A DNA stretch of 64,000 bases from Beijerinckiaceae bacterium (GTDB lineage: Bacteria; Pseudomonadota; Alphaproteobacteria; Rhizobiales; Beijerinckiaceae). Below the pieces are notes generated by a model. It ran no database searches and was not told the DNA's origin. It saw nothing but the letters and a program-made list of their open reading frames with translations. The number at the start of each line of letters is the position of its first letter. The stretch's first letter is position 1. This document shows positions 1 to 64,000 of the stretch, one piece after another. The stretch is taken from the NCBI GenBank assembly GCA_027532775.1, contig JAPZTO010000001.1, forward strand, positions 682,001-746,000, written 5' to 3'. The position numbers and the translations under genes are program-made.

Positions 1-520
1 TTGCGTTGTCGAAACGGCGCCGCGTCTCGCGTGCCGGGTTGCCGACGACGATCGCATAGGGCGCGACATCCCGGGCGACAACCGCATGGGCGCCGATGAT
101 GGCGCCGTCACCGACCTTGACCCCCGGCATGATCACCGCCTCACGGCCGATCCACACATCATTGCCGATGATTGTATCGCCGCGCGGCGGATCCCCCTCC
201 GCACCCGGCGGCTCGCCGGGCACGAAGCCGAACGTGCCGAAGGGAAAGGTGGAATAGCCGCCCATCGGGTGGTTGGCGCCGTTCATGATGAACTGCGCCC
301 CCTGCGCAATCGCGACAAACCTGCCGATGACCAGACGGTCGCCGACGAAGTCGAAATGATACCGCACGCAGCGGGCCACGAAATGCTCGGGCCCCCGCGA
401 GTCGTCATAATAGCTGAAATCGCCCACCTCGATCCGGGGGTCATTGACGATGGCACGCAGAAAGGCCGTGCCATGCCATCCCTGGATGGGGTAGCGCTCG
501 AGCGGATCGGGAATGCGCAT
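1..520 (-). CDS. CatB-type hexapeptide-repeat O-acetyltransferase, 3' end beyond window
   Basis: Reading leftward from ATG at 520 gives 173 residues with no stop before base 1, so the C-terminal end is cut off by the window. The product opens [11 protein letters not shown] and has the left-handed beta-helix pattern of the xenobiotic (chloramphenicol/streptogramin-like) acetyltransferases: a loop with [16 protein letters not shown], then repeats such as [18 protein letters not shown] and [17 protein letters not shown]. The NxxNH and ND(V)WIG elements are the usual acetyl-CoA/active-site region. It follows yidC on the same strand after 24 bases and may be cotranscribed. The acceptor is unknown; many chromosomal members are not resistance enzymes. 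Confidence 0.85.
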
Positions 521-544
521 GCCAGCCTCCCGGAGCCGGCGGGG

Positions 545-2326
545 TCAGCCCCGCCGGAACGTGCCCTTGAGATTGTCCCAGAGCTCGATCTTGGTGCCCA
601 TCTTCTTCATGATCAGATATTGCTGGGCAACCGAGAGGATGTTGTTCCAGGCCCAGTAGATCACGAGACCGGCCGGGAACGAGCCGAGCATGAAGGTGAA
701 GATCACGGGCATCCAGGCGAACATTGTCTTCTGGATCGGATCCGTCGGCTCCGGATTCATCTTCATCTGGACCCACATCGTGATGCCCATGATGATCGGC
801 CAGATGCCGAGATGGAACAGCGACGGCGGGGTAAAGGGCAACAGACCGAACAGGTTGAACAGGTTGGTCGGGTCCTGCGCCGAAAGATCCTTGATCCAGC
901 CGAAGAACGGCGCATGCCGCATCTCGATGGTGACGAAGAGCACCTTGTACAGCGCGAAGAAGACCGGGATCTGGATGAGGACCGGCAGGCAGCCGGCCAT
1001 CGGGTTGATCTTTTCCTTCTTGTACAGCTCCATCATGGCTTGCTGCTGCTTCATCTTGTCGTCGGCGAAGCGGTCTCGGATGGCCAGCATTTCCGGCTGC
1101 ACAGCCTTCATCTTGGCCATGGATTCGTAGGACTTGTTGGCCAGCGGGAAGAAGAGCAGCTTGATCAGGACGGTGACGATCAGGATTGTGATGCCGAAAT
1201 TCCCGATCAGGTGGAACACCTTGTCCATCACCCAGAACATCGGCTTGGTGATGAAGTAGAACCAGCCCCAGTCGATCATCAGGTCGAAATTCTTGACGCC
1301 GAACGCGTCGCCGTAGCCGTTGATGGCGTTGACTTCCTTCGCGCCGGCGAAAAGCCGGATCGTGCTGTCGATGCTCGCGCCCGGCGCGACCTGCTGGACT
1401 TCGGTGATGGCCGCCGATTCATAGACCGGGTCATTGCCGTTCGCGCCGAAAGCGGCGGAGAACGGCTTCTTCTGGTCGGGGATCAGGGCGGAAGCCCAGT
1501 ATTTCTCGGTCAGGCCCAGCCAGCCGCCCTCGCTGCGGGCAAAGGTCTTCGACTTGTCCTTGCGGATGGAGTCGAAGCTGACTTCCTGCAGCTTGTCGGC
1601 GACATAGCCGATCAGGCCTTCATGCAGGATGTAGAAGCCCAGCACGGTCGGCGTGCCCTTGCGCGTCACGCGGCCGTAATTCTGGAGGGCGACAGGCGCC
1701 GCCCCGTTGTTGCGGACGGAATCGGTGACCGTAAACAGGTACTTGTCATCGACCTCGATGCGCCGGGTGAAGACGAGGCCCTGCCCATTATCATAGGTCA
1801 GCGTCAGGGGCGTGCCGGGCTTGAGCACGTCGCCCGAGGGCTGCCATTGCGTATTCTCGTTCGGAAGATTCTGTCCGCCCAGCCAGCCGAAATCGGCAAA
1901 ATAGGCGTCCTTCGCGCCATCCGGCACATACAGGACGATGTTCGGGCTCTTCGGATCAACCGTCTCGCGATAGCGGACGAGGCTGAGATCGTCGATCCGC
2001 GCGCCGATCACCGCGATCGAACCGGTGAGCGAGGGCGTCTCGATGCGGACACGCGGCGACCGCGCGAGAGCCGCTTCGCGCGTCACAGGCGCCGCCACGG
2101 AACCCGCCGGAGGCTGGGCCGCCGGCGCGGTGGCGCCCGGTGCGCCGGAGGGCAGGACCGTCGAGGACGGGGCCTGACCGGCCGGAGACTGGGCCGCTTG
2201 CGTCTGCTGGGCGGCCTGGCGCTGCTGGTCGATCTTGGGGGCCCCGTAGAAATAGTTCCACCCGACCATCACCCCGACCGACAGCACAATCGCCAGTAGG
2301 AGGTTCCTGTTGTCTTCGGACTGCAT
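545..2326 (-). CDS. yidC: Membrane protein insertase YidC
   Basis: 593-residue inner-membrane insertase of the Oxa1/YidC/Alb3 family, acting alone or with SecYEG. The open frame extends further upstream, but ATG at 2326 gives the canonical N terminus [13 protein letters not shown], whose first transmembrane segment spans about residues 9-26. An Ala/Pro/Gln-rich linker and a large periplasmic beta domain (about 60-350) follow, then the conserved five-helix core from about residue 365 with [11 protein letters not shown] and the [20 protein letters not shown] region. The usual groove arginine of the first core helix appears to be lysine (VLIKLLFFP). Third gene of the rpmH-rnpA-yidC block; yidD is not seen between rnpA and yidC (115 bases, no convincing frame). 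Confidence 0.97.
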
Positions 2327-2441
2327 CGCCCTGCCTTGCCTGCTTGCGGGCTCCCTGCCGGGAACCCTCATGAATTCGCTGCCGCCTTCTATGCCGAAGC
2401 AAGGCATATTGCCAAGCGCTGCCTTGCGGCAGGGCCAAGAA

Positions 2442-2861
2442 TCACGACGGTTTCCGGGCCGGACCGGCTGCCGGCCGGGCACCGAGCGCGGCAACGGCCC
2501 GCGCGAGATCAGCCTCGATGGACGAGAAGGGCAGCGTCAGCAGCGAGGCGCGGGCAAGAACCACGATATCCATCGCCGGTCCTTCATGGCGCTGCGCCAG
2601 CGCGCGGATCGCCGCACGCAGCCGCCGCCGGATCCTGTTCCGGATGACCGCATTGCCAACCTTGCGGGTTACCGTCAGGCCATAGCGGACAATCCCGTCA
2701 TCCCCGACACCCGGCTTGCGCAGCAGGGTGAAGCCGGGCGTCGAAAAGCGGAAACCGACCGAGGCCGCCTTGAAATCCGAACGCTTCTTCAGGCTTTCGA
2801 AACGGAAAGGGGGCGCGCCCTTGCGGACTGCGCACCCCTGCTCATTCTCGATCGGTCCCAC
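2442..2861 (-). CDS. rnpA: Ribonuclease P protein component
   Basis: Small basic protein that binds the RNase P RNA and helps 5' processing of pre-tRNAs. The family core is clear: [14 protein letters not shown] near the N terminus, then [19 protein letters not shown], which contains the RNR signature (about residues 74-76). No ATG lies between the rpmH stop and the conserved core. GTG at 2861 (VGPIENEQG) is the best in-frame start, giving 139 residues, but no clear Shine-Dalgarno precedes it, so translation may be coupled to rpmH 40 bases upstream. Longer starts would overlap rpmH. The C-terminal [13 protein letters not shown] tail is low-complexity. Confidence 0.9.
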
Positions 2862-2901
2862 CGGAAAATCGCACGCCGCCAACGGCGCGGATGCCGGATT
2901 G

Positions 2902-3036
2902 TCAGGCGGAGAGACGCTTGCGGCCACGATTACGGCGGGCCGCAATGACCTTCTGACCACCCTTGGTGGCCATGCGCGCACGGAAACCGTGGCGGCGCTT
3001 ACGAACGAGCTTGCTCGGCTGATAGGTGCGCTTCAT
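2902..3036 (-). CDS. rpmH: 50S ribosomal protein L34
   Basis: 44-residue L34, starting [18 protein letters not shown] and ending [10 protein letters not shown], a full-length match to the family pattern. ATG is at 3036 and TGA at 2902-2904. It is the first gene of the leftward rpmH-rnpA-yidC cluster. dnaA and the origin are not next to it on the upstream side, where a divergent flavoprotein gene lies instead. Confidence 0.98.
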
Positions 3037-3124
3037 TGTCGATCTCTACTGGCTCTTGTGCGGAACACCGGGACAGGCCACCAAGCCGGCGCCCTGGATT
3101 GTTCCGAATAGAATTGAGATCGCG

Positions 3125-3153
3125 CACAAACATCAATCGCTCGTGAAAGTCAA
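3125..3153 (-). promoter_or_regulatory. Possible promoter of rpmH-rnpA-yidC
   Basis: On the minus strand TTGACT (3153-3148) is followed after 17 bases by TTTGTG (3130-3125), about 90 bases upstream of the rpmH ATG. The -35 fits well and the -10 is weak, so this is only the best candidate in the 210-base divergent gap between rpmH and the flavoprotein gene. Nothing else was recognised in that gap. Confidence 0.3.
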
Positions 3154-3246
3154 CGCCTGTTCGCAACGGTTTGCCAAGAACCGCCCCTTGCGGCATGACG
3201 GCACGATGCGATTTCTGCTCTAGCGTGCTTGTACAAGGATCCCTGC

Positions 3247-4422
3247 ATGTCCGTGAAGCCTGATCTTCTCGTCATCGGCTGCGATCCTGTCGGCTTCGAG
3301 ATTGCGTTTGCGGCGGCCGGGCTCGGCGCGAGGATCGTGCTGGTCGGGCAGGATTGGCCACCGGATGCGGCGCACCGGGCCCGCCTTGCCGCCGTCGGCG
3401 CTACAATCATCGACGGGCCGGCCCGCCTGGTGGATGCCCGGCATGTCATGGCCGGAGATCATCGCTGGGCGCCGAGATGGATCGTCCTTGCGAATGGCGC
3501 CACCCGGCCCGATCCGGGCCTGCCATCCGGCACCGGACCGGTGACGCTGGTTCTCGGCGATGGTTCCGAAGCCAGTACGGCAGCGCTCGCCGCAAACGAC
3601 GCCGGAAACCGCGTCGTGCTGGCCTGCCCGGGTCGCTTTCTTGGGCGGTTCCACCGTGATTCAGTGGCATGGCTGCAACTCGAAATGGAGCGGCGCGGCA
3701 TCGTCGTTCTCGAGGAATGCGGCCGCCTGCTCGGAACGGCAGAGAGCCCGGACCGGGTCCGGTTCGAAGGCGGGCAGAGCCTGGCGGTTGCCGAAATCGG
3801 CCCGGTGATGAATTGCCTGCCGGGCATGGCCAGGCTGGAGGGGTTGGATGTCGGGAACGCCACCGGCGGAAGCCTCGTCCCGGATCGTGGCCTGCGCCTC
3901 GGCCGTTCGCGCGTTTTCATGGTCGGCGAGGCCGTGGCTGGTCAGGACGGCATGCCGCCGGCGCGGAACCAGGCCGGGCTCGTGCTCGGGCAAGCGCTTT
4001 TCGGCAAGCGTGACAGACCGGAAGCCCGCCTCGACATCCGCCATGTTCCGTCGCGACCGGGCCTCGCCGAATTCGGCCTGACGCCGGATCGCCTGCCCGA
4101 GACAGAACGGAACCGCTACCGGATCCTGCGGGCGACACGGGCGTCGGCCAATCCGGCAGACAAGGCCGCCCTGACGGTGGTGACAGACCGGAAATCCCGC
4201 GTGGTCGGCGCGGCAGCGTTCGGCCAGCACGCTTCGGAACTCGTCACGCCGCTGCTTCTCCTCGCCCGTCACGGCGAGCCTGTGACTGCGCTTGCCGCTT
4301 TCGGGTTCAGCCCTGCGGGCGACGATGATCTTCTCGCGCAGGTCGCGCGGCAACCGCTGGTCGATCTCGTGAAGAGCCCGGCTGCAAAGCGCCTGATGCG
4401 GCTGCGCCGCATTTTCGGGTAA
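3247..4422 (+). CDS. Degenerate FAD/NAD(P) disulphide-oxidoreductase-family protein
   Basis: 391 residues. ATG at 3247 is preferred over an upstream TTG because AAGGAT lies six bases before it. The N terminus DLLVIGCDPVGFEIAFAAAG matches the Rossmann FAD motif of class I pyridine nucleotide-disulphide oxidoreductases. A second nucleotide-binding half, an internal MVGEAVAG segment (FAD-ribityl region) and a C-terminal dimerisation-like domain (GLAEFGLTPDRL, VVGAAAFGQHASELV) follow. Both catalytic hallmarks are missing: there is no CxxxxC pair after the first Rossmann motif, and the terminal HPH-type His-Glu segment reads FSPAGDDDLLAQ. The family is usually about 460 residues. Probably a flavoprotein with another role, or non-catalytic. 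The sensor kinase gene follows ten bases later. Confidence 0.75.
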   Translation: MSVKPDLLVIGCDPVGFEIAFAAAGLGARIVLVGQDWPPDAAHRARLAAVGATIIDGPARLVDARHVMAGDHRWAPRWIVLANGATRPDPGLPSGTGPVTLVLGDGSEASTAALAANDAGNRVVLACPGRFLGRFHRDSVAWLQLEMERRGIVVLEECGRLLGTAESPDRVRFEGGQSLAVAEIGPVMNCLPGMARLEGLDVGNATGGSLVPDRGLRLGRSRVFMVGEAVAGQDGMPPARNQAGLVLGQALFGKRDRPEARLDIRHVPSRPGLAEFGLTPDRLPETERNRYRILRATRASANPADKAALTVVTDRKSRVVGAAAFGQHASELVTPLLLLARHGEPVTALAAFGFSPAGDDDLLAQVARQPLVDLVKSPAAKRLMRLRRIFG

Positions 4423-4432
4423 AGTCCCGGAT

Positions 4433-5935
4433 ATGCTCGATTCGGCGACGGATACGCGAAATCCTGCCAAGACGCCTGCCGCTGCCGGAACACGCATGCG
4501 GGCGGGGCTTTCGGCGCGCCTTCTCTTGCTCACCGTGCTGTTCGTGCTGATCGCAGAAGTGCTGATCTATGTGCCGTCGGTTGCCAATTTCCGGAACAAC
4601 TGGCTGAGCGAGAGGCTGGCGCAGGCCCGCGCCGCCGCGCTGATCCTCGAGAAGAGCCCGCCCGATGCCCTGCCGCGCCCTCTCGTCGAGGAATTGCTGG
4701 CCGGCATGGAAACCTCGATGATCGCTCTCCGTATCGATAATGCCCGCCGACTTCTTGCAGTGGCGGACATGCCGCCGATGGTCGATTTCGAGATCGACCT
4801 CCGGCAACGTTCGGTGCTGCGGGATATCGGCAACGCCTTCGACATCCTGCTGCGCGGGCACAGCCGGACCATCCGGGTAGTCGGCCCGCCGCCACGGGGG
4901 GGTGATTTCGTCGAGATCGTCATCAGCGAATTCCCTCTCCGTCAGGCGATGCTCCGGTTTTCGTGGGGCATTCTCGGCCTGTCGCTGATCATCTCGGTTA
5001 TCACCGCCGTGCTGGTCTTCGTGTCGCTGAACGGCCTCATTGTCCAGCCAGTGAAAAGGCTGGCGGCAACCATGAAGGCCTTCCAGAGCCATCCGGAGGA
5101 TGCGCGGTCGATCCTCCGGCCGACCCGCCGATCGGATGAGCTCGGCGAGCTGGAGAGCAGTCTTGCGGATATGCAGAGGAGCCTGCAGCAGGAGCTGCGC
5201 CAGCGCGAGCACCTCGCCAATCTCGGCCTTGCCGTGGCCAAGATCAATCACGACCTCCGGAACATGCTGGCCTCCGCACAGCTGATGGCGGACCGGATCA
5301 GCGCGCTGCCGGATCCGAATGTCCAGCGCTTCGTGCCGAAGCTCATGAGCGCCCTCGATCGCGCCATCGCGTTCTGCCAGTCGACCCTGGCCTACGGGAA
5401 GGCCAGCGAGAAGCCCGCTGACCTCGCCCCGGTGGATCTCGCCTTGCTGGTGGAGGAACTGGGCGAATTGCTGATGCTCTCGGCTGATTCCGAACCCGCT
5501 CTCCATGCCGAGATCCCGCCCGGTCTTCATGTGATGGCCGATCCGGATCACCTCGCCCGGGTCCTCACCAACCTGCTCCGGAATGCGCGCGCGGCCCTCG
5601 AGGCCATGCCCCCGCTGCCGGAGCAGCGCCGCCAGATCCGGATCGTCGCGCGGCATGATTCCGGTGCGACCCGGATCGCGATCATGGATAACGGGCCAGG
5701 CGTGCCGGATTCGATCCGAGAGCGGCTGTTCAAGGCCTTCACCGGATCGGCCCGCCCCGGCAGCACCGGGCTGGGCCTCGCCATCGCGCATGAACTCGTC
5801 CGGGGGATGGGCGGCACGATCCGCCTGCTTGAAAATCCGCAGGATCAGGCCGCGAAGGGCGCCGTCTTCGAAATCACACTGCCCGGGGCCAACCCGCCGC
5901 GACGCCCGGGGAATTTTTCCGGCAGCCTTCCGTAA
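4433..5935 (+). CDS. Sensor histidine kinase (orphan, HAMP-containing)
   Basis: 500-residue membrane kinase. Transmembrane segments at about 29-50 and 178-201 flank a periplasmic sensor domain of about 130 residues; a HAMP-like linker (about 202-255) follows. The H-box is INHDLRNMLASAQ with the phospho-accepting His273. The N-box is LTNLLRNARAALE (about 378-390), with G1 MDNGPGVP (418-425) and G2 GSTGLGLAIAHEL (443-454), so the ATPase domain is intact. No response regulator gene lies nearby, making it an orphan. It starts ten bases after the flavoprotein stop, so the two are probably cotranscribed and the flavoprotein may be linked to signal sensing. The signal is unknown. Confidence 0.9.
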   Translation: MLDSATDTRNPAKTPAAAGTRMRAGLSARLLLLTVLFVLIAEVLIYVPSVANFRNNWLSERLAQARAAALILEKSPPDALPRPLVEELLAGMETSMIALRIDNARRLLAVADMPPMVDFEIDLRQRSVLRDIGNAFDILLRGHSRTIRVVGPPPRGGDFVEIVISEFPLRQAMLRFSWGILGLSLIISVITAVLVFVSLNGLIVQPVKRLAATMKAFQSHPEDARSILRPTRRSDELGELESSLADMQRSLQQELRQREHLANLGLAVAKINHDLRNMLASAQLMADRISALPDPNVQRFVPKLMSALDRAIAFCQSTLAYGKASEKPADLAPVDLALLVEELGELLMLSADSEPALHAEIPPGLHVMADPDHLARVLTNLLRNARAALEAMPPLPEQRRQIRIVARHDSGATRIAIMDNGPGVPDSIRERLFKAFTGSARPGSTGLGLAIAHELVRGMGGTIRLLENPQDQAAKGAVFEITLPGANPPRRPGNFSGSLP

Positions 5936-5996
5936 AGGGGTTGCCCTTTGTGCCGCAACCCGCTATCAGACCGCCTCCTCCCGATGCGGAGGTCAA

Positions 5997-6073
5997 GCGC
6001 CCGTAGCTCAGCTGGATAGAGCACCAGACTACGAATCTGGGGGTCAGAGGTTCGAATCCTTTCGGGCGCGCCA
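5997..6073 (+). tRNA. tRNA-Arg(ACG)
   Basis: 77-nt cloverleaf with encoded CCA. Acceptor GCGCCCG (5997-6003) pairs with CGGGCGC (6063-6069), with G discriminator 6070 and CCA 6071-6073. The D arm is GCTC/GAGC. The anticodon stem is CCAGA/TCTGG with loop CTACGAA, giving anticodon ACG at 6031-6033. The T arm carries GGTTCGAATCC. ACG should be deaminated to ICG by TadA to read CGU/CGC/CGA. Confidence 0.98.
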
Positions 6074-6170
6074 TTCAATCAGTTCATTGCTACGGGCTAC
6101 CGCATAGCGGCGTGCCAAACGGCCGCCTCAAAGCGCGGTCCCGCTTCAGCTAGTTTCCCATGCGCCGGTC

Positions 6171-7889
6171 TCACGGCCCGAAGTCGGGATCCGGCAGGCT
6201 CGCCATCACGGCGCGGGCCATTCCCGTCATCAGGGCCGCCTCGTTTCCGGCAAAATAGCACGCATCTGCCATAGCCTGCCGGCAGGTGGCGGAACTGTCG
6301 CCGGCCCTCAACCGTCGCTCGGCGACGATTGCAGCCTCCGTCAGGTAGCCCATGGCAAGGCCTGTGGCGAAAAGCCGGAGGAAGGGTGTCGCGGCGCCGA
6401 GAAGGCGCTCCGTCGCGCCCGCATTCTGCCGCAGCGAGGCGATCGCTTCCGCAAGGACAGGAGCTGCCTCGGCGCAGGCTTCCGCGAGTTGCGGCAATCC
6501 GGCGGATCGGGCCGCTTCGGCCGTGGCGGCAAGCTCGCCGATCATTTCTTCCGCCAACCCGCTGCCGGGACGAAGGATCTTCCGGAACAGGAGATCGATC
6601 GCCTGGATGCCGTTCGTTCCTTCGTAGATTGGTGTGATGCGGGCATCGCGGAAGAGTTGTGCGGCACCGGTCTCCTCGACATAGCCCATGCCGCCATGGA
6701 TCTGGATACCAAGCGACGTGACCTCGCAGCCGAGATCGGAGCCATAGGCCTTGACGATCGGCGTCAGCAGGGCGGCCCGTTCCGCCGCCTGCTCGTGGCC
6801 GGGGCCGCCGGCATGGGCGATGTCGATTGCCTGCGCGGCACGATAGGCGATAGCCCGGCCTGCCGCGGTGAGGCCGCGCATGCGCAGGAGGTTTCGCCGG
6901 ACATCGGGGTGGTCGATGATCGCGCTGGTCGTGAGGCCGCCCGGGGCCCGGCCCTGCTTGCGCTCCCGCGCGAAGGCGAGCGCATGCTGGAAGGCGCGTT
7001 CGGCAAGCGCCACGCCCTGAAGACCGGTGTAGAGGCGCGCCTTGTTCATCATCGTGAACATGCAGGCAAGGCCACGATTCGGCTCGCCGACCAGCCAGCC
7101 GATGGCGCCACCGGCCTGGCCGAAACTCATCGAGCAGGTCGGGCTGCCATGGATGCCGAGCTTGTGCTCGATGCCGGTGCAAGCCACGTCGTTGCGCCGC
7201 CCGGGGCAACCATCCCCATCGGGCAGGAATTTCGGCACGAGGAAGAGCGAGATTCCCTTCGAGCCCTCCGGCGCATCGGGCAGCCGGGCGAGGACGAGAT
7301 GGATGATGTTCTCCGTCAGGTCATGCTCGCCAAAGGTGATGAAGATCTTGCTGCCGCGGATGCGCCAGGAACCATCACCCGCGGGCTCGGCCTGGCTCCG
7401 CAACAGGCCGAGATCCGAACCGGCCTGCGGTTCGGTCAGGTTCATCGTGGCGGTCCATTCGCCGGAGACAAGGCGTGGCAGGTAGAGCGCCTTCAGCGCG
7501 TCGCTGCCATGGATTTCGAGCGTATCGACCGCGCCCTGCGTGAGGACCGGGCCCAGCGCAAAGGCCATGCAGGCCGAGGTCCAGAATTCCATTGTGGCGG
7601 CGGCCAGCCGGGTGGAAAGGCCCATGCCGCCCCAGGCTTCGGGAAGGTCGACGCCGTTCCAGCCGGCCTCCGCCCAGTCGCGATAGAGTGCCGTCCAGCC
7701 CGGTGGCGTGGTCACCTCGCCGGAATCGAACCGCGCACCCAGCATATCGGCCCGGCGGTTTTCGGGTGCGAGACGCTGTTCGGCAAACCGGGCGGCCTCC
7801 TCGAGGATGCCTTCGGTCAGGGCGGGATCGAGGCCGCCATGGACTTCGAGGGAAAAGCGGATCGCGTCGACCGGGGCTCGGTAGCGCAT
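6171..7889 (-). CDS. Acyl-CoA dehydrogenase, DmdC-like long form
   Basis: 572-residue FAD-dependent acyl-CoA dehydrogenase. ATG at 7889 gives MRYRAPVDAIRFSLEV, the short N-terminal domain typical of the 3-methylmercaptopropionyl-CoA dehydrogenase (DmdC)-like long subfamily. Next come the central domain with MNLTEPQAGSDLG (flavin/substrate loop) and IFITFGEHDL, the segment IQIHGGMGYVEETGAAQLFRD near the FAD site, and an extra C-terminal domain ending DPDFGP. Last gene of the leftward hydroxycinnamate operon, seven bases after the SDR gene. In this context it may oxidise the saturated side chain of a phenylpropanoyl-CoA, allowing dihydro-derivatives into the pathway. Substrate is inferred only. 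Confidence 0.9.
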   Translation of the reverse strand: MRYRAPVDAIRFSLEVHGGLDPALTEGILEEAARFAEQRLAPENRRADMLGARFDSGEVTTPPGWTALYRDWAEAGWNGVDLPEAWGGMGLSTRLAAATMEFWTSACMAFALGPVLTQGAVDTLEIHGSDALKALYLPRLVSGEWTATMNLTEPQAGSDLGLLRSQAEPAGDGSWRIRGSKIFITFGEHDLTENIIHLVLARLPDAPEGSKGISLFLVPKFLPDGDGCPGRRNDVACTGIEHKLGIHGSPTCSMSFGQAGGAIGWLVGEPNRGLACMFTMMNKARLYTGLQGVALAERAFQHALAFARERKQGRAPGGLTTSAIIDHPDVRRNLLRMRGLTAAGRAIAYRAAQAIDIAHAGGPGHEQAAERAALLTPIVKAYGSDLGCEVTSLGIQIHGGMGYVEETGAAQLFRDARITPIYEGTNGIQAIDLLFRKILRPGSGLAEEMIGELAATAEAARSAGLPQLAEACAEAAPVLAEAIASLRQNAGATERLLGAATPFLRLFATGLAMGYLTEAAIVAERRLRAGDSSATCRQAMADACYFAGNEAALMTGMARAVMASLPDPDFGP

Positions 7890-7896
7890 GGCAGAC

Positions 7897-8658
7897 CTAT
7901 CGCGGCGGCAGACGAAGCGCGCCGTCGAGCCGGACGATCTCGCCATTGAGGAAGCGGTTCTCGATCATGTGGCCAACCAGGCTGGCATATTCTTCCGCCC
8001 CACCGAGGCGGCGCGGGAAGGGGATGGATTCGCCGAGGCTCTTCTGAACCTCTTCGGGCAATGTGCGCATCATCGGCGTCAGGAAGAGGCCCGGCGCGAT
8101 GGTGAGCACGCGGATGCCGAAGCTCGCGAATTCCCGCGCGACCGGCAGGGTCATCGCGGCGATGCCGCCTTTCGAGGCGGAATAGGCCGCCTGCCCGACC
8201 TGCCCCTCGAAGGCAGCGACCGAGGCGGTCGAGATGATGACCCCGCGCTCGCCATCCGCCAGCGGGTCGAGCGTGGTCATCCCCGCCCCGGCCAGCCGCA
8301 GCATGTTGAAGGAGCCGATGAGATTGACGCGGATCACCCGCTCGAACTCGGCCAGTGGCATGGGCCCGTCGCGTCCGACGACACGCCTCGCCGTGCCGAT
8401 TCCGGCACAGTTGACGAGCACGCGGCAGGGCCCGTGCGCGGCGCGGGCGCGGGCAAGGGCCGCGACCATCGCCTCCTCGCTGGCCACGTCCCCCGGAAGG
8501 GCGATCCCGCCGGTCTTCACGGCCATCCGCTCCGCTGCCTGCGCATCGAGATCGATGATGCCGACCCTGGCGCCGCGCGTGGCCAGAAATTCCGCCGTGG
8601 CAGCACCGAGGCCCGATCCACCTCCGGTGACGATAACCGCCTTCCCCGCAATATCCAT
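7897..8658 (-). CDS. SDR 3-hydroxyacyl-CoA dehydrogenase (HSD10-like)
   Basis: 253-residue classical short-chain dehydrogenase. NAD-binding TGGGSGLG lies at about residues 11-18, the NCAGIG element at about 83-88 and the catalytic YSASK motif at about 158-162. The C-terminal stretch IPFPRRLGGAEEYASLV is characteristic of type II 3-hydroxyacyl-CoA dehydrogenases (HSD17B10 group). Twelve bases separate it from the amidohydrolase upstream and seven from the acyl-CoA dehydrogenase downstream. In this operon it would oxidise the 3-hydroxy-3-arylpropionyl-CoA produced by the crotonase to the beta-keto thioester, the key step of CoA-dependent beta-oxidative side-chain shortening. Family assignment is firm; the step is inference. 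Confidence 0.9.
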   Translation of the reverse strand: MDIAGKAVIVTGGGSGLGAATAEFLATRGARVGIIDLDAQAAERMAVKTGGIALPGDVASEEAMVAALARARAAHGPCRVLVNCAGIGTARRVVGRDGPMPLAEFERVIRVNLIGSFNMLRLAGAGMTTLDPLADGERGVIISTASVAAFEGQVGQAAYSASKGGIAAMTLPVAREFASFGIRVLTIAPGLFLTPMMRTLPEEVQKSLGESIPFPRRLGGAEEYASLVGHMIENRFLNGEIVRLDGALRLPPR

Positions 8659-8669
8659 GTCGCGCGCCC

Positions 8670-9533
8670 TCAGCCGAGGCCCAGAGCGCGGATCGCGTTC
8701 TGCTTCAGGATCAGGTCATGAATCTCGGGCTTGAAACCGGCTTCCCGGAATTGCTCGATCCAGCGATCCGGGCGGATCAGCGGGAAATCCGAGCCGAACA
8801 GCATCTTCGTCTTCAGCTGACTGTTGGCATACTGGACAATCTGCGGCGGGAAGTATTTCGGCATCCAGCCCGAGAGGTCGATATAGACGTTGGGCTTGTG
8901 CAGGGCCATCGACAGGGCCTCGTCCGTCCAGGGCCAGGACGGATGGGCGAGAATGATCGTCATGTCCGGAAAGTCGACCGCGACATCGTCGATATGGATC
9001 GGCTGGGAATATTTCAGCCGCATGCCGCCGCCACCCCGCATGCCGGTGCCGATGCCGGAATGGCCGGTATGGAAGATGGCCGGCAGCTTGTAGTGGCTGA
9101 TCAGCTCGTAAAGGCCATAGGCGATGCGGTCATTCGGGAAGAAGCCCTGACAGGTCGGGTGGAACTTGAAGCCACGCACCGCCCCGCTCTCGACCAGATC
9201 GCGCGCCTCGCGCACGCCCATCTTGCCCTTGTGCGGATCTATCGAGGCGAAGGCGAGCATGATGTCGCTGTTCTCGCGCGCGGCATCGGCGATTTCCTCG
9301 TTCGGGATCCTGCGATTGCCGATCTGGAATTCGGTATCGACCGTGAACATGACAAGGCCGATCTTCCATTCCCGGTAGAGTTTCAGCGTTTCGGCGATGG
9401 TTGGCCGCTTGCCGACCTTGAAATACTTGCTTGCTGCCTCGTCATAGGGCGCCCAATAGACGTCCGCATCCTGCCGGCAGGAGACTTCCGCATGGGTGTG
9501 GACATCAATGGCGACTAGCTCGTCGATCTTCAT
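8670..9533 (-). CDS. Amidohydrolase-2 family (ACMSD-like TIM-barrel) hydrolase
   Basis: 287-residue TIM-barrel metalloenzyme of the amidohydrolase-2 / ACMSD group. Metal-binding signatures are present: VHTHAE (His12, His14), IFHTGHSG, LAHPSWPW and FGSDFPL with the catalytic Asp. Family members are decarboxylases or hydrolases of acyclic or aromatic acids. It sits between feruloyl-CoA synthase and the SDR, spaced 11 and 11 bases, clearly in the operon. No thiolase is encoded here, so this enzyme is a candidate for cleaving or hydrolysing the beta-keto thioester in an acetate-releasing route. That role is inferred from position; alternatively it could decarboxylate a hydroxybenzoate intermediate. 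Confidence 0.85.
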   Translation of the reverse strand: MKIDELVAIDVHTHAEVSCRQDADVYWAPYDEAASKYFKVGKRPTIAETLKLYREWKIGLVMFTVDTEFQIGNRRIPNEEIADAARENSDIMLAFASIDPHKGKMGVREARDLVESGAVRGFKFHPTCQGFFPNDRIAYGLYELISHYKLPAIFHTGHSGIGTGMRGGGGMRLKYSQPIHIDDVAVDFPDMTIILAHPSWPWTDEALSMALHKPNVYIDLSGWMPKYFPPQIVQYANSQLKTKMLFGSDFPLIRPDRWIEQFREAGFKPEIHDLILKQNAIRALGLG

Positions 9534-9544
9534 CGCGGCATTCC

Positions 9545-11389
9545 TCAGCTCTCGGGCGGGATGGTGTCAGGACCGGGCGGTTCGGCATAAAGGGCCTCGA
9601 CCAGGGCGGCACGCCGGGTCAGCACCGCGCGCTGGTTGATCGAGCCCTTGTCGGTGATCTCGTTGGCGTCAATCGAAGGCAGCTCCGCCAGCAGCAGGAT
9701 GCGGGTGACACGGTTGGAGGAGCCCGTGCTGCCCCTCGCGAAATGGCCGAGGCGGAGAGCGAACATGCGGCGCAGGACTGGATCCTCCAGAAGGGCCGCA
9801 TCGGAAACAGAAGCCGGCGCCGCAACGGCCGCACGGCAGGCGGCGAAATCCGGAAAGACCAGCGCCCGCACCTCGTCACAGTCATGACCGGCAATCACCA
9901 CATCCTTCACAAGCGGAGCGAAGGCCGAGATCAGCTGTGCCCGCAGCGGGCCGACACTCACCCAGGTGCCGGTGACGAGCTTGAAGTCTTCCGAGACGCG
10001 GCCATCGAAAATGAAGCCGCCTTCCGAACGCCCCTGCTCGGCATAACGCAAGGCATCGCCGAGGCAGTAGAAGCCGTCCTCGTCGAAGGCCCTGACGGTC
10101 TGGTCCGGATCGCGCCAGTAGCCAGGCATGATGGTCGGGCCCCGAAGGCGCGCCTCCAGCTTGCCGGCATTGGGCACGAGCTTCAGTTCGAGCCCCGGCA
10201 GCGGCAAGCCGACAAGGCCCGGCCGGGCGGTTTCCTTGGTGCAGGCCAGCGCCGCCGGAGCCGTCTCGGTCGCGCCGAGGCCGGTCACCATCAGGATGCG
10301 CTCGCCGGTGGTCTCGACGGCGATCTCGTCAAGCGCCTTGGCGACATGCGGCGGCAGGCCCGCACCGGCATAGAAATTCGCGCGGAGGCGGCGGAAATAG
10401 CTTTCCCGCAGGGCGCTGTCCGTCCGGAGCCGGGCGACCAGCTCCTCGAAGCCCTTGGGCACATTGAGATAGAAGGTCGGCGAGATTTCCCTGAGATTGC
10501 GGACCGTCTCCTCGATGCCGCCCGGCATCGGCTTGCCATTGTCGATATAGAGCGAGCCGCCATTGGTCAGGGCCAGCCCGAAATTATGGTTGCCGCCGAA
10601 AGTGTGGTGCCAGGGCAGCCAATCGACCAGGACCGGCGGTTCATCCTTCACGAAAGGCAGCCAGTGCTGCAGCATCGCCTGGTTGGCGGTGAGCATCCGG
10701 TGCGTGTTGATCACGCCCTTGGGTTGCCCGGTCGAGCCCGAGGTGAAAAGCACCTTCGCGATCGTATCCGGCCCGACAATGGCATGCGCCGCCGCGACGC
10801 GCGCATCCGCCCTGTCGCCCTCCAGCAGGGCTGCGAAGGGCGTGGTGGCCATGCCCTCGATATGGCCTTCAGTGACGACAATCTCGCAATCGGGTGGCGC
10901 AGCAGCCCGCAAGGCCCGTTCAAAGGGCTCTGCCCGCGCGACGAAGATCATGCCCGGCGTCAGCTTGGCCAGAATGTAACGCAGCTTCGCGAAATCGGTC
11001 GAAACCAGCGAATAGGCTGGCGATATCGGCGCGACCGGCACGCCGATCCGCATCGCCGCCAGCACGAGGAGCCCCTGTTCGATATCGTTCCCGGAGAGGA
11101 TGGCGATCGGGCGTTCGGCCGAGACGGGGCGCCGGATCAGCGCCGAGGCGATGCGGGAGGAAGCAGAATGCGCTTCGGCAAAGGTCAGCTTGCGCCAGTC
11201 TCCGCCGCGGTCGCGCTGGGCGAGGAAAACCCGGTCCGGCGCAGCAACCGCCCAGTGATCGAGCGCGTCGGTCATCCGGTCGGGCAGACCACCCAGCGCT
11301 TCCCTCGAGCGGACGAGTTGCACGCCTGCCGGCCTTTCTTCAAGGACAGGCGTCAGAACGCCGAGGGCAACATCCCGAAAGGCAGCCAT
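9545..11389 (-). CDS. fcs: Feruloyl-CoA synthase
   Basis: 614-residue member of the acyl-adenylate-forming superfamily. The AMP-binding P-loop LFTSGSTGQPKGV lies at about residues 213-225. The subfamily marker DWLPWHHTFGGNHNFG is typical of feruloyl-CoA synthases and separates it from general acyl-CoA ligases. GLGATETAPAALA, the FYCLGDALRY aspartate motif and FDGRVSEDFKL hinge follow. It converts ferulate, and probably p-coumarate or caffeate, to the CoA thioester at the cost of ATP to AMP. It follows the crotonase after 74 bases and precedes the amidohydrolase by 11. The regulator beyond the crotonase probably senses its product. Confidence 0.92.
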   Translation of the reverse strand: MAAFRDVALGVLTPVLEERPAGVQLVRSREALGGLPDRMTDALDHWAVAAPDRVFLAQRDRGGDWRKLTFAEAHSASSRIASALIRRPVSAERPIAILSGNDIEQGLLVLAAMRIGVPVAPISPAYSLVSTDFAKLRYILAKLTPGMIFVARAEPFERALRAAAPPDCEIVVTEGHIEGMATTPFAALLEGDRADARVAAAHAIVGPDTIAKVLFTSGSTGQPKGVINTHRMLTANQAMLQHWLPFVKDEPPVLVDWLPWHHTFGGNHNFGLALTNGGSLYIDNGKPMPGGIEETVRNLREISPTFYLNVPKGFEELVARLRTDSALRESYFRRLRANFYAGAGLPPHVAKALDEIAVETTGERILMVTGLGATETAPAALACTKETARPGLVGLPLPGLELKLVPNAGKLEARLRGPTIMPGYWRDPDQTVRAFDEDGFYCLGDALRYAEQGRSEGGFIFDGRVSEDFKLVTGTWVSVGPLRAQLISAFAPLVKDVVIAGHDCDEVRALVFPDFAACRAAVAAPASVSDAALLEDPVLRRMFALRLGHFARGSTGSSNRVTRILLLAELPSIDANEITDKGSINQRAVLTRRAALVEALYAEPPGPDTIPPES

Positions 11390-11463
11390 GGTCCCTCCCT
11401 CGGGCCAGACCGGTTCTGTCGCCGGCTGCGCCCCGCCTGCTCCGGCTGGCCCGTGGTTACGGG

Positions 11464-12249
11464 TCAGCCATGCGTGATCTTCCGCGCCCGCTTTTCAAGG
11501 AAGGCGCGGAGGCGTTCCTGTGCTTCCGGCGTTGCCTCCGCGACTGCCGCCATCAGCGATTCCGTGAACAAGCCTGCCTCGGGGCTCGATTCCGCGATAT
11601 GCGGCAGCGCCTGAAGCACGGCATAATTCGTCATGCGCGCATTGCCGGCGGCCTTGTGGGCCAGTTCCACCGCCTTTGCCCTGCCTTGGCCGGCCGGGAC
11701 CAGATATTGCGCAGCGCCCATGCGATGCCCTTCCTCCGCCGAGAGGGTGCGCCCGGTGAGCATCAGATCCTGAACCATCGGCACGCCGATCAGGCGCGGG
11801 ATGCGCATCGATCCGCCGCCACCAAGGAAGATGCCCCGCTGGCCCTCCGGCAGGGCAAAATAGGCTGAGGCCTCGGCGATCCGGATATGGGACGCAGCGG
11901 CCAGTTCAAACCCGCCGCCGACAACGGCCCCGTGCAGCACGGTGAAGACCGGCACGGCGGCATACTGGATGGCGCGGAAGGCCTCGTGCCACATGCGCGA
12001 ATGGAGGATGCCCTTGAAGAGATCAGGCTCGCCCGTCACCTCGCCGAGATCGAGCCCGGCACAGAAATGGTCTCCGTGGCCATGGATCACCACAGCGCCA
12101 ACGCCTTCCGGCAGATTGTGGAAGAACGCGGCAAGGCCGAGGATCGTGCGGTCGTCGAGGGCGTTCCGCTTCCCGGCGCGGTTCAGCGCCAGCAGGGCGA
12201 CCGGGCCCTCCCTTTCGAGCACCAGCGTCGGTGGCAGATGATCCGTCAT
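11464..12249 (-). CDS. Crotonase-family hydroxycinnamoyl-CoA hydratase
   Basis: 261 residues. ATG at 12249 is set by a strong AGGAGGGCTC just before it; a longer frame exists but would run through the control region. The crotonase oxyanion-hole elements are FCAGLDL (about 62-68) and GAVVGGGFELA (about 107-117). Both acid/base glutamates of enoyl-CoA hydratases appear kept: Glu115 in GFELA and Glu135 in ALPEG. First gene of the leftward operon and adjacent to feruloyl-CoA synthase, so the likely reaction is hydration of feruloyl- or p-coumaroyl-CoA. Whether it also acts as an aldehyde-releasing lyase cannot be told; the SDR in the operon favours hydration only. Confidence 0.88.
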   Translation of the reverse strand: MTDHLPPTLVLEREGPVALLALNRAGKRNALDDRTILGLAAFFHNLPEGVGAVVIHGHGDHFCAGLDLGEVTGEPDLFKGILHSRMWHEAFRAIQYAAVPVFTVLHGAVVGGGFELAAASHIRIAEASAYFALPEGQRGIFLGGGGSMRIPRLIGVPMVQDLMLTGRTLSAEEGHRMGAAQYLVPAGQGRAKAVELAHKAAGNARMTNYAVLQALPHIAESSPEAGLFTESLMAAVAEATPEAQERLRAFLEKRARKITHG

Positions 12250-12289
12250 GAGCCCTCCTCGCGCCGGCATCGAGACGCGGCCTTCATGA

Positions 12290-12322
12290 TCGTCATAATG
12301 CATAACGATATACGGAGGTCAA
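12290..12322 (-). promoter_or_regulatory. Promoter plus 19-bp MarR-type operator for the crotonase-fcs operon
   Basis: On the minus strand TTGACC (12322-12317) and CATTAT (12300-12295) are 16 bases apart. A dyad at 12290-12308, TCGTCATAATGCATAACGA on the plus strand, fills the spacer and covers the -10. Arms are TCGTcATA and (C)ATaACGA. A near-identical dyad lies before the TRAP gene at 12948-12966, so the pair probably forms the operators of the MarR regulator encoded between them. A bound repressor would block polymerase directly. Confidence 0.7.
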
Positions 12323-12407
12323 GGGAGGAGGCCAGGGCGGGATCGGCCGGCGGTTGACCGGCGAGCCAGTTCGGGCACAAGAGGCGAAACCCGTTTCGAG
12401 AGCGCCC

Positions 12408-12935
12408 ATGCCGAAGACGTCGAACCTGCCCGCGCCTGCCGCCGAAGAATCCCGGGAAACCTTCGATTCCGGGCTTGATTTCGACCCCCTCACCCGGCGC
12501 CTTGGCTATGTCGTCCGGCGGGCGCAGATCGCCATTTTCCAGAGTTTCTTCCAAACGATGAGCGTGGCACAGATCAGCCCCGCGCAGTATTCCGCGCTCG
12601 TCATCATCGCCCGAAACCCAGGCCTTTCACAAACCCGGGTTGCCGAAGCGCTGGCGATCAAGAAGGCAAATTTCGTCGCTCTCGCGCGGGAACTCGAGCA
12701 GCGCGGCTTCGTCGAGCGACGTGCCATTCCGGGCGACAAACGCTCACTCGCCCTGCACCTGACGCCTGCCGGCAAGCTGGCCTATTCCGAACTGGACAGG
12801 CTGTCCGAGGAACACGAGGCCAAGCTGCGCGAGGCGATCGGGATCGAGGCTTATGAAGCGCTTTTCGCCCCGCTGGTCCGCCTCGCCAAGGTGAATTCCG
12901 GCGAAGCATCGCCCCCGGACCAGGACCCCGATTGA
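12408..12935 (+). CDS. MarR-family regulator, CouR/HcaR-like
   Basis: 175-residue winged-helix regulator. ATG at 12408 is chosen; a TTG at 12354 in frame would add 18 residues and lacks support. Features: a helical N-terminal dimerisation part from LDFDPLTRRLGYVVRRAQ, recognition-helix region LSQTRVAEALAIKKANFVALARELE, wing RAIPGDKRSLALHLT, and C-terminal dimerisation helices ending SGEASPPDQDPD. It is divergent from the crotonase-fcs operon. In Rhodopseudomonas (CouR) and Agrobacterium (HcaR), MarR repressors beside such operons respond to the hydroxycinnamoyl-CoA made by the ligase; the same logic is proposed here from the gene order and matching dyads. Confidence 0.88.
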   Translation: MPKTSNLPAPAAEESRETFDSGLDFDPLTRRLGYVVRRAQIAIFQSFFQTMSVAQISPAQYSALVIIARNPGLSQTRVAEALAIKKANFVALARELEQRGFVERRAIPGDKRSLALHLTPAGKLAYSELDRLSEEHEAKLREAIGIEAYEALFAPLVRLAKVNSGEASPPDQDPD

Positions 12936-12966
12936 CAAATCCAGAGGTCGTCATATCCTATAACGA
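12932..12966 (+). promoter_or_regulatory. Promoter plus matching 19-bp operator for the TRAP binding-protein gene
   Basis: TTGACA (12932-12937) overlaps the marR stop codon, and TATCCT (12954-12959) follows after 16 bases. The dyad TCGTCATATCCTATAACGA occupies 12948-12966, covering the -10 and the probable start of transcription. It agrees with the dyad at 12290-12308 in 15 of 19 positions, including both TCGTCATA and ATAACGA arms in the same spacing. This suggests joint repression of uptake and catabolism by one regulator. Confidence 0.7.
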
Positions 12967-13004
12967 AATAGCCGGCATAAGCCGCATTCGAAGGGAGGAC
13001 GACC

Positions 13005-14129
13005 ATGACGGACACCAAAGGGGCCGGCACGACCGCGCCCGGGACTTCGCGGCGGCATCTGCTGGTTGGCGGGGCAGCCGCAACTGGCGCAGCGATCGCG
13101 GCGCCGGCCATCGCACAGAGCAACCCTGCATTGACGTGGCGCATGCCGATGTTCGTGCCGCGAACGGTTGATTCCGTCGTCGAGGCCGCGAATGACTTTG
13201 CCCGGCGGGTTGCGGATTCAACAGACGGGAAATTCCAGATCCAGCGCTTCAGTGCCGGCGAGATCGTGCCCGGCGGCCCGGCTGTCCTCGACGCGGCGGA
13301 AGCCGGCACGGTCGAATGCGCCTTCACGCTGTCCTACTATTCTTTTGGCAAGGACCCGGCCTACGCCTTCGGCTCGACGCTGCCATTCGGCTTCAACACG
13401 CGCGGCCAGGCGGCATGGCTGTTCAAGGGTGGCGGCCTTGCGCTGCTGAACGAGTTCTTCAATGCGCGGGGCACGCATGGCCTGCCTGTCGGCAACTCGA
13501 CGGCCCAGATGGGCGGGTTCTTCCGCAAGGAAATCAATACGCTGGATGACCTCAAGGGCCTGAAGATGCGGATTCCCGGGCTTGGTGGCACGGTCATGTC
13601 CAAGCTGGGCGTGGTACCCCAGCAATTGCCGCCGGGCGACATCTACCCGGCACTCGAACGCGGCACGATCGATGCAGCCGAATGGGCCGGACCCTATGAT
13701 GATTTCAAGTTCGGGCTGCACAAGGTCGCGCCCTATTACTACGCGCCGGGCTGGTGGGAACCGCAAGCCACCATCATGGCCTTCATCAACAAAGCCAAAT
13801 GGGACGAGTTACCCAAACATTACAAAGCGATCCTCGAGGCGGCCGCCACCGCCACCTGGACCGGCCATGTCGCGCATTACGACACGATCAATTCCGGCGG
13901 CCTTCGCCAGCTTGCCGCGGCCGGTGCCAGGATCCGCTTCTTCTCGCAACAGATCCTCGATGCGGCCTATGACGCCTCGTTCAAAACCTTCGAGGAACTG
14001 CGCACCAAGAGCCCCGATTTTGCGAAGATCTATCCGCACTGGAAGAAGTTCCTCGAAGAGAACGAGCTTTATGCTCGCGTGGGCGATGCGAGCTACGACA
14101 ATTACATCTACAACCGGAAGACGCGCTGA
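13005..14129 (+). CDS. TRAP transporter substrate-binding protein (DctP/TakP type), Tat-exported
   Basis: 374-residue periplasmic binding protein, ATG at 13005 with GGGAGGAC in front. The N terminus has a twin-arginine signal, SRRHLLVGGAAATGAAIAAP, with probable cleavage after IAQS. The mature part has DctP-family features: FSAGEIVPGGPAVLDAAEAG, LKGLKMRIPGLGGTVMSKLG, and the substrate-carboxylate region around PALERGTIDAAEWAGPYDD, which places it near the TakP/2-oxo-acid binding group. No DctQ or DctM gene is adjacent, so it must use membrane subunits encoded elsewhere. Regulated with the hydroxycinnamate operon by the shared dyad, it probably binds a hydroxycinnamate or a related aromatic acid. 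A strong terminator follows. Confidence 0.92.
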   Translation: MTDTKGAGTTAPGTSRRHLLVGGAAATGAAIAAPAIAQSNPALTWRMPMFVPRTVDSVVEAANDFARRVADSTDGKFQIQRFSAGEIVPGGPAVLDAAEAGTVECAFTLSYYSFGKDPAYAFGSTLPFGFNTRGQAAWLFKGGGLALLNEFFNARGTHGLPVGNSTAQMGGFFRKEINTLDDLKGLKMRIPGLGGTVMSKLGVVPQQLPPGDIYPALERGTIDAAEWAGPYDDFKFGLHKVAPYYYAPGWWEPQATIMAFINKAKWDELPKHYKAILEAAATATWTGHVAHYDTINSGGLRQLAAAGARIRFFSQQILDAAYDASFKTFEELRTKSPDFAKIYPHWKKFLEENELYARVGDASYDNYIYNRKTR

Positions 14130-14157
14130 CTGACCGAATTGAGGCGCACCGCCTTTA

Positions 14158-14186
14158 CTCCGGCCGAATCGCGCGGCCGGAGTTTT
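14158..14186 (+). terminator. Rho-independent terminator after the TRAP binding-protein gene
   Basis: Perfect 9-bp stem CTCCGGCCG (14158-14166) / CGGCCGGAG (14174-14182), 7-base loop, then TTTT. It lies 28 bases after the stop codon and separates the hydroxycinnamate locus from the esterase gene. Confidence 0.88.
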
Positions 14187-14370
14187 GGCTTCAGTGACAA
14201 AGACCACAGCACCCGGCGCAGGTTCGGCGCAGCATCAGGGCCGTGGGATGGGTTCCCTGGGGGCGGTCTCCCTGCCCGGCCCATGGCGCAGGGCGGCAGG
14301 CTTCTCCCCGGCATGCCGCCCTGCGGGCATGCGGTGGCCATATGGCCGTCCCGGACTGGAGGAGCTAGCC

Positions 14371-16254
14371 ATGACCAGGCCTCGCAAGACAATGATGCGG
14401 ATGGGAGCTCGCCTTGCCGGGCTGGCGATGCTCGGCCTGGTCGGCGCCGGGCTGCCGGCTGCAGCCCAGACGATCGAATGGCACGTCATCAACCGGTTCC
14501 GGCTTTTCACCGAGCGCTCGGATTTCGAGCGGCACGCGCAGGCTGCCGCCGGCCGATCCTCGATCCTCGAAACGGAACGCGCGCTCTCGGCCGGATCCCG
14601 CGAGGGCTGGGCCGCCGCCATGCTTGGCCGGACCTGCCTGAAGGCAGGCGGCAACGAGATTTCCGGGACATGCCGGCGCGACGGCGTCCAGGAATCCTAT
14701 CTCACCCCGGCCAGCTTTCCGATCCGCCTCACGTTCCTCCCTGCCGGCACGGCGGGAGCAGCCTGCCGCTGGATCTTCCGCGATCTTGCGACGGGCACGC
14801 GGGAAGAGGTGCAGGGCCCCTGCCAGGGCCTCGAACGGCGCATCGCCGCGGACCGTCGACTCGCGGTCAGCGTGGCCGATGCCGCGACGCCAAGCCTGAT
14901 CCTCGCGACGACCGACATTGCGGTACGGCATGTTCTGATGGCCGGGCTGGGGGATTCGATCGCCTCGGGCGAAGGCAATCCGGACCGGCCGGTCCGGCTG
15001 TCGCCGAACCGGGCCATGTGCTTTGACCGGTTCTTCTCCAACCGCGAATACTGGCGTCCGAGCCGGGAAGGGTACGCGCTTCGCACCGCCTGCCCGGCCA
15101 ATCCCGGCGAGGCCTCGACAGACGAGGAAAGGCGCGCTTGGGGCACGCGAGCGGCACGTTGGACAAGCCCCGCCTGTCATCGATCGCTCTACAGCTACCA
15201 GATGCGCGCCGCGCTGGCCCTGGCGATCCAGAATCCCGACAGCGCCGTCACTTTCGTGCCGCTCGGCTGCTCGGGCGCGACGATCGAGGAGGGCATCCTG
15301 AAATCGCGCAAGGCCCGCGAATTCTATAACGGGCAGACGATCGTCCAGTCACAGATCTCGCTGATCGACCGCTATGTCCTCGATGCGGGCCGGCCCTTCG
15401 ACGCCATCCTGCTGACGATCGGGGCGAACGATATCGGGTTTTCCGGCCTTGTCGCCGACATCATGCTGCAGCCGGGCAAGGAGCGCGAGATCTTCGAGGC
15501 TGCGGGGCTTGTCACCAGCGTCAGCCAGGCCGAGCGCGCGCTCGCCCGGGTGCTCCGCCCGAATTTCGAAACCTTGCGCCGACGGCTCGCCCCGGCGATT
15601 GCAGGGCGCGATCTCGGCAATGTCATCTACACGATCTACGGCAATCCGGCCCGCCGCGATGCCAGCCGGGCCTGCCCGAGTTCACGACACGGGTTCGATG
15701 TGCATCCGGGATTCGGGGTCGATGGCGCGAAAGCGGCCGATGCCGTCCGTTTCGTCGACACCACATTCTTCCCTGCCCTGAAGGACCTTGCCCGCTGCGC
15801 GCCCTCGACCGGCTGCACCGGCCCGGACAGCCGGGCGATGACCTTCGTCGACCGGCATCAGGACGCTTTCGCACAACATGGCTTCTGCGCCACCGGAAGC
15901 GACGATCCGGAATTCGACCGCCAATGCTTCCGGACGGACGGTCGATCCTTCGCAACGTCTCCCCCGCCGGAAACCAGCGCACTGGCCGGCGCCTGTGCCG
16001 GGCGCGAGGGCGAGTTCCGGCCCTTTGCCTCGCGGCAACGCTGGGTGAGGACCGCCAATGACAGCTATTTCGCAGCCATGACCTATCCGGACGAGTTCCG
16101 GCGGCTCGCAGGCGACCTGCATGACCCGATCTGGGGCGCGACCAGCGCTGTCTATGGCGGGGCGATCCACCCCACCGCCGAGGGTCATGCCGCGATGGCA
16201 GATGCGGCCCTGGCCGATCTTGCCCGGCGCCTCGGCATGAAGGGCTGGCCTTAA
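14371..16254 (+). CDS. Secreted SGNH/GDSL (SEST-like) hydrolase
   Basis: 627 residues. ATG at 14371 (MTRPRKTMMRMG) is preceded by GAGGAG and gives a typical Sec signal peptide with cleavage near AAAQ-T (about residue 33). After a 150-residue N-terminal region with several cysteines comes the catalytic domain: block I GLGDSIASGEGN with nucleophile Ser195, FVPLGCSGATIEEG, block III TIGANDIGFSG, and block V IHPTAEGHAAMA with His600. The GDSxxSGEG form and large inserts rich in Cys pairs resemble the Streptomyces SEST-like esterases. Likely substrate is an ester of a plant or lipid compound outside the cytoplasm. Placement next to hydroxycinnamate genes suggests possible feruloyl ester release, which is only inference. 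Confidence 0.85.
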   Translation: MTRPRKTMMRMGARLAGLAMLGLVGAGLPAAAQTIEWHVINRFRLFTERSDFERHAQAAAGRSSILETERALSAGSREGWAAAMLGRTCLKAGGNEISGTCRRDGVQESYLTPASFPIRLTFLPAGTAGAACRWIFRDLATGTREEVQGPCQGLERRIAADRRLAVSVADAATPSLILATTDIAVRHVLMAGLGDSIASGEGNPDRPVRLSPNRAMCFDRFFSNREYWRPSREGYALRTACPANPGEASTDEERRAWGTRAARWTSPACHRSLYSYQMRAALALAIQNPDSAVTFVPLGCSGATIEEGILKSRKAREFYNGQTIVQSQISLIDRYVLDAGRPFDAILLTIGANDIGFSGLVADIMLQPGKEREIFEAAGLVTSVSQAERALARVLRPNFETLRRRLAPAIAGRDLGNVIYTIYGNPARRDASRACPSSRHGFDVHPGFGVDGAKAADAVRFVDTTFFPALKDLARCAPSTGCTGPDSRAMTFVDRHQDAFAQHGFCATGSDDPEFDRQCFRTDGRSFATSPPPETSALAGACAGREGEFRPFASRQRWVRTANDSYFAAMTYPDEFRRLAGDLHDPIWGATSAVYGGAIHPTAEGHAAMADAALADLARRLGMKGWP

Positions 16255-16264
16255 GCCGCCTGCC

Positions 16265-17206
16265 TCAGCGCGGGCCGACCAGATAGTCCTTCCGCAGCAT
16301 GCAATGCACGCCCTTGTGCTGGTTGACCGTCTGCGTGATCCGCAGATCCGCCGTGATCGAGCAGAGCCCGTAGGCCTGTTCGCGCGTCAGGCCCGTCCGC
16401 TCCACAACCAGCGCAATCATGTCGCGCAGGGCCTTCTCGGCACATTTGTCGAGATCGGGGTCCATGCCGCAGGTGATGACATGGGTCGGCGTTTCGGCGC
16501 GCGGATAGGTGAAACGCAGATCCTTCCGGACGATGAACTCGAAGGTGCCGGCAAGCGCCGTCTCGATGGCCGTGACATTGACCTCGCCATCGCCCTGCAG
16601 GGCATGGCCATCCCCACAGGAGAAAAGCGCCCCCTCGACAAAGACCGGCAGGTAGAGCGTCGTCCCGGCCACAAGTTCCTTGTTGTCGATGTTGCCGCCG
16701 AAGGCGCGGGGAATGATCGAGGTGCAGCGCCCCCAAGCCTGCGGCGGGGCAACGCCCATGACGCCGAAGAAAGGGGCCAGCGGCAATTCGAGCCCCCAGG
16801 GCATGGTGCCGATCATGCGTTTCGCATCCAGCGCGACATGCATCAGGTGATAGGTCGGGAAGTCATCCGGCAGGGTGCCGGCCAACGGGCGGTTGAAATT
16901 GAAGCCCCAATCCTGATGCAGGCCGATCTCGCGGATCCGCACCTCGAGGACATCCCCCGGGGCGGCGCCCTCGACATGCACCGGTCCTGTCAGGATATGC
17001 GGGCCGAAAGGCAGGCCAACCTGCGCCGCATGGATCGCGTGGAGTTCCGGCGGCACGTGGAAGCCGGGCGGCGGAAGCACCTCTCGCGTGCCGGAAACAC
17101 TGCTGATCCGTACGGTCGAACCGCTGGGGACGCGGAGGGCCGGTGCCAGACCGGCATCAAAATAACCCCAATGCGCGGTTTCGGGAGAGGCCTTCAGTTC
17201 GAACAT
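16265..17206 (-). CDS. Acetamidase/formamidase family amidohydrolase
   Basis: 313-residue FmdA/AmdA-family enzyme that hydrolyses short amides to acid and ammonia in the cytosol. ATG at 17206 with AAAGGA upstream gives MFELKASPETAHWGYFD; the longer open frame is rejected. Family landmarks: HILTGPVHVEGAAPGDVLEV, DWGFNFNRP, the metal/substrate motif CGDGHALQGDGEVNVTAIE, and DLRITQTVNQHKGVHCMLRK at the C terminus. It converges on the esterase gene (10-base gap) and diverges from the LOG-family gene, so it has its own promoter in the 101-base gap 17207-17307. It may release ammonia from an amide produced by the neighbouring amidohydrolase operon, but no direct link is visible. Confidence 0.92.
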   Translation of the reverse strand: MFELKASPETAHWGYFDAGLAPALRVPSGSTVRISSVSGTREVLPPPGFHVPPELHAIHAAQVGLPFGPHILTGPVHVEGAAPGDVLEVRIREIGLHQDWGFNFNRPLAGTLPDDFPTYHLMHVALDAKRMIGTMPWGLELPLAPFFGVMGVAPPQAWGRCTSIIPRAFGGNIDNKELVAGTTLYLPVFVEGALFSCGDGHALQGDGEVNVTAIETALAGTFEFIVRKDLRFTYPRAETPTHVITCGMDPDLDKCAEKALRDMIALVVERTGLTREQAYGLCSITADLRITQTVNQHKGVHCMLRKDYLVGPR

Positions 17207-17307
17207 CGTCAACGGTCCTTTCCCGCGCGGAATCACAGCCTGATGTTGCAAATGCCCGGGGCTCCCGGCAAGTACGGATTGACTCCCCAGCCTGCGAGAA
17301 TGCCGCC

Positions 17308-17898
17308 ATGCAGACAGAAGCTCCCCGCCCGATCCGGTCCATCGCCGTCTTCTGCGGCTCGAATACCGGCCTCGGCGAAACCTATATCGAGGCCGCAAAA
17401 GCCCTCGGGCAGGCGATCGGCGCGCGCGGGCTGACGCTGGTCTATGGCGGCACCAACAAGGGATTGATGGGCCTGCTGGCCGATGCCACCCGCGCAGCAG
17501 GTGGGCATGCGCATGGTGTCATTACGCAGCGTCTCGCCGATCGCGGGCATCTGCATCTGGACCTCGATGCCAGCGAGATTGTCGGCTCGATGCGGGCGCG
17601 GAAAGCACGCATGGCGGAACTGGCGGATGCCTTCATCGCCCTGCCCGGCGGGATCGGGACGCTGGAGGAATTCATGGAGATCTGGACGCTGAACCAGCTC
17701 GGCGAGATCGACAAGCCTGCCGGGTTGCTCGACGTGGCAGGATATTACCAGCCCTTCCTCGCCTTCATCGACCACATGATCGGCCAGAGGTTCCTGCCGG
17801 CGGAACACCGGAACGGCATCGTGGTCGAGCCCGAGCCGGGCCGGCTGATCGACGGGTTGATGACCTTCCGGAAGGTTACGGTTCCGAAGTGGATGTGA
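17308..17898 (+). CDS. LOG-family protein (cytokinin riboside monophosphate phosphoribohydrolase type)
   Basis: 196-residue Rossmann-fold protein of the TIGR00730/LOG family. ATG at 17308 gives MQTEAPRPIRSIAVFCGSN. Diagnostic residues are intact: Arg-Lys in MRARKARM (about 98-99) and the PGGIGTLEE loop (about 113-121). The family releases free base from nucleoside 5'-monophosphates (AMP, cytokinin nucleotides). Its 3' end overlaps the convergent LysR gene by 23 bases, so the two transcripts are antisense at their ends. Proximity to a presumed base- or hydantoin-degrading operon is suggestive, but LOG genes are widespread with unrelated neighbours. Confidence 0.9.
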   Translation: MQTEAPRPIRSIAVFCGSNTGLGETYIEAAKALGQAIGARGLTLVYGGTNKGLMGLLADATRAAGGHAHGVITQRLADRGHLHLDLDASEIVGSMRARKARMAELADAFIALPGGIGTLEEFMEIWTLNQLGEIDKPAGLLDVAGYYQPFLAFIDHMIGQRFLPAEHRNGIVVEPEPGRLIDGLMTFRKVTVPKWM

Positions 17899-18799
17899 CC
17901 GGCGGTCCTGTGAAGCGCCGGCCGAGTTGCTCCGCGAACTTGGCCGCGGCCACGGGCAGGGCCCGGCCGCGGAGCTGCCCCATGGCCAGCCTTGCGGGCG
18001 GCATGTCGCGCAGGTCGACCGGGCGCGAGACGAGGCCATGGCGCTCCTTCAGGGTGGCCGGCGCGCCGACCTCGATCTGGAAGGTGATGGCCGGTTCGAA
18101 GCGCACGTAATTGCGCAGGAATTCGAAGGAATTCGATTCGACCACCGCCTCGAACCGGAAGGAACTGCGCGCCGTGGCTTCGTCGAGAAGCTGGCGCCCG
18201 CTATAGCTTGGATCGGGCAGAGCCAGCGGATAGACCGCGCAGTCCCGCAGGCGGAGGCTGGGCCTTCCGGCCAGCGGATGATCGGCCGCCATGATAGCCA
18301 CGACCCGCTGCTCGGCCGAGGCCAGGACCTGGAAATCCGCCATGACCGAAGGCCGGAACACCATGGCGAGATCGACCTCGAACTCCGCCAGCGCGCGCAG
18401 GGCATCGGCATGGTCGCGGACCTTCACCTCGAACTCGACCAGCGGGAACTCGTGCCTGTACGCGGCGATGACGCTCGGCAGCAGCTCATAGGCCAACGCC
18501 TGGCTGCAGGCGATCGAGACCGTGCCGCGCCGGAACCCGGAGAGATCCTCGATCTGCGAGCGGACACGGCTCATATCCGCAAGCTGGGTCCGGATATGGC
18601 GGATCAGCAACTCGCCGGCGGCATTGAGCCGGACGCCGCGCGGCAGACGCTCGAAAATCGGCGTGCCCAGCTCGTCCTCGATATCCTGGATCCGCCGGTT
18701 CAGGGCGGAAGCCGTCAGGTTGAGCCGCTCGGCCGCGCGCCGGATCGAACCGACGCGGGCGACCTCGTCGACATAGTTGAGGAGGCGCAGATGCTTCAC
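17876..18799 (-). CDS. LysR-type regulator of the amidohydrolase/ABC operon
   Basis: 307 residues. GTG at 18799 is chosen because it gives the standard LysR N terminus VKHLRLLNYVDEVARVGSIRR; the open frame continues upstream through the divergent gene and cannot be real there. The winged HTH runs to about residue 60 (AAERLNLTASALNRRIQDIE), followed by a two-lobed inducer-binding domain to about residue 290. Divergent from the binding-protein gene at 18914 across a 114-base gap that holds an imperfect inverted repeat (18820-18852), so it is probably the operon's activator. Its 3' end overlaps the LOG-family gene. Confidence 0.9.
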   Translation of the reverse strand: MKHLRLLNYVDEVARVGSIRRAAERLNLTASALNRRIQDIEDELGTPIFERLPRGVRLNAAGELLIRHIRTQLADMSRVRSQIEDLSGFRRGTVSIACSQALAYELLPSVIAAYRHEFPLVEFEVKVRDHADALRALAEFEVDLAMVFRPSVMADFQVLASAEQRVVAIMAADHPLAGRPSLRLRDCAVYPLALPDPSYSGRQLLDEATARSSFRFEAVVESNSFEFLRNYVRFEPAITFQIEVGAPATLKERHGLVSRPVDLRDMPPARLAMGQLRGRALPVAAAKFAEQLGRRFTGPPVTSTSEP

Positions 18800-18819
18800 G
18801 GGGATCTCATCCAAGCGGT

Positions 18820-18852
18820 GCTTTTTTCGAACAGGTCTGGCAAGAAATAAGC
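18820..18852. promoter_or_regulatory. Candidate LysR operator in the divergent gap
   Basis: Imperfect inverted repeat GCTTTTTTC (18820-18828) / GAAATAAGC (18844-18852), 8 of 9 positions symmetric, spacer of 15 bases. It lies 20 bases before the LysR start and about 60 before the binding-protein start, where LysR regulators usually bind. No convincing sigma70 promoter could be assigned by eye. Confidence 0.5.
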
Positions 18853-18913
18853 AGAAGACGGCATCGGTCAACTCCCCTAGCGTCCCCTGCGGTCTGAACA
18901 GGGGATGGCTGAC

Positions 18914-19978
18914 ATGGCATCGGATGACGCAGCACGGATTTCGCGAAGGGTTTTCGGCCTCGGTCTGGGCGGTGCCGCGCTGGCATCGACGCTGCCGCGC
19001 CCGGCCATCGCCCAATCGCTCACGCGGCTGAAAATGGTGCTGAACTGGCGCTATCAGGGGCCGCAGGGCTGGTTCTTCCTCGCCGAGGATCGCGGATATT
19101 TCCGCGAGGCCGGGCTCGAGGTCACGATGGACCAGGGCAACGGTTCCGGCGCTGCGGTCGGCGCGGTGGCCTCGGGCTCCTACGATCTCGGCTTCGGCGA
19201 CATCAACGCGCTGATCCAGCTCGTGGCGAAGGGCCCTGCAGGCGGCAATACGCCGCTCGCCATCTCGGCGCTCTACAACCGCCCGCCCTTTACCATCGCC
19301 GTCAAGGCGGACGGGCCGATCAAGACGCCGAAGGATTTCGAGGGCCGCACCCTCGGCGGGCCGGCCAATGATGGCGCGCTGAAATTGTTCCCGGCCTTTG
19401 CCAAGCAGGTCGGGATCGACCCGGCCAAGGTGCAGATCACCAACATGCAGCCGAACCTGCGCGAGCAGATGCTCCAGCGCGGACAGGTGGATGGCGTGTT
19501 CGGCTTCGTCAACACGATCCGCTTCTCGGCCAAGCTGGTCGGGATCGATCCGGACAAGGATTTCCGGTTCATCAATTACGGCGATTTCGGCATGGACCTC
19601 TATTCCAATGCGGTGATTGCCTCGCGCAAGCTCGTCAACGAGAACCCGGGTGCCCTGAAGGGGCTGCTGGCGGCGATCAACAAGGGCCTGAAGGATACGC
19701 TGAAGGACCCCGATGCCGCCGTCGAGGCCGTGGCCAAGCGCGAGCCGCTGATCAACAAGGTCGTCGAGAAGGAGCGCCTTATCGCAACCCTGGCCGACGA
19801 GATGAGCCATCCCGAACTCGCGAAGCTGGGCCTTGGCGAAATCGACGATGCCCGTTTTGCCAAGTCGATCGGCATCGTCGTCGAGGCGGATGGCCTGCCG
19901 CGCAGCCCGGCACCGGGCGAGATCTTCAGCCGCGCCTATCTGCCGCCGGCCGCCGATCGCATCACCAAGCTGCTCTGA
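18914..19978 (+). CDS. NitT/TauT-type ABC substrate-binding protein 1, Tat-exported
   Basis: 354 residues from ATG 18914; an in-frame ATG at 18905 is possible, but AGGGG abuts it directly and is better spaced for 18914. A twin-arginine signal (ISRRVFGLGLGGAALAS) ends near AIAQS. The mature protein belongs to the NMT1/SsuA/TauA-like group: LNWRYQGPQGWFFLAEDRG, a DLGFGDINALIQ strand, and a C-terminal lobe ending FSRAYLPPAADRITKLL. First gene of the ten-gene operon, 15 bases before the SDR. It is a paralogue of the binding protein at 23953 (same xW(R/K)YQG and GFGDxNAxIQ elements), which carries a Sec signal instead. Confidence 0.9.
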   Translation: MASDDAARISRRVFGLGLGGAALASTLPRPAIAQSLTRLKMVLNWRYQGPQGWFFLAEDRGYFREAGLEVTMDQGNGSGAAVGAVASGSYDLGFGDINALIQLVAKGPAGGNTPLAISALYNRPPFTIAVKADGPIKTPKDFEGRTLGGPANDGALKLFPAFAKQVGIDPAKVQITNMQPNLREQMLQRGQVDGVFGFVNTIRFSAKLVGIDPDKDFRFINYGDFGMDLYSNAVIASRKLVNENPGALKGLLAAINKGLKDTLKDPDAAVEAVAKREPLINKVVEKERLIATLADEMSHPELAKLGLGEIDDARFAKSIGIVVEADGLPRSPAPGEIFSRAYLPPAADRITKLL

Positions 19979-19993
19979 GCCGGAAGCGCGATC

Positions 19994-20788
19994 ATGGATC
20001 TGAAACTGAATGACCGGGTGGTGGTGATCACCGGCCCCGCCAAGGGCATGGGTGCGGCGATCACCCGCGCCTTCGCGGCGGAAGGCAGCCGGCTCGCCCT
20101 GCTCGGGCGCGACATCGCCGCCATCGAGCCTGTGGCCAAGGAAGTGCGGGCGAAGGGCGCCGAGGCCATCGTGATCGCCTGCGACATCACCCAGGGCGCG
20201 GCCTGCGACACCGCCATCGCCGAGACCAGGGCGGCCTTCGGCGGGCGCATCGATGTGCTGGTGAATGTGGCCGGCGGGTCGGGCCCGATCGGCAAGACGG
20301 GCTGGGAGACAACCGAGGCCGAATTCGACGAGATCGTCGACCTCAACATGCGCGGCTGCTTCAACACGATGCGGGCCTGCCTGCCGACGATGATCGCCCA
20401 GCGCGACGGGAAGATCGTCAATGTCGGCGGAACCTTCGGCATGCGCGGCCGCGCCGGCCGCATGGCCTATTCCGCCTCGAAATGGGGCCTCCGCGGCATC
20501 ACCAAGAGCTTCGCGCTGGAGGCTGGGCCCTACAATATCAACGTGAATTGCGTGGCGCCCGGCATGGTCGACGGCCCGCGCTTCCGCGGCAAGGTCGTGC
20601 CGGAAATGGCGGCGCGGCTGGGGATCACGGAGGAGCAGGCGGTCCAGAAGCACGCGGCGGATTACGCGCTGCGTCGCGTCTCGACCGACGAGGATGTGGC
20701 GCATGCCTGCCTGTTCCTCGCTTCCGAGGTTTCCCGCCAGATCAGCGGCGTCGACCTGCCGGTCGATGGCGGCTGGGCGATGCTGTGA
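19994..20788 (+). CDS. SDR-family NAD(P) oxidoreductase
   Basis: 264-residue classical SDR. Cofactor loop TGPAKGMG (about 14-21), NVAGGSG near 90, catalytic YSASKWG (about 157-163) and a C-terminal SGVDLPVDGGWAM close to the usual signature. The cofactor loop differs from the common TGxxxGIG by having GPAKGMG. Gene 2 of the operon, seven bases before the next start. It could oxidise or reduce a hydroxyl or keto intermediate of the imported compound. Substrate not predictable from sequence. Confidence 0.88.
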   Translation: MDLKLNDRVVVITGPAKGMGAAITRAFAAEGSRLALLGRDIAAIEPVAKEVRAKGAEAIVIACDITQGAACDTAIAETRAAFGGRIDVLVNVAGGSGPIGKTGWETTEAEFDEIVDLNMRGCFNTMRACLPTMIAQRDGKIVNVGGTFGMRGRAGRMAYSASKWGLRGITKSFALEAGPYNINVNCVAPGMVDGPRFRGKVVPEMAARLGITEEQAVQKHAADYALRRVSTDEDVAHACLFLASEVSRQISGVDLPVDGGWAML

Positions 20789-20795
20789 GGCGATG

Positions 20796-22250
20796 ATGAG
20801 CACGGAGCCCTTCCTTGCCGACCTCATCCTGACCGGCGGCACTGTTGTCACCGGGATGAACCGCTACCGCGCCGACATTGCCATCAAGGACGGCCTGATC
20901 GCGCTGGTCGGCGAGCCCTCCGCCATGCCGGCGGCACGCGAGATTGTCGATGTCAGCGGCACGTTCCTGCTGCCGGGCGCAATCGACGTGCATGTCCATT
21001 TCCGGGAGCCGGGATACACGCACAAGGAAGACTGGCGGACCGGCAGTGCCGCCGCGGCGATGGGCGGCACGACCACCGTCTTCGAGATGCCGAACACGCA
21101 TCCGCCGACCCGCTCGGTGCGCGAATTGCGCCAGAAGCAGCAGGCGGCCGAGAAGTCGCATGTGGATTTCGGCATTTATGGCCTGCTTGCCGAGGACAAT
21201 ATCGATGAGCTGCAGGGGCTGATCGATGGCGGCGTGAACGCCTTCAAATGCTTCATGGGCAATACGTTCGGCAACCTGCCCTCCCCCTCCACCGGGGCGA
21301 TGCTGGAAGGGTTCGAGATCATCGCGCCGTCCGGGCTGCGGATCTCGCTCCATGCCGAGACGGCCTCGATCATGGCCTGGCGGCAGAAAAGGCTGATGGA
21401 AGCCGGGCGGAACGATCCGCTCGCCCATATCGCCGCCCGGCCCGCCATCGTGGCAGCGGAGGCGGTGAGCCGCGCGGCGGAACTCGCCGAATGGACCGGC
21501 GCGCGTGTTCATGTGCTGCATATCTCCTCGGCGGCCGAGTTGCGCCCGCTGGCCGATGCCAAGGCGCGCGGCGTCGAGATGACCGGCGAGACCTGCCCCT
21601 GCTACCTGCTGCTCGACAGCCGCGATTATGCGCGGCTCGGCTCGATCATCCGGGTCAATCCGCCGGTGCGCGAGGAGAGCGATTCCGTCGCGATCTGGCA
21701 GGCGCTGCAGAGCGGCGTCGTCGACATGATCGCCACCGACCATGCGCCGCATACGCCGGAGGAAAAGTCGAAGGCCGTGATCTGGGAGGCCGATTGCGGC
21801 TTCCCCGGCGTTGAGACGCAGATGCCCCTGATGCTGAACGAAGTGGCAAGGGGGCGCATCACCCTTGAGCATTATGTGAAAATCTCGGCCGAAAACCCGG
21901 CCCGTGCCTTCGGGCTCTGGCCGGCCAAGGGGCGGATCGAGGCCGGCGCCCATGCGGATATCGCTGTGGTGGACATGGCCCGAAAGGAAACGATCACCGC
22001 TGCGGCCCTGCATTCGCGCGGCAAGATCACGCCGTTCGAGGGCGTCGAGGTGACGGGCGTGCCGATCCACACGCTGGTGCGCGGGCGTTTCGTCCAGCGC
22101 GACCGCCGCCTTGTCGAGGAAACGAGCGGCTGGGGCCGGCAGGTCACCTCCATCCAGCGCATGCCGCCGGCCCGGCCGCGCAATACCGGCCAGACATTGG
22201 CCGCAGTCTTGCGAGGGCCGGACAGGACCAGCCCGGGAGGCCCATCATGA
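20796..22250 (+). CDS. Dihydroorotase/allantoinase-like cyclic amidohydrolase 1
   Basis: 484-residue metal-dependent cyclic amidohydrolase (AllB/PyrC/hydantoinase clade). ATG at 20796 is set by GAGG five bases upstream. Metal ligands are all present: His66 and His68 in DVHVHFREPG, carbamylated Lys151 in AFKCFMG, histidines in LHAET and LHISSA, and Asp315 in ATDHAPH. The family opens cyclic diamides such as allantoin, hydantoins, dihydropyrimidines or dihydroorotate. A second homologue lies at 28929. There is a C-terminal extension beyond the usual end (about 25 residues, QRMPPARPRNTG onward) rich in Pro and Arg. The stop overlaps the ABC ATPase start (ATGA). Which ring is opened is unknown; it is not next to other pyr genes. 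Confidence 0.9.
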   Translation: MSTEPFLADLILTGGTVVTGMNRYRADIAIKDGLIALVGEPSAMPAAREIVDVSGTFLLPGAIDVHVHFREPGYTHKEDWRTGSAAAAMGGTTTVFEMPNTHPPTRSVRELRQKQQAAEKSHVDFGIYGLLAEDNIDELQGLIDGGVNAFKCFMGNTFGNLPSPSTGAMLEGFEIIAPSGLRISLHAETASIMAWRQKRLMEAGRNDPLAHIAARPAIVAAEAVSRAAELAEWTGARVHVLHISSAAELRPLADAKARGVEMTGETCPCYLLLDSRDYARLGSIIRVNPPVREESDSVAIWQALQSGVVDMIATDHAPHTPEEKSKAVIWEADCGFPGVETQMPLMLNEVARGRITLEHYVKISAENPARAFGLWPAKGRIEAGAHADIAVVDMARKETITAAALHSRGKITPFEGVEVTGVPIHTLVRGRFVQRDRRLVEETSGWGRQVTSIQRMPPARPRNTGQTLAAVLRGPDRTSPGGPS

Positions 22251-23119
22251 ACGCCCAGCTCCGAGCCGCCGAAGCCGGCGGCGGGGCGGCTCCGACCGCT
22301 CCGTTCATCGAGTTCGAGAATGCCTCGATCACGTATGGCAAGGGCGCGCGTGCCGTGCAGGCGCTGGCGCCGACCTCGCTGAAGATCGCCGAGGGCGAGT
22401 TCGTCGCCCTTGTCGGGCCCTCCGGCTGCGGCAAGTCGACCATCCTGAAAATGGTCGGCGAACTCCTGAAGCCAAGCACGGGTTTCGTCTTCGTGGCCGG
22501 CCGCGAGATCGGCGCGAACCCGATCCGGATCGGCATGGCCTACCAGAACCCGACCCTGCTGCCCTGGCTCAATATCCGCGACAACGTGATGCTGCCGCTG
22601 AAGATCGTGCCGCCCTTCCGGCAAGGCTTCCGGGCCAAGCGCAACAGCGAATTCAGGGACCGGGTCGAGACCTTGCTGAAGCAGGTCGGGCTTACCGGCT
22701 TTGCCGAGAAATATCCCTACCAGCTTTCCGGCGGGATGATGCAGCGCGCCAATCTCTGCCGCGCTCTGGTGCATGACCCGGACCTGCTGCTGCTCGACGA
22801 ACCCTTCGGCGCGCTCGACCAGTTCACCCGCGAGGAATTGTGGGCGGTCATGCAGGATCTCTGGCTGTCGAAGAAGCTCACAGTCATCCTCGTCACGCAT
22901 GACCTGCGCGAGGCGGCCTATCTCGCCAGCCGAATCTGCGTGATGAGCGCGCGGCCGGGCCGCATCCTCGACGACCAGATCGTCGAGCTGCCGCGTCCGC
23001 GCACGATCGACATGACCTTCCAGCCGGATTTCGTCGAACTGAACCAGAAGCTGCGCGCGATGATCGTCGGCGCGCGGGGCGGTACCGGCATTGTCAGCCA
23101 TCCGCCCGGCGCGGCCTGA
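22247..23119 (+). CDS. NitT/TauT-type ABC transporter ATP-binding protein
   Basis: 290-residue ATPase of the SsuB/TauB/NrtD group. Walker A GPSGCGKST (about 57-65), Q-loop MAYQNPTLLPWL, signature LSGGMMQRANLCRAL, Walker B LLLLDEPFGALDQ and switch His in VTHDLREA are intact. The start overlaps the preceding stop by four bases (ATGA), so translation is coupled to the cyclic amidohydrolase. It powers import with the permease at 23131; two binding proteins in the operon (18914, 23953) could both deliver to it. Confidence 0.95.
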   Translation: MNAQLRAAEAGGGAAPTAPFIEFENASITYGKGARAVQALAPTSLKIAEGEFVALVGPSGCGKSTILKMVGELLKPSTGFVFVAGREIGANPIRIGMAYQNPTLLPWLNIRDNVMLPLKIVPPFRQGFRAKRNSEFRDRVETLLKQVGLTGFAEKYPYQLSGGMMQRANLCRALVHDPDLLLLDEPFGALDQFTREELWAVMQDLWLSKKLTVILVTHDLREAAYLASRICVMSARPGRILDDQIVELPRPRTIDMTFQPDFVELNQKLRAMIVGARGGTGIVSHPPGAA

Positions 23120-23130
23120 GGAGGAACCCG

Positions 23131-23913
23131 ATGGAACGGATTCTCGACACCCTGCGGGAGAAAGGCGCTTCGACGGCGCTGATCCTCGGCTTCTTCGTGG
23201 CCTGGGAGCTTTTCTGCCTCGTGGCGAATATCTCCGACATCCTGCTGCCGCGCCCGACCCAGATCATCGCGGCCCTGGTGAAATTCTGGCCGGCAATCTG
23301 GCCGCATACCTACCAGACGCTCTACACCACGCTGGTCGGGTTCAGCATCGGGGTGGTGATCGGGCTGTTCCTCGGCGTGCTGATCGGCTCGTCGCGGCTG
23401 GCCTACGACACGGCCTATCCGCTGCTGGTCGGCTTTTCCTCGATCCCCAAGGTCGCGGTCGTGCCGATCTTCGTGCTCTGGTACGGCGCGGGCACGGTTC
23501 CAGCCATCCTGACCGCGATGATCATCTGCATCTTCCCGATCGTCGTGAATGTCGCCACCGGGATCGCCACGGTCGAGCCCGAGCTTGAGGATGTGATGAA
23601 GACGCTCAAGGCGTCGAAGCTCGACATTCTCTGGAATGTCAGCCTGCCGCGTTCGATGCCCTATTTCTTCGCCGCACTGAAAGTGGCGATCACCCTCGCC
23701 TTCGTCGGCTCGGTCGTGGCCGAGACCGTCGCTTCGAATAGGGGCATCGGCAACATGATGATGATCGCCTCTTCCAGCTTCAACGTGCCGCTGGTCTTTG
23801 CCGGCCTGTTCGTGCTCGCAGGGCTCGGCGTCACGCTCTACGTCCTGTTCTCGCTGATCGAACACCGGGTCACCGGCTGGGCCCACCGGAAGACCGATCT
23901 CGCTTCTCCCTGA
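23131..23913 (+). CDS. NitT/TauT-type ABC transporter permease
   Basis: 260-residue membrane subunit of the BPD_transp_1 superfamily, SsuC/TauC type, with about six hydrophobic segments. The cytoplasmic EAA-like loop is recognisable around ELEDVMKTLKASKLDILWNV followed by SLPRSMPYFFAALKVAI. Start ATG at 23131 with GGAGGAA ahead; 11 bases after the ATPase stop. Forms the channel homodimer for the NitT/TauT importer. Confidence 0.95.
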   Translation: MERILDTLREKGASTALILGFFVAWELFCLVANISDILLPRPTQIIAALVKFWPAIWPHTYQTLYTTLVGFSIGVVIGLFLGVLIGSSRLAYDTAYPLLVGFSSIPKVAVVPIFVLWYGAGTVPAILTAMIICIFPIVVNVATGIATVEPELEDVMKTLKASKLDILWNVSLPRSMPYFFAALKVAITLAFVGSVVAETVASNRGIGNMMMIASSSFNVPLVFAGLFVLAGLGVTLYVLFSLIEHRVTGWAHRKTDLASP

Positions 23914-23952
23914 AAGATCTCGCCCCTCTCCCCGAAACCCCAGGAGAATTCC

Positions 23953-24996
23953 ATGCGTCGCCTTTTCCTCAAGACTGCTCTTGCCACTCTCGCCGCCGCC
24001 ACGTTCGGCCTCGCAGCGCCGGCCTCGGCCCAGAGCCCGACCAAGATCCGCTTCACGCTCGACTGGAAATACCAGGGCGTCCATTCCTGGTATTTCTATG
24101 CCAAGGAAAAGGGCTATTTCGCCGCCGAGGGCCTCGACGTGACGATCGACCAGGGCGAAGGCTCGGCCGCCACCGTCACGCGGATCATGTCCGGCGCCTA
24201 TGATGCCGGCTTCGGCGACATGAACGCCATCATCCAGCAGGCGGTGAACAAGCCGGGCGAAGCGCCGGTCATGGTCTACATGATCTACAACAAGGCGCCC
24301 TTCGCGATCATCCACAAGGCGGACAGCCCGATCAAGACGCTGAAGGACCTCGAGGGGCGCAAGCTGACTTCGCCGGCCGGTTCGGCCACGCACCGGCTGT
24401 TCCCGATCTTCGCCAAGCTGAACGGCCTTGATGCCAGCAAGGTCGAGGTGGTGAACATTGCCCCCTCGGTTCAGGAAATGATGATGGTGCAGGGCCAGGT
24501 CGATGGCGGCTTCGTCTTTACCGTCACCTCCTACATGAACCTCATCGGGATGCGCCTGAACCCCGACAAGGACTACAAGTTCATCATGTATTCCGATCAC
24601 GGCATCGAGGCCTATTCGAACGGCGTGATGGTCTCGCAGAAGATGATCCGCGAGAACCCGAAGGCCGTGGCCGGGCTGGTGCGCGCCGTCAACCGCGCCA
24701 TGCTTGAGCTGACCGCCAATCCGGCCGAAGCCGGCAAGGTGATGGCGCGGGTCGAGCCGACGGTGAATCCGGAGATCGAGGCCAAGCGCGTCGAGTTCAC
24801 CTACCGCGCCCATATGTTCACGCCGGAGACCGACCGGATCGGCGCGGGCGATGTCTCGGACGAGCGGATGGGCAAGGCGATCGCGCAGATCGTCGAGGCG
24901 TTCGGCCTGCCCAAGGCCCCGACCATGGCGGAAGTGTTCAACCGCTCCTTCCTGCCGCCGCTGGCCGAGCGCAAGCTCGCCACGCCGAAGAGCTGA
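23953..24996 (+). CDS. NitT/TauT-type ABC substrate-binding protein 2, Sec-exported
   Basis: 347 residues, ATG at 23953 after CAGGAGAATTCC. A Sec signal peptide ([21 protein letters not shown]) ends at ASAQ. The mature domain begins [18 protein letters not shown] and resembles that of the binding protein at 18914 throughout. It includes [12 protein letters not shown] and a C-terminal [13 protein letters not shown] that parallels FSRAYLPPAADR. The operon therefore holds two diverged receptors for a single ATPase-permease pair. They probably recognise related ligands, for example a parent compound and a degradation product. Confidence 0.93.
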
Positions 24997-25005
24997 GAGG
25001 AGGCG

Positions 25006-26454
25006 ATGCCAGCCATGGCCACCTTGCGCGAAATTACCGCCCGCCACGGGGTCGATGCGCGAGGCGGCTTCGCCGACCGCCGGCTGGTGCTCGAGGACGG
25101 CCGGATCCGCAGCATCGAGGCCATGCCGGAAGGCGCGGAGGATGTCGTTGTCCTCCCGGCCCTCGCCAATGCGCATGACCATGCCCGGCCACTCCGGACC
25201 AGCTCGATCGGTGGTTTCGGCAGGCCGTTGGAAATCTGGCTGCACCGGCTGGCGCTGATGGTGCCGGTCGATCCCTATCTTGCGGCCCTGGCGCCGCTCG
25301 CCCGGGCCGCTCTGGGCGGGCAGGGCAGCGTCATGGTCCATGCCACGCGGGCCATGGGACTGACCGACCTGCCGACGGAAGCCCGCGAGATTGCCCGCGC
25401 CGCCCGGGATGTCGGCGTGCGGATCGCCTACGGCATCGGCCTGCGCGACCAGAACCCGCTTGTCTATGGCGATCCTGCCGGCGTGCTGGCCGCGCTCGCC
25501 CCCGATGAACGCGAGGCGGTCAGCCAGCGTTTTCTCGGCCCCGTGCCGCCGATCCGCGAGCAACTGGCCCAGGTCGATGCGGTGGCCGAGGCGGTCGGCG
25601 GACCGATGATCGATGTGCAATACGGACCGAACGGACCGCAATGGTGCTCAGAAGCGATGTGGGAAGCCATCGCCGAGGCGTCGGCCCGCACGGGCCGGCG
25701 CGTGACGACCCATCTGTTCGAGACAAAATACCAGCGGGAATGGGCGGACCGGAACTATCCGGGCGGGCTGGTCCGGCGCTGGAAGGAAATCGGCCTTCTT
25801 TCGCCCCGGCTGACGCTCGCGCATTGCGTCTGGGCCCGTCCGGACGAACTGGACATGATTGCCGAGGCGGGGTGCATCATCACCACCAATGCCTCCTCGA
25901 ACCTGGCGCTGCGCTCGGGCATCGCGCCGGTTGCCGAGATGCTGCGGCGGGGCTGTCGTGTCGCGCTCGGCATTGACGGGCAGGCCTTCGACGAGGATGA
26001 CGATGCCTTGCGCGAGATGCGGCTGCTCTGGTCGCTCCATGCCGGCTGGGGCTTCGATACCGAGCTTGTCCCGTCGGATATCCTGCGGATGGCGCTGGAG
26101 AATGGCCGCATCGCCATTGGTGCGCCGGAAGGCGGCATGCTGAGCGAGGGCGCCGCCGCCGACCTCGTGCTGGTCGACCGGGCCGCGCTCGATGACGATG
26201 CCCTTATGCCTGTCGATCCGCTGGAGCTGATGTTCGCGCGGGCCAATCGCAGCCATATCCGCGAGGTGATCGTGGCCGGTCGCACCATCGTGAGCCGGGG
26301 GCGCGTGGTCGGCGTCGATCTCGACGCGGCGCATCGGGAACTCCGGGCGGCCTATCGCGCGGGCCTCGCCAGCCGCCAGGGTTTCGCGGCCGCCCTGCCC
26401 GCTTTCGAGGCGGCCGTGCGCGGGCATTACCTGCAGCGTCTCGGATGCTGCTGA
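25006..26454 (+). CDS. TRZ/ATZ-type amidohydrolase
   Basis: 482-residue amidohydrolase-superfamily TIM barrel. Metal sites: NAHDHARPL (His57, His59), THLFETKYQ, TLAHCVWARPDE and the aspartate of ALGIDGQAFDEDDD. The pattern places it in the subtype III deaminase/chlorohydrolase group (TrzA, AtzA/B, SsnA, guanine deaminase relatives), which removes ammonia or another leaving group from nitrogen heterocycles using one metal. ATG 25006 follows GAGAGGAGG at close spacing; ATG 25015 is an alternative. A typical small beta-sandwich domain is split between both ends. Four bases separate it from the next gene. Exact substrate unknown. Confidence 0.87.
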   Translation: MPAMATLREITARHGVDARGGFADRRLVLEDGRIRSIEAMPEGAEDVVVLPALANAHDHARPLRTSSIGGFGRPLEIWLHRLALMVPVDPYLAALAPLARAALGGQGSVMVHATRAMGLTDLPTEAREIARAARDVGVRIAYGIGLRDQNPLVYGDPAGVLAALAPDEREAVSQRFLGPVPPIREQLAQVDAVAEAVGGPMIDVQYGPNGPQWCSEAMWEAIAEASARTGRRVTTHLFETKYQREWADRNYPGGLVRRWKEIGLLSPRLTLAHCVWARPDELDMIAEAGCIITTNASSNLALRSGIAPVAEMLRRGCRVALGIDGQAFDEDDDALREMRLLWSLHAGWGFDTELVPSDILRMALENGRIAIGAPEGGMLSEGAAADLVLVDRAALDDDALMPVDPLELMFARANRSHIREVIVAGRTIVSRGRVVGVDLDAAHRELRAAYRAGLASRQGFAAALPAFEAAVRGHYLQRLGCC

Positions 26455-26458
26455 GCCG

Positions 26459-27484
26459 ATGCTGTTCCTGGGCGAGGCCGACATCGAGGCGCTGATCACC
26501 CTGCCCGACGCGCTCGCCTGTGCGGCGATGGCCTACCGGCTCCATGCCACAGGAAATGCTGCCGCGCCGGTCCGTGGCGATCTCCGCCATGGCGATCCGA
26601 AAGCCGGTTGCCTGATGCTGGGCGGCGCGCGCGGCGCCGAGGCGCTGACCATCAAGAGCAACGTCCATGCCTATCCGGACGGGCCGGAGGCGCCGCGCCT
26701 CTGGGGCAGCCTGCTGATCCTCTGGGACTGGCGGCGGGCGGAGCCGCGCGCGTTGCTGGCGGCGCGGGCCTTCAACGAGCATCGGACGGCCGCAGGTTTC
26801 GCCCTGGGGGCCGACCGGCTTGCCGCGCCCGATGCCGGCATCCTCGCCCTGTTCGGTGCCGGCAAGAGTGCTCCGCTGGCGCTGCGCTATCTCAAGGCTG
26901 TGCGGCCCTCGATCCGCGAGATCCGGCTGGCAGGGCGATCGCCCGGACGCGTCGAGGCGCTGGCGGCGCAGGCTGCGCTCTGGCCCGACCTCGCCGATAC
27001 CCGGATCCTCTGCGCGGCCTCGCCTGAGGCGGCGGTTGCGGGTGCGGATATCATTGCCACGGTAACGACGTCCGACCGGCCGGTCTTTCCCGGCGAAGCG
27101 GTGAAGCCCGGCGCCAGTATCGTGCTGGGCGGCGCCAATCGCCCCGATGCCCGCGAGGCCGATGACGCGCTGATGCGGCGCGCCGATCTCTATGTCGATG
27201 CCCGGCCGGGCGCGGCGGAGAAGGCCGGCGATATCCGGCTCGCCCTGGCCAGCGGCGCGCTGGTTCCGGAGCGGATCCGCGCCGAGATCGGCGCCGTACC
27301 CCAGGGCGGGTTGCCGCTTTCGGCGGGCAGCGATGTCCGCGTCTTCAAGTCGATGGGCCTTGCCATCCAGGATGTGGTGCTGGCCGAGCATCTTGCCGCG
27401 CGGGCCGAGGCGGAGGGGCGCGGCCTGCGGCTCGATCTTGCGACAGGGAAGGCCCTTGTGAACAGGAAGGCCCTTGCCTCATGA
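26459..27484 (+). CDS. Ornithine cyclodeaminase/mu-crystallin family protein
   Basis: 341 residues, ATG at 26459. The N-terminal OCD domain opens MLFLGEADIEALITLPDAL, with the usual KSNVHAYPDG and RAFNEHRTAAG strands. A Rossmann domain follows with ILALFGAGKSAPLAL (about 130), then TVTTSDRPVFPGEAVKPG and LGGANRPDAREAD. Members are ornithine cyclodeaminases, alanine dehydrogenases, ketimine or pyrroline-2-carboxylate reductases and tauropine-like enzymes. Within the operon it is tightly placed between two amidohydrolases (4-base gap, then ATGA overlap). A role as imine reductase or amino-acid deaminase on the opened product is plausible but unproved. Confidence 0.88.
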   Translation: MLFLGEADIEALITLPDALACAAMAYRLHATGNAAAPVRGDLRHGDPKAGCLMLGGARGAEALTIKSNVHAYPDGPEAPRLWGSLLILWDWRRAEPRALLAARAFNEHRTAAGFALGADRLAAPDAGILALFGAGKSAPLALRYLKAVRPSIREIRLAGRSPGRVEALAAQAALWPDLADTRILCAASPEAAVAGADIIATVTTSDRPVFPGEAVKPGASIVLGGANRPDAREADDALMRRADLYVDARPGAAEKAGDIRLALASGALVPERIRAEIGAVPQGGLPLSAGSDVRVFKSMGLAIQDVVLAEHLAARAEAEGRGLRLDLATGKALVNRKALAS

Positions 27485-28932
27485 CGGGCGGAACGCTGCT
27501 GATCAGGCAGGCCATGATCCTGACGCTCGATGCCGGCGACCGGATTTTCGATTGCTGCGACATCCTGATCCGCGACGGGGTGATCGAGGCCGTCGGCATG
27601 GTGCCTGCCGAGGCGAATGCAATGGCGGATCGGGTGATCGAGGCGCGCGGCATGCTGGCCGTGCCCGGGCTGGTGAACGCGCATATGCATTCACAATCCG
27701 GCACGATGGCCGGGTTCGGCGACCGGCTCAGCCATCCGGCTTTCATGTGGCTGACGCAGGCCCATACCTCCCGCCGGACGCCGGAGGAGATCCGCCTCGC
27801 CGTCTTGCTCTGCGCCGCGCAGATGCTGCAGAGCGGCACGACGGCGGCGATCGACCATTTCCCCGGCCAACGCTTCACGCTGGCGGAAATGGATGCCGTG
27901 CTCACCGCCTGGGCGGAGACGGGCATGCGGGTGACGCTCGGCATGCGGTTCTTCGACGGCGCGTTCAGCGACATCGTGCCCGCCGGGGCCGGGTTGCCAC
28001 CAGAGCTTTCCGCTGCTGCAGCCTCGGTGGACATTCTCCAGCCGCATCCCCTCGCGGCGTTGCGCGAGGAGATGCCGGACATCATCCGCCGCTGGCATGG
28101 CCATGCGGGCCGGATCGGCGTCTTTCCGGCGCCCTCCAACCCGGACCGGTGCAGCGACGAGGCACTGGTCTTCTGCGCCGAACTCGCGGAACAGCATGAT
28201 CTCGGCATCCATACCCATCTTCTCGAAACGCGGGCACAGGCCGAGATCGCCGCGCGGCGCTACGGCACCACCACGGTCGAGCATCTCGACCGGCTCGGAG
28301 TACTGTCCGGCCGGTGGTCCTGCGCGCATTGCATCTGGCTGAACGATGACGATATCGCGCGGATGGCCAGGCATGGCGTGGTGGCTGTTCATAATCCGGA
28401 GAGCAATGCCCGGATCGGCGCCGGCCGGATGCGCACGCCGGACCTGCTTGCGGCAGGCGTGCCCATTGCGCTCGGCACGGATGGTTCCGGCGCCAATGAC
28501 AACCTGATCCTGCAGGAAGCGATGCGTGCCGCCGCTCTGCTGCATCGCGCCGATCTGCCGGATCGCGCGCGCTGGGTCAGTGCGCGGGACGCGCTGCGTA
28601 TGGCGACGGAAGGCGGGGCGAAAGCGCTGCGCCGCGACGGCGAGATCGGAGTGCTGGCGCCGGGATTCCGGGCCGATCTCGCGCTTTACCGGCTCGACCA
28701 TCCGTGGTGGGTGCCGGTGAATGATCCCGTCGCGCAGATGGTCTTCGCCGAAACCGGCGCGGCGGTCTCGCATGTGCTGGTCGATGGCCATCTGCTTGTC
28801 GAGGACGGAAAGATCATTGCCTTCGATGCCGCCGGCGCATTGGCCGAGATCAGCGACCGGATCGACAGCATGAAGCGGCGCAATGCCGATCTCTTCGCCA
28901 TGGCCGAAGCAATTGCGAGGGCCGTCCCGTGA
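27481..28932 (+). CDS. TRZ/ATZ/8-oxoguanine-deaminase-like amidohydrolase
   Basis: 483-residue subtype III amidohydrolase. Ligands: NAHMHSQSG (His68, His70), GIHTHLLET, SCAHCIWLND and LGTDGSGANDN. The HTHLLET and AHCIWL strands resemble the SsnA/8-oxoguanine deaminase/S-adenosylhomocysteine deaminase/AtzB group. The start codon overlaps the OCD-family stop (ATGA) and its own stop overlaps the next start (GTGA), so three enzymes are made by coupled translation. Only distantly similar to the amidohydrolase at 25006, so the operon encodes two different deaminase-type steps. Substrate unknown. Confidence 0.88.
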   Translation: MTGGTLLIRQAMILTLDAGDRIFDCCDILIRDGVIEAVGMVPAEANAMADRVIEARGMLAVPGLVNAHMHSQSGTMAGFGDRLSHPAFMWLTQAHTSRRTPEEIRLAVLLCAAQMLQSGTTAAIDHFPGQRFTLAEMDAVLTAWAETGMRVTLGMRFFDGAFSDIVPAGAGLPPELSAAAASVDILQPHPLAALREEMPDIIRRWHGHAGRIGVFPAPSNPDRCSDEALVFCAELAEQHDLGIHTHLLETRAQAEIAARRYGTTTVEHLDRLGVLSGRWSCAHCIWLNDDDIARMARHGVVAVHNPESNARIGAGRMRTPDLLAAGVPIALGTDGSGANDNLILQEAMRAAALLHRADLPDRARWVSARDALRMATEGGAKALRRDGEIGVLAPGFRADLALYRLDHPWWVPVNDPVAQMVFAETGAAVSHVLVDGHLLVEDGKIIAFDAAGALAEISDRIDSMKRRNADLFAMAEAIARAVP

Positions 28933-30302
28933 CAGGCGGTCTCGTCGATCTCGTTCTGGCCGGAGGCACCCTCGTGACGCCAGAGGGGCTGAAGCCCGGC
29001 GCCGTTGCCGTGCAGGACGGGCGGATCGTCGCCATCGGCAACGACGCGGCGATGCCGCCGGCCCGCGAGGTCGTCGATACCGCGGGGTGCCATGTCATTC
29101 CCGGCGCGATCGACGTTCATGTCCATTTCCGCGAGCCGGGCTTTTCCTACAAGGAGACCTGGGCCAGCGCCACGCAGGCCGCTGCCATTGGTGGGGTGAC
29201 CACCGTGTTCGACATGCCGAACACCAACCCGCCCACGGCCGATGCCTCGGCTGTCCGTGCCAAGCTGGCGCTCGCTTCGGCGCAGGCTTTCGTCGATTTC
29301 GGCGTCTATGGCTATATCGGCGATAACAATCTCGACCAGCTTGCGCCGATGGCCGAGGCCGGGTCGGTGGCGTTCAAGCTCTATCTCGGCAGTGACAACC
29401 CGCTGGTGCCGTGCCCGAATGACGGTGCTGTGCTCGATGCGCTGGCCATCCTCGCGGAACTTGGCATCCGCTGCACCGTTCATGCCGAGAACACGCCGAT
29501 CCTCGCCTGGCGCGGTGCGAAACTGAAGGCTGCCGGCCGGCATGACCTCGCTGCCCATCTCGAGCAACATGCCGATATCGCCACGGTGGAGGCAGTGTCG
29601 CGGATCGCGCTGTTCTCGGAATGGACAGGCTGCCCGATCCATATCGCGCACGAGAATTGCCGGCATTCCCTGCCCCTGATCGCCGCCGCCAAGATGCGGG
29701 GGGTCAACATCACCGCCGAAACCTGCCCGCATTATCTCTATCTGAGCATGGAGGACGCCCCACGTGCCGGCGGTTCCGCGCTGCGGGTCAAGCCGCCGGT
29801 GCGGGAAGCCGGGCATGCCGGCCCGCTCTGGGATGCGCTGGCGAGCGGGGTGATCGACATGATCTCGACCGACCATGCCCCCCATGCCCCGGCGGAAAAG
29901 AAGCGCGCCTCGATCTGGGATGTGGCGCCGGGCTTTCCCGGGGTCGAGACCTCGATGCGACTGATGCTGACGGCCGTGCATGACGGCCGGATCACCCTGC
30001 CGGATTATGTGCGGATAGCCTGCGAGGCGCCGGCGCGCGCGTTCGGCCTTTTCCCGCAAAAGGGCAGCCTGCAGCCCGGCGCGGATGCCGATCTCGTGGT
30101 GATCGACATGAACCGGGAGGGCGTGATCCGCGGCGGGGACCTGCATTCGCTCGGGAATGTGACGCCTTTCGAAGGCTTCCGGACGCGCGGCCTGCCGGTC
30201 ATGACCTTCCTGCGCGGGACGCTGGTGGCAAAGGACGGGCAGATTGTCGCGCCGCCGGGCCTTGGGCGCCCGGTGCGGCCCCGGCGCCTCAGGGCCGGAT
30301 GA
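28929..30302 (+). CDS. Dihydroorotase/allantoinase-like cyclic amidohydrolase 2
   Basis: 457 residues from GTG at 28929, which overlaps the previous stop (GTGA). All metal ligands are present: His64/His66 in DVHVHFREPG, Lys150 in VAFKLYLGS, VHAENT, IHIAHEN and Asp315 in STDHAPH. It is a clear paralogue of the enzyme at 20796, keeping for example DVHVHFREPG, DMPNT/EMPNT and VTPFEG/ITPFEG, but it differs in the loop after the lysine (SDNPLVPCPND against NTFGNLPSPST), a region that shapes the substrate pocket. Its end overlaps the convergent DUF1850 gene by 14 bases. Last gene of the operon. Confidence 0.9.
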   Translation: MTGGLVDLVLAGGTLVTPEGLKPGAVAVQDGRIVAIGNDAAMPPAREVVDTAGCHVIPGAIDVHVHFREPGFSYKETWASATQAAAIGGVTTVFDMPNTNPPTADASAVRAKLALASAQAFVDFGVYGYIGDNNLDQLAPMAEAGSVAFKLYLGSDNPLVPCPNDGAVLDALAILAELGIRCTVHAENTPILAWRGAKLKAAGRHDLAAHLEQHADIATVEAVSRIALFSEWTGCPIHIAHENCRHSLPLIAAAKMRGVNITAETCPHYLYLSMEDAPRAGGSALRVKPPVREAGHAGPLWDALASGVIDMISTDHAPHAPAEKKRASIWDVAPGFPGVETSMRLMLTAVHDGRITLPDYVRIACEAPARAFGLFPQKGSLQPGADADLVVIDMNREGVIRGGDLHSLGNVTPFEGFRTRGLPVMTFLRGTLVAKDGQIVAPPGLGRPVRPRRLRAG

Positions 30303-30660
30303 ACGGCGGGCATGGCTCGACCTGAACGGGCCCGGCCGCCTTCTCGCCGAGGGTCCGGCATTGGCCTGCCGCGCAGAGACGCCAGCCCGATCCGGTTGCG
30401 CCCGAGGCGGCCAGCATGAGCCGGCTCTCGATGCGCTGGGGGTGCCAGACATACCAGCCCTCGACGCGGCGCGCTTCCGGAGGCGGTTCCATGCCGGCGC
30501 CGGAGCCCTTCACGCGGGCCTGTTCAAGCACGAGGCGGGGGCCCTCGACGCGCCAGCTTTCCTCCCACTCGACCTTCTCGACCGAATGCGTCCAACCCAG
30601 CGTAAAGAGCGGCGCCGCGAGGGCGAGGACCTTCCCCGAAACCAGCAGGCAGGCGCTCAT
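30289..30660 (-). CDS. DUF1850 protein associated with TAXI TRAP transporters
   Basis: 123-residue protein with an N-terminal hydrophobic/signal segment (MSACLLVSGKVLALAAP) and the DUF1850 hallmark WTHSVEKVEWEESWRV, then EGWYVWHP. DUF1850 proteins are regularly encoded beside the fused permease of TAXI-type TRAP importers, as here: ten bases after the permease stop. Probably exported or membrane-tethered, function unknown. The last 14 bases overlap the 3' end of the cyclic amidohydrolase on the other strand. Confidence 0.85.
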   Translation of the reverse strand: MSACLLVSGKVLALAAPLFTLGWTHSVEKVEWEESWRVEGPRLVLEQARVKGSGAGMEPPPEARRVEGWYVWHPQRIESRLMLAASGATGSGWRLCAAGQCRTLGEKAAGPVQVEPCPPFIRP

Positions 30661-30670
30661 GGCGCGCCCG

Positions 30671-32956
30671 TCATGCCGGAAGGGCGCGTCTCTGGCGCCC
30701 GCGCCAGAGATGATGACCGATGACGAAAACAGCCAGCGCCAGTCCGATCTCGTCAGTCAGCGGCACGGCTGCCACCAGCAGTGCGGCTGCCGCGACGGCG
30801 AGCAGGCGTTCCCAGGCGGCCATGGCGTGTTGGAGAAAGCCGGTAAAGGCTGCCCCCCACAGGATGATGGCGAGCGTGGCCTTGATGACGATCCAGGCCA
30901 CGGCCAGCGCATATCCTGTTCCCGCGAGGCCCTTGACGGGCTGGAGCATCAGGCTCGGATCATAGACGGCCATGAACGGGATCACGAAGCCGGGCAGCGC
31001 GATCTTCACCGCCTGGATGCCGATCTTCATCCCGCTTTCCTTCGCGATCGGCGCGGCCGCAAAGGCCGCGAGCGCAACCGGCGGTGTGAGATCCGCCATG
31101 ATGCCGAAATAGAAGACGAACATGTGGCTGACGATCAGCGGCACGCCCAGTTCGAGCAGGATCGGCGCGGCCAGCGACGAGGTGATGATATAGTTCGGAA
31201 TGGTGGGGATGCCCATACCGAGGATCAGGCTGAAGACCATGGTGAGCAGCAGGGCGAGGAACATGCTGCTCTTGCCGATGCCGATCAGCCAGCTGCCGAA
31301 GATGGTGCCGATGCCGGTCAACGTCATCGTGCCGATGACAATGCCGACCACCGCGCAGGCGAGCCCGACCGGCAGGGCCTGACGGGCTCCGTCCGCCAGT
31401 GCCACCACGCATTGATCGAGCACGGCCCGCCCGGACTGGCCACGGAAGAGGTTCCAGATCACGAGGGCCAGTACCACCATGACCACGGCGGCCATGCTGT
31501 AGGCCATCGAGGCTGCCGCCAGCAGGGCAAAGCCGATCCAGAAGACAAGCCGGAGCGCCAGCGTGCCGAAACCCATGACGATGGCCGAGCCGAGGATCAT
31601 CGCCACGGTGAGCGCGAGGCCGATGGCACCGGCGAAGATGGGCGTGTAGCCGCCGAAAAGCAGATAGACGAGCACACCGAGCGGGGCGAGCAGGAACCAT
31701 TTCTTGCGCAGTTCCTCGCGGGCGCTGGGCAGCTGGTCCTTCGGGACACCGACAAGGCCGAGGCGCAGCGATTCCAGATGAACGGCCCAGTAGCAGGCCA
31801 GGAAATACAGCATGGCCGGGATGATCGCCGCCTCGACGATCTTGGAATAGGGCACATCGATCGTCTCGGCCATGATGAAGGCCACGGCCCCCATGACCGG
31901 CGGCATGATCTGCCCGCCCATGGACGAGGTGGCCTCGACGCCGCCGGCAAAGGCGCTGTTGAAGCCCGAGCGCTTCATCAGCGGAATGGTGAACTGACCG
32001 GAGGCGACGACATTCGCCACGCCGGAACCGGAGACGGTGCCCATCAGCGCGGAAGAGGCCACGCAGACCTTGCCGGGCCCGCCGCGCTGGCCGCCGAACA
32101 GCGCCATCGAGAGATCGTTGAAGAAGTCGATGACACCGGCTCTTTCCATGAAGGCGCCGAACAGGATGAACAGGAAAATGAAGGTGGCCGAAACAAGCGT
32201 CGGCGTGGCGTAGATGCCCTCCGTGCCATAGGCCATGTGCTCGATCACCTGCTCGAAGGCGTAGCCGCGATGGTCGAACGGGGCCGGCAGCATCTGCCCG
32301 AACAGGCAATAGGCGAGGAAGATGCCCGCGACGATGGGGAGCGCGACGCCCATCACCCGCCAGATCAGCAGGAACAGGATGCCGAGCGCGGTCACGCCGA
32401 TCCACAGCTCGCGATGGGTGATGTCCCCGGCGCGGTTCACCAGCACTTCGTAGAAATGCCAGTGGAAGACCCCGACGCCGAACCCGGCCAGGCCGATGGC
32501 CCACCAGAGCACCCGCTCCCAGGCATGGGTGGAGCGATGAATGGCCAGCATGCCGCCTGCGACGAGGCAGAGAAAGGCGACATGCAGCGTCCGGATCACC
32601 TGGTTCGGCAGGCTACCGTTGAAGCGCTGCACGAGGATGAGCGCGACCAGAAGGGTCGTGAAAGCCACCCAACCGGACAGGCTGGCCCGGCCGTTCACAC
32701 TGCGGAAAACGAGCAGGCCGGCCCAGGCAACGAAGACGCCATCCAGCACATGAATGGCCGTCATCGCGCCAAGGATCGGCTTGTCCAGCGGCACACCGAA
32801 GGCTGTCACGATCTGGAAGGCGGAAAAGGCCACCGCGATCCAGAACAGGACCATGGCCGCCCGGCCCTCGCCGAAATTGTCCGGAAGCCCGTGTTCCGGA
32901 TCGACGACCGCGCCCGGGGCGGAGGGCTGATGGTCATGCGGAAGCGCTTGCGCCAT
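30671..32956 (-). CDS. TRAP transporter fused 4TM/12TM permease (TAXI type)
   Basis: 761-residue polytopic membrane protein in which the small (DctQ-like) and large (DctM-like) TRAP subunits are fused, the arrangement of TAXI systems. The N-terminal cytosolic stretch (MAQALPHDHQPSA) is followed by the Q-like helices, then the M domain with GTVSGSGVANVVASGQFTIPLMKRSG, EATSSMGGQIMPPVMGAVAF and later GMGIPTIPNYIITSS, signatures of DctM-type sodium-coupled transport. Encoded 107 bases downstream of its binding protein and upstream of DUF1850. Confidence 0.95.
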   Translation of the reverse strand: MAQALPHDHQPSAPGAVVDPEHGLPDNFGEGRAAMVLFWIAVAFSAFQIVTAFGVPLDKPILGAMTAIHVLDGVFVAWAGLLVFRSVNGRASLSGWVAFTTLLVALILVQRFNGSLPNQVIRTLHVAFLCLVAGGMLAIHRSTHAWERVLWWAIGLAGFGVGVFHWHFYEVLVNRAGDITHRELWIGVTALGILFLLIWRVMGVALPIVAGIFLAYCLFGQMLPAPFDHRGYAFEQVIEHMAYGTEGIYATPTLVSATFIFLFILFGAFMERAGVIDFFNDLSMALFGGQRGGPGKVCVASSALMGTVSGSGVANVVASGQFTIPLMKRSGFNSAFAGGVEATSSMGGQIMPPVMGAVAFIMAETIDVPYSKIVEAAIIPAMLYFLACYWAVHLESLRLGLVGVPKDQLPSAREELRKKWFLLAPLGVLVYLLFGGYTPIFAGAIGLALTVAMILGSAIVMGFGTLALRLVFWIGFALLAAASMAYSMAAVVMVVLALVIWNLFRGQSGRAVLDQCVVALADGARQALPVGLACAVVGIVIGTMTLTGIGTIFGSWLIGIGKSSMFLALLLTMVFSLILGMGIPTIPNYIITSSLAAPILLELGVPLIVSHMFVFYFGIMADLTPPVALAAFAAAPIAKESGMKIGIQAVKIALPGFVIPFMAVYDPSLMLQPVKGLAGTGYALAVAWIVIKATLAIILWGAAFTGFLQHAMAAWERLLAVAAAALLVAAVPLTDEIGLALAVFVIGHHLWRGRQRRALPA

Positions 32957-33063
32957 GGCGGTCCCTGTTCATCTCGAAGGGGCTGGAAGAAGGTTCAAGC
33001 AGGGCAGGAAACCGCTGGCCTGTCTGGCCTGCGGTTCCCCATGCGCCGTGCCGGTGCGGAGGT

Positions 33064-34029
33064 TCAGTTGGTCGCCGGAACCTTGATGCCCTTCTCCGCG
33101 AAGTACCTCGCCGCGCCCGGATGAACGGGAATCGTCATGCCATCCATCGCATTCTCGACCCGGATCGACCGGCCCGCCGCATGGGCGGCGGCAATGGTCG
33201 GCAGGTTCTCGAAAATGGCCTTGGTCATCTCGTAGACCAGCTTTTCCGACACGCCTTCATGCGTGACGAGATAGTTCATCACAGCGGCGGTGCTGACAGG
33301 GCTGGTCTGCCCGGTATAGGTGTTCGGCGGAATCGCGCCCTGGATGAACGGAGGGCCAGCCTTGTCGATCAGGCTCGGCGGCACTTCCACCATGACAATC
33401 TCGACCGAGGTCGAGAGATCGCGGATCGAGGCCACGCCGAGGCCGGCGGATTGCAGCGTTGCATCAAGCTGGCGGTTCTTCATCAGCTCGACCGAATCGC
33501 CGAAGGGGAGATACTCGACCTTGCCCAGATCCTTGTAGGACAGGCCGGCGGCGGCGAGAATCGCCCGCGCGTTCAGTTCCGTCCCGGATTTCGGGGCGCC
33601 GACCGAGAGCCGCTTGCCCTTCAGATCCGCCAGCGTCTTGATGCCCGATTCCTTGGAGGCGACGATCTGGATGTAGTTCGGATAGATCGCGGCGATGCCG
33701 CGCAGCTTCTTCAGCGGCGCCGGGAAGCCGGCATCGGCCTCGCCCTTCCAGGCGGAAATGACCGAATCGCCCAATGTGAATGCGATCTCGCCCTTGCCCT
33801 GCTGGAGCAGGTTGAGGTTCTCCACGGAGGCCTTGGTCGCCTGAACGCTCGGGCGGGCACCGGCGATCTTCTCGCCGAACAGCTTCGACATGCCGACGCC
33901 CATCGGGTAATAGACGCCGGATGTGCCCCCGGTCAGAACGTTGATGAAGTCCGCCCGGGCGATACCCGGTGCCATCATGGCGGCTGCGGCCATGGCCGCG
34001 AGGATCGTCTTGCGCATCGGAAATGTCAT
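33064..34029 (-). CDS. TAXI-family TRAP substrate-binding protein
   Basis: 321 residues. ATG at 34029 is supported by GGAGAAA seven bases ahead; ATG 34017 is an alternative. A Sec signal (MRKTILAAMAAAAMMAPG) ends at ARA-D. The mature part begins FINVLTGGTSGVYYPMGVGMSK, the glycine-rich start typical of TAXI proteins, and includes IQIVASKESGIKTLADLKG and KGKRLSVGAPKSGTE. Ligand unknown; characterised relatives bind glutamate, oxo acids or other small acids. First gene of binding protein-permease-DUF1850. It is divergent from the TlpA-like gene. Confidence 0.95.
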   Translation of the reverse strand: MTFPMRKTILAAMAAAAMMAPGIARADFINVLTGGTSGVYYPMGVGMSKLFGEKIAGARPSVQATKASVENLNLLQQGKGEIAFTLGDSVISAWKGEADAGFPAPLKKLRGIAAIYPNYIQIVASKESGIKTLADLKGKRLSVGAPKSGTELNARAILAAAGLSYKDLGKVEYLPFGDSVELMKNRQLDATLQSAGLGVASIRDLSTSVEIVMVEVPPSLIDKAGPPFIQGAIPPNTYTGQTSPVSTAAVMNYLVTHEGVSEKLVYEMTKAIFENLPTIAAAHAAGRSIRVENAMDGMTIPVHPGAARYFAEKGIKVPATN

Positions 34030-34134
34030 GCCGTTTCTCCACCCATTCTTGTTGCGCCATTCTCATGCGGTAGCGCATCTTTCCTGAATGCCACAGGCGT
34101 GACGCGGTTGCAATGGGTGTTTCCCCTCGGCTTA

Positions 34135-34164
34135 TTGGCAAACACTTGTTTTCGTTGGTTATTT
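34135..34164 (+). promoter_or_regulatory. Possible promoter of the TlpA-like gene
   Basis: TTGGCA (34135-34140) and TTATTT (34159-34164), 18 bases apart, in an AT-rich patch 28 bases before the ATG at 34192. The rest of the 162-base divergent gap holds a short dyad ATGCG-GTAG-CGCAT near 34065-34079 and nothing else recognised. Confidence 0.35.
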
Positions 34165-34191
34165 TATAGGCTGAATGCCCTGGAACACCGC

Positions 34192-34767
34192 ATGGACACC
34201 ACCCGACGCACCCTTCTGAGCCTGATAAGCACGGGCTTTTTCGTGCCCCCGGCCCATGCGCAGGAAACGCTGCCGACCTTGCGGAATGCGCGCGGACAGG
34301 CGGTGCGCTTCGCCGATCCGGCCCCTGTCGGGCGGCAGGTCCTGACCGGGCTCGACGGCCGGGCCACGCCGCTCGAACGCTACCACGGTGTTGTTCTGAT
34401 TGTGAATTTCTTCGCGACCTGGTGTCCGCCCTGCCGGCAGGAACTGCCCGCTCTCGATGCGCTGCTGCAGCGTGAACCGGGGCTACGGGCGGTGGCGATT
34501 TCGGTCGATCGCGAGGGCGCGCGCGTTGTCCGGCCCTATCTTGCGTCGCTCAACCTGAAGCGGCTGCCGGCGTTCATCGATCCGGAATTCCGGGTTGCGC
34601 GCCGCGCCGACGCAGCGACGTTGCAGGATCCGTTCCGGCTGTTCGGCCTGCCGCTCAGCTATGTGCTGACGCCGGGCGGGCGGAACTTCGGCTATGTCGC
34701 CGGCGCGATGGATTGGTCAAGCCCGGCGGCGCGGGCACTGCTGGACGAGGCCAATGCTGCCGGATGA
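34192..34767 (+). CDS. TlpA/ResA-like thioredoxin-fold protein
   Basis: 191 residues. The ATG at 34192 gives an N terminus with a twin-arginine-like signal (TTRRTLLSLISTGFF) and cleavage near AHAQ. The thioredoxin-fold domain carries FFATWCPPCRQELP with Cys78 and Cys81, as in TlpA/ResA-type periplasmic thiol reductants used in cytochrome maturation or redox protection. The frame is open upstream well into the divergent TAXI gene, but no start with a ribosome site was seen there. Single gene, 45 bases from the convergent SDR. Confidence 0.85.
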   Translation: MDTTRRTLLSLISTGFFVPPAHAQETLPTLRNARGQAVRFADPAPVGRQVLTGLDGRATPLERYHGVVLIVNFFATWCPPCRQELPALDALLQREPGLRAVAISVDREGARVVRPYLASLNLKRLPAFIDPEFRVARRADAATLQDPFRLFGLPLSYVLTPGGRNFGYVAGAMDWSSPAARALLDEANAAG

Positions 34768-34812
34768 ACAGGCGGCAAGGCCGGTTCATTTCCGGCCCAA
34801 CCCTCTGATTTG

Positions 34813-35565
34813 TCAGTGGATATGGCTGCCGCCATTGATGTCGATCTCCGAGCCGGTGACATAGCTCGAGAGCGAGGAGGCGAGGAAGAGCCCGCAGCCG
34901 GCGACCTCGTCGGCCGTGCCGATCCGACCCATCGGGATCGATTTCTTGATCTCCTCGCGCCGTTCATCGGTGAGCATGCCGCCGGTAATGTCGGTATCGA
35001 TCATCGAGGGGCAGATGGCATTGACGCGGATATTGTCGGGACCGAGTTCCCGTGCGCAAGCCTTTGTATATCCAAGGATTGCGCCCTTGGCGGCGGAGTA
35101 ATGCGAACCGCCGAACACCCCGCCTCCACGCTGCGCGGAGACCGAGGACATGTTCACGATCGATCCTGAACGCTGCGCGCGCATCTGCGGCACGACGGCC
35201 TGCGTCATATGCAAGGTTCCGCGCATATTGATGTCGAAGACCCGGTCATAGGTGGCGTCATCCACCTGCATGACACGCTGCGGCGAGGTGATGCCGGCGT
35301 AATTCAGCAGGATATCCAGACGGTTATACCGTCTGGTCACGCGCTCGATCGCCCGTTCACATTCCCTGCGCTTTGTCACGTCGCAGCGGATTGCCATGTG
35401 GCCGCGGCCCTTCAGGGAGGCGATCGCCTCCTTCGCGGCGTTCAGATCCAGGTCGAGGATGGCCACGCGGGCCCCGTGTTCCGCGAAAAGCCGCGCCGTC
35501 GCAAGGCCCAGCCCGCGCTTCGATGCCCCGCCGGTAATGACCGCGACTTGCCCCTTGAGCAGCAT
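34813..35565 (-). CDS. SDR-family oxidoreductase
   Basis: 250-residue classical SDR. Cofactor loop TGGASKRGLG (11-20) has an extra residue relative to TGxxxGxG. NYAG replaces the usual NNAG at about residue 88. Catalytic YSAAK is at about 156-160 and SEIDINGGSHIH forms the C-terminal end. ATG at 35565 is preceded by GGGGAGG. Divergent from the LysR gene at 35696, which probably controls it. Substrate unknown. Confidence 0.88.
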   Translation of the reverse strand: MLLKGQVAVITGGASKRGLGLATARLFAEHGARVAILDLDLNAAKEAIASLKGRGHMAIRCDVTKRRECERAIERVTRRYNRLDILLNYAGITSPQRVMQVDDATYDRVFDINMRGTLHMTQAVVPQMRAQRSGSIVNMSSVSAQRGGGVFGGSHYSAAKGAILGYTKACARELGPDNIRVNAICPSMIDTDITGGMLTDERREEIKKSIPMGRIGTADEVAGCGLFLASSLSSYVTGSEIDINGGSHIH

Positions 35566-35695
35566 GAAAACCTCCCCGAATGACCACTTTTGGCGTCATT
35601 TTGCGCAGGAATTTGGACAAAGAAAATCAAATAATATATGTCGATTGACAAAATTTTTTTGACGATCTGGCCCGCCGCTTCATCAGGAGTTTTGC
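35566..35695. promoter_or_regulatory. AT-rich divergent control region between SDR and LysR genes
   Basis: This 130-base gap contains a markedly AT-rich stretch (about 35610-35662) in a GC-rich window. It includes TTGACA (35645-35650) and a second TTGAC 14 bases on (35659-35663), separated by AAATTTTTT. Such AT-rich patches between a LysR gene and its target are usual binding and promoter regions. The exact -10 elements could not be assigned. Confidence 0.5.
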
Positions 35696-36694
35696 ATGTC
35701 CGAACTGCCTCCCCTCCGGTCGCTTGAAGCCTTCCGCGCCGTCATGCGGCAGGGCAGTTTCACGCAGGCTGCCGAGACGCTCGGCCTGACGACGGCGGCC
35801 GTCTCGCACCGGATCCGCGAGCTCGAGCGGGTGCTCGGCGCGCCACTTTTCGAACGCCGCAACCGCAGCGTGTTCGCGAGCGATGCGGCCCATCGCTACC
35901 ACGAGGCATTGCAGGAGGGGTTCCAGCGGCTCGAGGCGGCGACGCGCATCGTCTCGCAGCCGGCCAATGCGCAGATCCTGGCGCTGCATTGCTCGCCGAG
36001 TTTCGCGGCACAATGGCTGATGCCACGGCTGAAACGGTTCATCGCCACGCATCCCGACATCGTGGTCCGGCTGTCCTCGACGCCGGATGCCGGGCCTTTC
36101 CGCGACGATGTGTACGATATCGACCTGCAATATGCGCGGCCGGTGCCGGAGGGCTGCGATTCCCTGCTCGTCGCCGAGGAGAGCATCGTGCCGCTCTGCG
36201 CGCCGGACTACCTCAGGCCCGGCCCGTGGAACCCGCGGACAACCTCGTTCGAGACGATGACGCTGCTCCATTCGGTGCGCAATGTCGTGCAATGGCAGAA
36301 CTGGCTCGATGTGCATGCGCCGGGCAAGGCAGTGCCGGCGCGGCACATGCATTTCGACCGCTCGTTCATGGCGATCGCCGCCGCGACGGACGGGCTGGGC
36401 ATCTGCCTCGAATCGACGCTGATCGCCGAGGCCGAACTCGCATCCGGGCGGCTGGTCATGCCGTTCGGCCCGCGTGACATCAAGGCCAGCGGGCATCGCC
36501 TCGTCTGGCGGAAGCGGGCGGTGACACCGAAGAAGATCGCGGCCTTCCGCGACTGGCTGGTGGCCGAACTCGCCCGCGGGGTCGCACCCCCCGCCAGCCC
36601 GCCCGGACCGGACACGCCGCCACCAGCGCCACCCCAGCCGCGCAATCCCGGGCCGGGCGGACGGTCCGGACCACGAATTAGTATTATTAATTGA
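35696..36694 (+). CDS. LysR-type regulator, GcvA-like, with proline-rich tail
   Basis: 332 residues, ATG at 35696 after CAGGAG. N-terminal winged HTH LPPLRSLEAFRAVMRQGSF with AAETLGLTTAAVSHRI; the opening and the motif FERRNRSVFASDAAHRY are typical of the GcvA/AmpR branch. The inducer domain runs to about residue 300. The remaining 37 residues are a Pro/Gly-rich tail (PPASPPGPDTPPPAPPQPRN) ending in RISIIN, absent from most family members. It may be a late read-through extension of the frame. Divergent from the SDR. Confidence 0.9.
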   Translation: MSELPPLRSLEAFRAVMRQGSFTQAAETLGLTTAAVSHRIRELERVLGAPLFERRNRSVFASDAAHRYHEALQEGFQRLEAATRIVSQPANAQILALHCSPSFAAQWLMPRLKRFIATHPDIVVRLSSTPDAGPFRDDVYDIDLQYARPVPEGCDSLLVAEESIVPLCAPDYLRPGPWNPRTTSFETMTLLHSVRNVVQWQNWLDVHAPGKAVPARHMHFDRSFMAIAAATDGLGICLESTLIAEAELASGRLVMPFGPRDIKASGHRLVWRKRAVTPKKIAAFRDWLVAELARGVAPPASPPGPDTPPPAPPQPRNPGPGGRSGPRISIIN

Positions 36695-36724
36695 AGCCGC
36701 GCATCACACGGCCCGCAGAATTGG

Positions 36725-37486
36725 TCAGGCCAATTCCGTTGGATTGGCCGTCAAACCCCGCAGGGCGGCCAAAGTCGCGCGCAGCGCATCGGCAACGAGA
36801 ATACGCGTGAGGGTTGCCGCGCCATCCGCGTCGCGGCGCTCCAGAGCCTCGTAAAGCCGGCGGTGATCGGCGAGAGGCTGGTCGAAATCCTCCGGCTTCC
36901 GCGCGCTCTGCGTGCGGAGCGACCAATGCAGGGTTGTCGAGACCACCCCCACGAGCGCCTTCAGCGCCTCGTTGCCGGAGGCGTGGAAAATCGCCTCGTG
37001 GAAGGCGAGGTCGTAGGCGAAATTCGCATCGGTATAGGGTGTGACGCGCTCCATGCCCTCGAGCGCCAGCCGGATCGCGGCGAGCTGTTCGGGGCGATGG
37101 CGCATCGCCGCCTGACGCGCCGCGCCAGGCTCGATCATGAAGCGGAGCTCGAACAGATCGCGGATGAAGGCCTCGTCGGGCTTCACCGCCAGCGACCAGC
37201 GCAGCACGTCCGGATCGAGCATATGCCAGGAGTCGCGCGGGGCAACGCGGGTGCCGGCGCGCTGGCGCGCCTCGATCAGCCCCTTGCCGGCGAGGAAGCG
37301 CATCGCCTCCCGATAGGCCGTGCGCGAGGCCGCGCCCTCGCCATCCGGCCCCTCCTCGTTCGGCACCAGCGCCCCGACCGGCAGCGCGCCCGACAGGATG
37401 GCCACGGCGAGCCGTTCGGTCATCTGGGTGAAGGGACCTTCCATGCCCGGCCGCGCCACGGCCCGGCCCGCAACCCGCTTCAGCAT
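36725..37486 (-). CDS. GntR/FadR-type (FCD domain) regulator
   Basis: 253 residues, start ATG 37486 with GGGGGAGGAGG upstream. Winged HTH in the first 75 residues (TQMTERLAVAILSGALPVGA, YREAMRFLAGKGLIEARQR), then an all-helical FCD ligand/metal domain with ELRFMIEPGAARQAA, FAYDLAFHEAIFHASGN and an ADHRRLYEAL helix that carries the metal-binding His. Divergent from the sugar-type ABC operon across 218 bases with a GTATGAC site over the promoter, so it is the likely local repressor. Ligand probably a sugar acid or other carboxylate, by family habit. Confidence 0.92.
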   Translation of the reverse strand: MLKRVAGRAVARPGMEGPFTQMTERLAVAILSGALPVGALVPNEEGPDGEGAASRTAYREAMRFLAGKGLIEARQRAGTRVAPRDSWHMLDPDVLRWSLAVKPDEAFIRDLFELRFMIEPGAARQAAMRHRPEQLAAIRLALEGMERVTPYTDANFAYDLAFHEAIFHASGNEALKALVGVVSTTLHWSLRTQSARKPEDFDQPLADHRRLYEALERRDADGAATLTRILVADALRATLAALRGLTANPTELA

Positions 37487-37574
37487 GACCGCCTCCTCCC
37501 CCGTTGACGCCTCACCGCGCGGGCCCTCTCCTCTTGGCGCCGCAACTCTTCGTTCCGATTGGCCAGAGACCCGC

Positions 37575-37601
37575 TTGACAGCGTGGGAAAACTAGTATGA
37601 C
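37575..37601 (+). promoter_or_regulatory. Promoter with GntR-type GTnnnAC site before the ABC operon
   Basis: TTGACA (37575-37580), 15-base spacer, TATGAC (37596-37601). The core AGTATGACT (37594-37602) is a dyad of the GTnnnAC form bound by FadR/FCD regulators and overlaps the -10, about 100 bases before the ATPase start. The nearest GntR-FCD gene is divergent from this promoter. Confidence 0.5.
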
Positions 37602-37704
37602 TTTTTAGAACCGGCCGCAAGAGCCGGACAAGGCGCGACAGCATGCCAGGCACGCCGCGCTCAATCGAAGGCGCTCCGGAACGGGGCGATAGCGGGAGGA
37701 GTTG

Positions 37705-38763
<1,059 letters not shown>

Positions 38764-38770
38764 CGCTTTC

Positions 38771-38800
38771 CCGCCGGCGCGGGGCCGGCGGTCTGAGTTT
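38771..38800 (+). terminator. GC-rich hairpin between ATPase and binding-protein genes
   Basis: Perfect 8-bp stem CCGCCGGC (38771-38778) / GCCGGCGG (38784-38791), loop of five, then TCTGAGTTTT. The U-run is short, so this is probably a partial terminator or an mRNA-stabilising stem. It would allow higher expression of the binding protein than of the ATPase. Confidence 0.5.
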
Positions 38801-38897
38801 TCCTCGCTGGCGGGAGGCCGGCGGAGGACCGACCGGCCCGGATGGGCGCATCAAACGGACCCGGCGATCAGCATCCGGGCCATACGGAGGAAACCGC

Positions 38898-40241
38898 ATG
38901 ACGATCAAGACCCCCTCTTTCGACCGGCGCAGATTCCTGTCCGGCACCGCCACGCTCGGCGCCGGCGCGATGCTGGCCGGCAGCGGCCTCACCGATTTCG
39001 CCCGCGCCTGGGCGCAGGCGGCTCCGTTCAAGCCGGAAGCCAATGCCTCGATCCAGATCCTGCGCTGGAAGCGCTTCATCCAGTCGGAAGAAGATGGCTT
39101 CATGGCCCTCGTCGCAGCCTTCACCAAGGCCACCGGCGTGAAGGTGAACGTGATCAATGAATCGCTCGACGACGTGCAGCCGAAGGCTTCGGTCGCGGCC
39201 AACACGAACCAGGGCCCGGACATGTTCTGGGGCCTCTATTCGCTGCCGCATCTCTTCCCGGCCAAGTGCACCGATGTCTCGGATGTCTGCAACTATCTCG
39301 GCAAGAAATATGGCGGCTGGGCCCCGACCGCGGAAACCTATGGCAAAAGCCAGGGCAAGTGGATCGCGCTGCCGGTCGCGTACAACGCCAACGTCATCAA
39401 TTTCCGCCAGTCGATGATCGAGAAGGCAGGGTTCAAGGCGATCCCGAAGGACACGGCCGGCTTCCTCGAGATGATGAAGGCGCTGAAGGCCAAGTCGGTT
39501 CCGGGCGGCTTCGCGCTGGGCCGCGCCTCGGGCGACGGCAATGCCTGGGTGCACTGGGCGCTGTGGAGCCATGGTGGCAACACCGTCGACAAGAATGACA
39601 AGGTGGTCATCAACTCGCCGGAAACCGCCAAGGCCCTCGAATATGCCAAGGCCCTGTCGGAGACCTTCGTGCCGGGAACCGCTTCCTGGAACGACGCGTT
39701 CAACAACAAGGCCTTCCTGGCGGGCGAAGTCTCGGTCACGAATAACGGCGTCTCGATCTATGCCGCGGCGAAAGCCGGCGCGGACAAGGATCCGAAGATG
39801 AAGGAAGTCCGCGACGACATGGGCCACTCGACCTGGCCGGTCGGCCCGGTCGGCAAGCCGACCGAGTTCCACATCGCCTATCCGATGCTGATCATGAAGT
39901 ATTCGAAGGCCCCGAATGCCTGCAAGGCCTTCATGGCCTTCATGATGGAAGCGGAAAACTACAACAAGTGGCTCGAAAGCGCGGTGGCCTATCTCTCGCA
40001 TCCGCTCAAGGCCTATGACGCCAACCCGGTCTGGACCTCGGATCCGAAGCTCGGCGTGGCCAAGACCGCAGCCTGGGATACGCTGACCGCCGGTGGCCAG
40101 GGCTCGGTGGGCGAGCGCGCCGCATCGGCACTCGCCGACTTCGTGGTGCTCGACATGTTCGCCTCGGTCTGCACCGGGCGCGAGACCGTGCAGGGCGCGA
40201 TGGCTGTCGCCGACCGCCAGCTCAAGCGCATCTACCGCTGA
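38898..40241 (+). CDS. Sugar-type ABC extracellular solute-binding protein, Tat-exported
   Basis: 447 residues, ATG at 38898 after GGAGGAAACC. Twin-arginine signal DRRRFLSGTATLGAGAMLAG, cleavage near AWAQA. The mature part is a family 1 (MalE/UgpB-like) binding protein: LRWKRFIQSEEDGFMALVAA, NQGPDMFWGLYSLPHLFP, and DGNAWVHWALWSHGGNT. Binds an unidentified sugar, polyol or sugar acid. Followed by both permeases. Confidence 0.93.
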   Translation: MTIKTPSFDRRRFLSGTATLGAGAMLAGSGLTDFARAWAQAAPFKPEANASIQILRWKRFIQSEEDGFMALVAAFTKATGVKVNVINESLDDVQPKASVAANTNQGPDMFWGLYSLPHLFPAKCTDVSDVCNYLGKKYGGWAPTAETYGKSQGKWIALPVAYNANVINFRQSMIEKAGFKAIPKDTAGFLEMMKALKAKSVPGGFALGRASGDGNAWVHWALWSHGGNTVDKNDKVVINSPETAKALEYAKALSETFVPGTASWNDAFNNKAFLAGEVSVTNNGVSIYAAAKAGADKDPKMKEVRDDMGHSTWPVGPVGKPTEFHIAYPMLIMKYSKAPNACKAFMAFMMEAENYNKWLESAVAYLSHPLKAYDANPVWTSDPKLGVAKTAAWDTLTAGGQGSVGERAASALADFVVLDMFASVCTGRETVQGAMAVADRQLKRIYR

Positions 40242-40341
40242 CCAAGGCCTGCCCTTCCCGGTTCGCCGGGGAGGGCTCCCGCCTGTGACGCGCTCCGGCC
40301 CCGCCGGGCGCGATCCGGGATCTTATGCCGGAGGAACCGTG

Positions 40342-41292
40342 ATGACCGAAGCCGCCCTGCCCCAGTCCCGCCGCGCCCCGATCCGTGAGGCGACGGCCTG
40401 GGACCGCCTCAAGACCAACCGCAACTGGCTCGGCTTCTGGTTCATGGTGCCGGCCGCGGCTTTCCTGATCCTGTTCCTCGCCTACCCTCTCGGCCTCGGC
40501 ATCTGGCTGTCCTTCACGGATACGCGGATCGGCCGGCCGGGTGAATTCATCGGCATCGAGAATTACGAATGGGTGCTGGGCGACCGCAAGTTCCAGGACG
40601 CGGTGTTCAATACGCTGTTCTACACGACGATCGCCAGCATCGCGAAATTCGCGATCGGGCTGTATCTCGCCATCCTGCTGAACCACCACCTGCCGTTCAA
40701 GGCGATGATCCGCGCCATCGTGCTGATCCCCTTCATCGTGCCGACGGTGCTTTCCGCCATCGCCTTCTGGTGGATCTTCGACCCGACCTTCTCGATCATT
40801 TCCTGGACGCTGAAGGAGATGGGCTGGCGGACGACCAACATCAACTTCCTCGGCGATACCTGGAATGCCCGCTGGAGCGTGATCTTCGCCAATGTCTGGC
40901 GCGGCGTGCCCTTCATCGCCATCACCCTGCTTGCCGGCCTGCAAACCGTGCCGCCCTCGCTCTACGAGGCCGCGACGCTGGACGGCGCCACGCGCTGGCA
41001 GATGTTCCGCTTCATCACCTACCCGCTGCTCACCCCGATCATCGCGGTAGTGATGACCTTCTCGGTGCTGTTCACCTTCACCGATTTCCAGCTCATCAAG
41101 GTGCTGACCAATGGCGGCCCGGCCGGGGCAACCGAGCTCATGGCCACGATGAGCTACAACACCGCCATTCTCGGCGGGAAGATCGGCGAGGGTGCCGCGG
41201 TCTCCACGGCGATGATCCCCTTCCTGCTCGGCGCGATCATGATCTCGTGGTTCGGATTGCAACGCCGCAAATGGCAGCAGGGAGAGGATTGA
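40342..41292 (+). CDS. Sugar-type ABC permease (MalF/UgpA type)
   Basis: 316 residues. ATG 40342 with GAGGAACC; the adjoining GTG at 40339 and the longer upstream frame are rejected. About six transmembrane helices start at LGFWFMVPAAAFLILFL. The EAA loop is PSLYEAATLDGATRWQMFRF, followed by ITYPLLTPIIAVV. Pairs with the permease at 41354. Confidence 0.95.
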   Translation: MTEAALPQSRRAPIREATAWDRLKTNRNWLGFWFMVPAAAFLILFLAYPLGLGIWLSFTDTRIGRPGEFIGIENYEWVLGDRKFQDAVFNTLFYTTIASIAKFAIGLYLAILLNHHLPFKAMIRAIVLIPFIVPTVLSAIAFWWIFDPTFSIISWTLKEMGWRTTNINFLGDTWNARWSVIFANVWRGVPFIAITLLAGLQTVPPSLYEAATLDGATRWQMFRFITYPLLTPIIAVVMTFSVLFTFTDFQLIKVLTNGGPAGATELMATMSYNTAILGGKIGEGAAVSTAMIPFLLGAIMISWFGLQRRKWQQGED

Positions 41293-41353
41293 TGGCTCCT
41301 GCTGCCTGCCTGCCCCCGAACCTTTCCCGTCCTGCTGCCTCCCGGAGCCTGTC

Positions 41354-42247
41354 ATGAGTGCCGCCGAAACCCGAGCCGACATCACCGACAACCGCGAGGG
41401 CATGTCCTATCTCGACACGCTGCCCCGGCGCGTCGTGACGGTCTATATCCCGCTTTTCCTGATCATGTTCGTGCTGCTCTTCCCGTTCTACTGGATGGGG
41501 CTGACGGCGGTGAAGCCGAAGGAAGAGCTGGTCGATTTCGAGCGCTCCAACCCGTTCTGGACCTGGGCGCCGACTTTCGAACATATCTACGATCTCATCT
41601 TCAAGACCGAGTATCCGCGCTGGCTCTGGAACACGATGTTCATCTCGGTCGTCTCGACCGTACTGGCGCTGATCGCATCCGTCTTCGCGGCCTATGCCAT
41701 TGTCCGCGTGCGCTACAAGGGCGCGAGCACGGTTGGGGGGTTGATCTTCCTGTCCTACCTCGTGCCGCCCTCGATCCTCTTCATCCCGCTCTCCACGGTG
41801 GTCTACCAGTACGGGCTGTTCGACACGCCCTTCGCGCTGATCCTGACCTACCCGACCATCCTCATCCCGTTCTCGACCTGGCTGCTGATGGGCTATTTCA
41901 AGACGATCCCCTTCGAGCTTGAGGAATGCGCCCTGATCGACGGCGCCAGCCGGTTCCAGATCCTGATGAAGATCGTGTTGCCGCTGGCGGTGCCGGGGCT
42001 GATCTCGGCCGGGATCTTCTGCCTGACGCTGTGCTGGAACGAGTTCATCTACGCGCTGACCTTCATCAACACGCATGCGAACAAGACGGTGCCGGTGGCA
42101 ATCGTCACCGCCTTCACCGATGGCGACCAGTATCGCTGGGGCTCGCTGATGGCCGGCGCGCTGGTCGGCTCGCTGCCGCTGGTGATCCTCTACTCGTTCT
42201 TCGTCGAGTATTACGTTTCGGCCATGACCGGCGCGGTAAAGGAGTAA
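41354..42247 (+). CDS. Sugar-type ABC permease (MalG/UgpE type)
   Basis: 297 residues, six predicted helices. The EAA motif is ELEECALIDGASRFQILMKI followed by VLPLAVPGLI. It begins 61 bases after the first permease and is followed after four bases by the first dehydrogenase, so transport and metabolism share a transcript. Confidence 0.95.
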   Translation: MSAAETRADITDNREGMSYLDTLPRRVVTVYIPLFLIMFVLLFPFYWMGLTAVKPKEELVDFERSNPFWTWAPTFEHIYDLIFKTEYPRWLWNTMFISVVSTVLALIASVFAAYAIVRVRYKGASTVGGLIFLSYLVPPSILFIPLSTVVYQYGLFDTPFALILTYPTILIPFSTWLLMGYFKTIPFELEECALIDGASRFQILMKIVLPLAVPGLISAGIFCLTLCWNEFIYALTFINTHANKTVPVAIVTAFTDGDQYRWGSLMAGALVGSLPLVILYSFFVEYYVSAMTGAVKE

Positions 42248-42251
42248 TCCC

Positions 42252-43145
42252 GTGCCGGCGCCGCGCGATATCGCCTTTATCGGCCTCGGCGCCATGGGCC
42301 TGCCCATGGCCAGACGGCTGGTGGAAAAGCAGTTCCGCGTCCGCGGCTTCGACCTGAACCCGGCGGCCCTTGCTGCCCATGAGAAGAATGGCGGCATTGC
42401 CGCGGCTTCTGCGCGCGAGGCGGCCGAGGGGGCGGGTGCCCTCGTGCTGATGGTTGTCAATGCTGCGCAGGCGCGGGCTGCCCTGGTCGAGAGCGGCGCG
42501 CTCGATGCGCTGGCACCGGGTGCCGTGGTCATCCTGATGGCGACCTGTGCCCCCGGCGATGCGGTGGCGATCGGGCAGATGGCGGAGACGGCCGGCAAGG
42601 CTTTCCTCGATTGCCCGGTTTCCGGCGGCGTGGTCGGGGCCGAGGCCGGCACGCTGACGCTGATGGCGAGCGGGCCGGATGCCGTGCTCGACCAGGCCCG
42701 AGCGGTGCTGGAGCCGATGGGCGACAAGCTCTACCATGTCGGCAGCAAGGCCGGCGATGGCGCGATGGTGAAGACCATCAACCAGCTGCTCTGCGGCGTG
42801 CATATCGCGGTGGTGGCCGAGGCTTTTGCCATGGCCGAGAAAGCCGGGCTCGATACGGGCATGCTGCTGAAAATCCTCGGCCAGTCGGCGGCGGGCAGCT
42901 GGATGCTCAACAATCGCGGCCCGCGCATGGTGCAGGCCGAGCCCGAAGTCACGAGCGCAGTCGATATCTTCGTAAAGGATCTCTCGCTGGTGCTCGATGC
43001 CGGCCGTGCGGGCAAGGTGGCCTTGCCGCTGGCCGCGCAGGCCCACCAGATGTTCCTTGCCGCCTCCGGCGCCGGCCATGGCCGCGCCGATGACAGCCAG
43101 GTGATCCGCGCCTACCGGGCGCTCAACGGAACCAAGCAGGAGTGA
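42252..43145 (+). CDS. Beta-hydroxyacid dehydrogenase (HIBADH family) 1
   Basis: 297 residues from GTG 42252 (AAGGAG seven bases before). NAD-binding FIGLGAMGLPMARRL at 9-23, substrate strand DCPVSGGVVGAEAGTLTLM, and the catalytic lysine in GDGAMVKTINQLL (about residue 174). Family oxidises 3-hydroxyacids such as 3-hydroxyisobutyrate, tartronate semialdehyde (in reverse), 2-(hydroxymethyl)glutarate or threonate-type acids. Cotranscribed with the ABC importer, so it probably acts on the imported compound. The stop overlaps the Shine-Dalgarno region of the next gene. Confidence 0.9.
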   Translation: MPAPRDIAFIGLGAMGLPMARRLVEKQFRVRGFDLNPAALAAHEKNGGIAAASAREAAEGAGALVLMVVNAAQARAALVESGALDALAPGAVVILMATCAPGDAVAIGQMAETAGKAFLDCPVSGGVVGAEAGTLTLMASGPDAVLDQARAVLEPMGDKLYHVGSKAGDGAMVKTINQLLCGVHIAVVAEAFAMAEKAGLDTGMLLKILGQSAAGSWMLNNRGPRMVQAEPEVTSAVDIFVKDLSLVLDAGRAGKVALPLAAQAHQMFLAASGAGHGRADDSQVIRAYRALNGTKQE

Positions 43146-43150
43146 CGGGA

Positions 43151-44047
43151 ATGGGACGGGAACGCGTCGGGTTCATCGGTGTCGGGTTCATGGGTCATGG
43201 CATGGCGAAGAACATCGTTACCAAGGGCTATCCGCTGACCATCGTGGGCAACCGCAACCGGGGCCCGGTGGAAAGCCTCGTCGCCAAGGGCGCGGTGGAA
43301 GTGAAGAGCGCCGCCGAGGTGGCGCGGAATTCCGACATCCTCCATCTCTGCCTGAGCGACTCGCCGACAATCGAGAAAGTGATGCGCGCGCCGGATGGCA
43401 TCATGGCCGGGGCGCACAAGGGCCTCGTCATTGTCGATACCTCGACCGCGAATCCGGTTTCCACCGAGGCGCTGGCGGCGGAACTCAAGACCATGGGCGT
43501 CGATTTCGTCGATGCGCCGCTCGGCGGCACGCCGGTCCAGGCGGAAGCCGGGCAGCTTGTCGCGATGTGCGGCGGCGAAGAGGCCGTCTTCGCCCGCGTC
43601 AAGCCGGTCATCGAGACCTGGGCGGCGAAAATCGTCCATCTCGGCCCGGTGGGCTCGGGCCACAAGATGAAGCTGCTCAACAACTTCATCTCGATGGGTT
43701 ATGCCGCGATCTATGCCGAGGCTTTGGCTCTGGGCCAGAAGGTCGGCATTTCCATCGCCACCTTCGACAGCGTGATCCGCGGCGGGCGCATGTCCTGCGG
43801 CTTCTACGAGACCTTCATGGGCTACGCGCTGGAGGGGAACCCGGAATCGCACAAGTTCAGCCTGGCCAATGGCTACAAGGACCTGCGCTATGTCGATGCC
43901 ATGGCCAATGCCGCGCAGGTGCCGAACCCGATCGGCAGCGCAGCCAAGAACCTTTTCGGCCAGGCGATCGGCGCCGGGATGGGCCAGAAATTCATTCCGA
44001 TGCTGGCCGATTTCGTCGCCGAGCAGAACGGCATCAAGAAGGGCTGA
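43151..44047 (+). CDS. Beta-hydroxyacid dehydrogenase (HIBADH family) 2
   Basis: 298 residues. ATG 43151 is chosen: AGGAG ends eight bases upstream, while GTG 43142 would sit on that site. NAD-binding FIGVGFMGHGMAKNI, substrate strand DAPLGGTPVQAEAGQL and catalytic lysine region GSGHKMKLLNNFISMGY. Divergent from the upstream paralogue, so probably a different substrate or the reverse step. Last gene of the ABC operon. Confidence 0.9.
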   Translation: MGRERVGFIGVGFMGHGMAKNIVTKGYPLTIVGNRNRGPVESLVAKGAVEVKSAAEVARNSDILHLCLSDSPTIEKVMRAPDGIMAGAHKGLVIVDTSTANPVSTEALAAELKTMGVDFVDAPLGGTPVQAEAGQLVAMCGGEEAVFARVKPVIETWAAKIVHLGPVGSGHKMKLLNNFISMGYAAIYAEALALGQKVGISIATFDSVIRGGRMSCGFYETFMGYALEGNPESHKFSLANGYKDLRYVDAMANAAQVPNPIGSAAKNLFGQAIGAGMGQKFIPMLADFVAEQNGIKKG

Positions 44048-44058
44048 GGGAAAGACCC

Positions 44059-44205
44059 CTCATCCGGCGCTTCGCGCCACCTTCTCCCGCAAGGGGAGAA
44101 GGAAAAGCGCACCACCGCCTCCGCTGCCGCTTCCCGCCCTTCCCGCTGGCCGCCCACCTCTCCCCTCGGGGAGAGGCCGACGACGCGCAGCGTCGTCGGG
44201 TTGGA
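44059..44205. repeat. Hairpin-rich intergenic repeat (Hyphomicrobiales type)
   Basis: Lies between convergent genes. It contains four stems in a row: GGCGC-TTC-GCGCC (44066-44078), CCTTCTCCC/GGGAGAAGG (44080-44102), CCTCTCCCC/GGGGAGAGG (44157-44176) and CCGACGACGC/GCGTCGTCGG (44177-44199). The block CCCTCATCCGGCGCTTCGCG followed by the CTTCTCCC stem and the later CTCTCCCC-GTCGTCGG arrangement recur in intergenic regions of many Hyphomicrobiales genomes. It may serve as a bidirectional terminator. Only one copy is in this window. Confidence 0.75.
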
Positions 44206-44218
44206 GAGATGACGCCCG

Positions 44219-45667
44219 TTAGCCGGCGAAGGTGTAGGCGGTCTTTACCGTGGTGTAGAATTCCCGCGCATAGGCGCCCTGCTCGCGCGGGCCGTAGGAC
44301 GAACCCTTCCGGCCGCCGAACGGAACGTGATAATCCACCCCCGCCGTCGGCAGGTTGACCATCACCATCCCCGCCTCGCTGTTGCGGCGGAAATGCGTGG
44401 CATATTTCAGGCTGGCGGTGCAGATGCCGGCAGAGAGGCCGAAATCGGTGTCGTTCGCCACGGCCAGAGCCTCCTCGTAATCCTTCACACGGATCACGCT
44501 GGCGACGGGGCCGAAGATTTCCTCGCGGGAAATGCGCATCTGGTTGGTGCATTCGGTGAAGAGCGCGGGCTGGAGATAGAAGCCCGGATTCTCGCGGTTC
44601 AAGCGTTCGCCACCCCAATGCAGTTTCGCGCCTTCCTTGCGGCCGATGGCGATGTAGTTCTCGTCGGTCTCGAGCTGCTTCGCATCGACAACCGGGCCGA
44701 TATGCGTGCCGGCCTTCAGGGCGTCATCGACGACCAGGCCCTGCAGCCGCTCGGTCAGGGCCGCGACGAACCGGTCATGGATGCCCTCGGTGACGATCAG
44801 CCGCGAGGAAGCCGTGCAGCGCTGGCCGGTGGAGAAATAGGCGCCGTTGGCGGCGCATTCGACGGCAATCTTCAGGTCGGCATCATCGAGCACGACAAGC
44901 GGGTTCTTGCCGCCCATCTCGAGCTGGACCTTCTTCATCGGGGTGGCCGCCACGCAGGCCGCCGCGATGGCGCGGCCGGTGCCGACCGAGCCGGTGAAGG
45001 AGATCGCCGCGACATCCTTGTGCTCGATGATCGCCTGGCCGACGACCGAGCCGCGCCCCATGACGAGGTTCAGCACGCCCTTGGGCAGGCCGGCACGCTG
45101 GAGGATATCCACCAGCGCCCAGGCCGAATGCGGCACGAGATCGGCCGGTTTGATCACCACCGTATTGCCATAGGCAAGCGCGGGCGCGAGCTTCCAGGCG
45201 GGAATCGCGATCGGGAAATTCCAGGGCGTGATCATGCCGATGACACCGACCGGCTCGCGCGTGACCTCGATGCCGACGCCGGGCCGGATGGAGGGCACCG
45301 CCTCGCCATTCAGGCGCAGTGCTTCGCCGGCAAAGAAGGCCAGGATCTGGCCGGCCCGGGTGGCTTCGCCGATCCCTTCCGGCAGGGTCTTGCCTTCCTC
45401 GCGGCTGAGGATGCGGCCGAGTTCGTCCTTGCGGGCGAGCACTTCGTCAGACGCCTTCTTGAGCACCTCGTAGCGCTCCTGCGGGGTGGAGCGGCTCCAG
45501 GCGGGGAAGGCGGCCTTTGCCGCGGCCACGGCCTGATCGACATCGGCTTTCGTGCCGGCCGCGAACTCACCGATCACATCGCCGGTATTCGAGGGATTGA
45601 GGTTGGCCGAGAAGGCCGAGGCCGACACGGCTTCGCCGCCGATCAGGTTCTTGAACTGCATGGTCAT
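44219..45667 (-). CDS. Aldehyde dehydrogenase, 2-oxoglutarate-semialdehyde type
   Basis: 482 residues. ATG 45667 (GGTGGA ahead); ATG 45661 is an alternative. NAD(P)-aldehyde dehydrogenase with MITPWNFPIAIPAWKLAPAL, catalytic glutamate in LEMGGKNPL and nucleophilic cysteine in STGQRCTASS. The full pattern, including IFGPVASVIRVKDYEEAL and PFGGRKGSSYGPREQG, suits 2,5-dioxopentanoate (2-oxoglutarate semialdehyde) dehydrogenases. Encoded 74 bases after the DHDPS-like gene, whose products in the hydroxyproline or deoxyketo-sugar-acid routes are oxidised by exactly this type of enzyme. Confidence 0.88.
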   Translation of the reverse strand: MTMQFKNLIGGEAVSASAFSANLNPSNTGDVIGEFAAGTKADVDQAVAAAKAAFPAWSRSTPQERYEVLKKASDEVLARKDELGRILSREEGKTLPEGIGEATRAGQILAFFAGEALRLNGEAVPSIRPGVGIEVTREPVGVIGMITPWNFPIAIPAWKLAPALAYGNTVVIKPADLVPHSAWALVDILQRAGLPKGVLNLVMGRGSVVGQAIIEHKDVAAISFTGSVGTGRAIAAACVAATPMKKVQLEMGGKNPLVVLDDADLKIAVECAANGAYFSTGQRCTASSRLIVTEGIHDRFVAALTERLQGLVVDDALKAGTHIGPVVDAKQLETDENYIAIGRKEGAKLHWGGERLNRENPGFYLQPALFTECTNQMRISREEIFGPVASVIRVKDYEEALAVANDTDFGLSAGICTASLKYATHFRRNSEAGMVMVNLPTAGVDYHVPFGGRKGSSYGPREQGAYAREFYTTVKTAYTFAG

Positions 45668-45741
45668 GGGAGATCCACCCTGGAGATAAGCGAAGGGCCG
45701 CACGCGGGCGGCCCCTCTGGTTCTGGCCGTGACGAGTGGCG

Positions 45742-46692
45742 TCAGGCGGCTTTCCGGGCCTTCGGCGCCCAATCGGCATACCAGCTCTTGAAGAGCCGGT
45801 GCTGGGCTTCGACATAATGCCGCTGGCTGTCGGAAAGGCTGTCGCTCTCGTTGAAGTGGAGAGCATATTCGGGATGGCCTTCGAGGACCATCAAATACTT
45901 GTAATAGAGCACAAGATCGACGCCCTCGTCGAAAGAGGAGAGAACGGCGAGTGCCTGTTCGAGTTCCTGCGCCTCGCGCCGCGCGCGGGCATCGCCGCGT
46001 GCCGCCGCCTCGCAGAGCGAGACGAGATGCAGCACTTCATGCGGGAGCGCATTGCCGATGCCGGTGATCGCACCGGCGGCCCCGCAATTCACGAAACCAT
46101 GGACGACCTGGGTGTCGACGCCGACCATCAGCGTCAGCGCGGCATCCCGGCTGGTGATATGCTCGGCCGCATAGCGCAGCGAGGCACCGCCGCCGAATTC
46201 CTTGAAGCCGACGAGATGGGGGTAGCGGGCGCGCAGGGCGAAGAAGAGATCCGCCTTGGTCTCGTAGCCATAATAGGGGCTGTTATAGATCACCGAGGGC
46301 AGGTCCACCGCCGCCTCGAGAATGCCGGCGAAATGCGCCTGCTGCGCCGCGACCGACGAGCCACGCGAGAGCACGCGCGGGATGATCATCAGGCCCTGCG
46401 CGCCGACCTTCTTCGCATGCGCCGCCAGCGCGGCAGCACGGGCCGGGCTCTGCGCGCCGGTACCGACGATCACCGGGACGCCGGCGGCGACGAGGCGCTC
46501 GACGCCTTCCATGCGCTGCTCGTCGGTGAGCAGGGGCCAGTCACCCATCGAGCCGCAATAGACTACAGCGGACATGCCGGCGGCGATCAGGCTCTTGCCA
46601 GTGCGGACAAGGGCGTCGAAATCCGGCTGGCGATCCGGGGTGCATGGCGTCATCAGCGCCGGGATGGTTCCTTGGAAAATGTTGGCAGGCAT
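45742..46692 (-). CDS. DHDPS/N-acetylneuraminate-lyase family enzyme
   Basis: 316 residues. ATG 46692 with GAGGAG ahead gives MPANIFQGTIPALMTPCTPD. Class I lyase/dehydratase barrel: CGSMGDWPLLT in place of the family GTTGE loop, SVIYNSPYYGY with catalytic Tyr136, and Schiff-base Lys164 in VGFKEFGGG. Next to an oxoglutarate-semialdehyde-type dehydrogenase and a DctPQM importer, it is most likely either a pyrroline-hydroxycarboxylate deaminase (hydroxyproline route) or a 5-dehydro-4-deoxyglucarate/L-KDA dehydratase. No epimerase or D-hydroxyproline oxidase is present in the window, so the route is open. Confidence 0.87.
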   Translation of the reverse strand: MPANIFQGTIPALMTPCTPDRQPDFDALVRTGKSLIAAGMSAVVYCGSMGDWPLLTDEQRMEGVERLVAAGVPVIVGTGAQSPARAAALAAHAKKVGAQGLMIIPRVLSRGSSVAAQQAHFAGILEAAVDLPSVIYNSPYYGYETKADLFFALRARYPHLVGFKEFGGGASLRYAAEHITSRDAALTLMVGVDTQVVHGFVNCGAAGAITGIGNALPHEVLHLVSLCEAAARGDARARREAQELEQALAVLSSFDEGVDLVLYYKYLMVLEGHPEYALHFNESDSLSDSQRHYVEAQHRLFKSWYADWAPKARKAA

Positions 46693-46819
46693 GATGCCGC
46701 GCTCCTCTTGAAGACTTGTGTTTCGCAGATTTTTCTTCCCGAGGGCGGCCCATGGGCCCGCCCCCGCTTTCCGGCGGGATATGGCTGTGCTGCCCGTCGC
46801 GTCAACGCGCGAGCCGGCA

Positions 46820-47803
46820 TCAGAGCGATTTGCCGACCTGGCGCAATTCGGCAAGGATCGGCGCCTTCGGCAGCCAGATCTTGTCATACTCCGCCACGAC
46901 CTTTTCCGCATCGGCCGGATTGGCCTGGCGGATCGGGATCGGCGCGGCCTTGAACTGCTCGATCAGCTTGGGTTCGTTGCCGGCCAGTTCGTCGACCTGG
47001 CGGTCCAGCTCGGCCTTGACGACACTCGTGATCAGCTCGCGGTCGGCCGGCGGCAGGCCCTGCCAGACGCGGCCCGAGACCAGCGCGATGACGGGCATGA
47101 AGATCGCATTCATCTGAAGGATGACCTTCGACACCTTGTCGAATCGCTGATTCCACGAGAATTCGAGATCCGCCTCGAGCCCGTCGACCTGGCCGTTGGT
47201 CATCGCATCGAAGACCTGCGGCGTGGGGATCGGGGTCGGAGCCGCGCCGAGCAGCTGGTAGAAATCACGGTAGGCCGGCGTCGGGTTGATGCGCAGCTTC
47301 ATGCCCTTGATATCGGCGAGCGAGCTGATGTCCTTCGCCGAGAAGATGGCGCGCATGCCGGTAATGCCCCAGGCAAGGCCGACCGTGCCGGTCTCGCGCG
47401 GCAGCACATCGAACAGTTTGCCGGCAACCGGATGGCGCACGAGCTTGGCGATCTTGGCGGTGGAATCCACGACGTAGGGCGCGGTAATCGCCGCGATGGC
47501 CGGCACGCGCGAGCCGAGTTCGGCGGCCATGATCCAGCCCATATCCAGCGCGCCGGACTGCATCTGCTGGAGCATCGCCGCCTCGTTGCCGAGCTGGCCG
47601 GCATGGAAGACCGTGAGGCTCATCCGACCGCCGGATTCCGCCTTCAGCCGGTCGGCGACGCGCAGGGCGGCGTTGTTCCAGGGATGGCCGGTCGGCGTGA
47701 GGATGCCGAGGCGCATTTCGCGCGCCTGGGCGACAAGGATGGTGGGCGCGGCCAGCGGAAGCGTGGCGCCGGCGGCGAGGAGAGTACGGCGGGAGAGTTT
47801 CAT
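46820..47803 (-). CDS. dctP: TRAP transporter substrate-binding protein DctP, Tat-exported
   Basis: 327 residues, start 47803 after GAAAGGAGCC. Twin-arginine signal LSRRTLLAAGATLPLAAPT with probable cleavage near VAQA. DctP-family features: FHAGQLGNEAAMLQQMQSGA, DIKGMKLRINPTPAY, PTPQVFDAMTNGQVDGLEA. Third gene of dctQ-dctM-dctP, 18 bases after dctM, then 127 bases to the DHDPS-like gene. Ligand probably the acid metabolised by the two downstream enzymes. Confidence 0.95.
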   Translation of the reverse strand: MKLSRRTLLAAGATLPLAAPTILVAQAREMRLGILTPTGHPWNNAALRVADRLKAESGGRMSLTVFHAGQLGNEAAMLQQMQSGALDMGWIMAAELGSRVPAIAAITAPYVVDSTAKIAKLVRHPVAGKLFDVLPRETGTVGLAWGITGMRAIFSAKDISSLADIKGMKLRINPTPAYRDFYQLLGAAPTPIPTPQVFDAMTNGQVDGLEADLEFSWNQRFDKVSKVILQMNAIFMPVIALVSGRVWQGLPPADRELITSVVKAELDRQVDELAGNEPKLIEQFKAAPIPIRQANPADAEKVVAEYDKIWLPKAPILAELRQVGKSL

Positions 47804-47821
47804 GCGAAGGCTCCTTTCAGG

Positions 47822-49087
47822 TCATTTCAGAAGGGCAAGGGAAAGCGACGGGAACAGCGAGAGCAGGACGAGCAGGATGCAGGCGACGATGAAGAAAGGC
47901 AGCGTGACGAGGAACATCCGCCCGGGTTTCGCGCCAGTCACTGCGGCGGCAACGAAGAAGCAGAGACCCACGGGCGGCGAGAGCAGGCCGAGCACGAGGT
48001 TGACCACGACCACCACGCCGAACTGGCGCGGATCGATGCCGTAGATCTCGGTGGCGATGGGCAGCAGGATCGGCACCGTCATGATCAGGCCGGGAATGCC
48101 GTCGATCACCGTGCCGATGACAAGCAGGATCACGTTGGTGAGCAGCATGAAGCTGACCGGATCCTTCGCCACGGTCTGGATCCAGGCTGCAACCGATTGC
48201 GGGACCTTGCCGTAGATCAGGACCCAGGAAAACACGGCCGCTGCTGCGACAAGGAAGAGCACGATTGCGGAATAGATGCCGGCGCGCAGCAGCATGCGCG
48301 GCAGGCTGGAAAACGCGAATTCGCGCGTCCAGTAGCGCCCGATCAGGGCGGCCGCCACCGAGCCGATCGCGGCGGATTCCGTCGGGTTGGCGAGACCGCC
48401 GAGGATCGAGCCGACAATGACGACCGGGATGAGCAGCGTGGGCGCGGCACCCAGCACCGTGCGGACGCGTTCGCGCAGGGTGCGGCGATCCCCCGGCGGG
48501 TAGTTGTAGACGAAGCCCATGGCCGCGATGACCATGAAAAACAGGGAGGTGAGGATGAGGCCCGGCAGGATGCCGGCGACCAGCATGTCGCTGACCGAAA
48601 CCTGCGCCAACACGGAATAGACGACGAACATCACCGAAGGCGGGATGATCGGGCCGAGCATGCCGCCATAGGCGGTCAACCCGGCGGCGAAGGTCTTGTC
48701 GTAGCCCTTCTTCTCCATCTCCGGCACCATGATCTGCGCCATGATGGCGACCTGTGCCGTGGCGGAGCCGAGGATGGAGGCGACGAACATGTTGGCGAGG
48801 ATGTTCACATAGGCGAGCCCGCCGCGCAGCGCACCGACAAAGGCCATGGCCAGTTCGACAATGCGCCGCGTGATGCCGCCGCCATTCATGATCTCGCCGA
48901 TCAGGATGAAGAGCGGGATGGCAATGAGGCCGTAGGAATCAACGCCGCCGAACAGCTGGAGCGGGTAGTTCTGGTAGAGGATCGGGTTGCCGGAAGCGGC
49001 GATGTAGAGCACGGCGCCGAGGCAGAGGCAGAGCCCGATGGGCACCCCGACCAGCATCATCAGCATGAACCCGGCGGAGGCAATCAT
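47822..49087 (-). CDS. dctM: TRAP transporter large permease DctM
   Basis: 421 residues, about 12 transmembrane helices, DctM/SiaM family. Landmarks: FVASILGSATAQVAIMAQIM, GMLGPIIPPSVMFVVYS, GGLANPTESAAIGSVAAALI. The ATG at 49087 begins one base after the DctQ stop, so translation is coupled. Confidence 0.96.
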   Translation of the reverse strand: MIASAGFMLMMLVGVPIGLCLCLGAVLYIAASGNPILYQNYPLQLFGGVDSYGLIAIPLFILIGEIMNGGGITRRIVELAMAFVGALRGGLAYVNILANMFVASILGSATAQVAIMAQIMVPEMEKKGYDKTFAAGLTAYGGMLGPIIPPSVMFVVYSVLAQVSVSDMLVAGILPGLILTSLFFMVIAAMGFVYNYPPGDRRTLRERVRTVLGAAPTLLIPVVIVGSILGGLANPTESAAIGSVAAALIGRYWTREFAFSSLPRMLLRAGIYSAIVLFLVAAAAVFSWVLIYGKVPQSVAAWIQTVAKDPVSFMLLTNVILLVIGTVIDGIPGLIMTVPILLPIATEIYGIDPRQFGVVVVVNLVLGLLSPPVGLCFFVAAAVTGAKPGRMFLVTLPFFIVACILLVLLSLFPSLSLALLK

Positions 49088-49088
49088 C

Positions 49089-49733
49089 TCAGTTCACCCC
49101 GTCCACGTCGCCGGCACTGAAGCCGGGCATCACCGCCTTCGGGGCACGGCCGAGATCCTCCAGCAGGTTGGCGATGCCGTGGATCACCATCGAGACGGCG
49201 AAAAGCGGCATGATCAGATAGAGGATCCAGGTCGGCCAGTTCAGCGTCTGGGTGCGCTCGGTATAGATGAAGTTGAAGGTCTGGCCGGCAAATTCGCGGG
49301 CATCGAACCCGGCACGGGCCATCCCCACCGGATCCAGCCAGAGCCAGCACATGGCGACAAGCGCAAGAGCGAAGGCGATCACACCGCAGGTGGCGATGAT
49401 GCGGGCGCGGCGCTGCCAGAGCGGCGGGAGGCGCTCGGTGAGCATCGTGACCGCGAAATCCAGCCGGAGGCGCGTCATGGCCGAAGCGCCGATGAAGGTC
49501 AGCCAGACCACCGAATAAACGGCCGATTCATCAACCCAGTAGATCGAGCGGCCCATGTAGCGGGTGGTCACATTGAGCAGGACCAGCAGGACGAGTAGCC
49601 CCATCAGACCCATGATGGCGAGGCGCTCGAGGGCCAGCAGGCCGTCCGAAAGGCGGATCCAGAATCGGACCAGTGGCCCCTGCTGCATCCGGGGCCATGA
49701 CATCTCGGCTTGAGTCATCGGCACATCGCTCAT
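49089..49733 (-). CDS. dctQ: TRAP transporter small permease DctQ
   Basis: 214 residues from ATG 49733 (MSDVPMTQAEM). Four transmembrane helices, beginning LAIMGLMGLLVLLVLLNV, with the DctQ pattern RSIYWVDESAVYSVVWLTFIGA. No Shine-Dalgarno precedes 49733, and the best -10 (49745-49740) lies only six bases before it. The true start may therefore be ATG 49718 (MTQAEM), or 49733 on a leaderless mRNA; the open frame upstream of 49733 lies in the promoter. Confidence 0.9.
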   Translation of the reverse strand: MSDVPMTQAEMSWPRMQQGPLVRFWIRLSDGLLALERLAIMGLMGLLVLLVLLNVTTRYMGRSIYWVDESAVYSVVWLTFIGASAMTRLRLDFAVTMLTERLPPLWQRRARIIATCGVIAFALALVAMCWLWLDPVGMARAGFDAREFAGQTFNFIYTERTQTLNWPTWILYLIMPLFAVSMVIHGIANLLEDLGRAPKAVMPGFSAGDVDGVN

Positions 49734-49768
49734 ATTTATAATGTAGATTGTATAAAATCTTTGGTCAA
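49734..49768 (-). promoter_or_regulatory. Promoter and AT-rich dyad before dctQMP
   Basis: On the minus strand TTGACC (49768-49763), 17-base spacer, TACATT (49745-49740). An AT-rich inverted repeat ATTTATA (49734-49740) / TATAAAAT (49751-49758) covers the -10, a plausible regulator site for the TRAP-DHDPS-ALDH operon. No regulator gene is adjacent. Confidence 0.5.
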
Positions 49769-49907
49769 GCAGATTTCCCGCTTGCCGGTGCATCCTGCCA
49801 TGCCGGGCCGGATTGGCAAGGGGCGGCGGCAGGGAGGGGTCGGCAGCGGTGAGTTCCGGGCCGTGCCCATCGCTTCGCCCCGGGTACAGCCAGCCATACG
49901 CAGCCGT

Positions 49908-50399
49908 TCAGGCCAGGCTGCGCCACTCGCTGGGGCTGGGCGGAGAGAGCGGCGTGTAGGCACAGCGATCGGGTTTGAGGTCGATCAGCGGCGTGCCATC
50001 GAGGCAATCGAGGCCGCGCACCCGGAGACGGGGCCCGTCAATGCCCAGCAGCGTGACGAGGGAGGTTGCAATCGGGTTCGGCCGCACAGGTGAACGCAGG
50101 GCGAAGGTGCCGCGCGTTTCCCCGTCGGATTTCGGTGATTGCAGCAAGAGGTCACGCCGGGCCTGATGCATCCAGTACAGCACCTCGATCCGCTCGAAGG
50201 CCTCCAGCCCCTTGAGGGCCGGCGCCCAATGCGGAGCCAGCTCGATCGTGCAGACCGGCCCCTCCGCGCTGCCCTGCCGGGGGCATTGGTCGCGACTGGC
50301 AAAAGGCGTCCGGATCACGCCGATGAAGTAGAGCCCGGCATCCGGCGCTGCCGGGAGCGTCGTCTCGATCTCGCCCCTGCGCGTCGCGTCATACGTCAT
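49908..50399 (-). CDS. trmO: tRNA m6t6A37 methyltransferase TrmO
   Basis: 163-residue TsaA/UPF0066 family protein that uses SAM to methylate N6 of t6A37 in tRNA-Thr. FIGVIRTPFASRDQCPRQG gives the N-terminal beta-strand and substrate Arg region; LEAFERIEVLYWMHQARR, LRSPVRPNPIATSLVTLLG (RPNPI signature) and GLDCLDGTPLIDLKPD follow, all standard. Divergent from the exonuclease-CBS-DUF294 gene. It ends 174 bases from dctQ; the gap 49769-49907 shows nothing else. Confidence 0.93.
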   Translation of the reverse strand: MTYDATRRGEIETTLPAAPDAGLYFIGVIRTPFASRDQCPRQGSAEGPVCTIELAPHWAPALKGLEAFERIEVLYWMHQARRDLLLQSPKSDGETRGTFALRSPVRPNPIATSLVTLLGIDGPRLRVRGLDCLDGTPLIDLKPDRCAYTPLSPPSPSEWRSLA

Positions 50400-50527
50400 G
50401 CCTTGCCCTCCCGGCAGCGTTTCCGACCAAAGACTACCGCGATTTCAACCTCTTGCCACCCCGTTTCGCTGCAATGCAGATAGCGGCCCGGCTCCGGATG
50501 GCCTACCCTTCCGGCGAGGAGAACGCC

Positions 50528-52618
50528 ATGCCCGATGCCATCCCGCTGATTGCCCTGGAGGCTGTGGTTCTCGACACGGAAACGACCGGCCTCGACCCCG
50601 GCACGGTGCGGATCCTGCAGGTCGGGGCGGTGCATCTGGCGCGGGGCCGGATCACCGAGAGCTTCGAGCGGAAGGTCAATCCGGGCGTTGCCATTCCGCC
50701 GGAAACGACGAAGGTGCACGGGCTGACGGCGGAGATGCTGGCGGATGCGCCGGCCTTCGGCGATATCCATGCCGATCTCGCCGCCTTTGCCGGGGCGCGC
50801 GTGATGATCGGGCACAATATCGGCTTCGATCTCGCGGTTCTCGAGAGGGAATGCGCCATGGCCGGCAGGCCGGTTTTCTGGACGCACATCCTCGATACGC
50901 GGCTCCTCGGCGAATTGTGCTTTCCCCGGCTCGGCGGCTTCACGCTCGACAAGTTCGCCAGCCATCTCGGGATCACCGTCACCGACCGTCATGATGCCCT
51001 CGGCGATGCGCGGCTGACAGCGGAGATCTTCCTTGCGCTTGTGCCGATCCTGAAGCAGCGCAACATCCGCACGCTCGGCGAGGCGGAAACCGCCTGCCGG
51101 CGGCTGACCGATGCGCTGGACAGCTATCACCGCGCCGGCTGGGCGGAACCGGTTCGCCCCAAGGCCGCGCCGGACAGCGTGCTCTCGCGCATCGATGCCT
51201 TCCCCTTCCGCCACCGTGTCCGCGACATTGCCACTCAGCCGCCGATCTGGGTCGGGCCGGAGGTGACATTGGGCGAGGCCGTCCGGCTCATGGCGGAAAA
51301 AGGCATATCCTCGGTCTTCGTCTCGACGGAGGCCGGGCGCCTCGCCGAGCCGATCGGCATCCTCACCGAGCGCGACGTGATCCGCCTTGTCGGGCTTGAC
51401 GGGCCGTCCGCGCTCGGGCGGCCGGCCGGAATCCTGGCGAACCGGCCGCTGGAAACCGTTCCGGCCGAGGCCTTCATCTACCGCGCCATCGGGCGGATGG
51501 AACGCAAGCATATCCGCCATCTCGGCGTGGTGGACGAGGATGGCGCGATGATCGGCGCGATTTCCGCACGTGACCTGCTGCGCCTGCGGTCCTCGGATGC
51601 GCTGGCCCTCGGGGATGCGATCGACCAGTCGCACAGCGTCGGCGACCTCGCCGCCGCCTGGGGGCGGCTGCCGCTGGTCGCGCGGCGGCTGAGCAGCGAG
51701 GGCGTGAATGCGCGCGAGATCGCCGCAATCATCAGCCGCGAGATCGGCGCGCTGACCCGCCGCGCCGCGCGCGAGGCGGAGCGTTCCATGGTCGAGGCCG
51801 GGCTTGGCGAGGCGCCGGCGCCCTATGCCGTGCTGGTTCTGGGCTCGGGCGGGCGCGGCGAATCGCTGCTCATCCCCGATCAGGACAATGCGGTCGTCCA
51901 TGCCGGCAGCGAGGCGGATACCGCGTGGTTCCTCGACCACGGCACGCGGATGAACGCGATCCTCGACGATATCGGCATCCCCCTCTGCAAGGGCGGTGTG
52001 ATGGCGGGCCGCCCGGACTGGAACGGGACGCTGGATGCGTGGCGGCAGCGGATCCGCGGCTGGACCGAGACGGTTGACCCGCAGGACCTGCTGGCCGTCG
52101 ACATCTTCTTCGATTTCCGCTTCGTGGAGGGAGATGCGAACCTCGCCGCGACGCTCCGGCGGGAAGCGCTGGCCGCCGCGCATGAAGCCCGGCCGATGAT
52201 CAAGCTGCTGGCCAACCAGATCGGAAGCTGGTCGCCACCGGTCGGTTTCCTCGGGCGCATCCAGGCCGAGGACGGGCGCGTCGATCTCAAGCGCGGCGGG
52301 CTGTTCCCCATCGTCGCGCTGGCGCGGTGCCTCGCGCTCAGCCACGGGATCGCCCATCGCAACACGGCGGACCGCCTCCGGGCGCTGCGGGACATGAAGA
52401 TCGGCGCAGATCACGACCTCGCCATGCTCGAGGCAGCGCAGGCCACCCTCGCCGGCTTCATCCTCCGCCAGCAACTGACGGATATCGCCGAAGGGCTGCC
52501 GCCGAGCACATCGGTGGAATTGCGGCGGCTATCCAAGGCCGAACAGGGCGAATTGCGCGACCTTCTGGCCGGGCTGAAAATCGCCCCCGCTCTCGCGCAT
52601 GACCTGCTGTTCTCGTGA
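50528..52618 (+). CDS. Fusion protein: DnaQ-like exonuclease - CBS pair - DUF294 nucleotidyltransferase
   Basis: 696 residues from ATG 50528, preceded by GGCGAGGAGAAC. Domain 1 (about 10-180) is a DEDDh 3'-5' exonuclease of the PolC/DnaQ group: VVLDTETTGLDPG (Asp16, Glu18), HNIGFDLAVLERE (Asp101), HDALGDARLT (His155, Asp160), all five catalytic residues present. Domain 2 (about 230-355) is a CBS pair (GILTERDVIRL, GVVDEDGAMIGAISARDLL). Domain 3 (about 420-570) is a GlnD-like DUF294 nucleotidyltransferase with LGSGGRGESLLIPDQDNAVV; the C-terminal DUF294 helical domain follows. DUF294-CBS proteins without an exonuclease are common; here nuclease, nucleotide sensor and nucleotidyltransferase are one chain. 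Confidence 0.9.
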   Translation: MPDAIPLIALEAVVLDTETTGLDPGTVRILQVGAVHLARGRITESFERKVNPGVAIPPETTKVHGLTAEMLADAPAFGDIHADLAAFAGARVMIGHNIGFDLAVLERECAMAGRPVFWTHILDTRLLGELCFPRLGGFTLDKFASHLGITVTDRHDALGDARLTAEIFLALVPILKQRNIRTLGEAETACRRLTDALDSYHRAGWAEPVRPKAAPDSVLSRIDAFPFRHRVRDIATQPPIWVGPEVTLGEAVRLMAEKGISSVFVSTEAGRLAEPIGILTERDVIRLVGLDGPSALGRPAGILANRPLETVPAEAFIYRAIGRMERKHIRHLGVVDEDGAMIGAISARDLLRLRSSDALALGDAIDQSHSVGDLAAAWGRLPLVARRLSSEGVNAREIAAIISREIGALTRRAAREAERSMVEAGLGEAPAPYAVLVLGSGGRGESLLIPDQDNAVVHAGSEADTAWFLDHGTRMNAILDDIGIPLCKGGVMAGRPDWNGTLDAWRQRIRGWTETVDPQDLLAVDIFFDFRFVEGDANLAATLRREALAAAHEARPMIKLLANQIGSWSPPVGFLGRIQAEDGRVDLKRGGLFPIVALARCLALSHGIAHRNTADRLRALRDMKIGADHDLAMLEAAQATLAGFILRQQLTDIAEGLPPSTSVELRRLSKAEQGELRDLLAGLKIAPALAHDLLFS

Positions 52619-52627
52619 AGCCGGGCG

Positions 52628-53197
52628 TCAGGGCTGGATGCGGCCGATGATCCGGAATTCCCCGTTCTCGATGCGGAGCACCACGCCCTCCCCGGACCGG
52701 GGGACGATGCCGGTCAAGGCGGTAATGTTGACCTGATGGGTCGCCACGACGAGCGCGCCGGGCCCCTGCCAGCCCTCGAGGATCCGGCGGGCGGCAGCCG
52801 TGGCAGCCTCGCGGCGTTCGCGCGCATCGAAGAACGAGTCAAAAGCCGGCTCGCCCACCACCCGGCCGGGAAAGGCGAGCGAGGCCGTCTCCTGCGCCCG
52901 GCACCAGCGGGATGCCAGGACCTGCCCGACGGCAATGCCACGGCTGCGGAACGCCTCGCCGATCCGCCGGGCCTGATCGCGGCCAGCCTGATCGAGATTG
53001 CGCTGGGTCGTGCAGTCGCCAAGCCGGAAGCCAGGCGGATCCCCCGTTCCCGGCGCGTTGGAATGCCGGAACAGCACGATAGCCCCACGCAACAGCGAAT
53101 CCCAGGCCGGGCCCTCCGCGGCACGCGCCGGCAGGCTGCCGGCCATGGCGCCGACGAATATCAGAAGAAAGGCGAACAACCCCGCCCTAGCCGCCAT
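52628..53197 (-). CDS. Periplasmic histidine-phosphatase-superfamily protein
   Basis: 189 residues from ATG 53197; a GTG at 53203 in the same frame is possible. Signal peptide (MAARAGLFAFLLIFVGAMAG) with cleavage near ARAA. RHG-family core: VLFRHSNAPG, with His of the RHG-type motif but Ser replacing Gly, and a second histidine in VVATHQVNI. SRWCRAQETASLAF parallels the usual region around the second Arg. Converges on the fusion gene (9-base gap) and starts inside the end of the FGE-like gene. Probably a small-molecule phosphatase outside the cytoplasm; substrate unknown. Confidence 0.82.
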   Translation of the reverse strand: MAARAGLFAFLLIFVGAMAGSLPARAAEGPAWDSLLRGAIVLFRHSNAPGTGDPPGFRLGDCTTQRNLDQAGRDQARRIGEAFRSRGIAVGQVLASRWCRAQETASLAFPGRVVGEPAFDSFFDARERREAATAAARRILEGWQGPGALVVATHQVNITALTGIVPRSGEGVVLRIENGEFRIIGRIQP

Positions 53198-53870
53198 AGG
53201 CACACCGGAAACCGATATAGAGCACGGTGAAACTGGCCGCCTTCCATTGCGTGCCCTCGGCTCGGGATTGCTCCGGCCCGTACCACCAGGAACCGCCGGC
53301 GGTCAGCGCCTCGTCGCCGCGCCTGTCCGCCAGCCATTCCCAGACATTGGCGCCCATATCGTGGAGGCCGTTGACACCGCGCTTCGTGGTGCCGACCGGC
53401 ACATGGTGACGGCGGTTGTTGTTCATGCCTTCCGGGGAATCCCCCACGGCATAGCGATAGGTGCGGCCGGTCTCGAACCCGTCGGTCGGGGCGTCCCGCG
53501 TCTCGGTGAAGGCGGCCCGGCGCCATTCCGCGAGGGTCGGCAGGCGGCCGCCACGATCGGCGCAGAAGGCGCGAGCTTCGTCCCAAGACACATGGGTGAC
53601 CGGCTCGGCATCCGTCGCCGGCTGGCCTTGCGGATGCGACCAGATCCAGCCCGGGCGCCGGACCCAGCCGCCGGCATATTCAAAGCCGCCGCCTTCGCGC
53701 TCGGCCGCACTCTGGCCGCCCCGCCGCGCGAGATAGGCCCGGAAGGCGCCGACCGTCACTTCCGTGCGGTCAATCTCGAAAGCATCGATCCGGATCCGGG
53801 CCGGCATATCCGCCATGGACGGCAGATTGCCGAGCAGGAGCAAAGCCAGAACGGCAGCGGAGCGGATCAC
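53187..53870 (-). CDS. FGE/SUMF1-fold protein lacking catalytic cysteines
   Basis: 227 residues with Sec signal (MIRSAAVLALLLLGNLPSM). Formylglycine-generating-enzyme fold: IDRTEVTVGAFRAYLA, VTHVSWDEARAFCADRGGRL, LPTLAEWRRAAF, GANVWEWLADRR, TAGGSWWYGPEQSR, IGFRCAYGG. Where FGE has its two copper-binding cysteines (after GGSW), this protein has Tyr and Ser, so it cannot act as a sulfatase-maturing oxidase in the usual way. Comparable proteins are structural or ligand-binding partners. Overlaps the next gene by 11 bases and its own start overlaps the DUF3429 stop (ATGA), forming a three-gene operon. Confidence 0.83.
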   Translation of the reverse strand: MIRSAAVLALLLLGNLPSMADMPARIRIDAFEIDRTEVTVGAFRAYLARRGGQSAAEREGGGFEYAGGWVRRPGWIWSHPQGQPATDAEPVTHVSWDEARAFCADRGGRLPTLAEWRRAAFTETRDAPTDGFETGRTYRYAVGDSPEGMNNNRRHHVPVGTTKRGVNGLHDMGANVWEWLADRRGDEALTAGGSWWYGPEQSRAEGTQWKAASFTVLYIGFRCAYGG

Positions 53871-54352
53871 GATGCAGCACCCCCGTGCAGAGCCCCGGCC
53901 AGCATGGCAAAGGCGGCGAGGAGGGAGAGGCGGAGCCGCAGGGCACCGTACCAGCCCGGCGCCCTCCCCTCGGCCACGAGGCGCCGGTCAATCCAGAGCA
54001 TTCCGACCAGGCCGGCTGCGACAGCGAAATGGCCCGGGCGCCCCCCGGCGAGGAGCGCCCCCCAGCCGAGCAGTTGCGGCAGGACACCGAGGATGAAGAG
54101 CGGCGCGTTCCGGCCGAGATCGCCCGGCTGGCGGGTATCGGCGATGGCGAAGCCCCAGGCGATACCGCCGAGGAAGGAGAGGATCGTGGCGCCATAGGCC
54201 AGCAGCGCCAGCAAGGCAGCGGCCTGGCTCGCTGCCGGGCCGATCCAGGCGAGGGCCGCCAGCCCGAAAAACGGGAGAAGACCGGCAAGGCCCAGCCTCT
54301 CGGCCCAGACCGGGGCGCGCATACCCTGCGGATCCGCCGCGAGAAATGCCAT
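53867..54352 (-). CDS. DUF3429 integral membrane protein
   Basis: 161 residues, ATG 54352 after GAGGACGAC. Four or five transmembrane helices with the DUF3429 patterns LGLAGLLPFFGLA, YGATILSFLGGIAWGFA and LFILGVLPQLLGW. Function unknown; present in many alpha- and gammaproteobacteria. Its stop overlaps the start of the FGE-like gene, so it heads the operon DUF3429-FGE-like-phosphatase. Confidence 0.85.
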   Translation of the reverse strand: MAFLAADPQGMRAPVWAERLGLAGLLPFFGLAALAWIGPAASQAAALLALLAYGATILSFLGGIAWGFAIADTRQPGDLGRNAPLFILGVLPQLLGWGALLAGGRPGHFAVAAGLVGMLWIDRRLVAEGRAPGWYGALRLRLSLLAAFAMLAGALHGGAAS

Positions 54353-54674
54353 GTCGTCCTCATTGCGTTGCCTCGAACGCCCGGATTCTGGGGCGCGCGT
54401 CCCGATTGGCCAGAGGGCGTGACATCGTGGCCGGGGCGGCAGCTTCCCTCGCGCGCAGACAATGCGTTCTCCCGTTGCCGGTCTCTGCGAAGGGTGCCTT
54501 CTCTCCGGCGGTCAGCCGGCGCGGAAATCCGTCTTTTTTGTCCGGGAGGGCTGACAAGAGGCGGCCTCACCGGGTATTGGCAGGCCGACAGGATTGATCC
54601 ACGCCAAAGCCGCGCCCGCGCACCATATGCCAGGGAACGGCCGGCCATTGCCAGATCGAGGGCCCGAGACGCCG
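54353..54674. other. Divergent intergenic region between DUF3429 operon and ferredoxin reductase
   Basis: 322 bases with no supported gene. A possible promoter for the reductase is CTGACA (54551-54556), 18-base spacer, TATTGG (54575-54580), about 95 bases before the ATG. A run of T at 54535-54540 precedes it. No tRNA, clear terminator or convincing riboswitch was recognised. Confidence 0.4.
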
Positions 54675-55448
54675 ATGAGTGCCTTCAACACCGAAACCGT
54701 GACCCATGTCCATCACTGGACAGACCGGCTCTTCTCCTTCCGCACCACGCGAAACCCCGCCTTCCGCTACGAGAACGGCCAGTTCGTGATGATCGGCCTG
54801 CCGGTGAACGGCAAGCCCCTGCTCCGGGCCTACAGCGTTGTCAGCCCCAATTACGAGGAAGAGCTGGAATTCCTGTCGATCAAGGTGCCGGACGGCCCGC
54901 TGACCTCGCGGCTCCAGCATATCAAGGTCGGAGAGGAGATCATTGTCGGCCGGAAGGCGACGGGCACCCTGCTGGCCAACAATCTCCTGCCAGGGCGCAA
55001 CCTCTACCTGATCGGCACCGGCACCGGGCTCGCCCCGTTCATGAGCCTGATCCGCGACCCGGATGTCTACGAGCGTTTCGCGAAGGTCGTGCTCGTCCAT
55101 GGTGTGCGTGAAGTGGCCGAACTGGCCTATGCCGAGGAAATCGAGCGCGACCTGCCGAACCATGAATTGCTGGGCGAGCAGATTGCCGGCCAGCTCGTTT
55201 ATTACCCCACCGTCACGCGTGAGCCTTTCCGCAACCGAGGGCGCATCACTGACCTCGTCGAGACCGGCCGGATCTTCTCCGATATCGGCCTCCCTTCCTG
55301 GGACCCGGCGCAGGACCGCGTGATGCTGTGCGGCAGCCCGCAGATGCTGGCCGATATGGTGGCCCTGCTCGAGAAAAGCGGCTTCAGCGAGGGCAACAGC
55401 TCGAAGCCCGGTTCCTACGTGATCGAGAAGGCCTTCGTCGAGAAATAG
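54675..55448 (+). CDS. fpr: Ferredoxin/flavodoxin-NADP reductase
   Basis: 257 residues; ATG 54675 gives MSAFNTETVTHVHHWTD, the usual start of bacterial FPRs, so the longer frame upstream is rejected. FAD-binding RAYSVVSPNYEEELEFL (RxYS motif), NADP-binding GTGTGLAPFMSLIRDP, VMLCGSPQMLADM and a C-terminal YVIEKAFVEK. The family shuttles electrons between NADPH and ferredoxin or flavodoxin and takes part in oxidative-stress responses. Followed after 34 bases by the DCC-family gene. Confidence 0.95.
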   Translation: MSAFNTETVTHVHHWTDRLFSFRTTRNPAFRYENGQFVMIGLPVNGKPLLRAYSVVSPNYEEELEFLSIKVPDGPLTSRLQHIKVGEEIIVGRKATGTLLANNLLPGRNLYLIGTGTGLAPFMSLIRDPDVYERFAKVVLVHGVREVAELAYAEEIERDLPNHELLGEQIAGQLVYYPTVTREPFRNRGRITDLVETGRIFSDIGLPSWDPAQDRVMLCGSPQMLADMVALLEKSGFSEGNSSKPGSYVIEKAFVEK

Positions 55449-55482
55449 GCCCATCCCCGCCACCGATCCGGCAAGAGCGGCC

Positions 55483-55875
55483 ATGCGTAAAGCAGGCATG
55501 GCTTCGATGTCCGACATTGCCGCGCACGGGGCAGACCTGACCGTCTGGTATGACGGTGCCTGCCCGCTCTGCCGGCGGGAAATCGCCGCCATGCGCCGGC
55601 TGGACCGGCGGCAGGCCATCCATTTCGTCGATCTTGCCGATCCGGAGGCCTCCTGCCCGCTCGACCGGGCGGCACTGCTGGCGCGCTTCCATGCGCAGGA
55701 ACGCGGGCACGATCCGGTTTCCGGCGCTGCGGCCTTCGCGGCGATGTGGCGCGCCATCCCGCTGCTGCGGCCTCTCGGCCTGCTGGCCCGGATCCCCGCC
55801 GTTCTCTGGCTGCTGGAAAAAGCCTATCTGCGCTTCCTCAGGCTGCGTCCCCGGCTGCAGGCGTGGCTGCACTGA
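55483..55875 (+). CDS. DCC-family thiol-disulphide protein (DUF393)
   Basis: 130 residues, ATG 55483 (55498 and 55507 are alternatives). The family signature DxxCxxC reads YDGACPLCRREI, followed by a HFVDLADPEA strand and hydrophobic helices. DUF393 proteins are small thioredoxin-like redox proteins with no fixed role. Gene order with the ferredoxin reductase suggests a redox link; gap to the polysaccharide genes is 136 bases (55876-56011) and shows nothing clear. Confidence 0.88.
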   Translation: MRKAGMASMSDIAAHGADLTVWYDGACPLCRREIAAMRRLDRRQAIHFVDLADPEASCPLDRAALLARFHAQERGHDPVSGAAAFAAMWRAIPLLRPLGLLARIPAVLWLLEKAYLRFLRLRPRLQAWLH

Positions 55876-56011
55876 CGGCTTCTCGCCGAGGCCAGTGATT
55901 TCCCGAACATGGTGAACGCTTCGTAAAGGATCGTCTGGCAAGGTCGAACGCGGAGTCGCGCTGTGACCTGCAGCGCGGCCGGTGCCAAGTCGAGTCTCGA
56001 GGATCGGGTGG

Positions 56012-58171
56012 ATGTTGCGGAAACTGGGAGCTGACGCGCGGAGGACGAGCGCCGCACCAGCCCAGCCGGCGGGCGTTCCGGCCCGGCCTGCCCGCTCCAT
56101 GCGTCCGGGCTGGCTGAGCCGGCCTGCCGCTGCGCCGGCCCCGGCCGGCACAGGCGAGATTCCTGTCGGCATCGCGGAATTCGGCGCCATCCTGCGCCGC
56201 CGCTGGATGACGATTGCCGCCTCGACCGCGCTGATGACCGGCCTCGGCCTTGCCTATCTGATGGTGGCGAAGCCGCAATTCACCGCTTCGACGATGATCT
56301 TCGTCGACCCCCGGAACCGGGCCAGCTTCCAGATCGAGGGCACCGGCGTCGGCGGGTCCTTCGACCCCAACCTCGTGGACAGCCAGATCGTCCTGATCGA
56401 ATCGGATACCGTGCTGCAGCGGGTGATCAGCGCCGAGAAACTCAACGAGGATCCCGATTTCACGCGCGGTCCCGGCGATGCGCAGTTCAACACCCTGCGC
56501 AACCTGAAGGAAGCGGTGAAGGTCAAGCGGCCGGACCGCACCTATGTGGTCGAGGTGCAGGTCCGGGCCGGCAGTGGCGAGAAGGCCGCGCGGATCGCGA
56601 ATGCCATCGCCCGGGCCTATGTGAATGACGGCCGGGATTCGAAGAACGAGACCGCACAGCGCGAGGAGAGCTGGCTCGACACCCACCTCCTCGAATTGCA
56701 GGGCCGGCTGAAGGAAGCCGAAGCCCGGGTCGAGGCCTACAAGGTCGAGAACCGGATTCTCGGCGTCGAGGGCCGCCTTGTGGGCGAACAACAGCTCAGC
56801 GAGCTCAATCGCGGCATTGTCGATGCGCAGCGCAAGGCGGCAGAAGCCAAGGCAGGTCTCGACCAGGTGGAGGCGATCCGCCGTTCCGGCCGCCTGCCCG
56901 ACACGACGAATGACGCGCTGCGTTCGGGCGTGATCGAGCGCCTGCGGGGCCAGCTCTCCGAAATCCTCCGGCTGGAAGCAAATGCCCGCTCGACCCTTGG
57001 CCCGCGGCACCCCGCCTTTGCGGAAATCCGCGAGCAGGTGGCCGAGACGCGCCGGCAGATCAACGAGGAACTCGGGCGGATCGCGGATGGCGCGCGCTCG
57101 GCCTATACGGTCGCGCAGTCGAATGTCACCACCCTCGAGCGCCAGCTCGACGCGCTGAAGCGCGACGCGAACAACACCAACAAGACGCTGTTGCGCCTGC
57201 GCGAGCTTGAACGCGCGGTGGACGCCCAGAAGGCCGTCTACGAGAAATTCCTGCGCGACAAGGAACAGATCGCGCGGCTCTCGGTGGATACGCCGGCCGG
57301 ACGCATCATCGCGCCTGCCCTGGCGCCACAACGCCCGTCAGCGCCGAACAAGGCGCTGATCCTGGCCCTGGCCATGGTCGCCGGACTTTTCGCCGGAATC
57401 GGCCTCGCGCTGGTGCTGGAGACCCTCTCGCAGGGCGGCCAGAGGCGGCGGTCTCCGCCGGTGGCGCCCGGTTCGCGGGCTCCGGCAGCCGCCTCCGTGC
57501 CGGATGATCCCGACGCGCCGCTGATGGCGATGCTCCCCCCGCGCGAGCCTGCCGGACAGGGCGGGCGCAGCCTCCGCCATCCCGGGCGGGGACTGGGCCA
57601 ATCGCCGATTGCCGCGCCGGGATCGGCCTATGCCGAGGAAATGGGGCTCCTCGCCGAGGACATTCTCGCGCGCCTCGACCGGCAGCCTGTCACGACCCTC
57701 ATGGTCTCCGGAGTCGGGCGCGGAAACGCCTCGCCGGTCCTTGCGGTGAACCTCGCGATTGCCCTCGCCGAGCGGGGGGAATCGGTGCTCCTCGTCGACG
57801 GGCGCGGCAGCACCGACGGGCTTGCCGCACGGCTTCCCCTTGCGCGGCGTGGCGTGCCGGCCCGGCTGCAAGGCCAGACGCGCACCGCCTTCCCGATTGC
57901 CGGGCTGGACCAACTCCCCGTGCATGTCCTGCCGTTCGGCGAAGCCGGCGCCGCGCCGCATTCGAAGAACGCTGTCGACGCGCATGGCATCGTCATCATC
58001 GACGGACCGCCGGCAGGCTCGCGGGCCCTGTCGCGGATCGATCTCGCCCGCCATGTCGATGGCGTGATCGCGGTACTGCCGGCCGGCCAGCAGCCGGATG
58101 CCGGCACGGCGGCAACCTGTGACCGGGCCTTCGGGCCGTCGCTGATCGGCGTGGTCGGGCAGGCGGCGTGA
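56012..58171 (+). CDS. Wzz/Wzc-type polysaccharide chain-length protein with degenerate kinase domain
   Basis: 719 residues from ATG 56012 (AGGA eight bases upstream; a GTG at 55982 is possible). A Pro/Ala-rich cytosolic head precedes TM1 (about 66-86), a Wzz domain, a long coiled-coil periplasmic part (about 200-430) and TM2 (about 447-471). The cytosolic ParA/BY-kinase-like domain has lost key residues: the Walker A region reads SGVGRGNASPVLAVNLA, lacking the lysine and Ser/Thr of GKST; Walker A' is VLLVDGRG; Walker B VIIIDGPP is kept. There is no tyrosine cluster at the C terminus. It probably controls chain length and export without kinase activity. First of three overlapping genes. Confidence 0.9.
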   Translation: MLRKLGADARRTSAAPAQPAGVPARPARSMRPGWLSRPAAAPAPAGTGEIPVGIAEFGAILRRRWMTIAASTALMTGLGLAYLMVAKPQFTASTMIFVDPRNRASFQIEGTGVGGSFDPNLVDSQIVLIESDTVLQRVISAEKLNEDPDFTRGPGDAQFNTLRNLKEAVKVKRPDRTYVVEVQVRAGSGEKAARIANAIARAYVNDGRDSKNETAQREESWLDTHLLELQGRLKEAEARVEAYKVENRILGVEGRLVGEQQLSELNRGIVDAQRKAAEAKAGLDQVEAIRRSGRLPDTTNDALRSGVIERLRGQLSEILRLEANARSTLGPRHPAFAEIREQVAETRRQINEELGRIADGARSAYTVAQSNVTTLERQLDALKRDANNTNKTLLRLRELERAVDAQKAVYEKFLRDKEQIARLSVDTPAGRIIAPALAPQRPSAPNKALILALAMVAGLFAGIGLALVLETLSQGGQRRRSPPVAPGSRAPAAASVPDDPDAPLMAMLPPREPAGQGGRSLRHPGRGLGQSPIAAPGSAYAEEMGLLAEDILARLDRQPVTTLMVSGVGRGNASPVLAVNLAIALAERGESVLLVDGRGSTDGLAARLPLARRGVPARLQGQTRTAFPIAGLDQLPVHVLPFGEAGAAPHSKNAVDAHGIVIIDGPPAGSRALSRIDLARHVDGVIAVLPAGQQPDAGTAATCDRAFGPSLIGVVGQAA

Positions 58172-59484
58172 TGCGCGCCCGGCCCGCCTCGCCGACACCC
58201 CGGACCGACCGGCTGATCCATGGCCTCGCGATCGGGATCATCGCGCTGCTGATGCTGCTTTCGCCGATGGCGCTGAACGGCATCGGCTGGAACTATGACG
58301 GGCTCGGCGGCGCCGGGCCGACGCGGTTCCACCCGTCAATGTACCTGACGCTGATCACCTTCATCGTGATCGCCCTGCGCGACGGTAACCCGCTTGCCAG
58401 CGTGCTCTCGACCTTCGGTCGGGATGCCCGGATCACACTGTTCCTGCTGATCTGGCTTCTCGTCTTCTGGCATGGCGTCGCCAATCAGGGCCTGCCCGCG
58501 GCGGGTCTGATCGACACCTATCTGATGCCGATGCTGCTCCTGCTGATCTTCCGCCGTCTGGAAAACGCAACCAAGGCCCGGATGGTGACGGTGATCCACG
58601 CGGTTTTCGCGGCCAATGCCCTTCTGGGCATCGGCGAGGTGGTGAGCGGCCTCCGGCTGACGCCCTACATTGCCGGCGGCATCCTCATCACCGATGACTG
58701 GCGCGCCACCGCGCTGCTCGGCCACCCGCTCGGCAACGCGCTGATGACGGGCTGCTACGTCATGTTCCTCGTGATGGGTGGCGGGCAGGAGGTGCAGGGG
58801 CGCTGGCGCAAGGCGACGCTGGCCCTGCAATGCGCCGCCATGGTGGCTTTTGGCGGCCGCGCCTCGCTGGTCCTGCTGCTGCTGTTTCTCCTCGCCGCGC
58901 TCGGACTGAAAGTCGTGCGGTTCCTGTCCGGTGCCCGCGTCGATCTCCGCTTCCTGACGCTGCTGGCCGTCCTGCTGCCGGCCGGAATTGCCACTCTGGG
59001 CCTCGCCTTCGAGCTGGGCGTGTTCGACCGGCTGATCCTGCGCTTTGTCGATGACAATGACAGCGCGAATGCCCGCGTGAAGATGTTCGAGCTGTTCCAC
59101 GGCTTCACGCTGGAGGAGATCCTGTTCGGGCCGCAGCAGGACCATCTCGGCTATCTTGTGCGGGTCTATCGGCTGGAATTCGGGATCGAGAGTGTCTGGG
59201 TCGCCTTTTCGCTCTATTACGGTTTCCTGCCCATGGTGCTGTTCTTCACCGGCTTCTTCCTGTTCATGACGTCGGTGATGACCCATTGCCAGAAGCGGGG
59301 CTGGGTGGTGGTGGGGTATTTCTTCCTCGTCAACACGACGTTCCTCGGCATTGCCGGCAAGTCGCTCGGCGTCTCGATCCTCTGCCTGATGCTGCTGCTG
59401 CTGGTTCCGCGGCAGGGATCCTATGCGGAACGTCTTCCGAGGCAGGCCGTCTCCTATCCCCGCGAGGCACGCCCGGCATGCTGA
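58171..59484 (+). CDS. Polysaccharide polymerase/O-antigen-ligase-like membrane protein
   Basis: 437 residues, ATG 58171 overlapping the previous stop by one base (GTG 58168 is an alternative). About ten to twelve hydrophobic segments and a large loop near residues 290-340 (DDNDSANARVKMFELFHGF, EILFGPQQDHLGY), the arrangement of Wzy polymerases and O-antigen ligases. Between a Wzz/Wzc-like gene and a flippase, polymerase is the better guess. Sequence conservation in this group is too low to say more. Confidence 0.78.
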   Translation: MRARPASPTPRTDRLIHGLAIGIIALLMLLSPMALNGIGWNYDGLGGAGPTRFHPSMYLTLITFIVIALRDGNPLASVLSTFGRDARITLFLLIWLLVFWHGVANQGLPAAGLIDTYLMPMLLLLIFRRLENATKARMVTVIHAVFAANALLGIGEVVSGLRLTPYIAGGILITDDWRATALLGHPLGNALMTGCYVMFLVMGGGQEVQGRWRKATLALQCAAMVAFGGRASLVLLLLFLLAALGLKVVRFLSGARVDLRFLTLLAVLLPAGIATLGLAFELGVFDRLILRFVDDNDSANARVKMFELFHGFTLEEILFGPQQDHLGYLVRVYRLEFGIESVWVAFSLYYGFLPMVLFFTGFFLFMTSVMTHCQKRGWVVVGYFFLVNTTFLGIAGKSLGVSILCLMLLLLVPRQGSYAERLPRQAVSYPREARPAC

Positions 59485-60926
59485 TCCGCCAGACCCTGGC
59501 CTATTTCCCCGCTCAGATCCTCAGCCCGCTGACGCAATTCGCCACGGCAATCATCCTGACGCATTACCTCGCGGCAGCGGATTACGGGCTGACCATGCTG
59601 ATCTTCGCCAGCCAGGAGCTGATCTTCCAGATCTGCCTGTCCTGGTGGACGACCTATTTCCTGCGCTATGCCGGCCAGTTCGGTGCCGGCGGCGACCGGC
59701 GGGACCTTGCCGGCACGGAATCGGCGATCATCCTTGCCACGGCCGGGTTGCAGGTTGTCGCCACGCTGATCCTCGTGGCGGCAAGCGCGACCAAGCCCTC
59801 GCCGGCCTTCGTCGCCGGGGCCTGCCTCTATGTGGTCAGCCGGAGCTACCTCACCTTCCTCAGCGAGAAGGCGCGCCGCGATGCGCGCATCCTCGACTAT
59901 TCGCTCCTCCAGATCGGCGCGCCGCTGGCCAGCCTGCTGCTGACCCTGCTGCTGATGGGTTGGCTTGGCGCCAGCCCGGCCCGGGTGCTCCTCGACTTCG
60001 CGCTGATGCATGGCGTGATCGCATTCCTCGTCGCGCTCAGGATGGGGGCTATCGCTCGGCCGGGGCGGATCGACCACGGCATCCTGAAAGCGGCCCTTTC
60101 CTTCGGTGTGCCGGTTGTCGTATCGAACCTGTTCGGCTGGTTCGCGGCGCATGGAATCCGGTTTGTCGTGCAATACGGGGCGGGATCGACCGCACTCGGG
60201 CTGCTCTCGGTCGGGTGGGGGCTGGCCATCCGGCTGGCGGCCATGGCGGCCATGGTTGTCACGGCCGCCGCCTATCCTCTCGCGGTCCGCGAGATGGATC
60301 GCGGTGATCCCGATGCAGCCCGCCGCCAGCTCTCGACGAATTCGGCGCTGCTGCTCGGGCTGATCGCCCCCTCGACGGCCGGCGTGATCGCGATCGCCGA
60401 TCCGTTCGTCACGCTCCTTGTCGCACCCGATTACCGGGCGGCGACGATCGCCCTTCTGCCCTGGGCCCTGATCTGTGCCGCTATCCGCAACCTGCGCATG
60501 CATGGCTGGGACCAGATGTATCTGCTGTTCGAGGCCCCGCGGCCGATGGTGGTTCTCGAGGGAATCGAGGCGGTGATGACCATCCTCGGTTCGGCGATCG
60601 GCCTTTATTTCGGTGGCCTGACGGGCGCGGTCATCGGCGCCGCGCTCGCGGCCCTCGCCATCGCGCTGGCCGATTACGCCTATCTCAACCGGCGCTTTGG
60701 CCTGCATGCGCCGCTGGCCTTCTACGCGAAGATCGCGCTTGCCACCGCCATCATGTGGCTGGCACTCAAGGCGCTGCCGGGCCTTGGCCTGAAAATGGCG
60801 GCGGATTGGTGGCATATCCTCGCCGCCGTGACCTTCGGCATGGCGGTCTATGGACTGGCCATCCTGACCCTGTTCGGCGGGGCCCTCGTCCGGGCGGTGC
60901 GCGCCTGGCGGCTGAGCCGGGCCTGA
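59478..60926 (+). CDS. Wzx-type polysaccharide flippase (MOP superfamily)
   Basis: 482 residues, ATG 59478 overlapping the polymerase stop by seven bases. 12-14 predicted transmembrane helices, beginning MLIRQTLAYFPAQILSPLTQ with FATAIILTHYLAAADYGL, the N-terminal pattern of Wzx/RfbX oligosaccharide flippases. Presumed to move lipid-linked repeat units across the inner membrane for polymerisation by the neighbouring protein. Converges on the decarboxylase gene with a 24-base gap. Confidence 0.87.
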   Translation: MLIRQTLAYFPAQILSPLTQFATAIILTHYLAAADYGLTMLIFASQELIFQICLSWWTTYFLRYAGQFGAGGDRRDLAGTESAIILATAGLQVVATLILVAASATKPSPAFVAGACLYVVSRSYLTFLSEKARRDARILDYSLLQIGAPLASLLLTLLLMGWLGASPARVLLDFALMHGVIAFLVALRMGAIARPGRIDHGILKAALSFGVPVVVSNLFGWFAAHGIRFVVQYGAGSTALGLLSVGWGLAIRLAAMAAMVVTAAAYPLAVREMDRGDPDAARRQLSTNSALLLGLIAPSTAGVIAIADPFVTLLVAPDYRAATIALLPWALICAAIRNLRMHGWDQMYLLFEAPRPMVVLEGIEAVMTILGSAIGLYFGGLTGAVIGAALAALAIALADYAYLNRRFGLHAPLAFYAKIALATAIMWLALKALPGLGLKMAADWWHILAAVTFGMAVYGLAILTLFGGALVRAVRAWRLSRA

Positions 60927-60950
60927 GCCCTCCCGCGCGCCGGCCGGGCT

Positions 60951-62312
60951 TCATTCAGCCGCGGCTGCCCAGAACGATCCTTCGCCCCGGGCGTTGACCA
61001 GTGGAGCCTGGAACGTGCCGGCAGGCCGGATCACCTCGGCAGCGCCGTTCTCGACCAGCACCTCCGCCGGCATCGGATGCGAGAGAAACCCGACCGGGCT
61101 GGCCGAGAGGCCATAGGCGCCCGACTGGAGAATCGCCACGAGATCGCCCGCCGCGAGTTCCGGCAGGGCTGTCTGGCGGCCGAGCGTATCCAGCGGGGTG
61201 CAGAGCGGCCCGACCAGATGCGTGTCGGCAAGCAGCGGCGCCGCCAGCCTGTCCGGCGCGACAATCGGATAATCCCGTTTGATCACCTGGCCAAGATTGC
61301 CGGATGCGGCGAGGTGGTGATGCATGCCGCCATCGCTGATCAGGAAGCGATGCCCGCGCGATTGCTTGACGGCCCGGAGGGCGCCGACATACAGCCCGGC
61401 GGGACCGGCCAGCCAACGCCCGGGCTCGACCAGCAGCCGGGCCTCGCGCAGGCGCGGGTGAGCCTCCAGAGTGGCGCGCAAAGCCGGCAGGCCGGCGCGG
61501 ATCGCGGCGAGATCCAGCGTGGCATCCCCCGCATGATAGGGAATGCCGAGGCCGCCGCCGAGGTCGATCGAGGTCAGGGCATGGCCGGCCAACCCGGCAA
61601 GCCGGCTCGCCAGTTCCAGCCCGTAACGCCACTGATCCAGCAGGACGCCTGCATCGAGGATCTGCGTTCCGGCAAAGAGATGGATGCCGGTGAGTTTCAG
61701 TGCCGGCTGTTGCTTGAGAGCGGCGACGGCCTCGGCCATCTGCTCCTCGTCGATCCCGAAGGCGGAGGGCTTGCCGCCCATGCGCATCGCCCCGCCCTGC
61801 GCCTGCGCGCCGGGATTGATACGGAGCGAGACGGGCTGGATACGCCCGAGCGCAGCGGCCCGTGCGCCGACAAGGGCAATATCGTCGAAGCCTTCGAGAT
61901 GCACTTCACCGATGCCGGCGGCGAGGACGAGATCGACCTCCTCGCGCCCCTTGCCCGGCCCGGCGAAGAGGACATGCTCCGGGGCACAGCCGGCCTGACG
62001 CACCAGCAGGAATTCGGCACCGGACGCGATTTCGAGACCGGCCCCTTCCTCGACGAGGACGCGGGCAATGCCCGGATTCGGGTTGGCCTTGATCGAGAAA
62101 TAGACCGAGGCAAAGCCTTCGAGCGTGGCGGCAAGCGCCCGGTAGCGGCGGCGGAGAATGGCCGCGTCATAGAGATAGAGGGGCGAGCCATAGCGCGCGA
62201 CGAGGCTCCGGACCGGCAGACCCCCGATCTCGAGCCCGTCAGTTCCCGCCCTGAAATTCTCGGCGATCAGCGCCGCCGCGAGGGGCGGGACCGTGAGAGG
62301 AAGATCGCTCAT
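60951..62312 (-). CDS. PLP-dependent decarboxylase, exosortase-associated type (fold III)
   Basis: 453 residues, ATG 62312 overlapping the ligase stop (ATGA). Alanine racemase/LysA fold: PLP-lysine in YFSIKANPNPG (Lys75), DLGGGLGIPY, LVEPGRWLAG (EPGR phosphate contact), GPLCTPLDTLGR and QSGAYGLSAS at the active site. Together with the ACP and AMP ligase it matches the exosortase-A-system-associated group rather than biosynthetic LysA. The related butirosin enzyme BtrK decarboxylates an aminoacyl group while it is held on an ACP, a possible reaction here. No lys gene context is seen. Confidence 0.88.
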   Translation of the reverse strand: MSDLPLTVPPLAAALIAENFRAGTDGLEIGGLPVRSLVARYGSPLYLYDAAILRRRYRALAATLEGFASVYFSIKANPNPGIARVLVEEGAGLEIASGAEFLLVRQAGCAPEHVLFAGPGKGREEVDLVLAAGIGEVHLEGFDDIALVGARAAALGRIQPVSLRINPGAQAQGGAMRMGGKPSAFGIDEEQMAEAVAALKQQPALKLTGIHLFAGTQILDAGVLLDQWRYGLELASRLAGLAGHALTSIDLGGGLGIPYHAGDATLDLAAIRAGLPALRATLEAHPRLREARLLVEPGRWLAGPAGLYVGALRAVKQSRGHRFLISDGGMHHHLAASGNLGQVIKRDYPIVAPDRLAAPLLADTHLVGPLCTPLDTLGRQTALPELAAGDLVAILQSGAYGLSASPVGFLSHPMPAEVLVENGAAEVIRPAGTFQAPLVNARGEGSFWAAAAE

Positions 62313-63823
62313 GCCGCACGCTCCGCAACCAGCCGCTTGTAATCGACCTTGCCGTTCGGCGTGACCGGCAATTCGGGGACAAGCTCGATCCGCGCCGGAA
62401 CCATATGCGGCGGCAGCCGCTCGGCGAGCTGCTTCAGCACCGAATCGGTATCGACCCCGTCCTGCTGGCCGACAGCGACAGCATGCAGGCGCTGGCCGAG
62501 CCATTCATCCGGCACGCCGATCGCCGCCACCTGCCGGAACGCGCCCGAAAGCATCAGCGCATCCTCGACCTCGGTCGGGCTGATCCGGTATCCGGCGGAT
62601 TTGATCATCGCGTCCTGCCGGCCGACGAAATAGAGAAACCCGTCCTCGTCTTCATAGACAAGGTCGCCGGACCAGCAGACGATCTCGCCGCCTTCGACGG
62701 GCTCGCGCAGCGGGTTCGCCCGGAGCACGCGCGCGGTCTCTTCCGGGCGCCGCCAGTAGCCGAGCGAAACGGTGGGACCGCGATGGACCAGGATGCCCGG
62801 TTCGCCGGGCCGGGCGCGACGGCCGTCCGCCGTGAGCGGGAAAACCTCGCATTCGGGGATGGCCCGCCCGATCGAAGTCGGCCGGCGATCCACCTCGGAG
62901 GGCGGCAGATAGGTCGAGCGGAAGGCTTCCGTCAGCCCGTACATCAGGAAGATGTGCGTTTCCGGGAGAATTTCCCGAAGGCGGCGCACTGTCGCTTCCG
63001 GCACGGCACCGCCGGAATTCGTGATGTAGCGCAGATGCGGCAGGCTGGTCCGGGCGAGGCTCGGCGCGGCCTTGGTCAGGATTGCCCAGATCGTGGGAAC
63101 GCCCGCTAGACCGGTAATCTCGTGCCGGGCCAGTTCGCGGACGATCTGATCGCCCATCTGGAAGGTGAAGAGCACGATCGTGGCACCCTGCTCCACCACG
63201 GTAAGCAGCTGGTTCAGGCCGTAATCGAAGCTGAAAGGCAGGATCGAGAGGATCCGGTCCTCCGCGGTGATCGACAGGTAGGTCCGCACGATCCGGGTGC
63301 CGGCAATCAGGTTGGAATGACTCAGCATGACGCCCTTGGGGGCGCCGGTCGAACCGGACGTGTAGAGAATGGCGGCAAGATCCTGTCCGATATTGCGGGC
63401 GGCCGGCAGCGGTTCGGGCTCGGGCGCTTCGGCGGCAGGATCAAGCACCGCGAGATCCGGGATGTTCTCGAAGGCCTCGGCCAAAGTCTCGCGCTGCTTC
63501 GAGCCGGTGATCAGCACCCGCGCACCGCTATCGACCAGAATATGCCGGATCTGCTGCGGCTTGAGCACCGGGTTGATCGGGACGAAAACCGTGTCGGCGC
63601 GGCTTGCGGCAAAGATGGCCGCACATTCCTCCAGGCATTTCGGCAGCAGGATCGCCACGCGATCCCCACGTTCGACCCCCGCCGCTCGGATCGCCGCGGC
63701 GAGCCGCTCGACCTCGGCGGCAAACTGCCGGAACGACCAGTGACGGCCGCCATCAATGATGGCCGGGCGCCCGGCATCGGGCTTCGGCAGATCCAGAAGC
63801 TGGTGCAGGAGGACTGCGCTCAT
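62309..63823 (-). CDS. AMP-dependent acyl/aminoacyl ligase, exosortase-associated type
   Basis: 504 residues, start 63823. Adenylate-forming superfamily: P-loop ILYTSGSTGAPKGVMLSH, LMYGLTEAFRSTYLPP, WSGDLVYEDEDGFLYFVGRQ with the hinge DAMIKSAGYRISPTEVE, and C-terminal lysine in PNGKVDYKRL. Between the ACP and decarboxylase genes (six bases after the former, ATGA overlap with the latter), it probably loads a carboxylic or amino acid onto the ACP, as in exosortase-associated clusters. The substrate cannot be read from the sequence. Confidence 0.9.
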   Translation of the reverse strand: MSAVLLHQLLDLPKPDAGRPAIIDGGRHWSFRQFAAEVERLAAAIRAAGVERGDRVAILLPKCLEECAAIFAASRADTVFVPINPVLKPQQIRHILVDSGARVLITGSKQRETLAEAFENIPDLAVLDPAAEAPEPEPLPAARNIGQDLAAILYTSGSTGAPKGVMLSHSNLIAGTRIVRTYLSITAEDRILSILPFSFDYGLNQLLTVVEQGATIVLFTFQMGDQIVRELARHEITGLAGVPTIWAILTKAAPSLARTSLPHLRYITNSGGAVPEATVRRLREILPETHIFLMYGLTEAFRSTYLPPSEVDRRPTSIGRAIPECEVFPLTADGRRARPGEPGILVHRGPTVSLGYWRRPEETARVLRANPLREPVEGGEIVCWSGDLVYEDEDGFLYFVGRQDAMIKSAGYRISPTEVEDALMLSGAFRQVAAIGVPDEWLGQRLHAVAVGQQDGVDTDSVLKQLAERLPPHMVPARIELVPELPVTPNGKVDYKRLVAERAA

Positions 63824-63829
63824 GGCCGA

Positions 63830-64000
63830 TCAGCCCTTCCGCCGGCGGATGAACGCCATGAGCGCACCGACCGTCTCGAAATTGTCGAGGGTGAAATCGT
63901 CATCCGCGATCTCGATGCCCAGTTCCTCGCCAAGGAAGGACATCAGCTGCAGGATGCCGAGGGAATCGAGGATGCCGGAGGAGAGAAGGGGCGTTTCATC
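63830..64000 (-). CDS. Acyl carrier protein, 5' end beyond window
   Basis: The last 56 codons of a leftward gene that enters from beyond base 64000. They read SSGILDSLGILQLMSFL, with the phosphopantetheine serine in the DSLG motif, followed by IEIADDDFTLDNFETVGAL and end FIRRRKG. First visible gene of the ACP-ligase-decarboxylase set. Confidence 0.92.
   Translation of the reverse strand, partial: DETPLLSSGILDSLGILQLMSFLGEELGIEIADDDFTLDNFETVGALMAFIRRRKG

Follow-up and report, generated by a model that had tools for sequence, protein, structure and literature searches.

The locus raises the question of which compound is imported and degraded by the operon at positions 18905-30302 of the window, i.e. 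the whole stretch of 64,000 nucleotides analysed here. The initial annotation had suggested a candidate new pathway that imports a compound containing several C-N bonds and hydrolyses it step by step. This fits the gene families and is partly supported; neither a described pathway with this gene set nor a gene-for-gene match to a characterised one was found in the open-licence PMC literature searched. The reading developed below, which is given an even chance of being right, is that the operon combines an importer with the upper steps in degrading an amino-N-heterocycle, on a route converging on cyanuric acid. It is based on the observed gene set, its conservation, the linkage and co-occurrence of one aminohydrolase (AH2) with cyanuric acid hydrolase (AtzD), and the AtzD specificity signature; from these we infer what the substrate is, each of the reactions and their sequence, how the operon is regulated, and what part the SDR, OCD-like, FmdA and LOG-type proteins play.

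Layout of the operon

The ten genes lie on one strand, with intergenic gaps not exceeding 39 bases: 4-base overlaps are found at AH1/ATPase, OCD/AH3 and AH3/AH4, and the remaining gaps measure 4-39 bases. Pfam matches above the curated cut-offs were obtained for all ten products, confirming the set as annotated: two NMT1/THI5-type receptors, an ABC ATPase, a permease, an SDR, a protein of the OCD family and two pairs of amidohydrolases, one of allantoinase/hydantoinase-like ring openers and one of TRZ/ATZ-type aminohydrolases. Neither ureidoglycolase nor carbamoylase was detected among them by Pfam. A single LysR-controlled transcript had been proposed. Cotranscription of the ten genes may be deduced from spacing plus conservation; the LysR-type gene (17876..18799, PF00126 and PF03466), on the other hand, is located on the minus strand and divergent, and is not the first gene of the operon. 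In a consensus scan no sigma-70-like site was detected, and the terminator-like sites numbered 4, versus 5.0 in shuffled sequences.

Encoded proteins

The importer genes, all on the plus strand, encode SBP1 (18905..19978, PF09084, 128 bits), a NitT/TauT-type ATPase (22247..23119, PF00005), a permease (23131..23913, PF00528) and SBP2 (23953..24996), a binding protein likewise of NMT1/THI5 type, which has about 44% identity to SBP1. The combination of a receptor of NMT1 type with an ABC ATPase and a BPD permease marks the system as a NitT/TauT-type ABC importer, a single one of which would serve both receptors.

In cyclic amidohydrolases the metal is held by a HxH motif, Lys, His, His and Asp. 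These ligands are invariant in the eight AH1 sequences compared (H65, H67, K150, H185, H241, D314). AH1 (20793..22250, plus strand) has 3hm7 and 1gkr as nearest solved structures; its paralogue AH4 (28929..30302, plus strand; 48% identity), nearest to the L-hydantoinase 1gkr, aligns with the same residues. The scores of AH1 and AH4 in the allantoinase AllB model (TIGR03178), 355.6 and 340.4, lie below its cut-off of 357.85.

The aminohydrolases AH2 (25015..26454, PF01979; an alternative ATG start is found at 25006) and AH3 (27481..28932; nearest solved structures 3hpa and AtzA), both on the plus strand, are only 24-29% identical to AtzA/AtzB, and fall below the NCBIfam equivalog cut-offs for 8-oxoguanine deaminase/N-ethylammeline chlorohydrolase (277 bits versus 532 for AH3 with PRK08203, 136 versus 609 for AH2). 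The structure model of AH2 (pLDDT 88.9) resembles in fold MTA/SAH (adenosine) deaminases, AtzA, TrzN and isocytosine deaminase. For the cluster of N2,N2-dimethylguanine hydrolases and AtzB, which belongs to the same superfamily, the sections of PMC13054789 drawn upon give Gln, Glu, His and Asp as the catalytic set common to guanine deaminase, AtzB and NdmH; Glu, His and Asp are kept in AH2 and AH3, whereas the aligned Gln is replaced by Pro in AH2 and by Ser in AH3.

Two further plus-strand genes encode the SDR oxidoreductase (19994..20788, PF00106/PF13561) and the protein initially labelled OCD-like (26459..27484, PF02423; nearest solved structure 4bv8). The latter does belong to the OCD/mu-crystallin family, but it scores 51.8 bits in the ornithine cyclodeaminase model (PRK07589, cut-off 350) and shares an RPD-RE-DD stretch with the nearest solved ketimine reductase/mu-crystallin; judging from its sequence, it is better called ketimine-reductase/mu-crystallin-like. 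An ectoine route was considered and rejected, the protein scoring 95 against an EutC cut-off of 471.65 and no other ectoine enzyme being present among the ten genes.

Conservation of the operon and its neighbourhood

A seven-gene core, SBP1-SDR-AH1-ATPase-permease-SBP2-AH2, recurs in other Alphaproteobacteria and in a Rubrivivax MAG. The search for the same order in other genomes, suggested in the initial annotation, thus gave a positive answer, and the arrangement is not due to chance, since other genera show it too, their proteins being about 50-100% identical. A match on a Novosphingobium plasmid carries no annotation. The OCD-AH3-AH4 block is present at 8 of 77 loci, so that the set of four amidohydrolases, though found in the window, is confined to a few genomes, while the common core has two. 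AH3 was dropped as an anchor because a search of 289 genomes of the class (E<=1e-90) gave a single match besides the window's own genome. AH2 was found at 55 non-redundant loci from many genera, with identities from 42 to 100%.

Among these 55 loci the LysR gene is found at 17, FmdA at 14 and a LOG-type gene at nine; the last two count as conserved neighbours of the operon. The acetamidase/formamidase gene noticed earlier as nearby is indeed present (FmdA, 16265..17206, minus strand; PF03069, 122 bits versus a cut-off of 27), but is separated from LysR by the plus-strand LOG-type gene (17308..17898; TIGR00730, 170 bits versus 96.35). In the formamidase model NF045496 (cut-off 500) the window protein scores 70.9 and a Skermanella relative 76.5. 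The LOG-type protein, possibly a nucleoside-monophosphate phosphoribohydrolase, scores 121.3 in the cytokinin LOG equivalog, versus a cut-off of 300. None of the six titles listed for LOG together with cytokinin degradation deals with an operon of this kind, and the term DUF3830 did not occur in the literature searched.

Linkage to cyanuric acid hydrolase

An atzD gene lies in or beside the operon at 7 of the 55 non-redundant AH2 loci, adjoining AH2 in six and placed between AH1 and the ATPase in one; at the other 48 it is absent within the stretch examined, many such stretches being incomplete. At one locus (L119) an allophanate hydrolase and an AtzH-like protein are encoded divergently to the operon, and at another (L048) the AH2 cluster flanks BMP, BiuH and allophanate hydrolase genes, with no AtzD within the stretch examined.

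Four AtzDs, three of them operon-linked and one from the window's genome, outside the window, were scored with the cyanuric acid amidohydrolase model NF052395 and all exceeded its cut-off of 360 (549.6, 522.7, 568.3 and 543.3). The specificity residues given in the part of PMC3758960 relied on here are R195, T321, R325, G345 and G346 in AtzD numbering; with numbering shifted by one, the R-T-R-G-G signature for cyanuric acid, not barbiturate, is present in 13 of 13 AtzDs, which include three pairs of near relatives.

In the window's genome AtzD is encoded on another contig, where it shares a separate cluster with a biuret amidohydrolase and an enzyme of the AtzE family, all three scoring above the NCBIfam cut-offs (BiuH 428.3 versus 370, AtzE family 697.9 versus 461). 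In the G015 copy of this cluster, a second isochorismatase scores 250.8 against the same 370, and the small AtzG-like protein gave no match. The biuret hydrolase reported as missing is thus encoded elsewhere in the genome. The operon had also been set apart from the triazine route; this separateness is weakened by the relatives with an in-operon AtzD and by the three enzymes of the window's own genome.

Co-occurrence of AH2 and AtzD

In 347 genomes of the source order AH2 was found in 40 and AtzD in 62, with both in 32 versus 7.1 expected (odds ratio 36.9, species kinship being ignored): the two co-occur far beyond chance. Counted per genus, AtzD is present in 14 of the 18 AH2 genera versus 3.6 expected. 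The genes lie within 60 kb of each other in 13 of the 32 genomes with both, and eight of the 40 AH2 genomes have no AtzD. As a control, the unrelated catabolic family PF07287, present in 84 of the 347 genomes, proved mildly associated with both genes (odds ratio 2.6 with each, species kinship ignored), more strongly with AH2 per genus (6.8); the AH2-AtzD link persists in genomes devoid of PF07287 (18/23).

Within the source genus, AH2 (E<=1e-90) and PF09663 are both found in an identical set of 10 of 17 genomes, adjacent in five of the ten. This pattern may partly reflect clade-wide gene content, since an AH2 paralogue, 34-37% identical, is confined to seven of the ten AtzD genomes; G006, which has no AtzD, holds a 30% match.

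Regulation

Alignment of 23 loci on a short anchor revealed, in the interval from LysR to SBP1, a conserved element of 51 bases (18816..18866, plus strand), clearly alike in 20 of them. A matrix built on 15 loci, including the window's own site, gave 77.5 bits there, versus a best score of 7.2 in 20 shuffled 64-kb windows. The element is a possible LysR operator/promoter, through which LysR might control the operon. Matrix scans gave weak sites in Azospirillum and Skermanella, and did not find the element in operons L050, L108, L119 and L136, nor in the AtzD cluster of the window's genome (L069), so that there is no sign of a regulon common to operon and cluster.

Comparison with known systems

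In the atrazine/cyanuric acid pathway of Pseudomonas sp. ADP (atzA-F, G, H), as proposed here, TRZ/ATZ-type aminohydrolases feed AtzD, and a LysR gene is divergent, there from the atzD operon. Unlike that pathway, the window's operon has a different type of importer and diverged aminohydrolases, as well as AH4, with no gene-for-gene match, and the known triazine route offers no place for its SDR, AH1, OCD-like protein and FmdA. Cyanuric acid clusters of the Rhizobium leguminosarum type, one of which is that on the other contig of the window's genome, consist of a BMP importer, an isochorismatase-family hydrolase and AtzD, with a gene annotated as formamidase in R. leguminosarum; they differ in having no TRZ/ATZ aminohydrolase, SDR or AH1, and that of the window's genome is a separate operon lacking the 51-base element. 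In the xanthine/urate (NMT1-motif) riboswitch operons, as far as described in the sections of PMC7373994 used, NMT1 receptors accompany guanine/8-hydroxyguanine-deaminase-like enzymes, a combination of receptor and COG0402-type amidohydrolase similar to that found here. The window has LysR beside the operon instead of such a riboswitch, none being found in the window or, at gathering scores, in seven related loci.

Proposed function and alternatives

Under the cyanuric acid reading, the imported substrate would be an amino-substituted nitrogen heterocycle of s-triazine or oxidised/modified nucleobase type. Its exocyclic amino groups would be removed by metal-dependent hydrolysis by AH2, here also by AH3, cyclic amide or ureide rings would be opened by AH1, here also by AH4, and the last ring would be opened for nitrogen by AtzD, whose gene is part of the operon in some relatives and of the separate cluster in the window's genome. 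The SDR, the OCD-like protein and FmdA are given no step in this scheme. Through two receptors and one aminohydrolase, the AtzD-linked operon offers a handle for finding a natural upstream substrate, and the in-operon atzD of some relatives hints at the use of cyanuric acid hydrolase in nature.

A possible but doubtful alternative is a general scavenging of purine/pyrimidine-derived ureides of hydantoin, allantoin or oxopyrimidine type, in which AH1 and AH4 would be the main enzymes, the aminohydrolases would accept a number of related compounds, and AtzD would be no more than a frequent neighbour in nitrogen-scavenging islands. It agrees with the scores of AH1 and AH4 just below the allantoinase cut-off, and with receptor relatives found among urate genes (Defluviimonas, 44% identical) or near urea/urease genes; the Defluviimonas relative also speaks for the cyanuric acid reading. 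In G425, moreover, the interval from the atz cluster to AH2 contains a hydroxyisourate hydrolase gene (124.5 bits versus a cut-off of 87.45) and a gene resembling xanthine dehydrogenase, which scores below its cut-offs; a PuuD-like protein of this genome gave no match. The lack of ureidoglycolase and carbamoylase among the ten genes argues against it, as does the direct adjacency of AtzD and AH2 in several genera.

A natural route in which oxidised or modified nucleobases are imported, deaminated and opened to cyanuric acid, the substrate of AtzD, is rather unlikely. Its substrates would be products of guanine oxidation that contain hydantoin and triazine rings; the LOG-type protein would free bases from ribotides, and AH1/AH4 would open the hydantoin rings. 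According to the part of PMC3758960 cited above, oxidative DNA damage can yield cyanuric acid, and barbiturate hydrolysis is the one physiological process known for the AtzD family before triazine herbicides; the natural route, if true, would provide a pre-industrial role for cyanuric acid hydrolases.

A plain operon of recent origin for man-made triazines (melamine, ammeline, ammelide) would account for the two TRZ/ATZ aminohydrolases and the AtzD linkage, but is quite improbable: SDR, AH1 and FmdA would be superfluous, and the spread of AH2 identities over many genera makes a recent origin look unlikely. Catabolism of a thiamine-type pyrimidine, with FmdA releasing acetamide from a 2-methylpyrimidine, is the least credible: the receptors are of NMT1/THI5 type and SBP2 matches THI5 (E 1.3e-9) and N-formyl-aminopyrimidine-binding protein (2.5e-8), but its best match among solved structures is another ABC receptor, 4nmy (1e-16), sulfonate and taurine receptors match as well, and the operon-linked AtzDs bear the cyanuric acid signature.

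Organization and conservation of the operon

The ten-gene operon proposed in the initial annotation is present at 18905-30302, on the plus strand, and all ten proteins exceed Pfam cut-offs. It encodes, in order, SBP1, an SDR, AH1, the ATPase and permease of a NitT/TauT-type importer, SBP2, AH2, an OCD-like protein, AH3 and AH4, and its genes either overlap by 4 bases or are separated by gaps of at most 39 bases. Identity is about 44% between the substrate-binding proteins SBP1 and SBP2, 48% between the cyclic amidohydrolases AH1 and AH4, and 28% between the TRZ/ATZ-type aminohydrolases AH2 and AH3. The LysR gene lies on the minus strand and is divergent; beyond it, a LOG-type gene (plus strand) is followed by an acetamidase/formamidase-family (FmdA) gene (minus strand). 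A TAXI-type TRAP transporter (DctM permease and NMT1_3 receptor; 30671-34029, minus) is located directly downstream, convergent with the operon, and is also found in the near relatives L019, L020, L036 and L044, at 63-96% identity. Elsewhere in the window, apparent acyl-CoA dehydrogenase, SDR, amidohydrolase-2-like and acyl-CoA ligase genes were recognized by eye at 6171-11275 (minus), and ARAGORN reports a tRNA-Arg (ccg) at 36547-36642, absent from Rfam at the gathering score and overlapped on the opposite strand by a LysR-type gene (35696-36694).

Searching genomes with AH2 gave 37 loci; adding the window, four loci on plasmids and 35 other stretches of genome sequence brought the set to 77, each extending about 10 kb on either side, or less at contig ends. 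Twenty-two whose AH2 matched that of a retained locus at 90% identity or more were removed. A gene was counted as present at an identity floor of 40-60%, with half of the query covered. Among the 55 remaining loci, the ATPase and permease are each found in 33, SBP2 in 30, SDR in 21, AH1 in 20, SBP1 in 19, LysR in 17, FmdA in 14, a cytosine-deaminase-like protein in 10, LOG in 9 and cyanuric acid hydrolase (AtzD) in 7. The AH2 of Rhabdaerophilum sp. SD176 is 95% identical to that of the window.

The same gene order, which the initial annotation proposed to look for elsewhere, was found for the complete core, from SBP1 to AH2, in Bosea vaviloviae (L024), Methylobacterium sp. DB0501 (L046) and Skermanella (L059), among others. 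In Azospirillum AH1 is relocated behind FmdA, on the opposite strand, and in a Rubrivivax MAG the core is interrupted by AtzD and DUF3830. Rhizobium- and Bradyrhizobium-type loci retain ATPase, permease, SBP2 and AH2, and add a cytosine-deaminase-like enzyme, a GntR regulator and, in some cases, a gamma-glutamyltranspeptidase-like enzyme. OCD, AH3 and AH4 occur jointly in 8 loci of the 77, namely the window and L019, L020, L036, L044, L022, L024 and L025, several other contigs ending before this position, and none of the three is found within 10 kb downstream of AH2 in Rhizobiales bacterium AFS063105 (L023); the four-amidohydrolase form therefore seems to be a core with two amidohydrolases that was extended locally. 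A DUF3830 protein is encoded near AH2 in 9 of the 55 loci (L033, L050, L114, L115 and L059 among them); the term was not matched in open-licence PMC papers. In L136, L108 and the Phreatobacter loci the AH2 operon is flanked by a gene of the saccharopine dehydrogenase family and by a second ABC importer, of the polyamine type; in seven genomes with such flanks the distance from AH2 to AtzD is about 19-51 kb.

Association with cyanuric acid hydrolase

Within the genus (17 genomes), AH2, scored at E<=1e-90, and AtzD are found in the same 10 genomes and both are missing from the other 7 (Fisher 5e-5); they adjoin in 5 of the 10, and an AH2 paralogue also tracks AtzD in part of the genus. Across 347 genomes of the order, AH2 occurs in 40, AtzD in 62 and both in 32, against 7.1 expected (odds ratio 36.9; these and the other co-occurrence figures treat the genomes as independent of kinship). 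AtzD is present in 14 of 18 AH2 genera, against 3.6 expected, and in 13 of the 32 co-carrying genomes the two share a contig, at most 60 kb apart. PF07287, chosen as an unrelated catabolic family and present in 84 of the 347 genomes, shows odds ratios of 2.6 with both AtzD and AH2; these are far below 36.9, and the association persists in the 263 genomes without PF07287 (18/23), so general catabolic breadth accounts for a little of it and not for the greater part.

In genome G005, of the same genus, the core continues with AtzD, cupin, FmdA and flavin reductase genes, and in Skermanella the genes after AH2 encode a ring-opening amidohydrolase, FmdA and DUF3830. This amidohydrolase and the AtzDs of the Rubrivivax operon, G005 and the window's genome score above the NCBIfam cut-off for cyanuric acid amidohydrolase; the G005 protein scores 473 bits against solved cyanuric acid hydrolases and 247 against barbiturase. 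The specificity residues R-T-R-G-G, as given in PMC3758960, are found in all 13 AtzDs checked. In the window's genome (3.8 Mb) AtzD is located away from the operon, on contig C17, in a cluster (L069, 6729-15837) with a BMP-type importer, a biuret amidohydrolase (428.3, cut-off 370), a second isochorismatase-family gene and a divergent AtzE-family gene (697.9, cut-off 461) preceded by a small gene. We give about even chances that the operon imports an amino-N-heterocycle and carries out the upper steps of its degradation, by a route that converges on cyanuric acid.

Enzyme comparisons

The AH2 structure model (pLDDT 88.9) is nearest to the uncharacterised amidohydrolase 3lnp, adenosine (MTA/SAH) deaminases, AtzA, TrzN and an isocytosine deaminase; since identity to these is only about 20-25%, the exact substrate cannot be read from the matches. 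Of the catalytic residues of guanine deaminase/AtzB-type enzymes, AH2 and AH3 retain Glu, His and Asp, and not Gln. The hydantoinase/allantoinase metal ligands are conserved in AH1 and AH4, which score just under the allantoinase cut-off, and ketimine reductase gives the best alignment for the OCD-like protein. The urate genes found near relatives, the LOG gene and the leaning of related enzymes towards nucleobases (PMC13054789, PMC7373994) make it tempting to propose a nucleobase, oxidised or modified, as natural substrate; we consider this improbable.

A conserved element upstream of SBP1

A block of 51 bases separating LysR from SBP1 (18816-18866) was aligned in 23 loci by means of a short anchor, with clear likeness in 20. 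In a matrix built from 15 of these loci, the window among them, the window site scores 77.5 bits; the two Azospirillaceae sites of the 15 reach only 17.1 and 20.9, and the best score in 20 shuffled windows is 7.2. The matrix scan found no match in the AtzD cluster of the window's genome, nor in L050, L108, L119 and L136, and two weak sites (22.3 and 16.3) in L098.
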